Source of the DNA: Anaeramoeba flamelloides
Taxonomy: Eukaryota; Metamonada; Anaeramoebidae
DNA length: 64,000 nucleotides
NCBI GenBank assembly: GCA_027625915.1
Contig: JANTQA010000072.1
Location: 3,782,001-3,846,000 of the forward strand
Direction of reading: 5' to 3'
Below the pieces are notes generated by a model. The model was not told the origin of the DNA, made no database searches, and was given only the letters and a program-made list of their open reading frames with translations. This document shows, piece by piece, positions 1 through 64,000 of this stretch (positions are counted from its first letter, which is position 1; each line of letters opens with the position of its first letter). Both the position numbers and the translations under genes were made by a program.

Positions 1-1010
1 ATATGGTTATCTTTAAAAGTAAAAAATAGAGTTTTTTTTTTGGTTAGTTGAGTAGAAACTTCTCATAAATTTTTGATAAAAATTTTTTTAGCTGTAAAAA
101 TGTGAGCAATAATCCAAAACAATTTAAATCCTGGTTAATTCATCAAAAATGAATAGAAAAGCTATAACTTAAAGATTGTTAAAAATTCATATAAATATAT
201 AGTACTTATTCATCTCATATTTTTTAAAAAACATCAATTTTTATTTAATCTTTTTTTTTTAATTGTAATATTTTGATAATGAAAACATATTTTAATAAAT
301 AAACTAAATTAATTGGTGTATTCAACCTGATAGTGTTTTCTGTTATGAATAACAAATAAAAAGCGAATATTTTAACTTTACTAAAAGATCAAATGAAAAA
401 AGGAAAATAAAATAAAATGATGAAATAAATAATTGAATTGAAAATATTGGTAAAATATTTGGGACTAGGCTTAATAAAGATATAGAAAGGAAAAAAAAAA
501 AAAAAAAGATTCCTAAATGGAAAAAAAATTATTGAGATTTGTATTTTCTTTATTGTTTGTTATTGAATTTAGTTTTTTTTGTTTTATCTTTAATATTAGT
601 TGTTAATCAACTGAAAATAGAGAATTATTTCTTCTTGATTACCAGTGCAGTATAAATCTAAATTAGTGAACCCACGTTTACAAATCTTAGTTCTTTTTAT
701 AAGAAAAACTTGTATATAAATTGGGTCATGAAACCTCTAACCCCCAAATTAGATTCAAATAACATTAGAGATTCTAATTAAAATAACTAAGATCATCAAC
801 CGACTCTTTTAAAATTATTTGAGATGTGTAATACCTTTTTCGAAGTAAAAGAAAAGATATACATTCGGATTTTTTCCCATCAAAACCATCATTTTATTGA
901 TATTTTTATTCTCTTTTTAAATATTCTGTTTTGGTTATCTATTTTTATCAAATAATTAGTTAGTAATTCTTTCTAAAATTAAATTATTTCAATTTGAAAT
1001 TAATCCTATC

Positions 1011-1217
1011 TATTACAGTTAGTTTCACTTTTAAGGCATAAACTTTCAACAATATTTAAGACACAATAAAAATCTCAAATTGAGGTACAAAATTCAGATT
1101 CTAGTAAAACAAATTGCAAAAAAAAAAATTCCAAATTTTGTGCCTTAATTTGAGATTTTTATTGTGTCTTAAATTTCGTTGAAAGTTTGTACATTAAAAG
1201 TGGAACTGACTGTAATA
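1011..1217. repeat. Inverted repeat with 84-bp arms and 39-bp loop
   Basis: The left arm (1011-1094) is the reverse complement of the right arm (1134-1217) at about 75 of 84 positions (89% by manual alignment). Most mismatches are A/G or C/T, so several would still pair as G-U in a transcript. The loop is A-rich. No coding potential was seen. It could be a MITE-like foldback element or a hairpin RNA locus. Confidence 0.85.
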
Positions 1218-1618
1218 AAAATATCTAATAAAGAAAAGATAATTGTGAAACAGAAAATTACTTTTGAATAATTCATAAAACTTTTAATTGTAGAGTTAAT
1301 TTGTCTTGTAAATTTCTTATGATTTTTTGAAAAATATACATAAAACTTCTCTCATTTCTCATAAGAGAATTTGGAAAAATGTTTATTGGAATACTTTTAC
1401 ATTAGATGTAGATTAAAAACCATTTTTTAACTTTATATATTACAAAATAAGTATTTATAACGTAATTGTGAGTATGATGATAATTATTAAAAATGAATTT
1501 TATAGGAAAAACGGCCCACTTGAATTTTTATTCTGAAAAAGTATTATTAATTCAAATATTTATAAAGATAATTTTTATTAAATTTATTTTTTGATAATTA
1601 TCCTTTTATATTTGAGGT

Positions 1619-1640
1619 TAATATATATATATATATATAT
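1619..1640. repeat. AT dinucleotide microsatellite
   Basis: An uninterrupted run of alternating A and T about 22 bp long. Similar tracts occur at about 17626-17649 and 48527-48549. Confidence 0.9.
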
Positions 1641-2489
1641 TTAATGGAAACAATAAAAATTCAGTTTAAATCTTCCGATTTTCAAAATTTTACACAGAAT
1701 AGAATTTATATTTAAACTTAATTAAAATTTTTTTCATTTTTATTTATTTTTCTTTTTTCTTATTATAATTAAATAAACGGAATTCAATATAAATTATTCA
1801 AAAATAATAATTGAAACTAATTTTATAAAAAATTAACACCTATGATATTAATAATGAATTCTCTTTAAACAAATTATATTATTTTTTTTTGGTAGAATTT
1901 AACCTTTTAAAATGCCAACAAAAACTCTACAATTTGATTAATTGTTATAGATCAGCTGAAAATTCAACTTTTAAACCAGAAAAATTGGAAAAATATAAAA
2001 ATATTTTTGTGAATCGTAGTCTAATTGTAAAAAAAAAATTAAAAGTTAATGAAATATTATTTTTATATTATTTATAAAAAAAATAGGTATAAAAAATAAA
2101 AAACATTTAAAGGTAGAAAAATAAATAAAAAAAGTTCTTAAATCCCATTATTTGAGTTTTTAATTGGCTAAATTTCTTTTTTAAAACAATTTTTTCATTT
2201 GAATACACTAATTTTTACCTCTTAACTGATAAAATTGTTAGGAATTACTATAAGATACCCCCTCTATTTTTTTTTTCCTTCAAATAACATTTTCTTTGTG
2301 AATATTCTTTTTTTTTCTTCATTTTATAAAAATATATTGCAAAAAAATATATAAAAAATCATTTTTATTAAATAATTATTAATAGTAAAGAAATGGTATA
2401 TTCAAGACATATTTTTTGGAATTTCCATCTAAATTAAGTATAAAAATAAAAAAAAATATTACAAATGATACTTTTATTGAAAATAATTT

Positions 2490-2730
2490 CTTTCATTTTT
2501 GATTTTAACAAACCCATGTGAAATGGGATTATTCTTGTTTGGGTTAAGAAAAGATTTTTTTTTAAATATATCTTCACAGATCTATTTTTTTATTTATTTT
2601 TTCTTTGAATAATTCCAATCATTCATCATACAAACATCCGAGAAATAAAGCACAATTCATAAAACCAAAAATTTAAATTAATAAAATGTTCAAAAAATTG
2701 AAAATAAACAGATTCAGATCTGATTTAAAT
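2490..2730 (+). repeat. Dispersed repeat, diverged copy (pair of 41740-41990)
   Basis: Manual comparison shows the same order of matching blocks as at 41740-41990: a TTTTGATTT(T/C)AACAAA block at the start, and blocks resembling ATAAAACCAAAAATTT and AAAATGTTCAAAAAAT near the end. Divergence is high and both copies are AT-rich, so the limits are approximate. No intact coding frame is shared. Confidence 0.5.
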
Positions 2731-4063
2731 TTGTTCATTTCACAAATAAATTAATAGAGAGTATTTTGATTTCATTTTTACAATGTCCCCCCACATACAC
2801 AATTCTTTTTACAGACAGGATCTCAAAATTAAAAATTTCAAAAATGGAAAAATATCTCATCTTTCTAGTAAGATTAGAAATCAATACTTTCATTGTTTAT
2901 TAAGATAGTAATATTATTTTTCCTGTGAAAAAATACTAAAAAAAATATAAAAAGGGATGTAAAATTTTTCATATCTTCATCACTTAATATATTTGATATT
3001 ATTTTAAAGTTCAAAATAATTATTAGAATTTTATTGAAACAAAGTATATTTTTTATATACAAAATTATTGTAAAACTTGGTTATATTTATTTATAAAGTT
3101 TACATTTGTATACTTTCTTCTTAGAACATAGTTTTTCTTTCTTCTTTAAGAAAATGTTTTTTTTTTTATAAATATTTTCAAAAGATCTTAGATTTTGGAC
3201 TTTCTAGAATTATAAAAATTAAATCTAAATTTGAAAAACAATAATTCATTTCTGGTAGGAGAAAAGAAAGTTTGGTTTTCTGTTAATCATATTTAAACTT
3301 CATTTTTAAATTTCAAGATATGGTGAAATTTTTTGAATTTGCAAATAAATTTACCTGAATTTTTTTTCCCAAGAACCCCTCAAATAATCTTCTAGTCTGA
3401 TCGTATATCACTTTTTTCTACAATATAGCAATTTTATAATATTAACTACATTTTTATTAGACTTCTTCAGGATTGAAAAAAATATTATCTAATCCTCTAT
3501 AAAATGAAAAAAAAACTTTTGTTCCTTTTTGTATTTTTCTTTTATCTTGTCTTGTTTTTATACTGGTGTTTGAGTATTAAAGGGAATATAGTTACAACTG
3601 TTTTTTTTTTTCAATTTTGAATTTTTTAATTAAAGGTTGTTCTTGGTGACCCAATATATACAAGCAAAAAAAATGTTTAGTGGAATAAAAAGGAGATCAC
3701 AAAGTTCTATCTATTTCTTTAAAAACTGTCTCTGTAAAAAAAATCAAAACTGAAAAGGAGAGTAAAATTTTTTCTCTTTAATTATTCCAATATCTCTAGT
3801 AAAACAAAACAAAAAAGCTCACAACTTTGATAAAACCCAGATTTTTTTTTAAAGTTTTCAGGTCACTTAGAAATCTTTCCAACAGTTTTCAATGTGAAAA
3901 GATTTATAAAGGCGATAAGTTTCATAAAAGTCAAGAGATTTTTTGGAACAAAAACCAAACCCTTAACTTTTATTTTTTCTTTCAAACCTATTCCCAAATT
4001 CCCTTTTCAATATCAATCCAAAAAAGTTAATTGTTTGAAGAACTAAGAAATTGGTTAACCACC

Positions 4064-6565
4064 ATGACTGAATTCAACCAAGAAACAACACAAGAAGAAA
4101 AAATAGATATAAATTTCCTACTACAAATGGAACTTATCAAGCCGATTGTACCAAACCAAAATCAAAAAACTAATTTAGATCCAAAGCCAGAATCAAATTT
4201 GGGTGTCATACACACAACCAAAAAAGAGAATGAAAAAAAAGAGTTCAGCACATTAGACTTTTTAAAAAAAGAAACTGATCAAAAAAGATTGAAAGTACTA
4301 AATAACGAGATCAGTACAATAAATTCACACCCTAAAAACACAAATGATAAACCAACAACTGTCCCAATTGTTGTCGTATCAAATAAAAAATTTGTACCAA
4401 ACACAAACCAAAGACAACAAAATTTTGAACAAGACACTACCTCCCAGCTTGACCTTCCTTCACAAAAGCCAAGCCACTTTGATCGAAAAATAGTACCTAC
4501 TTTAGAACAGTCACTATTACCACTGAGGAAAGATCCTCCACCCAATGATTCTCAATGGTTTCAAAACTTAAAGCAAAAAGAAAAAAAACAGGAACAAGAA
4601 AAAAAGGAAAAAAAGATTAAAAAGCCCAAAAAATTTCCAAGAGTGTTCGATGATAAAGTCAGGGGAGACAAAACCCTTTCAGAGTGGCCAGAGAGTAAGT
4701 GTTTCAGAATTCTGGACTTCCTATTAAAATTAGTTTTTTAATTATTTCCTACATTCCTCAGTCTATTTGGTAATCTTTTGTCTTTTGTTTGAACAAAAAT
4801 ATTTTTTTCCATAAAAAACAAGCACATTAAGCTCGTCTGTTTGTCTTTCGACTTTCCAGAATTCCAAAGAGTCGAATAAACCCTGAGATTTTTCACTTTT
4901 CTTTTGAATTCAGGAAAAGTCAAATTAGGTTTTCTTGAGTTTTCTGTTTATTCTGAAAAATCAACCAATTTTTGGAATAAAACAAACAACCCCACGAAAA
5001 TCTCCTTGATAGGTTTTTTTTACAATTTTTAAAAATAGTGCTGTTGCCCAAATAACACGCGAGAAAAGTTAAATCCTTTGTTTCAAAATAAAAAGTGTGT
5101 TTTTTTGTTATAGAAAGCGGATATATTTTAGTCGATCAAATAAACGAACAATAAACCCTAAGTAAAAATGGTATTGGTTTCTTAAAGTTCTTTTATTTCA
5201 AAAAAAAATTCTGAAAATGAAGGATCAAATTAGAAAAATTTAACTCAAAAAATAGAGTAAATTTTCGAATACTATTTTTATCAAAAAAACACAAAAAATT
5301 TCATAAAAATTGACAAATTCAAAAAATTATCTACATAATTTCATGAATAATTTAAATTTTACTGATAATATCAAGAGGTTTACCTTCAAAATTGATTTGA
5401 ACTTGTGTATACTTTTGGATATTGTATTATTTGTTGCATTTTAACAAGGAGATAGAAAAATACGTACTATATTTTGAAACACCACTAGTGTGAAAAAATA
5501 AATCTTCAAAATTCTAAGTTAGACAAACCGATTACTACAATTACCATTTCGTCCTTCTTAATTGAGTTTATTTACAATTTAATCAAAATTCTAGAACTTC
5601 AAATCCTGAGGATATTTATTATTGTTTTCAGTAGCCACACCCTTTTTAAAAGTCTACAGTCGAGAAAAAATGGTCCATTTTGGGGTAAATATATATATTA
5701 ATTTTACATATTTATATATTCAATGAAGACAAAATGTTCTCATTGAATTTTGTTAAAGGTGTAATAGATTGGATTTGATTTGAAATTTCCTCTTTTTTTT
5801 TTAGGATTTTTAAGCAAGTTTTATTTGGGATCAAGTCAAACAAATCTAAATTTTCAATAACCATAGGGTGAACCTTTTATTTTTTTTTCATATTCTATAT
5901 AACTGATAACTATTCAAACCCTTGAAATAAACAAAAACCATTAATATTTAAATTTTGAATATAGAAAAATGATTTCGTAAAATTATTTTTTTGGAAATTT
6001 TTAAATAAAGTTGTTAAATTCTATCTTTTATACAAACTGTCCAAAGTTATCTAATTACACGATATTAACAAATTATATCAGGTAAAAAAGTTTAATATAA
6101 AAAAATATGATTATATATATATTCTGATTTATTATAAACATACTAGTAATTTTTTTACCAAAAGTCAATATAGAAATGTTCTGTCTTACTAATATATTAC
6201 ACATTTAAGTAAAATTTACTTTATTTTGATTATTTAATCAAAAAAGATTGAATTATTAATCCCCCCCCCCCCTTTTTTTTTTTTTTTTGTTTATTAATTT
6301 TTAAACAAATAATAAAATAATAGATGATTTTAGAATTTTTGTTGGAAATTTGGGAAAAGATGTACATGAAGATCAATTAAGAGAAGCATTTAATAAATTT
6401 CCAAGCTTTCAAAAATCAAAGTTAATTAGAGATAAAGTTTCAGGAAAACCGAAATTTGGTTTTGTTTCCTTCCTTGATCCAAATGATTTTACAGCCGCAA
6501 TGCAAATGCATGGGGAATATATCGGATCTCGGCCAATTATTTTAAGAAAAAGTAAATGGAAGTAA
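4064..6565 (+). CDS. RBM42: RBM42-like RNA-binding protein; exons 4064-4694 and 6324-6565
   Basis: Predicted 290-aa protein with one RRM at its C-terminus. Exon 1 encodes a polar, Pro/Gln/Lys-rich region ending in DKTLSEWPE. A GTAAGT donor lies at 4695 and a TAG acceptor ends at 6323; joining them restores the codon for Asn and gives NDFRIFVGNLG, the start of the RRM. RNP2 is IFVGNL and RNP1 is KFGFVSF; the block FNKFPSFQKSKLIRDK and the end RPIILRKSKWK are hallmarks of RBM42. Human RBM42 has the same plan, with a long disordered N-terminus before a single RRM, and is associated with hnRNP K and the tri-snRNP; the role here is inferred. The start is the ATG in ACCACCATGA context. Splicing is inferred from frame and family alignment, not from RNA. 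Confidence 0.85.
5160..5440 (+). repeat. Dispersed repeat, diverged (relatives near 36180-36330 and 44760-44950)
   Basis: An AAATGAA(G/A)GATCAAAT block is shared with 36220 and a CCTTCAAAAT(T/G)(G/T)ATTTG block with 44930, with AT-rich sequence between them. This is a manual alignment of low-complexity DNA, so the family is tentative. Confidence 0.4.
5476..5674 (+). repeat. About 200-bp dispersed repeat family, copy 1
   Basis: Shares ordered blocks with 15957-16160 (same strand) and 32522-32716 (opposite strand). They are a start with a purine, ACA and CTAGTGTG-like sequence, CAATTTAATCAAAATTC, AGAACTTCAA, a TTATT(T/G)TT block, and an end with TTTTTAAAAGTCT followed by GAGAAAAAA. It lies inside the RBM42 intron. 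No coding capacity; probably a short non-autonomous element (SINE or MITE). Confidence 0.75.
6261..6288. repeat. Homopolymer run C12 followed by T16
   Basis: Twelve consecutive C and sixteen T just upstream of the RBM42 exon 2 acceptor. Long C runs are striking at this base composition; the only comparable run is G13 at 33095-33107. Confidence 0.9.
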
Positions 6566-7579
6566 AGAAAACAATTTGACTGTAAAGGATGTAAAAGGAG
6601 TAGAGTAAAAAAAGTAAAATACATAAAATATGAGACGTAATTAAATTATTTCTAATTATAATTTAAAATAAGATTTAACAAGATTGAAATAAATATTTTA
6701 TACAAACCATATTTTTAATTTCATTCTTTTTTTTTTCTTTTTTTATTTATTTTCAAAACGTAAGTTTACAATCATTATTAATTTCTAATATTTTTAAAGA
6801 TAAAAAAGAAAATAAAAAAATATCAAAAAATTCAAAAAACAATTTTTCAAAAAAGAAAAAACACTTTAAAATTAATTAAGTTAAAAAAAAATAAAAATTA
6901 TTTAATCTAATTAAAAATTTATTTATAAGAAATTGACTAATTTTCAAATTAAAAAAATAATAAATTCAAAAAATGAAATCAATAAATAAAAAAAATTAAT
7001 TAGGAATTTGAATAAAAAATAAAATATTGGTAATTAAATAATAAAATTAGAAAATCTTCAAAAGCCATTATTTTAAAGAATAAAAATATAGAAAATCGTT
7101 ATTTTACTTATTGTGAAGAGATCAGAAAAAAAAATCAGAAATAAAAATAACAAAACTAATAAAAAAATATTATTTTTTTAAACAAATTGAAGATTTAAAA
7201 CCAACAAATATAAAAAGATATTTTTTCATTGAAAAATATTTATAATTTAATAAAATATTAAAAATAAACCATTCAAAGATTTTGTCAAAAAAATTAATAA
7301 ATTGGACCCAAAAATATCTACAAAGAAGGATATTTTATTTTTTTTTACAATAATTCACAAACCTTTTTTACACAGTGAAAATAATCTAGATGAAGAAATA
7401 AATAATTTTTTTATTTAATAAATCTTTTAATTATTCAAAAAACTGGAGATGAAGAAAATCGACTGAAATCAAATAAAAATCTCAATTAATTTATCATTAG
7501 AAAGAGTATTTTTCCTATACTGATATATAAAGGAATCGTTTGGCACTTTGAAAACTAATATTATAATATAACTGTAGAT

Positions 7580-8110
7580 TTTTGTTTTTAAAAAAATTAG
7601 ATATAAGAATAGCTCTTCTAAATTTATTATTTGAACTCAAAAAACTTGTACAAGAATTCAAGAATTCAAGAATTGTTTATTATCACAATCAATATTCTAC
7701 CTCTTTTAGTATTATTAGTCAGATTTTTAGTTTAAGTTTATCAATATATCTATTAGAAAGGAAAAACCAAAAATATAGTTAAAAAATAATATCTTAAGAA
7801 AATTGGAATAAGCAGTTTTATCAAAGATAGCCCCCTTTCCAGCTAATTCTTGAATTTATGAGCCTTTTTTTAATTGAAAAAATTCAACAATTTAGTTTAA
7901 CATGTCCAAATGTTCGAGAAGACTTAATTTTAATAATGTAAATCTTCATTATAGAAATTGACCAACATTTAATTCTAAAAATTATCCAAGAATTTGTTAT
8001 GAACCAAAAAATAAATAAAAAAATAGAATCAAAAATTTATTTTAAAATTAAATATTTAGGAATTTGCTTCGAAAAAAAAATATTTTTAAAAAAACGATAA
8101 AAAAGTAAAA
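7580..8110 (+). pseudogene. Decayed non-LTR retrotransposon reverse transcriptase, copy B
   Basis: Forward-strand fragments match the better preserved relic at 59326-60265. KKLDIRIALLNLL (about 7596-7640) corresponds to KKLDARIAVLNLL there. An IGI...KDSPLSS block near 7805-7845 corresponds to GIGVYQRDPLSP, and a Y-L-G-I-C block near 8055-8070 to YLGIW. DNA between these blocks also aligns, including the degraded region equivalent to the ADD active site near 7900-7990, where the aspartates are no longer readable. Several frameshifts and stops separate the pieces, so no functional protein can be made. This looks like an old inactive insertion. Confidence 0.65.
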
Positions 8111-8639
8111 GATAGTTGGACAAAAAAACAAGTTATTTAGAGTCAAAAGAAAAAAAAAAAAAAAAAAAAGATAATAAAGTAAAACTGCATCTATTTTAAT
8201 CAATATTGTTTAGTGTCTACTTTTAAGGATCAGTGATTGTAATTTAAATCAAAAAGATTTTAAATTAATAATTATTTGGACAAATAAAAAAATTAACAAA
8301 TTTTAATTATGAAATTAACCAACATTCTCTCAAGAATAATTTATTAAACTTGAAGCAAAACTTTATCAAGCCATTATCTTAATTTACAAAAGAAGATATA
8401 AATTCATATAGAAATTTGTATTTCTCTGGTTTTGAATATCTCTTTAACTGATGAAATTTCCCAAAAAAAAAAAAATCAAAGATGTGAATAATAATTGGGA
8501 AATAGATAATTTAAAATTATTAAATATAAATCTAAATAAATTTAGAGAAAACTTAATAATAAATTGTTCTAGGTGAAAAGAACATGAACATTTTGAAATT
8601 ATTAGGTAATAGAACAATATAAACACACACTTGTGTCCA

Positions 8640-8935
8640 TCATGTGTCATAGAGTTCCGTAGGGTGCCTAGGTTTACTAGAATTTAAAAATTAAAAGTAA
8701 ATTTTTTTGATTATACTCTATTCTTTTAAATTCTGAAAACATAACTGAAATGCCCTTCAATTCCTAAAATTTCTTGTGTTTTTCTTGTGTTTTTCGGTTT
8801 TATTTGTGAAGTTTTCTAGGTTTTTTTGAGGTTTTCTATTTTATTTCAAAAAGTAAAAAAAATCTAACGAAAATCTATTGATTTTACATATAAACAGAAA
8901 ATTCAACCAAAATTAACAATGATTTTTTTTTTAAT
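8640..8935 (-). repeat. AGGTTTTTT/CCTAGGCAC hairpin-repeat family copy
   Basis: Reverse complement of the family member at 58427-58800. It shares GTTCCGTAG..GTGCCTAGGTTT, a TACTCTATT.TTTTAAATT block, and TTATTTGTGAAG(T)TTTCTAGGTTTTTT followed by GAGGTTTTCTATTTTATTT. It lies upstream of the HECT gene's 3' end. No coding capacity. Confidence 0.65.
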
Positions 8936-9533
8936 TTTAGAAATTGGAGCAAAATCTTTGATTTTACTTAATTGTTTCTAATTCGAAAAAACCTAAATAC
9001 ATTTTTTTTTGTTTTTTCAAATAATTGGATTATTTTAAATATTTTATTCTTTTCCTTTCAATTTTAAAAAAAACCTAACATCTATAAGGGGAAATTACTA
9101 ATTAACTCAAATAAACAAAAAAAAAAATAACTGGAATTTTTTTTTATTTTTTTCTCTTCAATGATAAAGATGATTTGTGTGTCTATTCCATTGAATAACT
9201 GTGGAATCTATACTTTAACGACTAAGGTTCCTGTCGAGGTAAATTAAGTAAAAGGACTTCTGGAGTGTAATTTACACTTATTTAACAACAACAATAATAA
9301 TAAGAATAATATTTTTTTTTTTGTACATTTTTATTTTAAAAATCATTATTTAAAAAATAATTAACAATAATGAATAACAATTTCTAATTTTATTATCAAT
9401 TATTGAGTAAAATTGGAAAAAAATAGTAATTAATGAGCTAAATAGAAATTGATAAAAATAAAATAAAAATGAAAATGAAAAATTAAATATGAAAATAAAA
9501 AAACAATTTCAAAAGTATTATTTAATAGATTAA

Positions 9534-10575
9534 TTAAGAAAGGTGGAAACTTGATTGTCCTTCATTAATTGCAATTAATAATTTTTCTTTTAAAATTTCC
9601 TTTGTTGAGTAAGGAGGAATTTTCAAAAAATTGACGCAGGTCATGCAAGTGGGTAATCTTGTGTCTGGGTCTTCGAATTTATCACTTTTCACGACCGTCA
9701 ATTTAGGTTTCAGTTTAGCTATCCCGCCAACGGGCAATTTCGGAGAGCCTGTACAGAACTTTATAAAGGCCTTTTTCTGCTCGTTATTTAATTCTGTCAT
9801 CACTTGAACTAAAAATTTTATTGTTTTGCTTGCTTTATCGTATCCATGATCACAGCTAATTGAATTTAAAATTAAATTTGCTGTCCATGTTTCGATTTGC
9901 CCATTGATTAAGGAATCAATTTCCAAAAAGTTAAATATATTTAAAATGTCTATTGACATTATTTTATTAAACCCCCTTACAAAAGATTGGATTTGTCTTT
10001 GGACACCAGCGACTAAAAAGCAGTTACAGATTGATTGAACATAAATTTCTAAATTGTCGAGATTTAAAAAAGTAGTTTTCCCGTTTTTGATTAATTCAAT
10101 TTCGGGATAACCAGGCAAAGTAAAGTTAAGGAATAAATCCTTTAAGTCCATTCCATTATATTTTAAATTCTTTTTACCATTTTTTTTTTTTTTAATAATT
10201 TTTGAAAATTCAATTAAAACGTCATGTAATTTGGGTGAAATAAACTGTAAGTCACGAAAAGATGGCGTATTTCCTAGTGCATATTTAATGAAAATTGGTG
10301 ATAAGGGCAATTCTAAAGTTTTTTTATCCATAATTGCTTTTGCTACAAATGTACCGATAAATTCAAATATTGATAAAATTTTTTTATCATTTGCATTGTA
10401 TGAAAAAGGACATGGGAATAAACCAAAAAGGTTTTTAATATATTGACTTTTTTCTTCAGAATAAGTATCATACCATAAATTAATACTTTGATCAATTTCT
10501 TTTTCTTTTTCTTCATTATCGTTGTTATTGATATTATTATTATTATTATTACTACTACTACTATTATTATTATTA

Positions 10576-10618
<43 letters not shown>

Positions 10619-13600
10619 GATTAACATTCTTAACATTATTATTATTATTAGTGTTGTTGTTGATAGTAGTAGTATTATTACGAATTCTCTGAAAATAATT
10701 ATTTTTTCTGAGACAAATTTCATTTGAGACTAAGGTATAAAATTCATTTGTTGGGCCTGTACCTGTACCAACTTCATTATAATATTGTACTTCTAAAACA
10801 GATCTTGATTTAATATGTGGCATTTTCATGATGATCATTGATTGAGGAATAATATTTTCACGAGAAATTCTTACTTTAAATCTAGGTATTCGAGGTAAGC
10901 TAACATTTCTAAATGTTTCAATATGTCTATTTACTTTTGGTTCAATTTCCTTGATTGCTCTACCAATACCTAAAGTGGTTTTATTAAAATAATTTTGTCT
11001 TGTTTGGTAATCAAACAAAAAATTGAAATCACTTTTAATTAATTCATTTATCCAATCTGGTGTTAATTGAATTAATGTAGGCCCGATTAATTCCAGCTGC
11101 GAGTTGATTTTAGAACATAAAATAGTTGAATGGAAATATTTTGGTAAAATTTTTGATTCAATTACATTCATTTTGTATAAAATTTTTAATAATTTTAAAA
11201 TATTGATTAATAAATTATTATTATTATTATTGTTGTTGTTGTTGTTTTTATTATCATTATTTTGGCTATCTGTATTGGTATTGTTATTAATATTGTTTTT
11301 ATTCGTATTTTGAACTATTTGGATATTGTTTTGATTAATATTGCTTATGTTAATATTGGAATTGTTTATATTAGGATTATTAGAATCATTTTTAGAATTT
11401 TCTTTGATTAAATTAAATAATTTAATTTCAGTTTCAATTTCTTTTTCATTTTCAAAAATCTCTTGATATAATTTATTAATTCTATTTAATAAAATCTTAA
11501 ATTTAAAATCTTTTTTAATTAATTCAAAATTTTTGTAATTATTTCCATACAGATTCATAATATTAATTTCTTCCTTTTTAATTTTTCTATAAGTTAAGTC
11601 AACATTTGATATAATTCTCCGCTGTATTCTAGAATTGTAATGAATTCTTTGAACTTCTTTATATGAATTTGAATTATATAATAGTTGTTGGTTATTCAAA
11701 TAAAAAATTAAAGAATGATCAATTTCTTGTGTTTCAATTATTTGATTAAAATTTTTATTTATTTTAATTTCATTTACTTTTTCAGAAAATCCAGAAGTAT
11801 TAAAATCTCGATTATAACTACCTTCTGTATTTAGAAAAAATTTTTGATTTCCTGGCAATTCTGGCTCATTAATTTGTCTTACATTTTCCCAAACAAATCT
11901 TTCCATCGATTCCATAGATAAATTAAAATTTAATCCAATGGTATTTGAATTGTATGGTTTTAAATTTTTTTCATCTTTATCCACAACAAAATACGCGTTA
12001 ATGGGATTGGCTAAAAAGCTTAACGGGTCTGGATATAATGTACCTATTTTGTCATCTCGAATCGGGAAATTTTCAATTGTTTCTAAATATCGTAATAATA
12101 ATTCTACTAAATTTTGAACAGGCCTAATTTGATTTTTTTCATCAATGAAAAGATTTTGTTCAAAAAATATTTTATTAAAAGCTCTGAAATTTTTTTTATT
12201 TTTTAAAAATTTTAAGAGTTTATTCACAAAGTTTGTTTTTTCTATTTCGTAAACGGTTAATTGTTTATTTGCAAAAAAAGTTTTTAATTTTTTCAGATTT
12301 ATCTCCTTTTCATTTTCGTTTTCCTTTTTGTTTTCATTTTCGTTTTCATTTTTTTTTCCCTTTTCTTTTTTATTTTCATTTTCTTTTCCCTTTTCGTTTA
12401 CAAGTATATTTTCCTCTTTTTTGATCTGAATATCTTTTTCTTTGTTGTTTAAATTAATTGATTCTTCTTTTTCAAGATTTATTTGGGTTTCTTTATTTTG
12501 TTTCAAAATTTTTTTCTTTTGAATTAATCTAAATAGTTTATTTAATTTTAATACGTTCTCTGATTTATATGCCTTTATAATTCTTTTGTTTTCAAAAAAT
12601 ATCTCAATAAAATCTTTACTTTTTTCTTGCATTATTTCAAATAATGTTTTTTCTTTGGGTGTTTCATTAGAATTAATCTGTTGTTTTATTAACAAGGGAT
12701 CATTTTTTTGATTTAAATTTATTTTTTTTTTGGTATTTTCATTTTCTTCTTTTTCTTTTTCTTTTTCTTCTAATTTTTTTTTGGTTGTTTTCTTTTCTTT
12801 TTCTTTTTCTTTTTCTTTTTTTTTTCCTTTTCCCTTTCCTTTTCCTTTGACCTTATTTTTCCCTTTATTTTGATTTAATTTTTTTTTTTGATTTTTTATA
12901 GTTCCAAGTCCTTCTTTAAATTCAGTTGATAAAAAATAAATTTTTTCAATAATTCCTTCATTTAAAAATAAAGGTGTGATAATTTCATGATATTTAATAA
13001 AAATATGACTCGATAATAAAATTGCCCAATAAATATTGATTAAATTTTCACTTTCTAATAATTTATTTATTAATAAACTAAAATTATTATTAAAAAAAAT
13101 TTTTATTAAAAAATTTGAATGTATTTCTGTTTTTGTTAAATAAATTAATTTTAGGATTATTGATAAACAAATTTTTTTAAGATTTTCTTGAATTGAATTA
13201 AAATATAATTTAATTATAGTTGGCAAAATTATTTCAATTAAGGACGAAAAATGTTCGTTGTTTTGTTTTAATAATATCCATTCATCATTTAATGTTTTTT
13301 CAAATTCTTGATCAGTTTCTATCAATGATTTTTTCATTTTTTCGATTTCTTCTTTGCTTCTAATCTTTATTTCTTTCTTTTTCTTTTTTTTAACTTGTTT
13401 TTTTTCTGCTTTTTTTTCTTTTTCTTGTTTTTTTTCTTCTTCTGGTTCATTTTCATTTTTTTTTTCAGTTTTTTTTTCTTTTTCATTTTGATTTTCTTTT
13501 TCTTTTTCATTTTGATTTTCTTTTTTTTTTTCAGTTTCTTTTTCTTTTTGGTTGTTCTTTTTTTCTTTTTTCATTTCATTTTCTTTTTCATTTTCTTTTT

Positions 13601-15437
13601 TATTTTCTTTTTTTTTTTCGTTCTTTTTTTTTTCTTCTTTTTGATCCTTCTTTTTTTCTTTTTTTATTTCCGTTTCTTTTTCTGTTTCATTTTCTTTTCC
13701 TTTTTTTTTTTCTTCTTTTTGATTCTTCTTTTCTTCTTTCTTTTCTTGTTCCTTTTTTTCTTTTTCTTTTTTAATTTCCTTTCCTTTTTCTTCTATTTGT
13801 TTTTCTTCTTCTTTTTCTTTTTCTTCTACTTCTTCTTTTTCTTTTCGAATCCCTTTATGTGTTATTTTTTTGTTTTTTTTTTCTTTCAATTTTTCTTTTT
13901 CTTTTTGTATTCCTTTATGCTTTGTTTTTTTGGTTTTTTTTTCTTTTAATATTTCATTTTCTTTTTTTTTTTTCTTTTTTCTCTTCTTCTTGTTCTTTTC
14001 TTTCTCTGTTTCAATTTCCTGTTCTTTTTTTTCCACTTGTTCTTTATGTTCTTTTTTTTTAACTTTTTCTTTTCGAATTCCTTTATGCTCTGTTTTTTTG
14101 GTTTTTTTTTCTTTTAATATTTCCTTTTCCTTCTCTTCTTTCTTTTCTTTTTCTTTTTTAATTTCCTTTTCTTTTTCTTCTACTTGTTCTTTAATTTTTC
14201 CTTTTTCTTTTCGAATTCCTTTATGATTTGTTTTTTTTTTTTTCTTTTCTTTTAATAGCTCTTCTTTTTTCTTTTTTCTTCTTGTAAAAAAAGAAATTCT
14301 TCTTTTAGGCTTTTTTTTACCCTTCTCATTTTCATTTTCTTTTTTTTTTCTTGTCCAAAAAGATCTTTTTTTTTTTTTTTCTTTGCTTTTGTGATCTTGC
14401 TGAGGAGTAAAAAATAATTGATTTAAGTGATCTTCAAGTATAATTTCGCTAGTTGAAAGATTAGGTTTATTATAAAGATTGTTATTGTTTCTGTTGAGAC
14501 TATTAAAATATGGCAATTGTTGTTGTGGTTGCTGTTGTTTTTGTGTTCGGGGTAACATGCTAGTTGGTAGTTTTGGTAAGAGACTATTAATTAAGAAAAT
14601 TGAGTCCTTAACTACCTCGTTATTCAAATTGTTACTAAATAACAACATTAAGCTCCCAATGATCCCCAATTCAAAAAGTGGAATCGAAATTGTTTTTCGA
14701 TCAAAAATTAATAAGTCAGTGATTATATTTATCAGACAGCATTGTGCAAAGGGCTTTAAATGTTCAGTGCTTGGTAGTATTGAAAGTATTACACGAAAGA
14801 ACTCATGTGTTGTTAACTCCTTAGGCAGCGTCTTTGCTGATCTCGTTAAGAAATGATTCACCAACCGAGAAAGTGCTAATGTGCCCAATTCAACAATCCT
14901 AGGGGAATCAGAACGGAAAAGTTTTAATATTGAAGGCACACACTCAAGCACCAGCTGGTTACAGTCAAGGGGGATTCGCCTTAACATGTTTGAAGCGCAC
15001 TCTGCGATTTTAATCTGCGCAGAGACACGACAAAAATCATAAATGTTTAACGCATTGTTCAGTGATCTTTGTTTCAATAACGATTCATTATTGTCATGAC
15101 TGAGTAACTCGATTAAATCGAGTGCCAATTCAGAAACTTCAATATAGTGCAAACCACTCAATTTTGAAATAATGCTTGGAGAAATGGCTAGCACCAATCT
15201 TGACGTTTGTGGTGCAGACTGAACTAAATTGTACAGGCACCGCAAAGATAAGAGACACAAATTTGGTGATTTGTTGGTATTGAGAATGCTTTCCACAATT
15301 TTAAACAGCCTTGGTAGATCAATCGCCGATGCAATGTTTTGATCAGATAAAATAATTGTTTGATTTAAAGTTTCCAAACAAGTGACCTGCGCTCCAAGGT
15401 CTGTTGATGTTTCCAGGATCTTTAAACTTTCATTCAT
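9534..15437 (-). CDS. HECT E3 ubiquitin-protein ligase, TRIP12/UFD4 type (1967 aa, single exon)
   Basis: HECT ligases accept ubiquitin from an E2 on a catalytic cysteine and pass it to substrate. Residues about 1-300 are helical armadillo-like repeats resembling the TRIP12/UFD4 N-terminus. Residues about 346-683 are an extreme Lys/Glu coiled region, about 730-870 are again helical, and further K/E/N tracts follow. The HECT domain runs from about 1525 to 1967: YYNEVGTGTGPTNEF opens the N-lobe, and the C-lobe has LPTCMTCVNFLKIPPYS with the expected catalytic Cys at 1934 and the C-terminus INEGQSSFHLS, both close to TRIP12/UFD4. A poly-Asn/Ser insertion (about 1590-1645) interrupts the N-lobe. 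No WWE domain was recognised, so it is nearer to UFD4 in layout. Coding is uninterrupted for 5.9 kb; stop is TAA. Confidence 0.95.
10505..10665 (-). repeat. Trinucleotide tract encoding poly-Asn inside the HECT N-lobe
   Basis: ATT/ACT-type triplets on the plus strand encode a run of Asn with some Ser on the minus strand. The tract stays in frame and is expected to form a disordered loop. Confidence 0.9.
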
Positions 15438-15956
15438 TGTTTTCCAAGTAAAATGTTTTCACTTTCAAAACGCAATTTGTGTTTTGTGTTGTTAAAATTT
15501 TGCAAGGAGTTTATTTTTTTGAGGTTTGATTTGAATAAAAAAAATTTTTTTTTTTTTTTTTTTTTTATTCTTGTTTTTTTGTTATTTTTTTTTTGTTTTG
15601 GAAAAAAGAAAAAAATTGTGCAAAAGATAAAAAATGACTTCATAAAATTCTTGGATCACCTTTTTTGAAAGTACACTACCTAGTTATTGATAACTAAAAT
15701 GACTTTTTTTTCTTAGATTTTGAGAAAATTTTTAATTTTGTTAAAAATTTTTACTAAAATGGGTTTTCAAAAATAAAGTTTGAAAGAGGTTTTTGTTTGT
15801 TAGGAATTTTATAAAATTCTACATTTTTGGTTTTTCCATTTTAAGGAAGAAATTGAAAATTTTAATTGTACCAAAAAAATGTCAATTCTTGAATATCAAA
15901 AAAAAAGACTTGAAAAGAACCTGGGTTCTTTTCAACAAAAAAAACAGTTATTTAGG

Positions 15957-16160
15957 GTGATGTAACACTTGTATATAAAAATAAATTAGAAATATTATGG
16001 TTAGATAAAACTACGACTTCAATTATCATTTCATTCTTGTTAATAAAGTTTATTGGCAATTTAATCAAAATTCCAGAACTTCAATTTCTTGGGGTTATTG
16101 CATTTATTGTTGTTAGTAGTACCACCTTTTTTAAAAGTCTCTATCCAAGAAAAAAGGTGT
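15957..16160 (+). repeat. About 200-bp dispersed repeat family, copy 2
   Basis: Aligns over its length with 5476-5674 and, reversed, with 32522-32716. Conserved blocks include CAATTTAATCAAAATTCCAG, ATTTATTGTTGTTAGTAG and TTTTTTAAAAGTCTCTATCC. Confidence 0.75.
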
Positions 16161-16920
16161 TTTTTTCAGGTAAGAGATTCCAAATAAATGTGTGAACAAA
16201 TTTTAGTTAAAATAAACTTTAGGATATTTAATTAGATAGACACTAACCAATAGTTTTGAAAATGTTGTACTTCTCTAATAAATTTGAAATAGATAAAAAA
16301 AATCCTTCATTATAAATATTCCTTTTACATGTGTGAACAGGATTTAAAAGATAAGAGGAAAACTTTATGATTATACTTTTTTCTTTTAAATTCTCTAAAG
16401 TCTCCCAAAAAATACCTGCCACATGCTGTAGATTGCCTATTTTTTTTTAAATTTCAGAAGTTAAAAGACAATTGAAGAATTTTTCATTTTATTTATCAAA
16501 TTATAAAAAAATAAATCTTGTTTTGCATAATTCATAGTAGTTGAGTAAATTCTAAGATTTTACTCTGTTCTCCCAAATTTATAGAAACCGTCAACCCTAT
16601 GGATAATTTATAAATTTAGTCATAAATAAGATATTATTATTTTTTATTTTAATAGTTTAATTATTTTTCTTCTTGTTCTTTTTTTAATGTGGTAATTTTG
16701 CTAAAAGTGCCCTTATCTCTCAATAAATAAATAAAGTAAAAATTTTCATTTGATGGGAAGTTGTTCAAATAAATTCATCTTCTTTTCATTATAAAATATT
16801 GTAATACTCGAGACATTTTTCAAAAAAAAAGGAACCAACCAACTACCCATCCAACAGCCCGATTACTAAAAAACTTTTAAGCAAGATATTTTCTTTTTAT
16901 TTTTTTATATTTTTTTCACT

Positions 16921-17150
16921 TTGTTGTACCCCCTCGAAATCTTGAATAATTTTTATCACGTTAAATTGGATTTCTATATTAAAATAAAGCAATTTTTGCT
17001 GGACGGATTAACCAGAGAATACAATAAGCTTTCTAATAAGGCCAGGTTTATTAAAATGATCATCGATGATGATTCGGTCATTAAAAAAAGAAAAGAAAGG
17101 CTTTGTTAAAGGAATTGAAGGAATTGAAATTCACCTCTTTCACCCCCCTT
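16921..17150 (+). pseudogene. DNA topoisomerase II fragment (gene remnant)
   Basis: One frame reads LEILNNFYHVKLDFY, then LLDGLTREYNKLSNKARFI, then a DDD-SVIKKRKERL block. This follows the eukaryotic topoisomerase II region just after the DNA-cleavage core (human counterpart: ILRDFFELRLKYY ... AKLNNQARFI ... KPKKELI). After KERLC the frame ends in TAA, but the next frame continues with KELKELKF, as the family would, so there is a frameshift. T-rich DNA without further topoisomerase motifs flanks both sides, whereas a full enzyme needs more than 1000 residues. I call it an isolated remnant; an exon of a heavily split gene is less likely because no other exon was found nearby. Confidence 0.65.
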
Positions 17151-17625
17151 TTTTTTTTTTTTTTCCAAATCCAAGTTTAAAAATAATGATTAGTTTTTTT
17201 TTTCTTTTTATTGTTGAGCAGAGGTGATTCAACAAAATTACCTTCTATTTGCCTAAAACTCTAAAATTGTATTTAGGGTTTTTTATCCTAACTGTAATGT
17301 AAGCAGGATTACAGCTCAAAGGATATCTTTTCTTTAAAAAATGAAAAGAATAAATTATTTCGGAAAAAAGACAAGAAAAAGAGAAAGAAAAGCAAGAAAT
17401 GAAAGAGTCAAAAAATAATAGAAAAAAGAAAAAACTTCAGTGAAAAGTTTTTTTTTGTGCCCCTTGAATTATATACTTGACTACATTCATAACTAAAGCA
17501 AAAAAATCAAAATTAAATTTCTTACCTAAGGTACAAACAAAGTAATTTTGTTGAATCTCGATCCTAATTTATAATAAAAAATTAAAACATATTATTTTTG
17601 AATAAGGTTTTTAGAATGTATTTTT

Positions 17626-17649
17626 CATATATATATATATATATATATA
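17626..17649. repeat. AT dinucleotide microsatellite
   Basis: Alternating A/T run of about 24 bp in intergenic DNA. Confidence 0.85.
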
Positions 17650-18750
17650 CGCATAAGTTATCAAGAATCAAATAAAAATTAAAAAGAAATATTTATATGC
17701 TTTTTCTGTTTTTGTTTTATAATCTTCTTTAATTAAAATCTTTTTAACTTTTCAATTCAGCATGAAATATTTCAAGATGTATAAAAATGTATATTCATCT
17801 TTAATCTTCTAATTCTAAATTTATCAAAATGATAACCAAATTATTTTTTTTTTGATTAAATTTATCACTTTAAAAGAGTATTTTTAGTACATAAAAAAAA
17901 ACCCTTTTTGAAAATCATTTTAAGTCTTTTTCCAAGTATGAAAAAAGGTAATCTATGTTATTGAAACAAATGAGTCAGAAATTTAGAGAATTAAAAATGG
18001 GGAATTAAAAATTGGAAACAACTCATCTAACCAAGATTTATTAATGGAAGAATTTTTCAAACAAAATAAAATGCAAGTTGAAATTTTTTCAAAAAGAAAA
18101 GAAATGAAATGAAAAACTAAAGAACAATTTTTTTTTTGAAACTGAATTGAATGACACCAATGTATTTAGCAACTATATGCCTTGTAAAACAAAAAAATTC
18201 TAAAATTATTACATTGAAAAAAAAATCGAAAAAAATAAAATTAAAACTGTTGAAAAATAATAATTTTTATTGTATGACTCAAGATCTAATTTACTTCGAA
18301 TTTCAAGTGTTTACTATTCCATTCCAAGTAACTTTTGTTTTGTCATTTAGATCCTATAATGAAAATTATTTTATTTATTTTTATTTTTTTTCCTAATTTT
18401 TTTGATAAAAAAATTGGAAAAGAAATTTCCAAAAAAGTTAAAAATAAAAAAATTCCAAACTCCGGAGTTTTTGTTTTTATCCCTTCACAAATGCTTTAAA
18501 CTTCTAAACATTAAAATATTTTTCAAAAAAATTTACGTCTTATTATAAATGTAGGCGATTTGATATATTGAACTTGAAGAGATTTAAATTAGATTTACAA
18601 AAAAAAAAAAAAAAAACAATTAATTATTAATTATTGGTTTTAAATAAATTCTAAATATAAGAAAAAAAATTAGAAAAATAATATTTTAGAATAAATTAAT
18701 ATATTTATATTATTATTTTTCATTTTTATTAATTTTTATCATTTTATTTT

Positions 18751-21700
18751 TTAATTTTCAATTTCCAATTCCAATTCATCATCATCATCATCATCATCAT
18801 CATCTTCTTCTTCATTTCCTGTAATTGTGGATATACAACCCCAATTTCCTAATAAATTAGATTTCCAAAGCTTCACAATTCCTTTATTTGATGTAGAAGC
18901 TAATACATTACCTGTTTCATTCCAACCCAATTTCCAAATACTGTCATTAATTTGAGTAAAGTATGCAATTCTTTCTTTTTCAATATTTTGATAAGAATTA
19001 TTTTTCAATTTTTCAATTTTCCATATTTCAAGTGCTTCTTCTGTAGAGATTGCAATTAAATGAAAATCCCTCCCAACAAAATTAGACCAAACAATATCAT
19101 AGACCTCTAATTCGATTCCTAAATTTAAAACGGATTCCCATTTTAAACCCTCCTCGCAAAATTTCCAAATCTTTATTGTTTGATAATAATGATAAAATAA
19201 AAGAATTAATAGTTATTTAAGTATATATTTAAAATCAGAGAAAATTAATATGATTGATTCTAGTTATTTTAATTTTTTAAATTTCATTTTATTTGATTAT
19301 TATTGATTTCAAGATTCTTAATAAAGTTAAAAAGATAAAAATAGATTAAAAACTGATAAAATATGAAAAGTAAACAACCTTTTAGATATTAAAAATTTAA
19401 AAGAATTAATGTTTGGTTTATAAAATAATTTTGACTATGTACCCTTTAAAAAGAAAAAAATAAACATAGTTCAAAAAATTTGAAAATTTTTTCAAGAATT
19501 TAAATAAACAACCAAATAACTTGCTTCGAAGCAATTATAATTAATTAACACATACTGATAAACTTAATTTCAAAAATAGGGGCAGATTTTTCATCAGAAC
19601 AAAATATGCTTAATGGTTTTTTTTTTTTGAATAATAATGTATTTTACTAAAATATTTCGAGATAATAACCAATATAGATTAATAAATAAAAATATACTGT
19701 ATAATAAATTTATTTTTTGAAAGATAACTGAAAAAAGAAAAAAATAATAATAAAAAAGTTTGCCCCTAATTTTGAAATTTGGCTTACATCGTGAACAATA
19801 CTTGAAAAGAAAAAAACATTCCAAATTAAAAATATAATTCGATAAAAAAAAAAAAAAACAATTAAAATTACAAAAAAATTATTTCGAAAATGTTGAAATG
19901 GCAATTAATCAGATTTTTTTTTAGCACAAATCAAATTTAAAATTTTTGTAAAAATAATTATGTTTCCTTCTGTTGTACAAATTGAATCTTTCTTTTCATT
20001 AATAAAATCAATTTGAATATAATATTTAAAAATAAACTTCTTGTTGTAATTAAGGTAATTAAAAAAAAAAAAAGGAGAATACATATAAATAATAAAATTA
20101 TTTTTCAAAAGTTTCATGAAAAGAATAGAAATGAGTGAATTATATGTGGAAAAAAATGGTTTGAGGGGGTTGCCTCTACCATTGATTTTGAAAATATTGA
20201 AATCGGGGTTTTATTTGAAGAAAAAAAATAAATAATCTATTGTTTTAAACCAAAAATAAAATAGTTAGATTTTGGGATTATAAAATATGAAAAAAAGCTA
20301 TTTTTTTTATTTGAATTTTTGCGGATATATGAAAGACTTTGATGATATCTATGCTTAAGCCATGATAAAGTTACAAAAATCGCGATTATTTTTATCAAAT
20401 CGTGATATTTTAGAAAATTGCGGTATTTAGTATTATCGAGATAATATAACAAAGCGCGATATTCTATAAAATCACGATAATTATTTAAAAATCGTGATCA
20501 AATACCAAAAAATGTCATGATTAAAAAGTAATTGTGATATAATAGCTGATGAGTTTTTAGGCCTAATTCAGCAATATTTTTACAATAAAATTTTTTTGAT
20601 AAAAAAACAGATTATGTGATTAAAATGTTATACTTTTTAAAAAACAACAAAAAAGATACTTGATTCAATCAAGGATCAGATCAAAGAGTTTTATTGTATT
20701 TTCTTTTGATTTGGTTGACAAACCTATCGATCCTATTAAGATCAACAACAATAATAACTAAAGATAAATAAATATTTTCTCAGTCAATAATGGCGTTATA
20801 AATTGTGTTGAATAAAAGAGCTTCAAAAAGAACCATCCATTCACACGCTTCTTTAAAGAATGTGTTCTTGGGTTAAAACATTTTCATTATTCTAGGAAAG
20901 CTGAAATGAGAGTTGGATAACTTTTCAAAAGCATTCACAACAACCTAGCTATATTATCACCAATTATTAAGTTTTTTTGGACAATCGTTTTTTTCTTCTT
21001 CTTCCATATCTTTGTATTGGACACAAAGCACAGATAGAGTTTAAGGGTTTTTGTTTGATTGATCACGATTAATAAGAATGGAAATTACTCTTTATTCTTT
21101 TTGGTTATTTAAAATTGTGAAGGTAATAATTCCATTTTCAAAAAACACACTGATTTTATATTCAAGTGTATCTTTGAAGTGGATAATTATTAGTATGATC
21201 ATAAAATCCGTTTGAGATTTTATATTTTGTTAAAAAAAAAAAAAATGAAAAGAAATAAAAAATTTTTTTTCCACAATAAACAAACTCATTCAGTTTACAA
21301 AACTTTTTTGTCTTTCAAAACTTTCAAACATTTGAAGACAATCCACAATCTTTGCAAACACTTTTGAACATTTTTAAAGGGGTGAGGTGTTGTAAAAGTC
21401 TCAAGTCTTTGTAAAATTCAAGAGATTTTTTTTAAGGTGATTTCAAAAAAATAATTTTTCATTTTTTCGCGGTAATTATTTTATCGCGATTTTATGGAAT
21501 ATCGCGGTTTTATGATTTTTCGCGATAAAGCAGGAATAATCGCGATTTTTTTAATATTATCTCGAATTAATTGTTATTATTATGATAATATATGTTATCA
21601 TCAAAATCTCTATTATTAATTGTCAAAATTGATCAAATTATATTTTTTCGTATTTTTGAAGAGCTTTTTGATTAATTAATAAATATTAAAGTTTTTAGGA

Positions 21701-24454
21701 GTTTTTAATGATTTTGAGAGGAAAAATAAAAATGATTATTTTCTGATTGTAAGCAATTAATTTCTTAAACTGTTGAAAAATCCAAAATTTTTGAAATCAT
21801 CAATACTAAATACTTTTAAAAAATTGTCAAAAACCAATTTTAACCACCAAGGTTTAAGTGGAAAATTTTACTCCATAAAAGTAAGTGATACACATTCTAA
21901 ATCCTGTCTTAATTATTTGTTTTTTTTTCAAAATCCTAACCGTAATCATCCTAACATTTCATACCACCCAAACCTATCATGACCATACCTAACATACTCC
22001 AACATACTCTAACATTACCCGAAAAATGGTTTTTAATTTACACGATAAACGTTTTTTTAAATACCTACAACCAAATATATTTTAATAGAATTTGCTATTT
22101 TGAAAAAATTGAGAATATGACCAATTTTAAACACAAAGACCAAATTTGAAAAGTAATCATTTTTACATTGAGATACTGAGAATTTCTTTTTTTTTAATTT
22201 ATCAACCAAAAAAAGTTAACTTTACAATATCATTTTTAATGAGTAAACTCCTCCTTGATATAATTATGAGTCTAACTTAATGGTATTGACAATAAATTAT
22301 TGTTCGCAGCTACTGTGGGTTTCCTTCATAATTAACAACATTTTATCAAATATATTTTTGTTTGTATTTACAAATAGAAAAGTGTAAAAAAGTAACTTTA
22401 AAAAATATGGCGAATACAAAAACTCCTAAAAAGACAACAAAAAGGCTGAAATCCAAAAAATAACAATTGTATTAACAGTTTTTTTTCTTCACCTTTTTTT
22501 GAAAGGTGTGAAAAATTCAAACATGAATTGTTCCTTAAGGAGATCGGTAAAGAATAAATTATTTGTATAGCATTGAATAAAATACTAGACATGAAAATAA
22601 TCCCTGACACAATTTTTAAATGTTAATATTAGAGAAATTGCTGTGTAATTGCGAATAATTTCCTTTATTTTAGAATCAAACTTTTAAAATCATAACTCAC
22701 CCATTTATTAGAATGATGATTAATGAAATTACACTTGTTCAAAACAAGATTCAATCAATCAAAAAGCAAGAATAAAAATTATCATTTTCCAAATTCATAT
22801 CAAACCTCTAGAAAACTTTATTGATTTTTTCAAAAAAGGTAGATCTACTTATACTATCAAACAATTATTTGGGTATTCTATAGGCATCCCCACTTGAATG
22901 AACTTTAGGTAGGTTTATTACTTGGTTCATAAAAAAATTGGTTATTTATAAAAAGGATTTGATTTAAAATATTTGAAATTACATAGCAATTTTGCTAATA
23001 TTAACAATTAAAAATCTGGTCAGGTATTTTTTTCATGTCTATATTTGAAATATCAATGTTACACAATTTTCACGTTCTCTTTTCTGCTTTTCTTTTCTAC
23101 CAATAAGGTTCCTAAAAGAAATAGAATGTAATCTATTTTTTCTATTCATTTGTTTGGTATTTTTTTATTGAAAAATAATTGGGTATTTTGGGCGAAAGAA
23201 GAATCCTAAATAAATGAAAGGAATTTCGGAGCATTGAAAAAAGGATAATCAGTTGAGATTTTATACCAACTAAATTTCAAAAGCCATTACTGGTATTTGA
23301 ATTACAAATGGGAAAAAAAATTCACTTCCTGTTACATTTTCCTCTTTACTAATTAAAGTTCTCTAAGAAGTGTATTGTAATTTGTTTCTATTTAAAAAAG
23401 GAAATTGAAAATGAAATTAAAATTTTTACCATTTATAATTCAAATACCAGCATTGAAAAAAAAGGTTTTTGCTTTTAAATACTTTACTTTTATGTTTGTG
23501 GAATAATACCTGTAACAAAATTTTCATTCAGCTTTCCAAAAATAGTTTCTACAAAGATAAAAGTCAAATTTAAAGTATTAATTCACAAATTGGTTATATT
23601 ATGATTTTCCATTTTCCCAAAAAGGCTTTGATTTTTATTTTAATTCGTGGATTGTGATTTTTTGGAAAATATGATTGAAAATTTTGTTCCATTTATTAAG
23701 CAATTAACAATATATCCTCATTTGTGTGTAGACCAAATTAAAAGACTTTTATTATTCACAGTTTCAAAGTCGTTTAATATTTTTTATGTTGAAGGATCAA
23801 TGGTTGGAAAGAAAAGCAAAACAAGAAGGAAAAGATCCATAAAGAAAATATTAAACAAGGATAATTTACTTTAACAGATCGATTAATCGCTGCTGTTATA
23901 ATCATCACAGGGTAATTTGGTTGCAGCCCCCAGTCAAAGGCCCGTAAGCATGTATTTGCAACGATAATTTCGCTATGTTTCTGCCAAGTATCAGGCTGAG
24001 AGGGATCTTCTGCATGATAAATGTGAAGTATACCCGAACTGTCTGCAACACCAAGAACAAGACCAAGCTCGTCTGGTGAAAAGGAGATTTTCTGAATCGA
24101 GTCAGGTAAAGAACATACTGTTGTTTGTTGTTTCCATTGCAATTTCCCGTTTTCAAAGGTCTGTGAAATAATGACGACTTCGTTTTGAAAAGTGACACCG
24201 GCAATAACAGAACCAAAAGTTGATGGGCTCCAAGCGAGTTTCCAAATGTTTGTGTTTTCTTCTAATTCGAGAGTGAATGTTTCTTTCCAAGTTGAATCTT
24301 TATTTGAATAAAATTTTAAGCAATTATCTGACGAACTGCTTACAAGAATTGTTCCAGTTGGATCTATTTGCAAATCGTGAATTAGGTATTGGTGAGAAGT
24401 TAAAAAATTTTTAAGGGTTTTGTTTTCAATTGTTTCATTTGTTCGAAGAAGCAT
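18751..24454 (-). CDS. SEH1: Seh1 WD40 nucleoporin/SEACAT subunit; exons 24454-23870 and 19170-18751
   Basis: Predicted 334 aa, close to the roughly 360 of animal Seh1. Seh1 is a beta-propeller of the Nup84/Nup107-160 nuclear-pore subcomplex and of the SEA/GATOR2 complex on vacuoles or lysosomes. Exon 1 starts at an ATG giving MLLRTNETIEN and has SHQYLIHDLQIDPTG, NIWKLAWSPSTFGSVIAG and a LGLVLGVADSSGILHIYHA blade. Exon 2 has VGRDFHLIAISTEEALEIWK and SIWKLGWNETGNVLASTS...VKLWKSNLLGNW, matching the Seh1 C-terminus (human VWRVSWNITGTVLASS...RLWKANYMDNW) better than Sec13. A phase-0 donor (GTAAAT) after SVK and an AAAG acceptor before IWKF join to the WD strand SVKIWKF. The protein ends with an acidic Asp/Glu tail encoded by an ATC-type triplet run. 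Confidence 0.88.
19560..19760. repeat. Dispersed repeat (pair of 47660-47870)
   Basis: Shares with 47660-47870 the ordered blocks AAACTTAATT(T/C)CAAAAAT, TTGAATAATAATGTATTT, GATAATAACCA, TAGATTAATAAATAAAAAT and TTTTTTGAAAGATAA. Both copies have the same orientation. No coding function is evident. Confidence 0.7.
20376..21575. mobile_element. Transposon-like element with CGCGAT-rich inverted ends
   Basis: The left end (about 20376-20545) and right end (about 21465-21575) are arrays of ATCGCGAT/ATCGTGAT words and are inverse to each other. AAAATCGCGATTATT is shared at the outer ends, and CGCGATATTC.ATAAAATC.CGATAA inside. CG dinucleotides are otherwise rare in this noncoding DNA. The 0.9 kb between the ends has no intact frame, and no transposase motif was recognised. 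It sits inside the Seh1 intron. A non-autonomous DNA transposon or foldback element is the simplest reading; target-site duplications were not resolved. Confidence 0.6.
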
Positions 24455-26292
24455 TTTTTGGAAAAAGTAAGAAAGAAAAAGTAAGAATACAAAAATGAAA
24501 AAAAATGATTTGAACTCTGATTTTAAAATTTTAAGGGAGATGATTTTTAATATTTTCATTTCACCACCTTACGATTTCTTTTTTTAATATCTTTTTCATG
24601 CTATATACAAATAATATGATCCTTTTTATTGAAATTTATTAAAAGTTTTTGGTGTGTACATAATCTAATTATCTCAACTAAATTGGAAATTTTTTAACTT
24701 TTTTATTATTTCAGGATGATACATAATGTAGTAAATGTTAAACGATTTAAGAGAAATTTTCATTTTTCGTATTTTAAAAAATGTGGTTTGTTTTGTGGTT
24801 TTCGTAATCTTAATTATTGAGATAAATATATTTTTAAAGAAATATTTTTAAATTCAGTAAAAAATTAATACTGTCATTTTCCAATTGATAAATGAATATT
24901 ATTATTTCCAGTCCAGTAATAATTTGTTGTTCACTATGAAGAGAAAAAAATAAAAAGATCTTTATAAACTAATATAAATACATAGTCCATTATGAAATTT
25001 AACATTTATTTTGGTTGTTTATTTCATTTTTTATACAAAAAAAAAAAAAAAGTATTTAAAAAAACACATTGCTTTTTGGTTTTATTCAACATAAAAGTAT
25101 AATAATATTTTGATAAAAATTAGTTTAAGAAATGTTTTTCAAGCTATTATAATAAAATATAACCAAATTTCTATATTTATACATTAAAATTGTTAATTAG
25201 AATCCAAAAAAACAAATGATTGAATCATTAATTTGTCTAAAATTCCAAAAATTTTGACACTGTCAAAACAGTTGAAGAAATAACAATACTACACTTTACA
25301 TTCAATTTGGAAAGAATTTAGATTTTAAAAACTATTTCATTTTTTTTTTTTTTTTTTTTTTTTGTTTTAATTTTGTTTTTTGCAGTTGTGTAATTTATTT
25401 CGTTATATTCGAAAGATTTTTTCATTGATTGATAAAAGGTTAATGTTGAGTTTGTTAAATAGAAAAATCACATACAATTGGTTAATGATAACTAATCATT
25501 TAATTACCAATAATTATAAGGGAAATTTCAACATATTTACCAATAAAACTGTTTTGTGTAGCTCATTTCATAATTTTAGACAAACATAGATTTTTTTTCT
25601 TTAGTTTTAGATATATATATATATATTTCTTCGAAATGGAAATAATTACATATAAAAACATTTATACTGGGTTACTTAAACTTAATTTAATATTATATAA
25701 TAAAAATATAACAAATTGAGTGTTTTTTTTTTTTTACCTATTTTTGATTTTGGGTATGTCCAAATTTTTGAGAGGGGTTTATTATCTTGGTTCACAAAAA
25801 TATTCAATCAATAATACTCAAGAATATTTGAATAAAATTGAGAAGGTTTGACTTAAATAACCAATATCAAGCTTTCTTGCAAAAATAAATTCAAGAATTT
25901 GCTTCAAAATTCCTGAATGAATACCACAATTGAAACTAAACACCTACTAACATGGCTCTTTCTTATTATAAAATTTGTTATCTGGGAAATAATTACCCTT
26001 ATGAATCACATTGACTTTTTAATTTATACATTTGATACTTTGTTAATATAATTTCGTTTTCGCACTTTGAAAAAAAAAAAAAACAGCAAAAATATAAAGT
26101 TAAGCATCTATAAAACTCATTAAGAAATAGGTTTTTGAAAATATTTGTAAAATATAGTACTGAATTTTATTATTAAAACAATTAAATAATGTAAAAAGAA
26201 AAGACTAATATTTTTCACTTTTTTATATTATAGCATTTTTCAAATGGTTTTAAGTTGGAAATTGTAAAATATTATTATGTGTTCTAGCTTGT
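24455..26292. other. Intergenic region, no gene recognised
   Basis: Between the Seh1 start and the FANCM stop codon, both on the minus strand. Contains A and T runs (25340-25362, 26069-26085) and a short AT tract near 25611-25626. The open stretch at 25380-25589 has no family match. Confidence 0.6.
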
Positions 26293-29200
26293 TTAAAAGG
26301 TGAAATCACTTCCACTGTCATTTATAATAGTTTCCATTTCGGTTTCATAGTCATCTGATATGGGTTCTTCACTTGGTGTATGAAACTCACTATCATTAGA
26401 AGGGGTGGTTTTAATATTCATATTTTCATCACTTCCAAAGGCAAGAAAATCTTCAAGAGAACCTAGATTTGAATCCTCGTTTGAATAGGTTTCTGAAGAT
26501 AAGTGAGTTGTTTTTGCTTTTTTTTTTTTTTTCTGCTTATTTTTTTTCTTATATTTATAATTATATTTTGGTTTAAATGTATTTTTTTTTAAGGATCGAT
26601 TTTTATTTTTCTTTTTAATTTTTGAATTTGGATTTTTATTGAATTCATGAAATGTTTGATAATTCTCATTATTTTGAACATTAAAACTATGAAATTTAAA
26701 TTTGTTATTATCATTGTAATTTTGTTTAAAATTGAAATGCTTCTGAATTTTATTAGCATGATAACTATTGTTATTATTACCTTCATTGTCTTTGTCAATA
26801 TGATAAAAATTTCTTAAAAAGTTTTGTTGATATTCGTTTTCTATTGATTCGTTAATAGTGGAATTGTTATAATCATAGTTATCATTCAGTTGATTCTGAA
26901 ATTGATGATGACTCTCTTGTAATTGTTGTTGTTTTTCTTTCATTCTTTCTTCTTGCAGTACCTGTTTTTCTTGCTCTAATTCATGATTTATTTGGTTCTC
27001 CCTAATACCACGATCGGTAAGGGTATTATCTTGAGAATGATTACTTTTTTCAAAGTTTGGATCTTGTGTATACTTGTATCTTGAAAAAATGTTTCTGTAC
27101 TGAAGTTGGGGTTGTGGTTTGCACTGATCATTTTGCGAAATAATTCCCTTTCCAAATGAAGATGAACTTTTATCATTTTCATCAGGATTTAAATTCATTT
27201 CCGGATTTTGTGGGTTAAAATTTCTCCGCTCATAATCACCACCATAATTATGCTTTGTATTTATCTGTTCAGCCCCGACATATTTATCAAAGTTGGAAGT
27301 AGTTTTATTCATCAAATTATTACTATTTGTCGATTTGTTATGATTTATTTCTTCATCATTACATTCGCCTTCATGATTAGAATTATTTTCAAAATATTTA
27401 TTATCATCAATATCTAAAATTTTGGGATTATTTTCTAATAATACCACGTCATCCAAATATTCGACATTCATTATTTTTTTTGAAATGCCCATTAATATAT
27501 TAGTTAAAATGGAATGGCCAAACAAAAAAATTGGTGAAGTGTTATATTGTTGATTAACAAATTTTGTAAGTGACAAATTGGGAGATAAAAGAAGAGAATT
27601 TAAACGATAATTGTTATTAAAAAAAATCTGTTCTGTGCGATTTAAAAAGATTCCCCTTTTTTGGAAAGGAGTGGAGAAATTATGAAATTTATGCTCATTA
27701 TTAAAATTATTCGTTTGCTTGAATATATTTTTTTTCTGTTGTTTTTTTTTTTTTTTTTTCGAGAAATAAAAGATTCCATTTTTATTAGTTTTTAATTCAA
27801 AATCCATCAAGTCTTTCTTTTTTTTCCTTGTTTTCTTTTTTTTTCTATTTTTATTCTTGATCTGGTTTTGAGGATCCTTGAAATTTTCAAAACTGTTTTT
27901 TGAAATTAAAAATTTTTTTTTGATCAGCTTTATATTTTTTGGTATTTTCTTCTGATTATTTGTAAAAAACACAAAATTCTTTTTTTTAGAAAGGATATAT
28001 TTTAAATTTTGTTGTTTATTTTGATTGATTAAATATTTTTTTTCTTCTCTTCCCTTAGTTAATAGCACAACAACTTTTCCCTTTCTAATTCTACCTGTTC
28101 TTCCAAATCGTTGAATAGTTCTTCTTGTATCAATTTGGTAATCAAAACAGATGATCAGGTCCACCTCGCCAATATCGAGCCCTTCTTCTCCAATTGAAGT
28201 AGAGATTAATGTATTATAGTTCCCCTTTTTGAAATTTTCAATAATTAATTGTTGCTCTTTTTGGCTTAACCCCCTTCGGTTTGGTTGGTCCTTTTGCCCA
28301 ACAAAGGGCATTGCTCGAACATAAGGTATGTTTGAAAGCGCTTTTACAATATCTAAAACACTGTCACGATAATTTGAAAAGATCATCACTTTCGTTTCTT
28401 TGGGAGAATTTTTAAAATGGTTGATAATTATTTCTTGCAATTTTATTAATTTTGGATGCCCTATTTGAGTTTTTTGATTCGATACAATATCGGTTAATAT
28501 TCTTAATAAATGTTGATATTGCTGTGATTTTTTAAATTCCTTTTTATAATAATTTTTGATCGATGGGTTTTCATATTTATTCAAAAAAAATTGGTATAAG
28601 GGATAAATCCCATAATCTAAAAATAATTCATAGCCATGGATTAAACTGCAACATAGATTAAATTTATTTAATTCCTGAAAAGAATTTTTTTTGACATCTT
28701 TGCCAGAGAGATTCTTTTTTGTCTTTTTGAATCTTTGATAAGAGGAAAACAGTGAGCCCTTTGATAATATCTCTAGATTGGTTGTGTGAATTAAATTTTG
28801 ATCATACAAGATTTGTAAATTGTCAACTAGGGCACATTTTAAAAGATTCAAAATATTTCCAAAATTGGGATAATTTTCAATCGAAATTGGAATTGTTTCG
28901 ACCAATTTTTCAAAGATATAGGGAGATAATGAATTTTTTGGATCTTTATTTGTAATTTCATTTTCAAACCGGATCTCTAATTTTGAGATTAATAAATTTG
29001 TGATGATCTGTTGGATGTTCTCTATTGTGTTTCCAGGTGACGCAGTTAACCCCAAAATTCGAAATTGATCTGTAAATTTGATAATCTTTTTAACAATATT
29101 CACATATGCATAGTTGCCACTCGCCTTATGCGCTTCATCAAAAACCAAACACACAACATCCTTTGCAGCAGAGCAATTACCATTTTTTAAATCGTTGTTA

Positions 29201-29902
29201 ACTGTTTGTGGTGTTGCAAAAAAGACTCGTTTTTCTTCGTACAGCTTTTTCCTTAATCCTGGACTCACATGCCCAGTTAATTCACAAGTGTACTTGCTGG
29301 GAAACCCGACAGTTTTAAAGACAGACTCTAATTGCTGATGCACCAGGGGCTTGGTTGGCGCTAAAAATAGGATTTTGCCCGTTGGAAACCATCGGTAATA
29401 ATTATACATCACAACAGCAGCAATAAATGTTTTGCCAAGCCCCGTTGGTAAAATGACTAACGTGTTCTCAAATAATACACTTTTTGTGATTTCCAATTGA
29501 TAATTTCGAATTGGGTAATTCGTCGGATAATGCCATTCTTGGCATTCTTTTGGATCAATTTTCGGAAGAATTTCACGATTATAAATGGAATTAAATTTTA
29601 AAAATTGATTCAAGAGATATTCCTTTTTTGTCTGTCGGATTTCTTCCTCTTCTTTTTCTAGTTCTTGTAGTTGCTTTGGTTCACAAAATAAATTTTTAAA
29701 TGCTCCATTGTCATTATGAGTCTCACTAAAGGAATGAAATTTTATTGGGTTCCTCCGGTTAAGGGTTTGTTGGTAGAAATATCGATTCTGATTATTCCCA
29801 TTGGCTGTGTGGTTTTGTTGTTGTTGTTGTTGTATCTGTTGTTGTTGTTGCTGCTGTTGTTGTAATTGTACTTTTTGTTGTTGGGATTGTTGTAAAAACT
29901 TC

Positions 29903-29935
<33 letters not shown>

Positions 29936-30711
29936 AATTGCTGTTGTTGCTGTTGTTGTTGGGATTGTTCTTCTTGTAATTGCTGTTGTAAAAACATCTG
30001 TTGTTGGTGTTGTTGGAGTTGATTTAATTGAATTTGGTGATTAGTTTGTTGTCGTTGTTGTTGCTGTTGTTCTTGTTGTTGGAAAACAAACATTTCCTGT
30101 TGGTGGGTTCTATGTTTGTTTTTGTTTCGGTTTTGATCCTGGTTTTTCATATTATTGTTCTTTATTTGGAAATTATTTTCATTATATGCGAATTGAATTG
30201 GCATTTTTTGTTGTTGGTTTGGAGTAGATCCAATTTCATTTGAAAGTTCTTGAGAAAAGACAAAAGTAGTCTTATTTTGTTTTTGTTCTTTTTCTTTTTC
30301 TTTTTCTTTTTCGCTTTTTTTTTTTTGTTGTGGTTGCTGTTGTAGTTGTGGTAGTGGTTTTGTAAGGTCTAAAAAAGTTTTCTGAGTGATTTGTTTGTCT
30401 TGTTTTTGTTGAGGTATTGTGGTGTTTGTTTCATATGAATTGGTTAATGCTAGTTTTAATTGATTTTCTCGATATTTTTGAAAAAAATGTTTTAGTTTTG
30501 GTTGATCCAAAAATTTCTTTGAGTCGTTATAGAGTGATTTGTTATCGTCCAGTTTTACTTTAGTTCTTTGAGAGTTGTCATTTATAATTTCTCGATGATT
30601 AAATCTAAAGTTATTCTGTAGAAAGATTTGTAAATTTTGATGCTTGTTATTATTACAAGTATTTGTGTTTTGGGTTTTATTTGTTTTAATTTCTGTTTGG
30701 TTATAGATCAT
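26293..30711 (-). CDS. FANCM: FANCM/Mph1-family DNA helicase-translocase (1472 aa)
   Basis: FANCM/Mph1/Fml1 proteins remodel stalled forks and D-loops using a superfamily 2 helicase core. The order here is a Gln-rich N-terminus with long poly-Gln runs (about 211-305), then QEWHYPTNYPIRNYQLEI (about 385) opening the helicase core. Walker A LPTGLGKT is at 421-428, the DEAH box (FDEAHKASGNYAY) at 525-528, and motif III is LTASPG. A helical insertion separates the RecA lobes, as in this family, and motif VI QRFGRTGR is at 867-874. Block after block matches FANCM, e.g. MYNYYRWFPTGKILFLAPTK. Residues about 900-1472 are Lys-, Asn- and Gln-rich with an acidic tail; no ERCC4 nuclease-like or helix-hairpin-helix domain is visible, which is closer to yeast Mph1 than to human FANCM. 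Single uninterrupted exon, stop TAA. Confidence 0.94.
29795..30090 (-). repeat. CAA/CAG tract encoding poly-Gln in FANCM
   Basis: Dense TTG triplets on the plus strand encode uninterrupted and near-uninterrupted Gln runs on the minus strand. The tract is polymorphism-prone, remains in frame, and lies before the helicase core. Confidence 0.9.
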
Positions 30712-31639
30712 TTTTCCTTGTGGCTTCTCAAGAAAACAAATTGAAACGAAAATGAAGATGGAAATTAGGGAAAAAATTACTGGTCTAAAATAAAAATGTA
30801 GAGCTTGTCAGAATTTTCTGAATATTTTTTTTGAATTATCATTTGTTATTTTGAAGCTCACAGCTTTTTTAATTATTGTAGCTATTATACAAAAAAACAT
30901 AATAAATTAACAACTAGACAGAATTAACAAAAATGAATTTTATTATAAATATTTTTTTTTTTTGTATAATTTTTAATCATATATTCTGATCGTTCTCGTT
31001 TATTATTAGAATTTTGAAAATTTTTTTGGTTTAACATAAAAGAAGAAAAGTGATTAGATTAATTTGAGGTTGTTCAAAATTTATTTTAAACTAATAAAAA
31101 TAAAATGATCTTAAAGCCGAATTACAGTCGAGTTAAACCCTGAACAAAAATTTTTTTAAAAAAAAATAATTACTACTTCTTTCTTATTGGAATTTTTTTG
31201 ATTGTTTTTGATAATGTATTTTTAAAAAAATTATTTGTTTCTTTAGAATTTGACTGAGAATACAGAAAAATATATTTTTTTGAATTTTGGCTCTGAGATC
31301 ATAATTAATCAAACAATTTTTTTTGAAACGATCTCCCTTATTATCATTATTTTAGGTTAATTTTTATTTTAAAATTCTAGAGTTTATCAAAAAATACTAA
31401 ACATGAAATTACTAATTTAAAATACTGATGTATTCCAATATAAGAGTGAATTTTTTCTTTATTAAAATTCAATACAAATTTCATTTTTTGAAAAGGGGAA
31501 TTCAAGAATAAAAAAGCTGACATTGAAATATTATTTCTTAAATAAGTTCATATTAAACAAGATCTCGACTGATGATCAAAAAAAAAAAGATTTTTTTTTT
31601 TTCCGTTAACGAGTAAGAACTATAAATTGACCTATTTGC

Positions 31640-31830
31640 AGTTTGTTTTTTTTTTTTTAATTTGATAGATAAACCGAAATTTTATATAATTTTCGGTTTA
31701 TTTCTCAAAGTAAAAAAAACCTGTTACTTCATGTTAGTTTTTTTTTAATTTTTGTTTTTATTAGAAAACCAATAGATTGTTGAAACAAAAACTAAAAGAG
31801 AAAAAAAACTAGGCACTTCACGATCCTGAA
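31640..31830. repeat. Hairpin-repeat family fragment
   Basis: Contains AAACCGAAATTTTATATAATTTTCGGTTT, a near-perfect palindrome given here as two 12-base arms around a short centre, followed by a CTAGGCACTTCACGA block shared with 58770-58790. Confidence 0.6.
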
Positions 31831-32169
31831 AAAATTTTTTGAAAAACAAAATAACCAATTACTAATTTTTCACTTTTTAATAACTCTACTTATAATAAAC
31901 ACTATTGTTTAATATAAAAACTAATATCAAAAATTATTTTTTGAGATATTTTACAATTAAAGTTGGAGAATCCAATTATCCAGTTTCTTTTTGGATTTTT
32001 TTCAAGTTGAAAAGTAAAAAAATTGAAAAATTTTTTCTTCAGATCAAAGAGACCATTTTATTATATTTTAATATATTTTAAATCCGAAAAATACCCTTCA
32101 AATCCTGGATCACTTATTTTGACTATTTAGGAATTATTTGTGATTTTGAATTGAAAAAAATTTTTTTTT

Positions 32170-32340
32170 AGATTTTTCGTTAGGTTTTTTTTAATTTTTG
32201 TAATAAAAAGAAAATTCAATAAATTTTCGGTTTATTACAAAAAGTAAAAAAAAACAGAGGACACTCCATTAATTTTCCAAATAAATAGAAATGTGTAAAA
32301 TCTATAATTTTACTTTATTCTTTTTAATTCTGGAAAACCT
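32170..32340. repeat. Hairpin-repeat family fragment
   Basis: Has CGTTAGGTTTTTTTT, TTTTCGGTTTATTACAAAAA and GGACACTCCA, then TTTTACTTTATTCTTTTTAATTCTG and ACCTAGGACACTC, in the same order of words as in the copies at 31.7 and 58.6 kb. Confidence 0.6.
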
Positions 32341-32521
32341 AGGACACTCTCAACATTTATCATTAGTTATTTTTTTATATATTTCAGCTTTTTTAGATGA
32401 GTTGAGTGTTTTCAAAGTTATTAGTTATTCTCTATTCAATAAAAATATCATAAAGTTTAATTTAAGTACTAATCCATATGTTAATTTACTAAGATAAAAA
32501 AAATTTACTGGTAAACAGAAC

Positions 32522-32716
32522 TTTTTTATCAACAAGAGACTTTTAAAAATCTTGGTTATACTAACAACAATAAATAAAATATCCTCATGAATTTGAAGTT
32601 CTGTAATTTTAATTCTATTACAAATAAATTCTATTATTTAAGATGATAGATTAAGGAAGGTAGTTTTGTCTAACTGTTTTTTACAATTTTATTTTTTCAT
32701 GCTAGTGAGGTCTCAT
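32522..32716 (-). repeat. About 200-bp dispersed repeat family, copy 3
   Basis: Reverse complement of the family. Blocks GACTTTTAAAAATC, CTAACAACAATAAATAAAAT, ATTTGAAGTTCTG and CATGCTAGTGAGG correspond to copies 1 and 2. Confidence 0.7.
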
Positions 32717-33094
32717 TTTGAGTTTTCTGTAAATTTGTAAAATCAATAGATTTTACAGATAAAAAAAACATTTAAGAAAACTACCGTTGAGTTTTTCTAA
32801 TTTATAAAATTAGAAAAAAAACTTAGGATTCTAGGAATTTCATCAAATGAAGTCAAGTTCCGAAATTTCAAAAAGATATATTAATTAAAAAGTAACTTAG
32901 CAACTCTTTGAATAGTACTTCAAAAATTAAAGAAAATTGATTGAATTCTGTTAAAAAAAAATTATTCTAATAAGTTCTACCTAAATAAAAAGAAAATTTT
33001 ATGAAAAAATTGAAAGCAAGATTCATAATTATTTTAGGTTTTTAGAAATTGATTAAAAATAAATAATTTTTTTTATTTTTATTATTAATATGAA

Positions 33095-33107
33095 GGGGGG
33101 GGGGGGG
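33095..33107. repeat. G13 homopolymer
   Basis: Thirteen consecutive G in otherwise A/T-dominated intergenic DNA, next to a hairpin-repeat fragment. Could form a G-rich structure or simply be a slippage tract. Confidence 0.9.
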
Positions 33108-34660
33108 TAATTTACTCATACACCAGTGAGGTTTATTTTTAATTTTTATAATAAATCCTTTAATTTGACTGTTATTTTCTTTAGTTTTTCCAGAATTTAA
33201 AAGAATTGAGTAAAATATAATAAATTATCGGTTCATTGCAAAAATTAAAAAAAAGCGGGGTTAGGTTTTTGAAAGTGTCCAGTTTATTTTGAAAATAGAT
33301 AGATTGTCCAAATAAAATTAAAAAACCCAAGAAACCAAAGGTACTCTACGGCACTTATTTGTACTTTCCTAGTTTCTAAATTTTTGTTTATAAATTTCAA
33401 TGAAAATTCATAATTTTCTTAATCATTAACTAATGACAAAATAAATAATAGTTCTTTATTTGAAAATAATATCTAATATATTATTTTGATTATTTTTGTT
33501 AATTTGAATTCAATTTTTAATCAAAATTATTTGATTTTCTTTATTGAATGGAAATTTCCACATAAAAAATGATGGATTTCTTCAATAATTTCAAAGTTGA
33601 AATATTTTTTACATAAAACTAAAAGCTTTTATTTTTATTTTATTCTTATCTTAAACTAAAATTAATATTTTTAAAATCAAACCAATTTTGGTAATTAATG
33701 GTTTATTCGGAAGAAGAATTTTAAAAATATCAGATTTTATTTAACCAAATCTAGTGTTAGTTGAATAGATCAAAACAGGCATAAAAATTCACACATAAAA
33801 TTTTTTAATATAACATCAGAATTTGTTTCATAAAAATTTATGAAATTAAAAGTTTTCCCCTATCAGAGTTTTTCTATGAAGAATTAAAAATAAAAACAAG
33901 TAAAGAAGAAGGAATTTTGTATCAAATTTTCCAAATAAGATTAATAAATTAAAACTTTTATTTTTGTTTTTTTCTTAATGGAATTGTTTGATATTTATGT
34001 TTCTTTTTATTAATCGGTATGTAAACATTGTATACTCTGATAAACTCCATCCTCCTATTCATTAAAATACTCATTTATTTGGTAAAAGAAATTATTTAAA
34101 TGATTAAATTTCACAAAAAACTCTGGCACCCCAAATTGTTAAAATGTACTTACTCGCTTAAAAAATACCTTTTTTGGAGCGCTGAGGATTACAATTCAAT
34201 TTCATGAAAGTATGAATATCTTTATAATTAAAATGTAAATAATTATTAAATAAAAACCTCTCATAACCACGACACTTTTAGTTAAATTTAATTTAATTTG
34301 GTAATTGATCACGGATGTTCATTTGGGGATCGATATTTAATTGTTAAAAGAATCAATTTTCAATTTGAGAGTTCAAATAAAAAATGTGTACACTCCTAAA
34401 TATTTCTTCTGTTATTTGGGAAATAAAATGAATTTAAGTCCTCACTAAAAGAAAACAAGAAACATTTAAAAATGAAATATTTTATAATTAATTAATCTTT
34501 TTTCTGTTTACTGTTTTTTTGAAAAATTAATAAAAAGTTTGATAATTCGAATTGTGTCAATTTGAAAATGAAAATTAATTTTTCTTTTTTGAAAGGAATT
34601 GTAAAATTAAAGTCGTTTGTTAATTTTTTTTTTCTTTTTTTTGATTTTCTTTGTTATTAT

Positions 34661-35548
34661 TTATTTGGCCGTTTGGGTTTTATCGTTATTAGCTTTCCTT
34701 GTATATTTTTCTCTTGTTTTTTTTTCAAAATATTTCACAACAAAATGCAAGCCAGCAAAAGCAAGTAAAATTAATGCAATATCATCAGCAAGACCAATTA
34801 TGCCATAAGAAAGAGGAACCAAATCGTCCGTCCATAGTAGGTATAATATTAAAAGGATTAGGATTAGCCAACCCAATATTGCATAGATGTTGAAATTTTT
34901 CATTAAAAATCGAAGGATATTAAAATCATATTTTAAGACACCAGGAAGGTTTGAGGGTCTTGTGTGTTTTTCGTTAAATTCTTCGATTTCTTGATCTAGC
35001 TCCTCTATTTCTTCTTTTGTTAATTTGGTATCTCCTTCTTCATCTTTTCGTTCAATAAAACTTCTTAAAAGATAGCTTGGGTACAGAGTAAAAACCTAAA
35101 ATGAGAAAAAAAAACGAAACAAAAGAGAATTAATTCGGATAAGAAAGAATTTGTAAGTGTTTGTTGGTAAATGACGATTTTGTTCTTCTTTTTTGTCATT
35201 TCTTTTTTAATTTTTTTTTTTAATTTTTTTTTTTGACGTTATATTTTGTTGGGAAACAAAAAAAAATAATACTTCTGATCTACACAATGGGCATTTAGTA
35301 GAACGATCAAAATAATCTAATATACAACTAGCTATCAAATACCAAAGTGGACAAAATTGTGAAAAAAACAGAATAAAAAGAAAAAAAAAAAATAATATGT
35401 TAGTCGGGACAGGTAGTTAAATTAAGAAGAAAAAAACTGTTGAACGAAAATTTATACCACAAAAACAATGACCACAATTTGTTACGACACAACGAGCCAT
35501 TAAACCGAGGCATAATGAACAATTAAGATCTTCTTCTGTAATTTCCAT
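34661..35548 (-). CDS. RING-HC / DUF1232 membrane protein, RNF170-like; exons 35548-35458, 35331-35273, 35095-34661
   Basis: Predicted 194 aa. Exons 1 and 2 join (codon split 1+2) into a full RING-HC finger: Cys10, Cys13, Cys25, His27, Cys30, Cys33, Cys44, Cys47, with CGHCFCASC across the junction. Exon 3 has a charged linker, a hydrophobic segment (about 120-138) and a DUF1232 motif, DLVPLSYGIIGLADDIALIL, leading into a second hydrophobic stretch. RING plus DUF1232 is the plan of RNF170, an ER-membrane E3 ligase that in animals ubiquitinates IP3 receptors; the substrate here is unknown. The protein is shorter than animal RNF170 and lacks an N-terminal membrane segment before the RING. Introns are 126 and 177 bp; donors are GTATAA and GTATTA, acceptors TAG. 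The start is the ATG giving MEITEEDLN. Splicing is inferred from RING continuity. Confidence 0.82.
35096..35272 (-). other. Intron 2 of the RNF170-like gene (177 bp)
   Basis: GTATTA donor after CRSE and CATTTTAG acceptor before VFTLYPSY; phase 0, T-rich. Confidence 0.75.
35332..35457 (-). other. Intron 1 of the RNF170-like gene (126 bp)
   Basis: GTATAA donor and GATAG acceptor; phase 1. Removing it restores the cysteine spacing of the RING finger. Confidence 0.8.
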
Positions 35549-37255
35549 TGGTTAAGTTTAAATAATTTTGGTAAAAAAATGAAAATGTATTTTATTTTCA
35601 AAGATTTTTCTTTACAAAGTAGTGATGTGATCAACCATTTTTTAAAAAAAATTTACAGTGAGATAAGTTTAAAAATACGAGTATCTTACAAAATAAATAA
35701 AATATAGAAATGTTTTACCTAAAAAAGTTCATACTTGGAATTAATAGAAATATGGTTGTTAACAAAAAAGCACAACCTTTTAGATTTTTTCAAATTCACT
35801 TTAATAAAACCAAGAATAAACGATAATAGTGAACTTTGAAAAAAATTGACATACTTGTTTTATAATTGTTATATTCATACCATTTGAAACTCAAACCCTT
35901 TATTTGTTTCAATGACAACCAACATAGATTTCTTTTGTTGTTATTTTAATAGAACTATCATAATACTTGAATTATTAAACATATTCTACACTCAGTTTGA
36001 AAAAAGCTTGACAAAACTTTTAGTAACGAGTTTTTTTTTTTTGTGGTTTTTAAAATAGCTGGTGTTGACTTAGAAAACCAGTGTTTCAAAATTTAAAAAC
36101 TGTGTTTATTTTTTCGAGAATATTTATCCCATTACTTATCAAAGAAATCAACAATAAATAAAAACTAAACAGGGTATTGGTTTAGTACAGTTCTATTATT
36201 AGAAAATTAATTTTCAAAATGAAAGATCAAATAAGTAAAATTTATATCAAAAAACTAAAGTTAATATTATTAAAATTTTGTTATGATTTTTAAAAAAATC
36301 AAAAAAACCAAAAAAATTCATTGGAAATTTTGAAAAAATGAAAAATATAATTTAAAATTTTCTAAAAATAAGAAGGGGTTTATTCTCAAAAATGAATATA
36401 TCAAAGATATTCTATCAAATAGTGAATTAGATGTCATATTGAAACAAGAAGGAAAAAAGAACATATATTATTTGAAAACTCACTTTCTTCCCTTTACAAG
36501 AAGTTCTTTTATCAAAATAATTTGTATATATAGAATTAATAGTTTTCAACTTTGAACACTACTGCACATCTGCAAAAATGATTTGTTAAGTTTTCATTAT
36601 TTTTTGATAAAATTGTGATTTTTTTCATAAATAATGATACTTTTTGGGCATGGACAATAGATACAGTAAAATTGGCAATATATAAGACATTTTACTAAAA
36701 TTAAAATTACATTCCATTTAAAAAAAAAAGAAAGATTTCTTAAGGAGAAAAATCAAAAGAAACTCGAAAATACTGGTTCCTAAATCAAAAAAACCCAAAA
36801 AACTTCAATGGACAATAAAATTGAATCAATTGTTACTTAAAGCATTGGATATATTATCAATTTTACTGCCCCATATGTACATACCCAAAAACTATCACCA
36901 TTTTTGAAAAAATCCTGAAAATTTATCATATCGAATTTGCTTCCTGTATGGCTGAATAATTTGGTATTATAACTTTTGATTTTTTTTTTTCTAATTTTCA
37001 TATTTATTTGAGTTTTCTCATTTTTTTTTTATTTTTTATTATGTAAAAAAAGAGAAGAAGAAAAATATCACATTAAATGGTTCAAAACTGAAGTGTTCAA
37101 CTAATGAAGAAGAGAAATGGTCGTTGCAATTCAACTTAGGATTTTTATATGAAATTACATTATTTTTAAATAAAAAATTATATTTATTGATATTTTTTTT
37201 ATTTATTCATTTCGATTCAAAGTCAAGATTATTATAACTTAGAGGATACTTTTCT

Positions 37256-37256
37256 T

Positions 37257-37288
<32 letters not shown>

Positions 37289-37471
37289 GAAATAAAGACT
37301 AGTAAAGAAATAAAAAAGTTCGAAAATTTTGTTGTATAATTTCTTTTGTTGAATGAGTTGTTGTTTTTTTTCTTGTTCAGTTAAATATATTGAAAAATTA
37401 TGAATTTGTGTTATTATATTACTTATATATTTAAATCCCAACTTGAAACAATTTATCCAAAGACCAGACAT
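37256..37471 (-). CDS. Possible small hypothetical protein (71 aa)
   Basis: ATG in an AAAAATG context opens MSGLWINCFKLGFKY, followed by a Gln/Lys-rich helix (LTEQEKKQQLIQQKKLYNK) and a hydrophobic end that runs into a long T tract coding poly-Phe. The middle uses Gln and Lys codons as the real genes do, which is why I list it, but I recognise no family and the poly-Phe tail is suspicious. It may be a chance frame. Confidence 0.25.
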
Positions 37472-37724
37472 TTTTGCGATAAATCATCCAAGATAATCAT
37501 ATATAAGGTAATTGTAAACTGTGTTGCTGATATGGGGGTGTAACAATAATTTTCCAGAAACCAATTATAAATTTATAATTTTCCTTCTGAACAAAAAAAG
37601 AAGTAAGTAGAATAATAAGTATTAAGAGAAATGGCCGAATCCCTTATTACACAAATATAATCAATTAATAGATTTTGTAAAGAATTAAAAAAAACAAAAT
37701 TCTTATGAAAATTGAAACAAATCA

Positions 37725-38050
37725 ATTATACGCATTTTGAGCTTGAATTAAAGACCAAAGAAAATTTCAATAGAAATAAATATATTTTTTCATTAATAAT
37801 TCTCACAATTTCAATAATTTTAGAAGATAACGTTTTTACTTTGTAACTATAAATCTTGTAATAATTAAAAAAAAAATACAAAACAATTATAGGTATCGGA
37901 AAAAAATAAAAAAAGAAAAAAAAAAAAGTTTAAAAATGAGTTCACCTTTGTAATTTCATAAAGACTTTTTTCTTCAAATATCCATCCAAACCCTTTAAAT
38001 ACATCTAATTAAATGACAACAACTGATATCATTTCCCTTGAAAATAGTTT
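37725..38050. repeat. Dispersed repeat (pair of 45900-46230)
   Basis: Ordered matches with 45900-46230: AA(A/T)TCCAATAGAAAT.AATAT, TTTTTACT..., ATCTTGTAATAA, and a block resembling CATGTAAACTCTTTAAA followed by TTGAAAATAGTTT. Diverged, same orientation, directly next to the non-LTR relic at 38098. Confidence 0.6.
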
Positions 38051-38097
38051 CTGTGAAGTTTCTACAAATTTCACATAATCAAATATATCCATCTTTT

Positions 38098-38690
38098 TTT
38101 TAGGATGTACGATATAAACTCTTTTTCAATCAAAGAGGTCCAGTTTCATTGAAGAAATAGAAACTATTTTATGACTTTAATTCAATTTTATATCAAAAAC
38201 TAAATTTTCAATTTTTGAGTCAATCAAATTTTTTTAAATTTTGTTTTTTGATTTTTACTTTTTTTTGATTTTTTTTTTTTTTTTCTTTCTTTCTATTTGT
38301 TTTAAAAAAGTCAATTTGAAAAAAAAAAAACAAAAAATATTTGAAACTCCAAATTAACAGTAATAAAAGTGAGATATATGTTCTTTTAAAATAAATACGT
38401 TTACAAGTAAAAAATCTTATTGTTAACAATTTTAATTTCCTAAAGGAATTGAGAATTACACACGAGACATTACAATGAAAAGGTACCAAAAAAATTGTTT
38501 TTTTTTTTGAAATTTATGGTTTGTTCAGGATTTTTCTTTTTATGATTATCTGCTCTAATCTGAAATTTATTCTTTTGCTTATTTCTCAACAATTGTATTT
38601 TGGTTGATTCTTTAAAACAAGTGAAATTTTCATTTTTGGCTGGGCTTCTTTGAGTGAAATTGAGTTTAGTTAGTAAAATCTCTGTTCAAC
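38098..38690 (-). mobile_element. Non-LTR retrotransposon relic, 5' part, copy C
   Basis: About 590 bp align, in the same orientation, with 60258-60840, the DNA directly upstream of the reverse transcriptase relic. Shared blocks include AAACTCTTTTTCAAT.AAAG, TTATTGAAGAAATAGAA-like sequence, ACAAGTAAAAAATCTTATTGT, GAAATTTATGGTTTGTTCAG and CATTTTTGGCTGGG. The similarity stops where the QFGF motif would begin, so this copy has lost the catalytic part. Confidence 0.7.
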
Positions 38691-38750
38691 TGATAAAAAC
38701 TCAACTAGGTATAATTTTTATTGATAAAACTTCAAATATTTTCAATATCA

Positions 38751-38776
38751 AAAAAAAAAAAAAAAAAAAAAAAAAT
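38751..38776. repeat. Poly-A run next to relic C
   Basis: A run of about 26 A, 60 bp beyond the end of the similarity to the 60-kb copy. Long A runs are common here, so its relation to the relic is uncertain. Confidence 0.6.
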
Positions 38777-38927
38777 AAAAAGATAAAAATTTTTATTTTC
38801 ATAATTAAATTATAACAAATTAAATCAATATAAATAGGAAAAGTTAAATAATATTAAAATTGTAATTGTAATTGGGATTAGAATTGGATTCAAATTAAAA
38901 AAGAATTAAAAAAATGAACAAGCAGAA

Positions 38928-40433
38928 TTAACCAAAAGGATTTTTAATTTTAGTGATTTCGTGCTGCAATAAGACTACCAATAGAGATCCCGCGATATAA
39001 ACGAGCTTTAACACTGTCGATTGGTAAATTGGGAAATCAAAAAGAGTGAATCCCGTATAGGGGTGATTCAGCCAATTATCCAAGTAGGTATACCACACTG
39101 CGAGTTGTTTGCCCTTTTCTGTGGTGTAATTGGTAATTTTGATGCCCGTCAAGTCCTTGATCAAATTCATACAGGCGGAGCTAATGCCAGCTGGGAACCA
39201 AAGCATAAACAAAATTAAAAACAGATAGATACACACGGGTATCAGCTTTGTGGAAACGGTCTCAAAATCTGTAAAGGCCATATACACGGTTGTAACCGTT
39301 GAAATGATGTACACTGCTGTCACAAAGGCTAAAAACTTTTCAAAGATTTTCCCCGTGAGCAAAATTCCTTTTCTGATGGAGATATGGTAATTGATGGCGT
39401 TTGGTATCGAGAGGTGCCCCTCCAAAAAGATATTATGAAAGACCTTGATATGAATTTTATGAAGCGAAGACACAAAGATGATCAGAAGGATGGAGAACAC
39501 CACAGTTGTAAATTGAAACCAATGCGCAATCGAGGACAGCACGAGATCAACACAAAAGGAGACGGGCTGCTTGGAGATCTCCTTTCGTAAATGCGGCTGC
39601 AAATAGTTTAGCAACTGGATCAGTGTGCCAACGATGGGGAACATTTTTAAAAATCTTATTGAATGCTGAGTGTACCGCGCAAGCTTTGGCCCGTTTTCGG
39701 GGCACTGGAAAAACTTTTTTAATAAATTATTAAAATGCGGCTTGCGGAAAAACGAATAGCTAAAGACCCAGCAGATGATCGGGATCAGCGAAAACAGAAA
39801 AAAGCCTATAGAGCTAAGTGCCGTGGTGTTTGAGGTTTCCCAAAACCCTGGAATCGGGTTGACACCAAAAAGCCAGTCTCGCGTCTTTGGCTTGATCACG
39901 GCGTTCAGTAATGAAAAGATTTGCGAGATAAAGGAATACAAAATCATTACCATAACCGCGATCCGGATGAACACCCATTTTATGAATTTCTTTTTTGATG
40001 GGAATTTTAATGTGCGGTGGTACTCGACACAATAGATCGAAAGAATGTCCAGCCACTTTTGTAAGGTTTGGAAAAAAAGCTTGTTGTGCCGATTTGTGAA
40101 GTCTTGAATCAGGAAAAAGTCTCCGTTGATTTCATTATGATCTTCACATTTCTTAATATCGATCGAGTCTTCGCTTGAGTGCTCTGTTGTATCAGAATTT
40201 TCTGTATAACTACTGCTATCAGTACTAACATCCTTATCCCCTTTTTCACTTTCAGATTCCTTTTCATCTAATTTTGTTTTTTCTTCTTTTTGATTCAAGG
40301 GATTTTTTTTTTTTTTGAAGGTAGATCTCCGCTTGCTGGTTTTTCGACTATTTGTGGTCGGTGGCTGAACCATTAAATCTAAAAACGCAGTGTGGTTTGT
40401 AGGTAAAAAATCAAAGTCAAGTTGTTGGTTCAT
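38928..40433 (-). CDS. Seven-helix membrane protein, gustatory-receptor-like (GRL) candidate (501 aa)
   Basis: Residues 1-140 are polar (Lys/Ser/Glu-rich) and probably cytosolic. Seven hydrophobic segments follow at about 153-176, 205-229, 259-279, 295-322, 366-388, 397-420 and 473-491. The C-terminus, YTGFTLFDFPIYQSTVLKLV followed by LLVVLLQHE, resembles the last helix of insect gustatory receptors and their protist GRL relatives (a GFF.ID...L.S block, then TYLV.L.QF), though the TY pair is replaced. A long N-terminus before seven helices also fits the inverted-topology GRL fold. If correct it would be a ligand-gated ion channel in the plasma membrane; that is inference. Central coding DNA is much richer in G+C than its surroundings (31 of 60 bases at 39541-39600). 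An unrelated polytopic protein is the alternative. Single exon, stop TAA. Confidence 0.85.
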   Translation of the reverse strand: MNQQLDFDFLPTNHTAFLDLMVQPPTTNSRKTSKRRSTFKKKKNPLNQKEEKTKLDEKESESEKGDKDVSTDSSSYTENSDTTEHSSEDSIDIKKCEDHNEINGDFFLIQDFTNRHNKLFFQTLQKWLDILSIYCVEYHRTLKFPSKKKFIKWVFIRIAVMVMILYSFISQIFSLLNAVIKPKTRDWLFGVNPIPGFWETSNTTALSSIGFFLFSLIPIICWVFSYSFFRKPHFNNLLKKFFQCPENGPKLARYTQHSIRFLKMFPIVGTLIQLLNYLQPHLRKEISKQPVSFCVDLVLSSIAHWFQFTTVVFSILLIIFVSSLHKIHIKVFHNIFLEGHLSIPNAINYHISIRKGILLTGKIFEKFLAFVTAVYIISTVTTVYMAFTDFETVSTKLIPVCIYLFLILFMLWFPAGISSACMNLIKDLTGIKITNYTTEKGKQLAVWYTYLDNWLNHPYTGFTLFDFPIYQSTVLKLVYIAGSLLVVLLQHEITKIKNPFG

Positions 40434-41739
40434 GATTTGTCACGTTGTTGTTGTTTTAAAGTCGATCGATTCTTGAGAATTATATTTTCGAAACAAAAAA
40501 AACCGACAAGTGTTAAATTTGACAAAATTCGAGAAAAAATGGTTTTTTGTGGTTGAAAAAAAGATTGAGGCAGATGGAAATTCTCAAAGAGGAACCTTTG
40601 AAGTTAATTCATACTTTTTTTTCAAATACAAAAAAGTTTCCAATTTTTTTAATTCTTGTTTTATTGGTTTTTGAAAAACATAACCCCGTATTTCATTTAT
40701 CATTCAAGGTGTTGTTTTTTAAAGTTTGATTACAATTGAATAATTTTTCTCGCTTTTAATTGATCTTTAATTTACTCTTGTTAAAATGCCCAATTAACAC
40801 CCGAAAAACCTTTGTTTTATATTTTGAAATAGTATTTCTTTTTTAGAGGAGATAAGCTGATTACAATTTCAAAGAAAATGACAAGGAAATTAGTCATTGG
40901 TTTTTTATGTTCTACTATTTAAGGGGGTAAGTACATTTTTCATTTTTTGAGTGCCACCATTTGTGTGAAACTGAATTATTCAAATCATTTCTTTAGTCAA
41001 ATACATTGATACTTTAATAAATAATAGAGTGGAATATATCCTAGTAGAAGATATTTTCATACCAACAACAAAACGAAAATCAAAAAAATGAAAAAATTGA
41101 ACAAAAAAAAATAAATAAAAAACATTTATTACTTGATAGTATCTATAACATTTTACACAATTACTGATTCTTTATTTGGTTTTATTTTTAATTCTTTATA
41201 AAAAAAATTATGTTTGGAAAATTTTTGAAAAACAAATTACTGTTTATTTCTAAAGAATTTCCAAAATGAATTTAAAAATCCTATTTTCATTTATGTCATA
41301 TAATTCAAGTTTTAGTTCAGAAAATCAGAGATTTTTGTCATTCTTCTTGAGAATGACCGTTTATTGGTCAAATGCGTTTGATTTTATAATTATTTATTTT
41401 CCATTAAAATGAGAACTCAAATAAATTCTGAATCATGAAAAAACATTGTTCTTGAATTTTTCAATTATTTTGATTGGAATCTTTTGTAACTGTTTTTTTG
41501 ATTCCAAGAATTCAACCCATTTATTTTTATTTTTGAAATATTATTCCTTGTTTTGGCTTTGTTTGATAAAAATATTTTAAAATTGAATTTTGAAAGCAAA
41601 TTTGTCAAAAAAAGGTTTTATAAAATAATAATAAATAGTAATGGGCCTAGAAATTCAAGGAAAAAAATAGTTTGTATTCATAAAAACTAAGAAGATAAAG
41701 AAAACCAATCTTCGAAAATAGGCTTTTATCGATTTTTTT

Positions 41740-41990
41740 TTTTTCCATTCTTGATTTCAACAAATTTATTTGAAATGGTGATCTTTCGTGTTTGGTCTTC
41801 TAAAAGAAAATATTTGCTTCAAATGCACACCCTTTCAGGTATATTTTTTTGTTTTACTGTTGGATTAATTTCAATCGTTCGTATAAACACATCTCTAGAT
41901 CCAAAACAAAATTTAATAAAACCAAAAATTTCATCAAAAAAAATGTTCAAAAAATCAAAAAAATTAAGATTCAACTCTGAATTACTTTGA
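41740..41990 (+). repeat. Dispersed repeat (pair of 2490-2730)
   Basis: Ordered blocks shared with 2490-2730, ending in AATAAAACCAAAAATTTCAT and AAAATGTTCAAAAAATCAAA followed by GATTCA. An open frame of 79 codons here is absent from the other copy, so I regard it as repeat-derived. Confidence 0.5.
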
Positions 41991-43372
41991 TTCCATTCAC
42001 GAATAGACTAGTGGATGGTTTTTTTGTTGTAAGTTTCAATATCTGTTGGCACTCCAAAAATAATTTTTCAGTAATGTTAACACAATTAAAATTTTTCAAA
42101 ATGGTAAAATGTACTTACATCCTTAAAAAGAAATTTCAAAATTAAGATCAAGTTTTTTGTTCAAATTAAGAACTCAAAGGCAATTTACCAATTTATCTCT
42201 AGATCTTTTGATCCAACCTCATTTCAATTGAGAACTCAGACTCATGGAAATATTCTCCAATTAAGTTCAAAAAATCATTTTATGTAATTTTTTATTTATG
42301 AAAAATTGAAATAGAAATTTTGAGATATGAAAAGTAGAAAAACTTATTTATCAAATGTGAGAATGAAAAAGAAAAATAATCTTGATTTTCAACCTAAAGT
42401 GAAGATCGTTTTCAAAATTCTTCAACTAACAACTCTAACATCAAAAGATCGAATTTATTTTGATTTTTGACCATTGGGGTTACTTGAATTGTTTCAATGT
42501 CTTATCAGAAAACAAAACAATTCTTACAAAGAAGTTTTGTTTTTGGGTTTGGTTCTTTTTGCTTTTCTTAAATTAAAGTTCAACAAGAAAACTTGGAGGA
42601 TAGAATTTACTCTTTTTGGCATTTTGAACATAATTTGATTCCCGAATACTTTCAGCATTGAGTTTATTTCTATTGAGGATTGTTTTGTTTTTATGAGTTC
42701 TCTGAAAAAACAGAATTGTTAATTTCAAGACAAATTTGTTGGGGTCATTGTGTGAAAGGTTTTTTGAAATTTTATACCCAAATTCCTTCTAGAAAAATAA
42801 AATTATAATAGTTAATCAATTGTTTTTTTTTTTTTGTTACAAGCATAATATTTTGTAAGAAAAACAATGATCTTTTTGTGAAATGGGAAATTTGGTGAAT
42901 TGAATTCAGTAACAAAGAATTTGTTAGTCTTTCCACAAATATTAATCAAATGAGAAAATAACAAAGAATAATCCCAAAATTTTGTCCATTTTTCTCAATT
43001 TTAACTACTTACGTGAAACTGACAAACTCTCTTAACTTGACTCACAGATTAAAAATAAATCATAGAAACTATTTAACAATATTCTCTAGGTTTAACACTT
43101 TCACTTAAGAAGAAATTTTTACAGAAAAGTATTTTTTCCTATAACCTTTTTCATTTTTAGATACAAGTACATTTTTGGTAAAAATATTTCATTATTTCGT
43201 TCTGATCTTAAATGAGAAATATTTGTGAAAATTACCTACCACCAAATCATGATAGAAATACATAATACTTTAAATTTCAAATTCAAAAGTATTCCTTAAG
43301 TGTGATTTTAATTTTTTTTTAAGTAAAGAAATTATTTTTAAATTTTCCGATTAATACAGTATTACTTTTAAG

Positions 43373-43451
43373 GGTCTAGTCATTTACCGTGAAAAGGCAC
43401 CATACTCAAGGGGTGACCTGAGACCAAAAAGGGTATTGTGAAATAGCCCTT
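43373..43451. other. Two adjacent short hairpins in a G+C-richer island
   Basis: GGTCTAGTCA (43373-43382) can pair with TGACCTGAGACC (43414-43425) with small bulges. AAGGGTAT (43429-43436) can pair partly with TAGCCCTT (43444-43451). The island stands out in base composition and has no open frame. It might be a small structured RNA or part of a repeat. Confidence 0.35.
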
Positions 43452-43757
43452 CTTTTGGTTGATAAAATTCAAATAACAAAAAAAAAAATTCCATAGGATC
43501 TCTCTTTGACAAAAAATTCAATGAAGAAAAAGAGTTTAAAAGAGTTCTCAATTTCAAAAAATCAAAATTTGAAAAAAAAAAAATTCTGCTTTTCTCATTT
43601 TATTTTTCAAAAGAGGTTAAATTTCTTTAATTTAAAACAAATTGATTTCTTGTATTTCGCAATCAATTTTATTCAATTTAGTCTGATTTGTGGTCATTTT
43701 AAAACCCTCTAAATTTGACCAAGTAAGGATTAGGTAATAGTCAATCAATAAAAATAC

Positions 43758-44350
43758 TTCATTTGAAAAATTAAAAAAAAGAAAAAAAAAGTCACCGAGA
43801 TCTCAAAAAGTGCCAAAGAGCGACACTTCAAAACTGACATAGTTGTTTTCAGAATTGTAATTCACGACCATTCTAATTGGAAATTGAGTGTCTCTTTTGG
43901 CACTTTTTTCTAAAAATGTCCTCATTTTTAGTTGTTGATTTTTGGAGATCGATCGTACATCATAGGTTGGTTGGTTTTTGATTGGTGTTAGGTACTGATA
44001 AAATTACTAAAAAGTTTTTTTCCATTTCAGAATAAAAAATTTCACCGTAATGACTCTACCCTTAACTATAATTTTCTGAAATGGAAAAAAAAATGTTTCC
44101 TATTTTTAAAAGTACCTAATACCAATCAAAAACCAACCCACCTATGAAAGTGTTATCAATCTCCAAAGATCAACAAGAAAAAATAGTTAAATTTTCCGAT
44201 ATTAGTGCCAAAGATCCACACTCAGTTTCTAATTTAAATGTTTGGAACGATAATTTTTAAAAAAATTTTTTTTAGTTTAGGAAGTAACTATCTTTTGCGC
44301 TTTTTGAGATCTGCAGATAATTTTTTGGCATTTTTTAATTTCTCAAATAC
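43758..44350. mobile_element. Foldback element with arms of about 270 bp
   Basis: The left arm (43758-44030) and right arm (44076-44350) are imperfect inverse copies around a 45-bp centre. The best blocks are the inner CTGAAATGGAAAAAAA, TACCTAA(C/T)ACCAATCAAAAA followed by CCAACC.ACCTATGA, ATCTCCAAA.ATCAACAA, AGTGCCAAA and the outer CTTTTTGAGATCT. The similarity runs on through the outer A/T-rich flanks. There is no coding capacity. It reads as a foldback or MITE-type transposon relic, or a source of long double-stranded RNA if transcribed. Confidence 0.8.
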
Positions 44351-45899
44351 AATTTTTTTTCATTTTTTTCATTTCTCATCAAGTTATTTTTTATCTAGAA
44401 CGTTCTAGAACCCTTTTTTTGTCAAATATAGAAAGTTAAAAAATAGGTACAAATTATCTTAAATTGAATTAAATTGATTAGGTACCAAAGGAAAACAATT
44501 TGTTGGTAATTGAGGAAATTTAACCCCTTTGGAAAATTTAAATAAGATAACAGGTATTTTTTTTTTACTTTAAATTTTATTTTTTAAATATTGATTATTC
44601 TTTTTCTTCGTTGAATTTTTTGTCAATGAGATTCTAAGAAATTTTTTTTTTTATTATTTGCATTTTTGTCGATCGAAAGAAGGATAAGATCAGAATTATA
44701 TTTTTTAGTTACAAGACACTTTTTGGGTATGGAACAAATCCATGATAAATAACTAGACCCTTAAATTATAATTTTTTTCTAAAAAATAAAACAATAACTT
44801 GAAAAGAAAGTTAAATAATTATCAAAAAAACGAAAAAAGTTTAAAAAAATTGAAAATGAAACAAAAAATTTTGAACAAATTCAATTCTTTATTTATAAAT
44901 ATTTGGAATTGTCACTGGTTTTCCCTTCAAAATGTATTTGGTCTAAGATTATTTTATTGAATAGTAAATTAGATTGAATATTTGTAACAAAAAAGAAAAA
45001 AAAAAAAAAACTTTAATTATATTTTATAGATACATTTTAAGATATAAATAGACATATTTTTAACTACTGTTGTGATTTAATTTTTTTAAAAATGTATTTA
45101 AGTTACGAGCTTTTTTTCGAAATAAAATGAATTCTTATCTAAACTGTTATAAAAAATTTTTTATTTGGAATTTTATTTAACATCTGAAATGGAGAAGTTA
45201 ACCTGATTTAGGTATTTTGTTAATTTGTGTCTTTTATTTTAAATTAAAATTACATATATTTCCTTACTAAAACCAATAAAAGTTCCAATTTTTTTTTTAA
45301 TATTTCAACTAATTCTTGAAAATAGACTAAATATATTTTTTGTTTAGTGTTAGAAATTCTTGGTTTTGAAAAATAAAAAAAAAATTATTTTATTATATTT
45401 TTAATTATTAATATTTCAATTCGTATCTCAACAAATAAAACATCTTGATGGTTTTGGTGATTAAATAAATTGTACTTTGGAAGAAATTTATCCATATTTT
45501 ATCCATTAATTCCAATATAATATAAACTTTGTTTCTATAAAAGGGGCACATCATTTTTTTTTAAATATCAATTATTTTTTATATATAATTGACGTTTGAA
45601 GAAGAAATAAGAAATAAGAAAAATAATATACCTCAAAGAATTGTTGATATCTGCCTGGAAGAAAACTAATAAATCAATCTATTTTCGAAAAAAATGAAAA
45701 ATCAAATCCTTATGGCCACATTGTAAAAAAGAAGAATGTTCGTAATGATCTTATACTGGTATACAATTAATAAACAGGATAAATTTTTCATTTCATTTTC
45801 CATATTTTTCTTTTAAAAATCAAGTCACGAAACGAATTTTGTTGGTACACGTGGTCTCAATTTGAAAAAGGAAATGAAAATGAAATCAAAATTTTTCAA

Positions 45900-46230
45900 T
45901 TTAATATTCAAATATTAGGATCAAAGATCGAATAAAATTCCAATAGAAATCAATATGATTTCTCAAAAATAATTTCATAGATTCAATAACATTAGAATAA
46001 CATGTTTTTACTAATTTACTATTGATCTTGTAATAAAAATTTTTTGTAACTGAATTACATTTTAAAAAATAAATCGAAAAAAAAAACAAAAATGTGAAAA
46101 ATGTGAAAAAATGATTTCAATTTTGAAAATTTCCAGAATAAATTTATTCTTCTAATGTCCATGTAAACTCTTTAAAAACATATAATTCACCTATTAAAAT
46201 TAACCTTTTTGACTGGAAAATAGTTTACAA
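45900..46230. repeat. Dispersed repeat (pair of 37725-38050)
   Basis: See the shared blocks listed for the 37.7-kb copy; same orientation. No coding capacity. Confidence 0.6.
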
Positions 46231-47659
46231 CAATTTTTTTTTTGTAATTTAAAAAAAATCATTTTCTTGTTTTCAAAAAAGGTTCATAAATTACAAAAGA
46301 ATTTTAAAGGTTATACTTTTTTTTTAACCAATTTTTTGGTCTTAATTCACAAAAATAAACTAAATTTCATAATAAATGGCCCAGCTTAAATTTGAATTTT
46401 GAATTGTTTTTGTTATGTTTTGAAGTTTTTCCTCTCACAATGAAAAGTTTGAAAATAAATCATTTTTTCTCTTTTTTATTTTTTCGACAATTTCTTAGTA
46501 AAATTGAAAATGAAAATGAAAAATTGGAAAGAAGTAACAGATGAATTAATGGTTAAATTGGTTTCAAATATGAAAAAGAGATTAGATTTAGTTATCCAAA
46601 TGGAAGGAGAATCGATAAATTGGTTTTTTTAATTTTTTAAATTTTCTATTTTTTATGTAATGCTTCTTTCAAAATAAATTGCCCAATTTTTTTTTAACAG
46701 TTTTTTTTATTGTTTTTTCTTTTATTTTTAGACAAAAAATAAATATCTCTTGAGTATAGTATTGAACATTAAAATCGAATTTTTTATATTATAATTGATA
46801 AATTCAATTATTAAAAATATTTTTCTTTAAAATTTGTTTTTTAATTGGCTAATATTTTTGAAAGATAGTTTAGTTAGATAAACTTAATTTTTATTTGAAA
46901 TAAAAAATTATATTTTGAATTGTTTAGGATAATATTTCTTAATTCTCAAATATCTTGAAGAAAATTTTTTTAAAAAAACGATTTACAGATAAAAAAAAAT
47001 CACACAATTTCTCCGTAAAATTTCTAAATTAATTCTAAATTTTGATTTTTAAAACTATTCTTCTTATTCAGATTATTCAAATATTTTTCAATCATTACAA
47101 TAAAAATAAATTTTAGTTAACCAAAAGTATTATCTCAAAAAAAGAGAAAAAGAAAATATTTATCTTTATAATAAATTCAAATAAGATTATTTCTAGTTAA
47201 TAATGATTAAAATGGGAATAAAAAAGCTAAAAAAAATTTTATTAGTAAGAAACAAAAAATTAATTTTAATAATTCTCTGTTTGAAAAAAAAAAAATTAAA
47301 AAAAATTTGATCTCACAGAAACAATTTTCTTTTCTGGTTGTTTTTCTTAGTCGATTTGAATTTTTAGACACTTTAAACTAACAAAATTTATACTTAGATG
47401 ATATCATCAATAAAATATTTTCAAAGTTTATCCTATTTTCAGGAAAGACATATTTGGTAATTGAAATTTTTTTTATTTTTATTGTTTATGCAAGAAGATC
47501 TTAATTCATGTTCTTTTGACAAATTCATAAATTATTATTTCGAAATGAGTGAAAATATATCAAATTAACTTTATTATCTATCTGGTGTAATAAATCTCTT
47601 GTATCTTGTATGATAATAATATTTTTAATATTTTTAATATTTTTTTTTAAAATTGAAAA

Positions 47660-47870
47660 ATTATAGTAAACTTAATTCCAAAAATGGGAAAATATTTTCA
47701 ATATAAATAATTTTTTTGAATTTAATTTTTTTGTTTTGAATAATAATGTATTTCACTAAAGTATTTTTATGATAATAACCACTGTAGATTAATAAATAAA
47801 AATCTAGTTTAATCATTTTTTTTTTTGAAAGATAAATGAAGAAAATAAAAAATAATAATAAAAAAATTTA
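47660..47870. repeat. Dispersed repeat (pair of 19560-19760)
   Basis: Same orientation and block order as the copy in the Seh1 intron, e.g. GATAATAACCACTGTAGATT and TTGAAAGATAAATGAAGAAA. Confidence 0.7.
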
Positions 47871-48526
47871 TTTATAATTCTGTAATTTGGTATACTATTC
47901 TTATTTAAAATTTTTTCAAAAACTTTGAAAGGCCATTCATTATTTATTTTACAACCTCTTAAATTGAAAAATTTTGTAATAAATAAAATTGAAAAAAAAA
48001 AAAAATACCCAATTACCAAATAAATACTTTATTAAATTGTTAATAAATTCTTTTAAGCAGTTAGAACTGTTATTTATTTATCTTTTCTCAAAGGTAATAG
48101 AGTTATCTTATAAATACAAATTCTATGAAAATTGATAAATAAAAAAAAATATTAGAGAAATAAAATATCTTTTTTATTGATTAATTTTCGTTAAAAAGCT
48201 CTCAAATAGTCCGTTTTTGTGTTTAATTTTCTAATGTAAAAGAAAAAAGAATAATTCTAAAAAATTGTTTTTCCTTTGATTAAATCCCTTATTTCTAAAT
48301 TTTTGAGAGTTTGTATCAATAAATAATATAAAAACATCAATCTCATTTTGAATATTCAATTAAAAAAAACCCCACGATTAAAAAAAAAACTAAATATGGT
48401 TCAAAATGCTATTATAATTGGATCTATTCATTTTTTGAATTATACTTTATGAATTTAACAAGTTCAAAATTAAATCTACAACGGAATAACTGTTTTTTAT
48501 TTTTGACACTAAATCCTAAAATAAAT

Positions 48527-48549
48527 TATATATATATATATATATATAT
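48527..48549. repeat. AT dinucleotide microsatellite
   Basis: Alternating A/T run of about 23 bp. Confidence 0.85.
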
Positions 48550-49808
48550 CAATTTTTAGAATTGAAGATCGGTTATAATTTTACTAATATTTTATTATTC
48601 TAACATTTTTTTTCATAATTGTAAAATTAAATGATTAAATATTTTTCTTTCAATAATTAAGCCTATACATAACCAACTATGTGTATTAAAATCACGATTT
48701 GAGAATAGTTCTGAATTTTTTTTATATTATGATTATTAATAAGAAATAATTTCATTTGTTGAAAATATTTAAAAAATTGAAAAATAATAGTAAAATCTAT
48801 TAACATTTTAATCCTGACTTTTTTACTAACACTCTGAAAGAATTAATATTGAGATTATTATTTATTTTAAAAAGATTCAAATTAAAAAAAATACTTGAGG
48901 TTACAAGTCGAATATAACAGGTTTTATAAAAGTACTAGGAAAAATTTTATATTTGATTGTTTGGCTCTTTTTCTTAGTTTTTTTTTAATCATAAAAGAGA
49001 AAAAAATGATTTGGAATGAGTTCTTTAAATAAATAAATTATATTTTTTACAAGTTTAAAATAATTATTCTAATTTTCTTTGAAATTAATTAAATTTTAAA
49101 TACATGAGTTATTTCACAACTTAGTTCTGTTTGTTTTTAAAAATAAATTTTGTACACTTTCTTTTCAAATAATAAAATTTCAATCTTTCTTGTAAGAAAA
49201 TAATCATTTTTTTTTGAATAATTCTGAAATATGTTTGGTTTTGATCTTTCTAAAATGTAAAAAATGGATCAAACTTATTAAAAACAATAATTCTTTTCTG
49301 AAAATATCATTTAAAAGCTTGTTTCGATATTTTAGTTCTCAGAATTTCATTCATTTATCAATTTTCAACTTGCTTATAAATTTTTTTGAATTTGCTATTC
49401 AAATTTTTAAAAAAGATTTTTTGACTTTAATAGGTTATTAAAATATTTCGTTTAGGAATCTTAGTACTTCAATACCTGACATACATAAGAACCAAACAAA
49501 AACAAATTATAATCTATTTCTTTGAACTATATTGGTTAAAGTAAAAAAGGAAAATGAAGTAATTAAAAAAGGAAATCCAGTTCAAAGTTTTTCCTATTTA
49601 TTAAACCCAACATCTACCAAATAAATAACTATTCTAAATTCAAAATACCACGAAAAACAAGTTTAATCTATTAAAGTATAACTCAGAAATACTTTTAAAT
49701 CTTCTTACCCTTAAATATTATGTTCAATACTAACCAGTCTTTTCAACACTTTTTTATTTCATTTTTTTTACTTTTCTTATTGGTTTTTGTTTCTACAATC
49801 AATTCTTT

Positions 49809-52800
49809 ATGAGTTCTTTTCGATCGATACTGAGGCGCAAGAACCAAAAAGACACTGAAAGTGATCGTGTTTCGAAAAATAAAAGGAATTTGCAAGTGTT
49901 GCATAACGAAATTGACAAATTAGATTTAAATGGTGGCAAAAATAACACATTCCGAGGATTGGTTATTGAGTTAGAAAAGCAGTTTGATGTGTATCAAAAG
50001 TGCGACGGATCTGAAAAAAAAAAAGAGAAATTGTTGAACAAAATGATGAATAGCTTTGCAAGCACACTTCGAAAGAATAATTCGAATGTCCAATACTTTG
50101 GGGCAAGTAATAATTTATGTTCCATTTTGATTAAAAGGCATTTAACAAGCCTTGAAGAAGCACTAGAAAAACAAAATCTAAAATTTCTCGATCGATCGCT
50201 TATTTCTGAAAAAGAAGAAAATTTTGAACAGTCTTTGCTATTAATCCATTGCATTCAAATACTAACATTTGATCAAAGAAATAAAAGTCTCTTTATTTCA
50301 TCAAAGTTTTGCTTACAAATACTAAAATTACTGATCTTAATTTACGATGAAAACGAAAAAGTAAAGAAAAAAAAAAAAAAAAATGAGAAAAAAATAGAAC
50401 TTCCAAAAAGGCTTTTAACTGAATTTGGGTTAATTTTATATAATTTGTTTAAATACCGTTTAATTTTTGAGCAAATTATAAGGATTAATAACAGCAATAA
50501 TTCAATTATTCACCAAATACTTTTATTACCCATAATCTGTTTTCGAAAGATTACACAGTCTTTATTTATTGAAGGTCTTTATCCCAACAAAGTATATCAT
50601 TATTTTGCCGAAAAGCGTCTTATAAGAAAAATGGTTAAGGAATTGCAAATTACAAATTCTATTGATCAAATTAATCATATTGTTTATAATTTTTTCTTAA
50701 TTTTCAATTCGGTCTCCAAAAGTAAAAGCCAAACGATATCAGGAGAAAAAAATATCAAAATGTTTTTAAAAGAAAAAGTTTTTGGCATTCTTGAAAATAA
50801 AATTGAACTATTCTTAAATTTGAATTTAAATATAAATAACCAAAATGAAAAAGATAAAGATAAAGAAAAAGAAAAAGAAAAATATAAAGAAAAAGAAAAA
50901 GATAATGATAAAGAAAAATATCAAGAACAAACAATAAAGAGAAAAAATTTTCAAAAATTTATTCAATCAATTTTGAAAATAATCTTTATCAATTGGCAAT
51001 ATAAATATTATAAAGACAATTTTAATGAAGAAAAAAAAAAATTATTAACAAATTCTAAGAAATATTTCAGTTTATTATATAATAAATTGATTAAATTAAA
51101 CAAACATGTAATAATAAAAATAATTTTTGATCAATTAAATAATATCATAATTCACAACAGTGATCCAAATCTTTTCCCAATTAAAATAAATATATTAAAG
51201 GAAATAATAATTAAAATAAATGAATTAAATAAAGAAAATATTGATCTTTTATTAAATATTATCTTAAATTTCTTAATAATAAATATTAATAATAAAAAAA
51301 TCAAGGAAATATTAACAATTTTAATTGATTTTTTAAATACCAACAATAAAAAGACAACAGAGACAGTAGAAGAAGAAGAAGAAGATTTAAAAATTATAAT
51401 TTATAAATTTTTAATAAATTTAATGAAAAAAGAAAATAAAATAAAATTAATTTTAAATGAAACAAATTTAATTACACTAATTTTAAATAAAATGAAAATG
51501 ATCTCAAAAAATAAAATTGAACATAATAATAAAAATTCATATCATGGATTCTGCTGTTTATCTGAATTAGTTTATAATTGCCAAAAAAATTTTCAATTTT
51601 TTAAAGAAAATGATGGGGATCAAATTTTATTAAATCTCATCAATATTCAAGAATATCAAGAGGATTTATTTTTAATTTATAAAAATATAATTATTCAAGA
51701 TCAAAAACAACAATATAATGATTTAAAAGTTTTGTTACAATACTATCAGAATAATGATGTTATTAATATTCATAACAGAACACGATTATTAAAAATATTT
51801 TACAAAATCTTTAAAAAAAATTTAAATGCAAAAATTTTATTTTATAAGGAAAATGGTTTCGAAATTTGTTTAAATCAAGCTTTCGTTGATTTACAAAACA
51901 AGGCATTCTTTAAATATACAAAGTTAACGATTAAAAACATAATACTTTTATTAAAGTATTCTTTAACTGGCTGTAAATTAATACAAAGATATTTTAAAAA
52001 TACCTTAGTTCTTAAAATCAAAACATTAATCATCAATTATATTAAATTCATTAACAAAAGCAACAACAATAATAACAATAAGAAAGAAGTAGAAGAAAAA
52101 GAATTAATTAAGAAAATAATTATCAAACAATTAATTAATCTTAGTATAGATAATAATAAAAATTTAAAATATTTACAATTAATTTTAATTCTTCAAGAGT
52201 CGATCAAAAACAATAATTTTAATGATGATCTTAAATATTTTTTTTTACAAAATATTTTATTATTAGTTAATGAAAGCAGGCTCAACAAAAAAAAATTGAA
52301 TGGAATTAACATTTTAAGTTTTATTATTAATGAATTTGATTCATGTATATTAAAAGCCGATAATAAAATTGGGGGAATTTGTTTACAAATAATTCAAAAT
52401 ATTGGCTATTATTATTTTTCTTCCAAAAATTTAAGAAAATATTTTAAATTATTTTTAATACCCTTATTAATTAACAACCAACCCAATACAGAGAATCAAA
52501 ATAAATCATTAATCAATATTGTAAAAAATTTACGAAAAATGATATCAATTGGAGAATCACCTTCTTATTTCGAAATTGATCTTCGGGAGAAAAAACCTGG
52601 TAGAATAATACTTAATGCATTATTAAATGACAATTTAACTGACAAAAATCATAACTACAATAGTAATAATCAGATGGATAGTATGGAAATTTATAAAAAT
52701 AACAACCATAATATCAACAATGTAATGAATATTAATACTTTGGACAAAAATGAAAATGATGGAAATCAATTAATTTGGCCAAAAAATACTTCATATTCAA

Positions 52801-55800
52801 TTTCTTTATGGTTTTATTTAGATTATTTCAACCACAACCACAACCACAACCACAACAACAACAACAAAAACAATAATGACAATGATCTAAAACATCAATC
52901 GTCAATCTATTTATTTAAAATGATTAGTAAAGATCTAAAATTAATTTATATATTATATTTAAAAGGAAATAAATTATTTCTCCGAACAAACAAAAATTCC
53001 TTTTATTGTTTTAATAATTATCAATTTTTAAAAAATCAATGGTATCATTTAGTATTGGTACATCAAAAATCAAGACTAGGACAAGACAATTGTTCGTTAT
53101 ATATTAACGGTGAATTTATTGAAGATATGAAAATTAATTATCCAAATTCTTCAAATTCCAATTTTTCAATAATCATTGGTACACCAAAGGAACTAACTGG
53201 AATTAACAAATTAAATATAAAATACAAAATTGGACCATTGTATTTTTATGATTCCATTTTAACCAGGGAAAATATATTTTTATTATATTTATTAAATTTT
53301 TACTATAATGGTTCATTTTTGGGTGACTTAAAATTATATCAAACTTATGATTTTATAAATTATGAGAATTTGTCAAAAATTGAAAATTCAAATTTAAATC
53401 CTAAAAATATTAGAAAATTATTTAATTTACAATTTGCAAATCATCCCTTAGTTAATGATAAAATTTTTTTAAATTATAATTTAGATCATATCTCATTTTT
53501 AAATAAGAAAAAAAATACAAAATTTAGAAAAATTTTAAAAAGAATTGATAATGAGAATAAAGTTAGTAATAAAAATCAAAGAAATTCACAATTTTCAATA
53601 AAACCACCAAAGATAAATAAATTTTTTAAAATTAAAAAAAAAAAAAACACTGCCAATGAAGAAAATAATAATATCATTAACAAAATTAGTAATGATGGAA
53701 ATGAAAAGGGAAAAGAAAGTGTAAATAAACAACAACAAAACACCAATAAAGAAAAGGATAATACAAGCAAAAGTAAAAATAAAAGCCAAAGAAAAAATAA
53801 AAGCAAAAGCAAAAGCAAAAGCAAAAAAAAAAAAAAAAGAAAAGCCAAAAGAAAAGAAAATAAAAAAGAAAATGAAAATGAAGATGAAAAACAAAAAATG
53901 ATATTAATAAATTCTATTAATAGTAAAGGCTTACCAATCGGTTTTATTCAAGGTAAAGTTAATTATTTTTTAAATAATAAAAATTGCAAAAACCAATTTT
54001 TGTCTATTGGCGGTATATTAATTGGATTAATGCTTATCGATTTATCCAACGATTCGGAAATGCTGAGGGAATCTATTAAAATTATTTCTAATTTAATTAA
54101 AAATAACTATATTTATTGTAACCAATTCAAAAAAATCGGTACATCTTCGATAATCTCCAATTTTTTATCATTAAAAATTAATTTAATTGACGAAAATAGT
54201 ATTAATTTATTATTTCAAATGAGTGGATACGATAAAAACTTGAAAAATAGAAATCAAATATTTTCGAATATTGCAGTTATTAAAAATATACTGTTTGAAA
54301 GAACAATTTGGAAGCAATGCAAATTAGATCTACAATTAGCATTGTATGGAAAAATATTAATATTTATCAACAAAAAAAATAATTTTAATAGTTTTAATAT
54401 TGATATATTAAGGAATTTAAATTTGATTGATAGGGTCTGTTATATATTAATGGAAGAGAAAATAAATAAAAAACTAATATTAATATTACTCAAAATAATA
54501 AGAATATTTATTAATGATCAGGTGGTTGATCAAGAAATAAAAAAACTAATTGACTGTATTTTATTTTTAAATTCTAAGAACAACGTTGAATCAAATGAAA
54601 TAATTGAACTATTATCAGACGTATTTTTGGATTTAGTAAAGAAATTAGAAAAACAAAAGGACAATAAATATAATCAAAGTGATTCAATTAAAGAAAAAAT
54701 TAATAATAAAATGAAAATCAAAACAAAGGAATTAATTATTTTGAATAAATATTTTAATTATAATTATTTCTTTTCAAAAATATTTTTGAAAAAAAATTTA
54801 CAAGAAAATAAAAAAAAATTTCAAATAAAGATTATTTCAATTGTAATTTCAATATTAATTTTTAATAATCAATATTTAACCCAATTTAAAAATAATAATG
54901 GCATTAAATTATTAATTCAAATTATTTCTCATTTTAAAAACCATAAAATTGTTTATTACCTATTATTTTCATTACTATTGAAAATCCCCATTTATAAAAT
55001 ACCGAAATTTTCTTTACCAGAACTGTCAAAAACACAATTAAGACAATTTTTATTTCAAAATAATAATAAATTTAATAAAAATAATCAAAATAATAATACA
55101 AAAATATACAGTACCAACATAATTTATGGTATTTTTGAATTGATACAATCCCATAATATTTATATTCTTTTAAAAAACACTAATAGCGAATGGAATGAAA
55201 TTATTAAAAATATTTTCCATTTTTTAAGTATTTTAATTAAACATTCAAATGATTTCCATGCATTGTCTTGCAAAAATAAATTTCTCAAACACATTTCAAA
55301 ATTGCTATTTTTTGAAAAAAATAATACTGAATTTATTCAATTTAATTATATTTTTAGATTAATTACCGAAATAATAATTAAAGGAATTGAAAATTTAATG
55401 AAAATCGACCAACTCATCATTAATATCTTTGATTCTCCTCATATTTTATTAAATAAATCAATTCAATTCACATTCAAGAAAGTTATTTTCAAACAATTAA
55501 TTACTATTTGCCAGCAAAAATATATTAATGTTGGATTATCGATAACAAATAAAAATAGTTCCATTAATAAAGGCAGTAAAGGTAAAATTAAAAATAAGAC
55601 GAAAAAATTTAAATATAATCTGAAAAATTTTTTAAATTTTAATCCAAAAATTTTTAAAATCTTGTTTAATTTAACAAAATTAATTTCTAATCAACTTTGT
55701 CAAGGTATATTGACCGATTTAGAATTAGAAATATTGTTGTTTATTATTGATTTAAATAAAATTTTTTGGAAACTAAATCCTAATTTTTCAATACTTGAAG

Positions 55801-58800
55801 TAAAAAATTCCATAAATCGAAATAATTTATTAAAAACTTTAACAAAAAGTTTATTTAAAAGTTTATTTTATAATTTTCGAATGTTGTTAACAATTGGAAA
55901 TGATAATGATAATGATAATGATAATGAAAATGATAATGAAAATGATAATGAAAATGATAAAGATTTTGAAAAAAAAAATGATGATGAAAAAGTCAATAAT
56001 AAAATAAAAATTGTAAAATTATTAAATTTAATAAAAAGTAATAAAACTATCTTTCTTAATAAACAAACATTTAATTTAAATTATATTAAAATTTTAATTT
56101 CAATTTTAATCACTTTTTTGGATACTAACAAAAAGAAGAATAATGAGAAAGATGAGAAAGATGAAGAATTATTTAATTTATCAATTGAAATTTTAATTTA
56201 TATATTAAATCAATTTGATGACAAAAAAAAGGAATTATTTCAATATAAAGAAAAAGAAAATATCAATAACTTTTTGGAGGAGGGTTTTAATTTGTTAATA
56301 ACTGATATCAATAAGTTTAAAGATTTAATAACAACCGATTCCAATCAATTTTTTACAAAAATTCAAAAATATTTTTTAAAAATATTATTAGATTATTTTG
56401 AAAAAAGGAAAATGAAATCGAATAAACAAATGAAATTAGATTATCAACAATTCGAAAAAAGTTTAGAACTAAGAAAAAAAAAAGAACTTCAAATAAATAA
56501 TATTTTTAATCGTAATGAAATTAAAAGTGAAAATGAATATGACGAATTTCTTAATCATTTAAATAAAAATTTTCAAAAAACAATAATTGAACGAAATGAT
56601 AGGTTTAATTTTTTAAATTTAAAATGGAAAAATTTGAAAAAAGAATTATTCACCGAAAGGATGATTTGGAAGGATTTATTAGATAAAAAAGATAAGGTAC
56701 AGAGATGGAAATTAAACAGAACTCAAGGAAAAGATAGAGTGAGATTAAAATTAAAAAAAACTGAAAAAATTAGAGTTTATCAAGCCAAAATTTCAAAAGA
56801 AGAAGAAGAGGAAATAGAAAAAGAAAAAAAAAGAAAAATTGAGCTGGAAAAACAAAAAGAAAATGATAAGGAAAATGAAAAAGAAAAAGAAAAAGAAAAA
56901 GAAAATGAAAATGAAAATGAAAAGGAAAAAGAAAAAGAAAATGAAAATGAAAAGGAAAATGAAAATGAAAAAGAAAAGAAAAATAAAAAGGAAAAAGAAA
57001 AGGAAAATGAAAATGAAAATGAAAATGAAAATGAAAATGAAAATGAAAAAGAAAAAGAAAAGGAAAAAGAAAAGAAAAAGGAAAAAGAAAATGAAAATAA
57101 AAAAGAAAATGAAAATGAAAAGGAAAAACCAAAAAATGAAGATGATGAAGAAAAAAACGAGAATGAAAGTAATTTAATCCAAAAAGAATTAATTCAACTC
57201 TCCAGAACTTTTGAAGCATCAAAAAAAAAAAAAAAAAAAGATAATGAGAATAAAAATGAAAAATTATTAAATGATTTTGATTTTATTGAAGAAGAAGAAA
57301 TGAATTCGATCAAGCAATTAGAATTAAAAAATTTAATCAAAAAAATCCAAAAAGATCAAAGAATTTTAAGATATTTAGAAAGAAAAGAAGAAATAGTTTT
57401 TAAATTTAATTGTTCGAGGATAACCGAGTTAGATTCCACTGTGGCAATATGTTTAATATCGCAAAAAAACATTTATTTGATTGACAACTATCGAATTAAC
57501 ACTGAAGGCGAAATTGAAGAATTTTTTAAAAAGGAAGAAAACATTTGGAGTAGTACTTCAAAACAAAAGCAAACGGGCGAAAATGCTAAAAACAATAAAA
57601 AAATCAAAAAGCATAAATGTATCAAAATACCGATTCTGGAATTAAGCGATTTGAAAAAAAGGAGATATTTATTACAAAAAACAGCTTTAGAATTTTTTTC
57701 GCATGAAGGAATCAACCATTTGATTAATTTAGATAATTCAAAAACAGTCAAAACCGTTATCAAAAAAGTTTCTTCTTTATATATTAGCCCCGTTGAGGGA
57801 ATGGAAGAAATAGGTATTTTTGGCACCGTTGAGAATTTTTTAAAGCCTGTTAATAAATCGAAATTATGGGAAGACGGGTTAATTTCTAATTTTGAATATT
57901 TGATGTATATCAATTCTTTAGCTGGTAGAACTTTCAATGATCTAACGCAATATCCTGTTTTCCCTTGGATTTTATCAGATTATGATTCAAAAGATTTAGA
58001 CTTGAGCGATCCAAATGTCTATAGAGATTTATCAAAACCAATGGGTGCCCTAGGCAATGATAGAGCTGAACAATTTAAAATGAGATATGAAAATTGGGAA
58101 GACCCTTCAGGGCAAATACCTGCGTTCCATTATGGCAGTCATTATTCAAGTTCTGGAATTGTTCTTTATTATTTATTAAGATTGGAACCGTTTACAAAAT
58201 TATTTATTAAATTTCAAGGTATGTATTGTTTTTTTTTTTTTTTTTTTTTTACTTTTTTTTCTTTTCTTTTTTTTCTTTGATTTTAACGCTAGATAAGACA
58301 ATTGGAAAAAAATATTATTATAAAATTCGCTATTTCGAAAAAGATTTGCAAAAAATTACTTCCAATTGAAAAAAAAAAACCTATTATTATTATTTAAGGG
58401 AGGGGCTATTAATTCCTCTTGTTTGTCGTTAGGTTTTTTTTGAGTTTTCTATTTATTTGTGAAGTGTTCTAGGTTTTTTAGGTAGAATAGAAAACCTCAA
58501 GAAAATTACGCTAGGTTTTTTTATTTTCAGAAATAAAACGAAAACTCAAAAAGCCTAGAACACTTCACAAATAAAATAGAAAACCTCAAAAAAACCTAGA
58601 AAAATTCACAAATAAAATAGAAAACTCAAAAAAACCTAACGAAAATCAATAAATTTTACAAAAAAAAAACAAAAAAACCTCAAGAAAACCGAAGTTAGCT
58701 TTTCCATAATTTAAAAGAATTGAGTTTAATCTTTGATTCTACTCTATTATTTTGAATTAAAAAAAAACCTAGGCACTTGACGACACTCCACGGAACTTCA

Positions 58801-61800
58801 GGAATTCTTAAATTTTTATTTAGGAATTTTATTAAAGACTCAAAAATAAGTTTATTACACACTAAGGCTAATAAGTATAATGAATCTTTTTTTATAATAA
58901 TATTGAAAATATTATTTTTTTTATAATAATATTCGAAATATTATTATTTTTTAATTCAGATATAAAGATTTTGCCGATTATTTTCATAGGCTGAGCAATT
59001 CCATCGAAAATGGTCTAAATCTTCAATAATTTCTAAATTTTTTTATTTTTTTACATAATTCACAATATTTTAATTTATTTTTAATTATAACATAATAATA
59101 CTTGTTTAGGTAATTTATAAAATTTCGAAGTTTTAAAATTGAAGTTGAACCCTTCCATTTTAAATATCTTTTGTATTTAGGGTTTTTTTTTTTTAAGAAA
59201 CAAACCGAAAATTTCCTAATTTAGCTTTTTGTTAATTTTAGAAATTAAAAAAAAGCCTAATTACATTTCTAACTTGAACTGTTTTCTAAATTTTTAATTC
59301 TGAAATTTTCTCGTTCATTTTCTAGTTATTTTAAATTTTTCGAATACCAATTAATATTTTCTGATTCTTTTTTTCTAAAAGGGAGATAATTAATTAATTC
59401 ACCAAAATCGAGGATTTTTAATTTTTGAATTAACTTAAATCTTCTTTTATATATCGTTATTCTGAAAGGATCAATTTTTACTTCTGTTTTATAAATAAGC
59501 CTAGGGGAGTGTGGATTGATTAACAAAAATTTTGTTATTTTTTTTTATTAATCCAATATATCAATATCTTGAAAATCTTTTTTTGTAGAATCAAATATTT
59601 CTAACCCATATAATAATTGGCTATGTAATATAGCTTTAAAAAATTGAATTTTTAATCCATTAGAAAAATTTTTTGTTATAAGATATTGATTAATTTTTTG
59701 AAATTGGTCATAACTTTATCTAGGTTTAATTTTTAATGAGTTTTATTTAATAAGCCAAATACCAAGATATGAAATTTCCTTTGGAATTAAAGTTTTTTTA
59801 GTTTTATCATTTTTGGAATTCATTCCGAAATCTCTGATTATTTTATAGATTTTTTCGAATTAATAATTAATTTCTCTTAATGATCCTTTCATAAGTAAAA
59901 TTAGATCATCTGCAGACATTTTGACATGTAATGTCAATAATTTGACTTTTTTCTAAGAGAAAATGAGAAATAAATCCAAATAATTAAGGAGATAATGGAT
60001 CTCTCTGATAAACACCAATTCCTTCTTTTGGTTAATAAGCAAATAAATATTTTACAATAATTTCATTTTTTATAAATTTTTTAATTGAATAATAAATCAG
60101 CGAATGATGAATAGAGTCAATTTTTTTTTTTGGATATATCTATTGTAACGATACAAATATTTTCTTTCTTAAATTTTTTTTTTATTTTTTTTTTGAATTC
60201 AATAAGTTTAGAACTGCAATTCTGGCATCTAATTTTTTTTTGAATCCAAATTGTTTTTTTGAAACTAAACTCTTTTTCAATAAAAGGGAATCAGTTTTAT
60301 TGAAGAAATAGAACGCATTCTATGAGTTTAATTAATTATTCTTCTCAAACTAAAATTTCAATTTTTTAATCAAAATCATTTTTTCTCATTTTGGTAAATA
60401 GAAATTTTTTTGTATTTTGCTTTTTTACTTTTTTTTTTGTTTTTTCTTTTATTTTTTTATTAAAAAATTTAATTTGAAAAAAAAAATGTTTGAAACTCAA
60501 AATTAACATAAAGAAAAGTGAGGCGTTGTATGTTCTTATGTAAAATCCATACATTTACAAGTAAAAAATCTTATTGTAAACAATTTAAATTTTCCAAAGA
60601 AATTGAGAAATTTTGCACGAGAAATTACCAATATTAAAGTAACCAAAAATTTTTTAACATTTTTTTTTTTTGAAATTTATGGTTTGTTCAGACTTTTCTT
60701 TAGTGATTATCGACTCCAATACAAAGCTTATTATTTCTCTCATTTCTAAACAATCTAAGTTTGGTTGATTCTTAAAAATAAAGTCACTTTTTCATTTTTG
60801 GCTGGGACCCTTTGGGTGAAATGGAGTTTAAAATCAAGATTTTTAATTTTATTTAAAAAGAAGTATACTTCCTATCTATTCTTTGTAAATTTAAAATCAA
60901 GATTGATTAATTATTTTTACTTTAAGATGATTTTCAGAATTATTAATGGTAATGGAACTTTTTTTTTCTTTAAAGGTCAATTTACCAAAGATAAGCAAAA
61001 TATTTAATTTTCAAAATTTTTACAAAAAACAATTGTAATGAATCAAAGTAATTTTATTTTTACAAAACAATTTTTCGATTTTTCTTCTTTTTTTTTTTGA
61101 TAGTTTAAAGTATTTAAATTAAATACATAATTGAAACGATCAAAACAACAGAAAAATATTATTACAATGGTGATTTTCAATATGTTAACATGTTCAAAAA
61201 GATAGTTAATAATGTTAATATATTTAAAATCAGAATCGCATGTCTTTATTTCAAAAATTTTTTTAAAAAAAGTTATTAATCCAAACTTGTCTACAGAATT
61301 ATACTTAAAAAAAATATTATTCATAAAATTTAATCTTTGAATTTAAAAAACTCTCTTATTTTGAGAATCGTAATTCTAATGAATTTGTCCAATTCATTAA
61401 AAGAAAAAATTAAAAAATACAATATAAAAAAAAAAAAATAATAATGACTTAAATATATTAATAATACAATAAAATGAATAAAAAAAAAACTAATTAAACA
61501 ATAGGTGGGGCATTTGATCATGCTGATAGATTATTCCAATCTATAGCAAAAACATATAAAGCAGCGTCCGGCGAAAATATGAGCGATGTAAAAGAATTGA
61601 TACCTGAGTTTTTTTATATGCCAGAGTTTTTAAAAAATCAAAATAAATATTATTTTGGTAAAAAGGCTTCTAATCGAGAAATTGTTGATGATGTGGAATT
61701 GCCTCCATGGGCAAATAATGATCCATATGAATTTATAAGGATCAATAGAATGGCACTAGAATCTGATTATGTGAGTGAACATCTGCATGAATGGATTGAT

Positions 61801-62931
61801 TTAATTTTTGGATATAAGCAAAGAGGCGAGGAAGCAGCGAAGGCGTTGAATGTCTTTTATTATTTAACGTATGTTGGTGCTGTCAATCTGGATAAAATTG
61901 AAGATGAAGTAGAAAAGACATCAATTATTGCACAAATTAATAATTTTGGACAAACACCTATCCAATTATTTAAAAAGCCACATCCAAAAAAGAAAATTAA
62001 TAAGAAAAAAAAAAAATTAGTTATCTCTTCAAATCCAAATTCACTTGAATCAGAAATTGTTCATGAATACACTGAAGCTATTGGCAATATTGATATAAAT
62101 ACAAATAATCAAGTTTATTGCCTTGGAGAAAAAAAATTACTAATCCCAAACACTTTCAAATATATATCTTGGAATAATTCAGACCATTCGCTTCGGTTTA
62201 AAACACTTGAAGGGGATTACGATTTAAAAGTATATGAAAATATGCATTTGGGCAAAATTAACTCAGTAGCTGTTGCAGATTGTGGTAAATTGGTAGTTAC
62301 CGGCGGCACTGATTCGGTGATTAATTTCTGGAGAAACAAATATATAAGAAACAAGCAAACTTTAGTTTTGATTAACACTTTTATTGGCCATAAAAGCGAA
62401 ATTACATCCTTAGCGATTTCAAAAGAATTGATGATAATAGTTTCTGGATCAAAAGATAATTCTTGTATCATTTGGGATATTGGGAATTTGATCTTTTTAA
62501 GAAAACTTGAAAATTTTTCAAACACAATTTGCGATATACAAATAAACCATTCGACAGGCGAAATCATTGCTTGCTCAAATTCAGAATTGAAAATTTGGAC
62601 AATAAATGGGAATTTGCTTGCCAAATTGCAGAATGTTAAAATACCAATTACCTGTATCAAAATGACAAATATGGGCGAACATAATAATGATCATGTTTAT
62701 ATCACAGGCCACATCGACGGATCAATCTCCTTTTGGGCACTGATACATAAAAATGGCATTCGTTCTTTTAAACAAATATTTGTAAAAAAGATTTCAAATG
62801 TTAAAATTTCTGCATTGTACGTCTCATTTAATAATCAAATTTTATATACTGGGGATCAGAATGGTAATTTATTATCTTGGAAAATTCCGAATAACGAACA
62901 AAATCTAAAAAAAAATTATGATTTGCTTTAA
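49809..62931 (+). CDS. ALFY/LvsA-type BEACH-WD40 protein (3278 aa); exons 49809-58218 and 61505-62931
   Basis: BEACH proteins are giant scaffolds for membrane traffic and autophagy. The order here is a long helical N-terminal region; a concanavalin-like domain at about 988-1165 (SYSISLWFYLDYF, NQWYHLVLVHQKS, CSLYINGEF); more helical repeats; a Lys/Glu/Asn tract at about 2337-2447; a PH-BEACH domain at about 2530-2660 (FNCSRITELDSTVAICLIS); the BEACH domain at about 2686-2965 ([91 protein letters not shown]); and C-terminal WD40 repeats. The PH-BEACH part is closest to ALFY/WDFY3 and LvsA, but no FYVE finger follows the WD40 repeats. A GTATGT donor after FQ and a TAG acceptor at 61502-61504 rebuild the BEACH block FQGGAFDHADRLF. 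Stop TAA. Confidence 0.93.
56815..57150 (+). repeat. GAAAAA/GAAAAT hexamer tract encoding Lys-Glu-Asn repeats
   Basis: Near-perfect hexanucleotide repetition encodes alternating EK and EN pairs between the helical region and the PH-BEACH domain. It is likely a charged single helix or coiled linker. Confidence 0.9.
58427..58800. repeat. Hairpin repeat with duplicated arm and CCTAGGCAC end
   Basis: The left arm 58427-58480 is the inverse of two consecutive, roughly 45-48 bp right-arm copies (58551-58597 and 58595-58641), each containing TTCACAAATAAAATAGAAAA. The outer words CGTTAGG and CCTAACG are exact inverses. The downstream block to 58800 ends in CCTAGGCACTTGACGACACT followed by CCACGGAACTTC. 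The 8640-8935 copy is its reverse complement. Confidence 0.7.
59326..60265 (-). pseudogene. Decayed non-LTR retrotransposon reverse transcriptase, copy A
   Basis: Reading the minus strand, recognisable reverse-transcriptase blocks appear in the proper order but in shifting frames. They are QFGFKKKLDARIAVLNLL (motif 2a), IVTIDIS...DSIHH (motif A), GIGVYQRDPLSP followed by a stop and LFGF (motif B), SADDLILLMKG (active-site motif C, with Ala where Tyr or Phe is usual before Ala-Asp-Asp in the family), and YLGIW. A thumb-like region with LLYGLEIF follows. At least three frameshifts, mostly at A runs, and several TAA and one TAG stop interrupt it, so it is inactive. Its orientation is opposite to the host BEACH gene. 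Nothing like an RNase H or endonuclease domain was recognised. Confidence 0.8.
60266..60840 (-). mobile_element. Upstream part of non-LTR relic A
   Basis: Continuous with the reverse transcriptase remnant and aligned with 38098-38690. Its minus-strand frames preserve FFNK..SLLLKKSLVSKK just before QFGF, as expected for the fingers region, and further upstream a Lys-rich and hydrophobic stretch is shared with the 38-kb copy. Confidence 0.65.
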
Positions 62932-64000
62932 TGGTTTAATATTTAGAATGATATTATTAGTTTTTTTGCTTTTTTTTTTTTTTTTCATTTATTTTTTCAA
63001 AATAATAAAAGATTTTAATACTTAAAATAATCTTTTCGTTTTTTTGAGTTTTGGTAACTTTTAAAAATCAAAATTAAAATTTTTTAAGGTATCAGTACTC
63101 TAAGAAAACAAGTGTAAATTTTTAAATTATGTTATTGGTGATATTCTCTACCTACAAATTTTCAGATGCGAGGTATAAAAAATCTGATAGATAAAGTAAA
63201 TAAGAAAAGAACATTTTTTCATTGAGATCAATGTTTTTTTTCAATTTTTTTGATTGAGAAAACATTTAAATTCATTTTATTTCTCAAATTATAAATTGTT
63301 TTTACATTTTTTATTTCAATTTTCCATCATTATTACACAATGACAAAGTCTTTGTTGTCAAGAATATTAATGTAAAGTTTTTTTTTTTTTCTTTTTTGTG
63401 ATAAAACTTTTGGATAACCAAAAAATTGATTTATTCAACATCTTAAAAAATATTTGTATTGCTTTTAAGAAGGGTAGTTATAACAATTAAAGATTATTCA
63501 AACCATTTACAAATATTTTACTAAGAAATTGAGTTTTTGTATTACAGTCTGAAATTTATTTTTTAAAAATAAAATTTTCTTGAAGATATTTAGGAAATTT
63601 GTAATTTTATCCTCAAAATTCAAAATCAATTTTTTTTCTGCCAAAAATGAATTGAATTGTTAAAAGGATTCTGTTGAACAAGACCAAACAATTTGTTAAA
63701 AATACTTTTGCAAAATTGTAAAGTATTTTGCAATTGTTAATTTTTTGACAATCAGAAAATAACTTTTTAAAACATTTAAATAATAAATTTTTTTTTGAAT
63801 AATAGATCTCAATTTCATGGATAAACTTATGTTAAACTTCTATCATATATTCCTTTATTAAATTTCCTATGGTTTTATTGGCTGAGATTTGAATTGAAAT
63901 ATTAATGAAATAAATTATAATAAAAAATTTGCTCTCGATATCAAGACTTCCCAATATAAAAATAAAAATATGTTTTCCAATTCCCAAGAATTAACGGTAT
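62932..64000. other. 3' flank of the BEACH gene, no gene recognised
   Basis: AT-rich DNA with T runs (62971-62986, 63379-63390). No coding signature or strong repeat was seen in the last 1.07 kb. Confidence 0.6.

Follow-up and report, generated by a model that had tools for sequence, protein, structure and literature searches.

A metamonad membrane protein family with a predicted fold like that of insect odorant and gustatory receptors

A single-exon gene on the minus strand of Anaeramoeba flamelloides DNA (38928..40433, stop codon included; positions are those of the whole 64,000-nucleotide stretch analysed, referred to as the window) encodes a 501-aa membrane protein, P0001, which is probably a member of the 7TMIC/GRL superfamily and a tetrameric gated channel. 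The parts of this reading are held with different firmness. Judged from structure models, the fold of P0001 is almost certainly 7TMIC-like, and its action as a gated channel is putative, though likely; its use as a chemoreceptor for external cues is a tentative suggestion that we regard as somewhat doubtful. Anaeramoeba is single-celled and carries internal sulfate-reducing symbionts. The preliminary description, made from the sequence of the window, had placed the gene in an amoeba-like protist, which was apt for Anaeramoeba, an anaerobic amoeba, yet the organism is a metamonad and not an amoebozoan.

The reading frame of P0001 had exactly the coordinates of the preliminary description, in which no strand was named; it ran from an ATG start to a stop codon and required no intron. 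The longest ATG-initiated frame was 170 aa in 50 random 64-kb sequences with the GC content of the frame itself and 108 aa in 50 shuffles of the window, so the 501-aa frame was not due to chance. The gene was located on contig C72 of a 254-Mb genome of 76 contigs, in which at least 4 matches to P0001 were detected (100, 85, 55 and 55% identity). The paralogue on contig C21 was identical to the deposited A. flamelloides protein P0002, and the paralogue on contig C29 differed from deposited P0004 of the same species at one of 478 residues. When the flanks of three paralogues (about 8-9 kb on each side) were compared with the window, shared gene order was not found; nothing was detected beyond the gene, the frames opposite to it and a scatter of short matches. 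The coding regions L001-L004 had a GC content of 0.38-0.40 and a GC3 of 0.45-0.50, and the 2-kb bins of the window had a GC content of 0.17-0.32.

Other genes were also recognized in the window. A 2823-aa frame at 49809-58280 (plus strand) ended with PH_BEACH and positions 2-117 of the BEACH profile, and a 450-aa frame at 61579-62931 (plus strand) opened with positions 142-276 of that profile, followed by WD40 repeats; the two are probably one BEACH-WD40 gene with an intron or insert of about 3.3 kb between them. On the minus strand, a 1967-aa frame at 9534-15437 carried a HECT ubiquitin-ligase domain at its C-terminus (E 7.9e-72), a 1472-aa frame at 26293-30711 had DEAD/ResIII and Helicase_C as its only Pfam matches at E 0.01, and a 261-aa frame at 23774-24559 gave WD40-type matches (WD40 PF00400, E 1.6e-6, 28.8 bits, cut-off 27).

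The relatives of P0001 were found only in Anaeramoeba, with at least four copies in this genome and at least two proteins in A. ignava. When P0001 was searched against about 5.8 billion proteins, five matches were obtained: P0001, three proteins from A. flamelloides (82, 53 and 53% identity) and one from A. ignava (36%). A profile of those five revealed no further relatives among the same 5.8 billion up to E 10. A search with the A. ignava protein P0005 alone, which scored only the 7,994 candidates with most shared words, brought in another protein of that species, P0006, with 48% identity to P0005. The family thus comprised P0001 from the window, the deposited A. flamelloides proteins P0002-P0004, and P0005 and P0006 from A. 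ignava, and the relatives of P0001 were 462-517 aa long. The deposited names of P0002, P0003, P0004 and P0006 were anillin/rhotekin rtkn, p17/29c-like and ras guanine nucleotide exchange factor k. These names are ill-suited to such membrane proteins, may have been carried over by way of the low-complexity N-terminal tail, and conceal the family from name-based searches.

In a tree of the six proteins, rooted at the midpoint only and with long A. ignava branches, P0005 and P0006 were separated from the A. flamelloides copies with full support, and P0001 was paired with P0002 and P0003 with P0004. The split by species probably reflects separate duplications in each. Over the last 395 codons, dN was 0.050 and dS 0.50-0.70 for the pair P0001/P0002, and dN was 0.077-0.078 and dS 0.62-0.80 for the second closest pair. 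With dN far below dS in both, these results indicated purifying selection on the membrane part. The restriction of the relatives to Anaeramoeba also bears on origin, which is a matter apart from mechanism: a true 7TMIC protein might have been gained by lateral transfer from another eukaryote. Many laterally acquired genes have been counted in Anaeramoeba genomes (PMC11550330), but these counts say little on transfer between eukaryotes, since the table in the available part of that source covers groups with prokaryotic or viral sequences. Against transfer, no donor-like sequence was found outside the genus in searches up to E 10, and the family lies deep within the genus, as the fully supported split between the two species showed. 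We consider such a transfer improbable.

The polar N-terminus that the preliminary description had pointed out was real. The tail (residues 1-106; 40116..40433, minus strand) was rich in Ser, Thr and charged residues and was predicted to be disordered, and the model of P0001 had confidence below 50 at residues 1-113 and 129-144. The start MNQ..LD.DFLPTNHTAFLDLM was common to P0001 and its closest paralogue (517 aa), and a DFLPTN..AFL block near the start of the tail was shared, with changes, by four A. flamelloides proteins. At the other end of the protein, the last-helix block noted earlier, GFTLFDFPIYQSTVLKLV, occupied residues 461-478 and was followed by YIAGS and then by LLVVLLQ at residues 484-490.

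At the level of sequence families, P0001 matched none of 7tm_6, 7tm_7, DUF3537 and PHTF in Pfam, and all matches of this protein to Pfam or NCBIfam models stayed below the cut-offs of those models (DUF1168 at E 0.22, for example). A strong profile match to another polytopic family, which by the preliminary description would have refuted its reading, was thus not obtained. The NCBIfam scan covered P0001, P0003 and P0005. In Pfam, the best E among the other four members scanned was 0.0019, DUF3537 was not among the 15 families matched by the five members up to E 10, and the Phtf model gave no match up to E 10 in these five or in P0006. Two candidates were set aside. DUF2207_C was matched by two of five members (best E 0.0019), and its match in P0001 (8.3 bits, cut-off 33, residues 61-231) was far under the cut-off and about half polar tail; NF038033 matched the Ser/Gly-rich tail of P0003 (E 2e-5, 23.5 bits, cut-off 250), which was attributed to composition. 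Sequence searches of the PDB with P0001 and with the family profiles A1, A3 and A4 gave no receptors of this kind.

The profile checks proposed earlier for DUF3537 and PHTF had a divided outcome: nothing was obtained for PHTF, and DUF3537 was weakly positive through the A. ignava protein P0006. P0006 matched DUF3537 (PF12056) with E 2e-5 and 24.0 bits, below the curated cut-off of 25, and its residues 223-407 aligned in order to positions 116-306 of the 391-position profile; a PF12056 match was also precomputed for P0006 in the protein database. In ten versions of P0006 shuffled within ten-residue blocks, so that the hydrophobic pattern was preserved, the match to DUF3537 was lost. The weighted consensus of the six members, which is not independent of P0006, matched profile positions 119-243 with E 0.0015 and 17.9 bits. 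This sequence match is regarded as a lead and not as membership.

Structure prediction was carried out for P0001 and P0006 with only 5-6 input sequences, five of them used in both jobs. The P0001 model had a mean pLDDT of 60.0 and a pTM of 0.58, none of its residues scored 90 or more, and the remaining four models from the same job scored lower (43.1-50.6); the P0006 model had a pLDDT of 63.4 and a pTM of 0.64. Seven membrane positions were present in the P0001 model, the last of them divided into S7a and S7b. The first three helices, on the minus strand like the rest, were S1 (residues 147-179; 39897..39995), S2 (202-230; 39744..39830) and S3 (247-281; 39591..39695). They were followed by three long helices of 41-49 residues, which in the model would be long enough to extend beyond the membrane: S4 (290-338; 39420..39566), part of the presumed cytosolic anchor domain, S5 (343-388; 39270..39407) and S6 (390-430; 39144..39266). 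The seventh helix consisted of the short S7a (438-455; 39069..39122), presumably belonging to the anchor, and S7b (471-495; 38949..39023), the presumed pore helix. The split of the seventh helix was also found in the P0006 model (S7a at residues 404-418). Orco-like packing, long TM4-TM6 and a TM7 divided into 7a and 7b, all expected of the superfamily, were thus seen in the models, and the 501 aa of P0001 agreed with the size of about 350-500 aa given for it in the available parts of PMC7746228 and PMC9998090.

Comparison with solved structures, the only ones that the structure searches covered, gave insect ORs and GRs as the best 20 rows for the P0001 and P0006 models alike. The best Foldseek rows were also insect ORs and GRs (the first 20 in one search and the first 22 in the other); the TM-scores of the 20 OR/GR rows of the former search were middling, at 0.38-0.50 by query length and 0.46-0.67 by target length. 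The GR/OR fold proposed in the preliminary description was supported in this way; the best structural matches of P0001 were known members, and no other family reached its cut-off. AlphaFold2 may know insect receptors from training, and the resemblance could be convergence or a habit of the predictor, by which an unrelated seven-helix protein is drawn in the remembered shape of Orco. The few input sequences, the modest pLDDT and the lack of a significant sequence match between P0001 and any known family speak for this explanation, which we nevertheless consider very improbable, and the 7TMIC-like fold is retained.

The seven hydrophobic segments described earlier were recovered as the seven membrane positions of the model, whereas hydropathy gave 6-8 segments depending on the member. 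In the five members scanned, 6 segments were counted in P0001 (TM3 was under the threshold), 7 in P0002 and 8 each in P0003, P0004 and P0005. With the N-terminus taken as inside, the presumed inner loops of P0001 (32, 42 and 55 residues) were longer than the outer loops (29, 30 and 11), as is usual for 7TMIC/GRL proteins. The Lys and Arg counts of the presumed inner loops versus the outer parts were 16/129 vs 9/82 in P0001, 16/129 vs 6/82 in P0002, 18/129 vs 8/77 in P0003 and 17/129 vs 7/77 in P0004, and those of the A. ignava proteins were 13/128 vs 10/76 in P0005 and 16/128 vs 10/77 in P0006. The positive-inside bias was weak in the four A. flamelloides proteins and reversed in the two from A. 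ignava. The proposal of seven helices with the N-terminus inside is thus drawn mainly from the model, and the N-inside orientation is suggested only by the superposition on Orco.

The pore residues of insect receptors were then located on P0001. In BmGr9, F444 and I440 form the gate, Q443 turns into the pore upon opening, T436 and T429 provide hydroxyl rings, and the equivalents of F444 are L473 in Orco and V468 in MhOR5 (available part of PMC11100771); the gating Gln is Gln467 in MhOR5 and Gln472 in Orco (available part of PMC8410599). The register was counted back from the last aligned VIA pair, assuming no terminal gap and native entry numbering, and for each model 8 of the 20 rows could be tied to published numbering (6c70_A, 7lic_A, 7lid_A and BmGr9 8uvu, 8uvt, 8vv3, 8vc1 and 8vc2). 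Gln490 of P0001 fell on the gating Gln in 6 of these 8 rows, and Gln454 of P0006 in all 8. The two misses of P0001, 7lid_A, where the alignment stops two residues before Gln490, and 8vc2_A, were each off by one. In this register, T436 corresponded to Ser483 (Ser in all six members), I440 to Val487 (Val or Ile in all six), F444 to His491 (H, H, S, S, N and K across the six) and T429 to Lys476 (Lys or Arg in all six), and the gating Gln was invariant. By this alignment, three features appear to have been kept (hydroxyl, inner hydrophobic ring and gating Gln), and a polar outer plug and an added basic ring appear to be the changes. Tyr384, near the outer end of S5, was likewise invariant in the six members and may act like Y332 of BmGr9. 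Two of the four named positions of the TM7 motif (T/S)Yhhhhh(Q/K/E)(F/L/M) were conserved: the S and Q positions were invariant in all six proteins, and the Y and F/L/M were absent from all six. This motif is described as diagnostic, not definitive, in the available part of PMC7746228.

Based on these assignments, a mechanism can be proposed. Four subunits, of one paralogue or of several of the four, would assemble through the anchor formed by S4-S7a, and the S7b helices would surround a central pore. A signal in the outer S1-S6 bundle would be transmitted via S5 to S7b, and Gln490 would then rotate into the pore in the manner of MhOR5 and BmGr9, so that the ion path opens. If P0001 is a channel, it is probably closed by the inner Val/Ile ring at 487, and its permeation may differ from that of insect cation channels, since the outer gate has a polar residue (His, Ser, Asn or Lys) in place of Phe, Leu or Val and the inner position is Lys or Arg. 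A bolder version, in which this is the first Metamonada 7TMIC family and the polar outer gate and the ring of four Lys/Arg give non-canonical permeation, such as an anion-passing or lipid-plugged pore, is considered unlikely.

The polar outer gate (H, H, S, S, N and K in the six members) and the Lys/Arg conserved at the inner pore position also fit a protein that inherited the 7TMIC fold, does not act as a ligand-gated channel and serves some other purpose in an internal membrane, which may also hold for PHTF and the plant DUF3537 proteins. The borderline match to the profile of DUF3537, whose function is unknown, and the modest number of genes, at least four genome loci and at least two A. 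ignava proteins rather than a large receptor repertoire, point in the same direction. However, the gating Gln and the pore Ser were invariant in all six members, for which there is no obvious need without a channel, and the split seventh helix was present in both models. In addition, the T429 position of insect receptors is mostly polar or charged according to the available part of PMC11100771, so that a basic residue there is unusual, not impossible, and compatible with a channel. A non-channel role is therefore held to have a low probability, and the gated channel remains the preferred reading.

The kind of channel is known; its occurrence in a metamonad seems to be new, judged by the matches listed from the openly licensed literature searched. 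That literature gave, among the matches listed, no link between 7TMIC/GRL proteins and Metamonada, with Himmel, Moi and Benton 2023 (Current Biology) outside its scope, and the terms Anaeramoeba, Metamon-, Trichomonas and Giardia were absent from the available main text of PMC7746228 and PMC9998090. The case for the age of the superfamily has so far been built on a scattering of protist members. In the eukaryotic tree, metamonads stand far from both animals and plants, and a metamonad family therefore bears directly on whether these proteins stem from a common ancestor or from later transfer. The Anaeramoeba family supports the view that this channel type is older than animals; if it is the first 7TMIC family of Metamonada, the presence of such proteins in the last eukaryotic common ancestor becomes harder to doubt when animal, plant and other protist members are considered together. 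Being small and well conserved, encoded by a single exon and present in a protist in culture, the protein also offers a practical route to the role of such channels before noses and tongues.

Compared with known systems, no sequence relation was found between the Anaeramoeba proteins and the GRLs of unicellular eukaryotes (Thecamonas, Vitrella, chytrids, Protostelium and trypanosome GRL1; Benton 2020, Benton & Himmel 2023), and the MORN repeats of trypanosome GRL1 were not reported by Pfam in the Anaeramoeba proteins. A 7TMIC fold has been proposed for PHTF (available part of PMC9998090), and no Phtf Pfam match was obtained for the Anaeramoeba proteins. Plant DUF3537 (PF12056) was approached by the sub-cut-off match of P0006, unlike P0001, which was unmatched; the TM7 motif was better preserved in the Anaeramoeba family than in plant DUF3537, where it is largely unrecognizable according to the available part of PMC7746228. 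The Anaeramoeba proteins differ from insect ORs and GRs (Orco, MhOR5, BmGr9, Gr43a and Gr64a) in the low identity of 7-14% in VIA alignments, the long disordered N-terminal tail, the loss of the motif Tyr and Phe/Leu/Met, the polar outer gate and the Lys/Arg inner pore ring, but they resemble these receptors in the predicted fold over about 340 residues, the split seventh helix, and the Ser and gating Gln of the TM7 motif.
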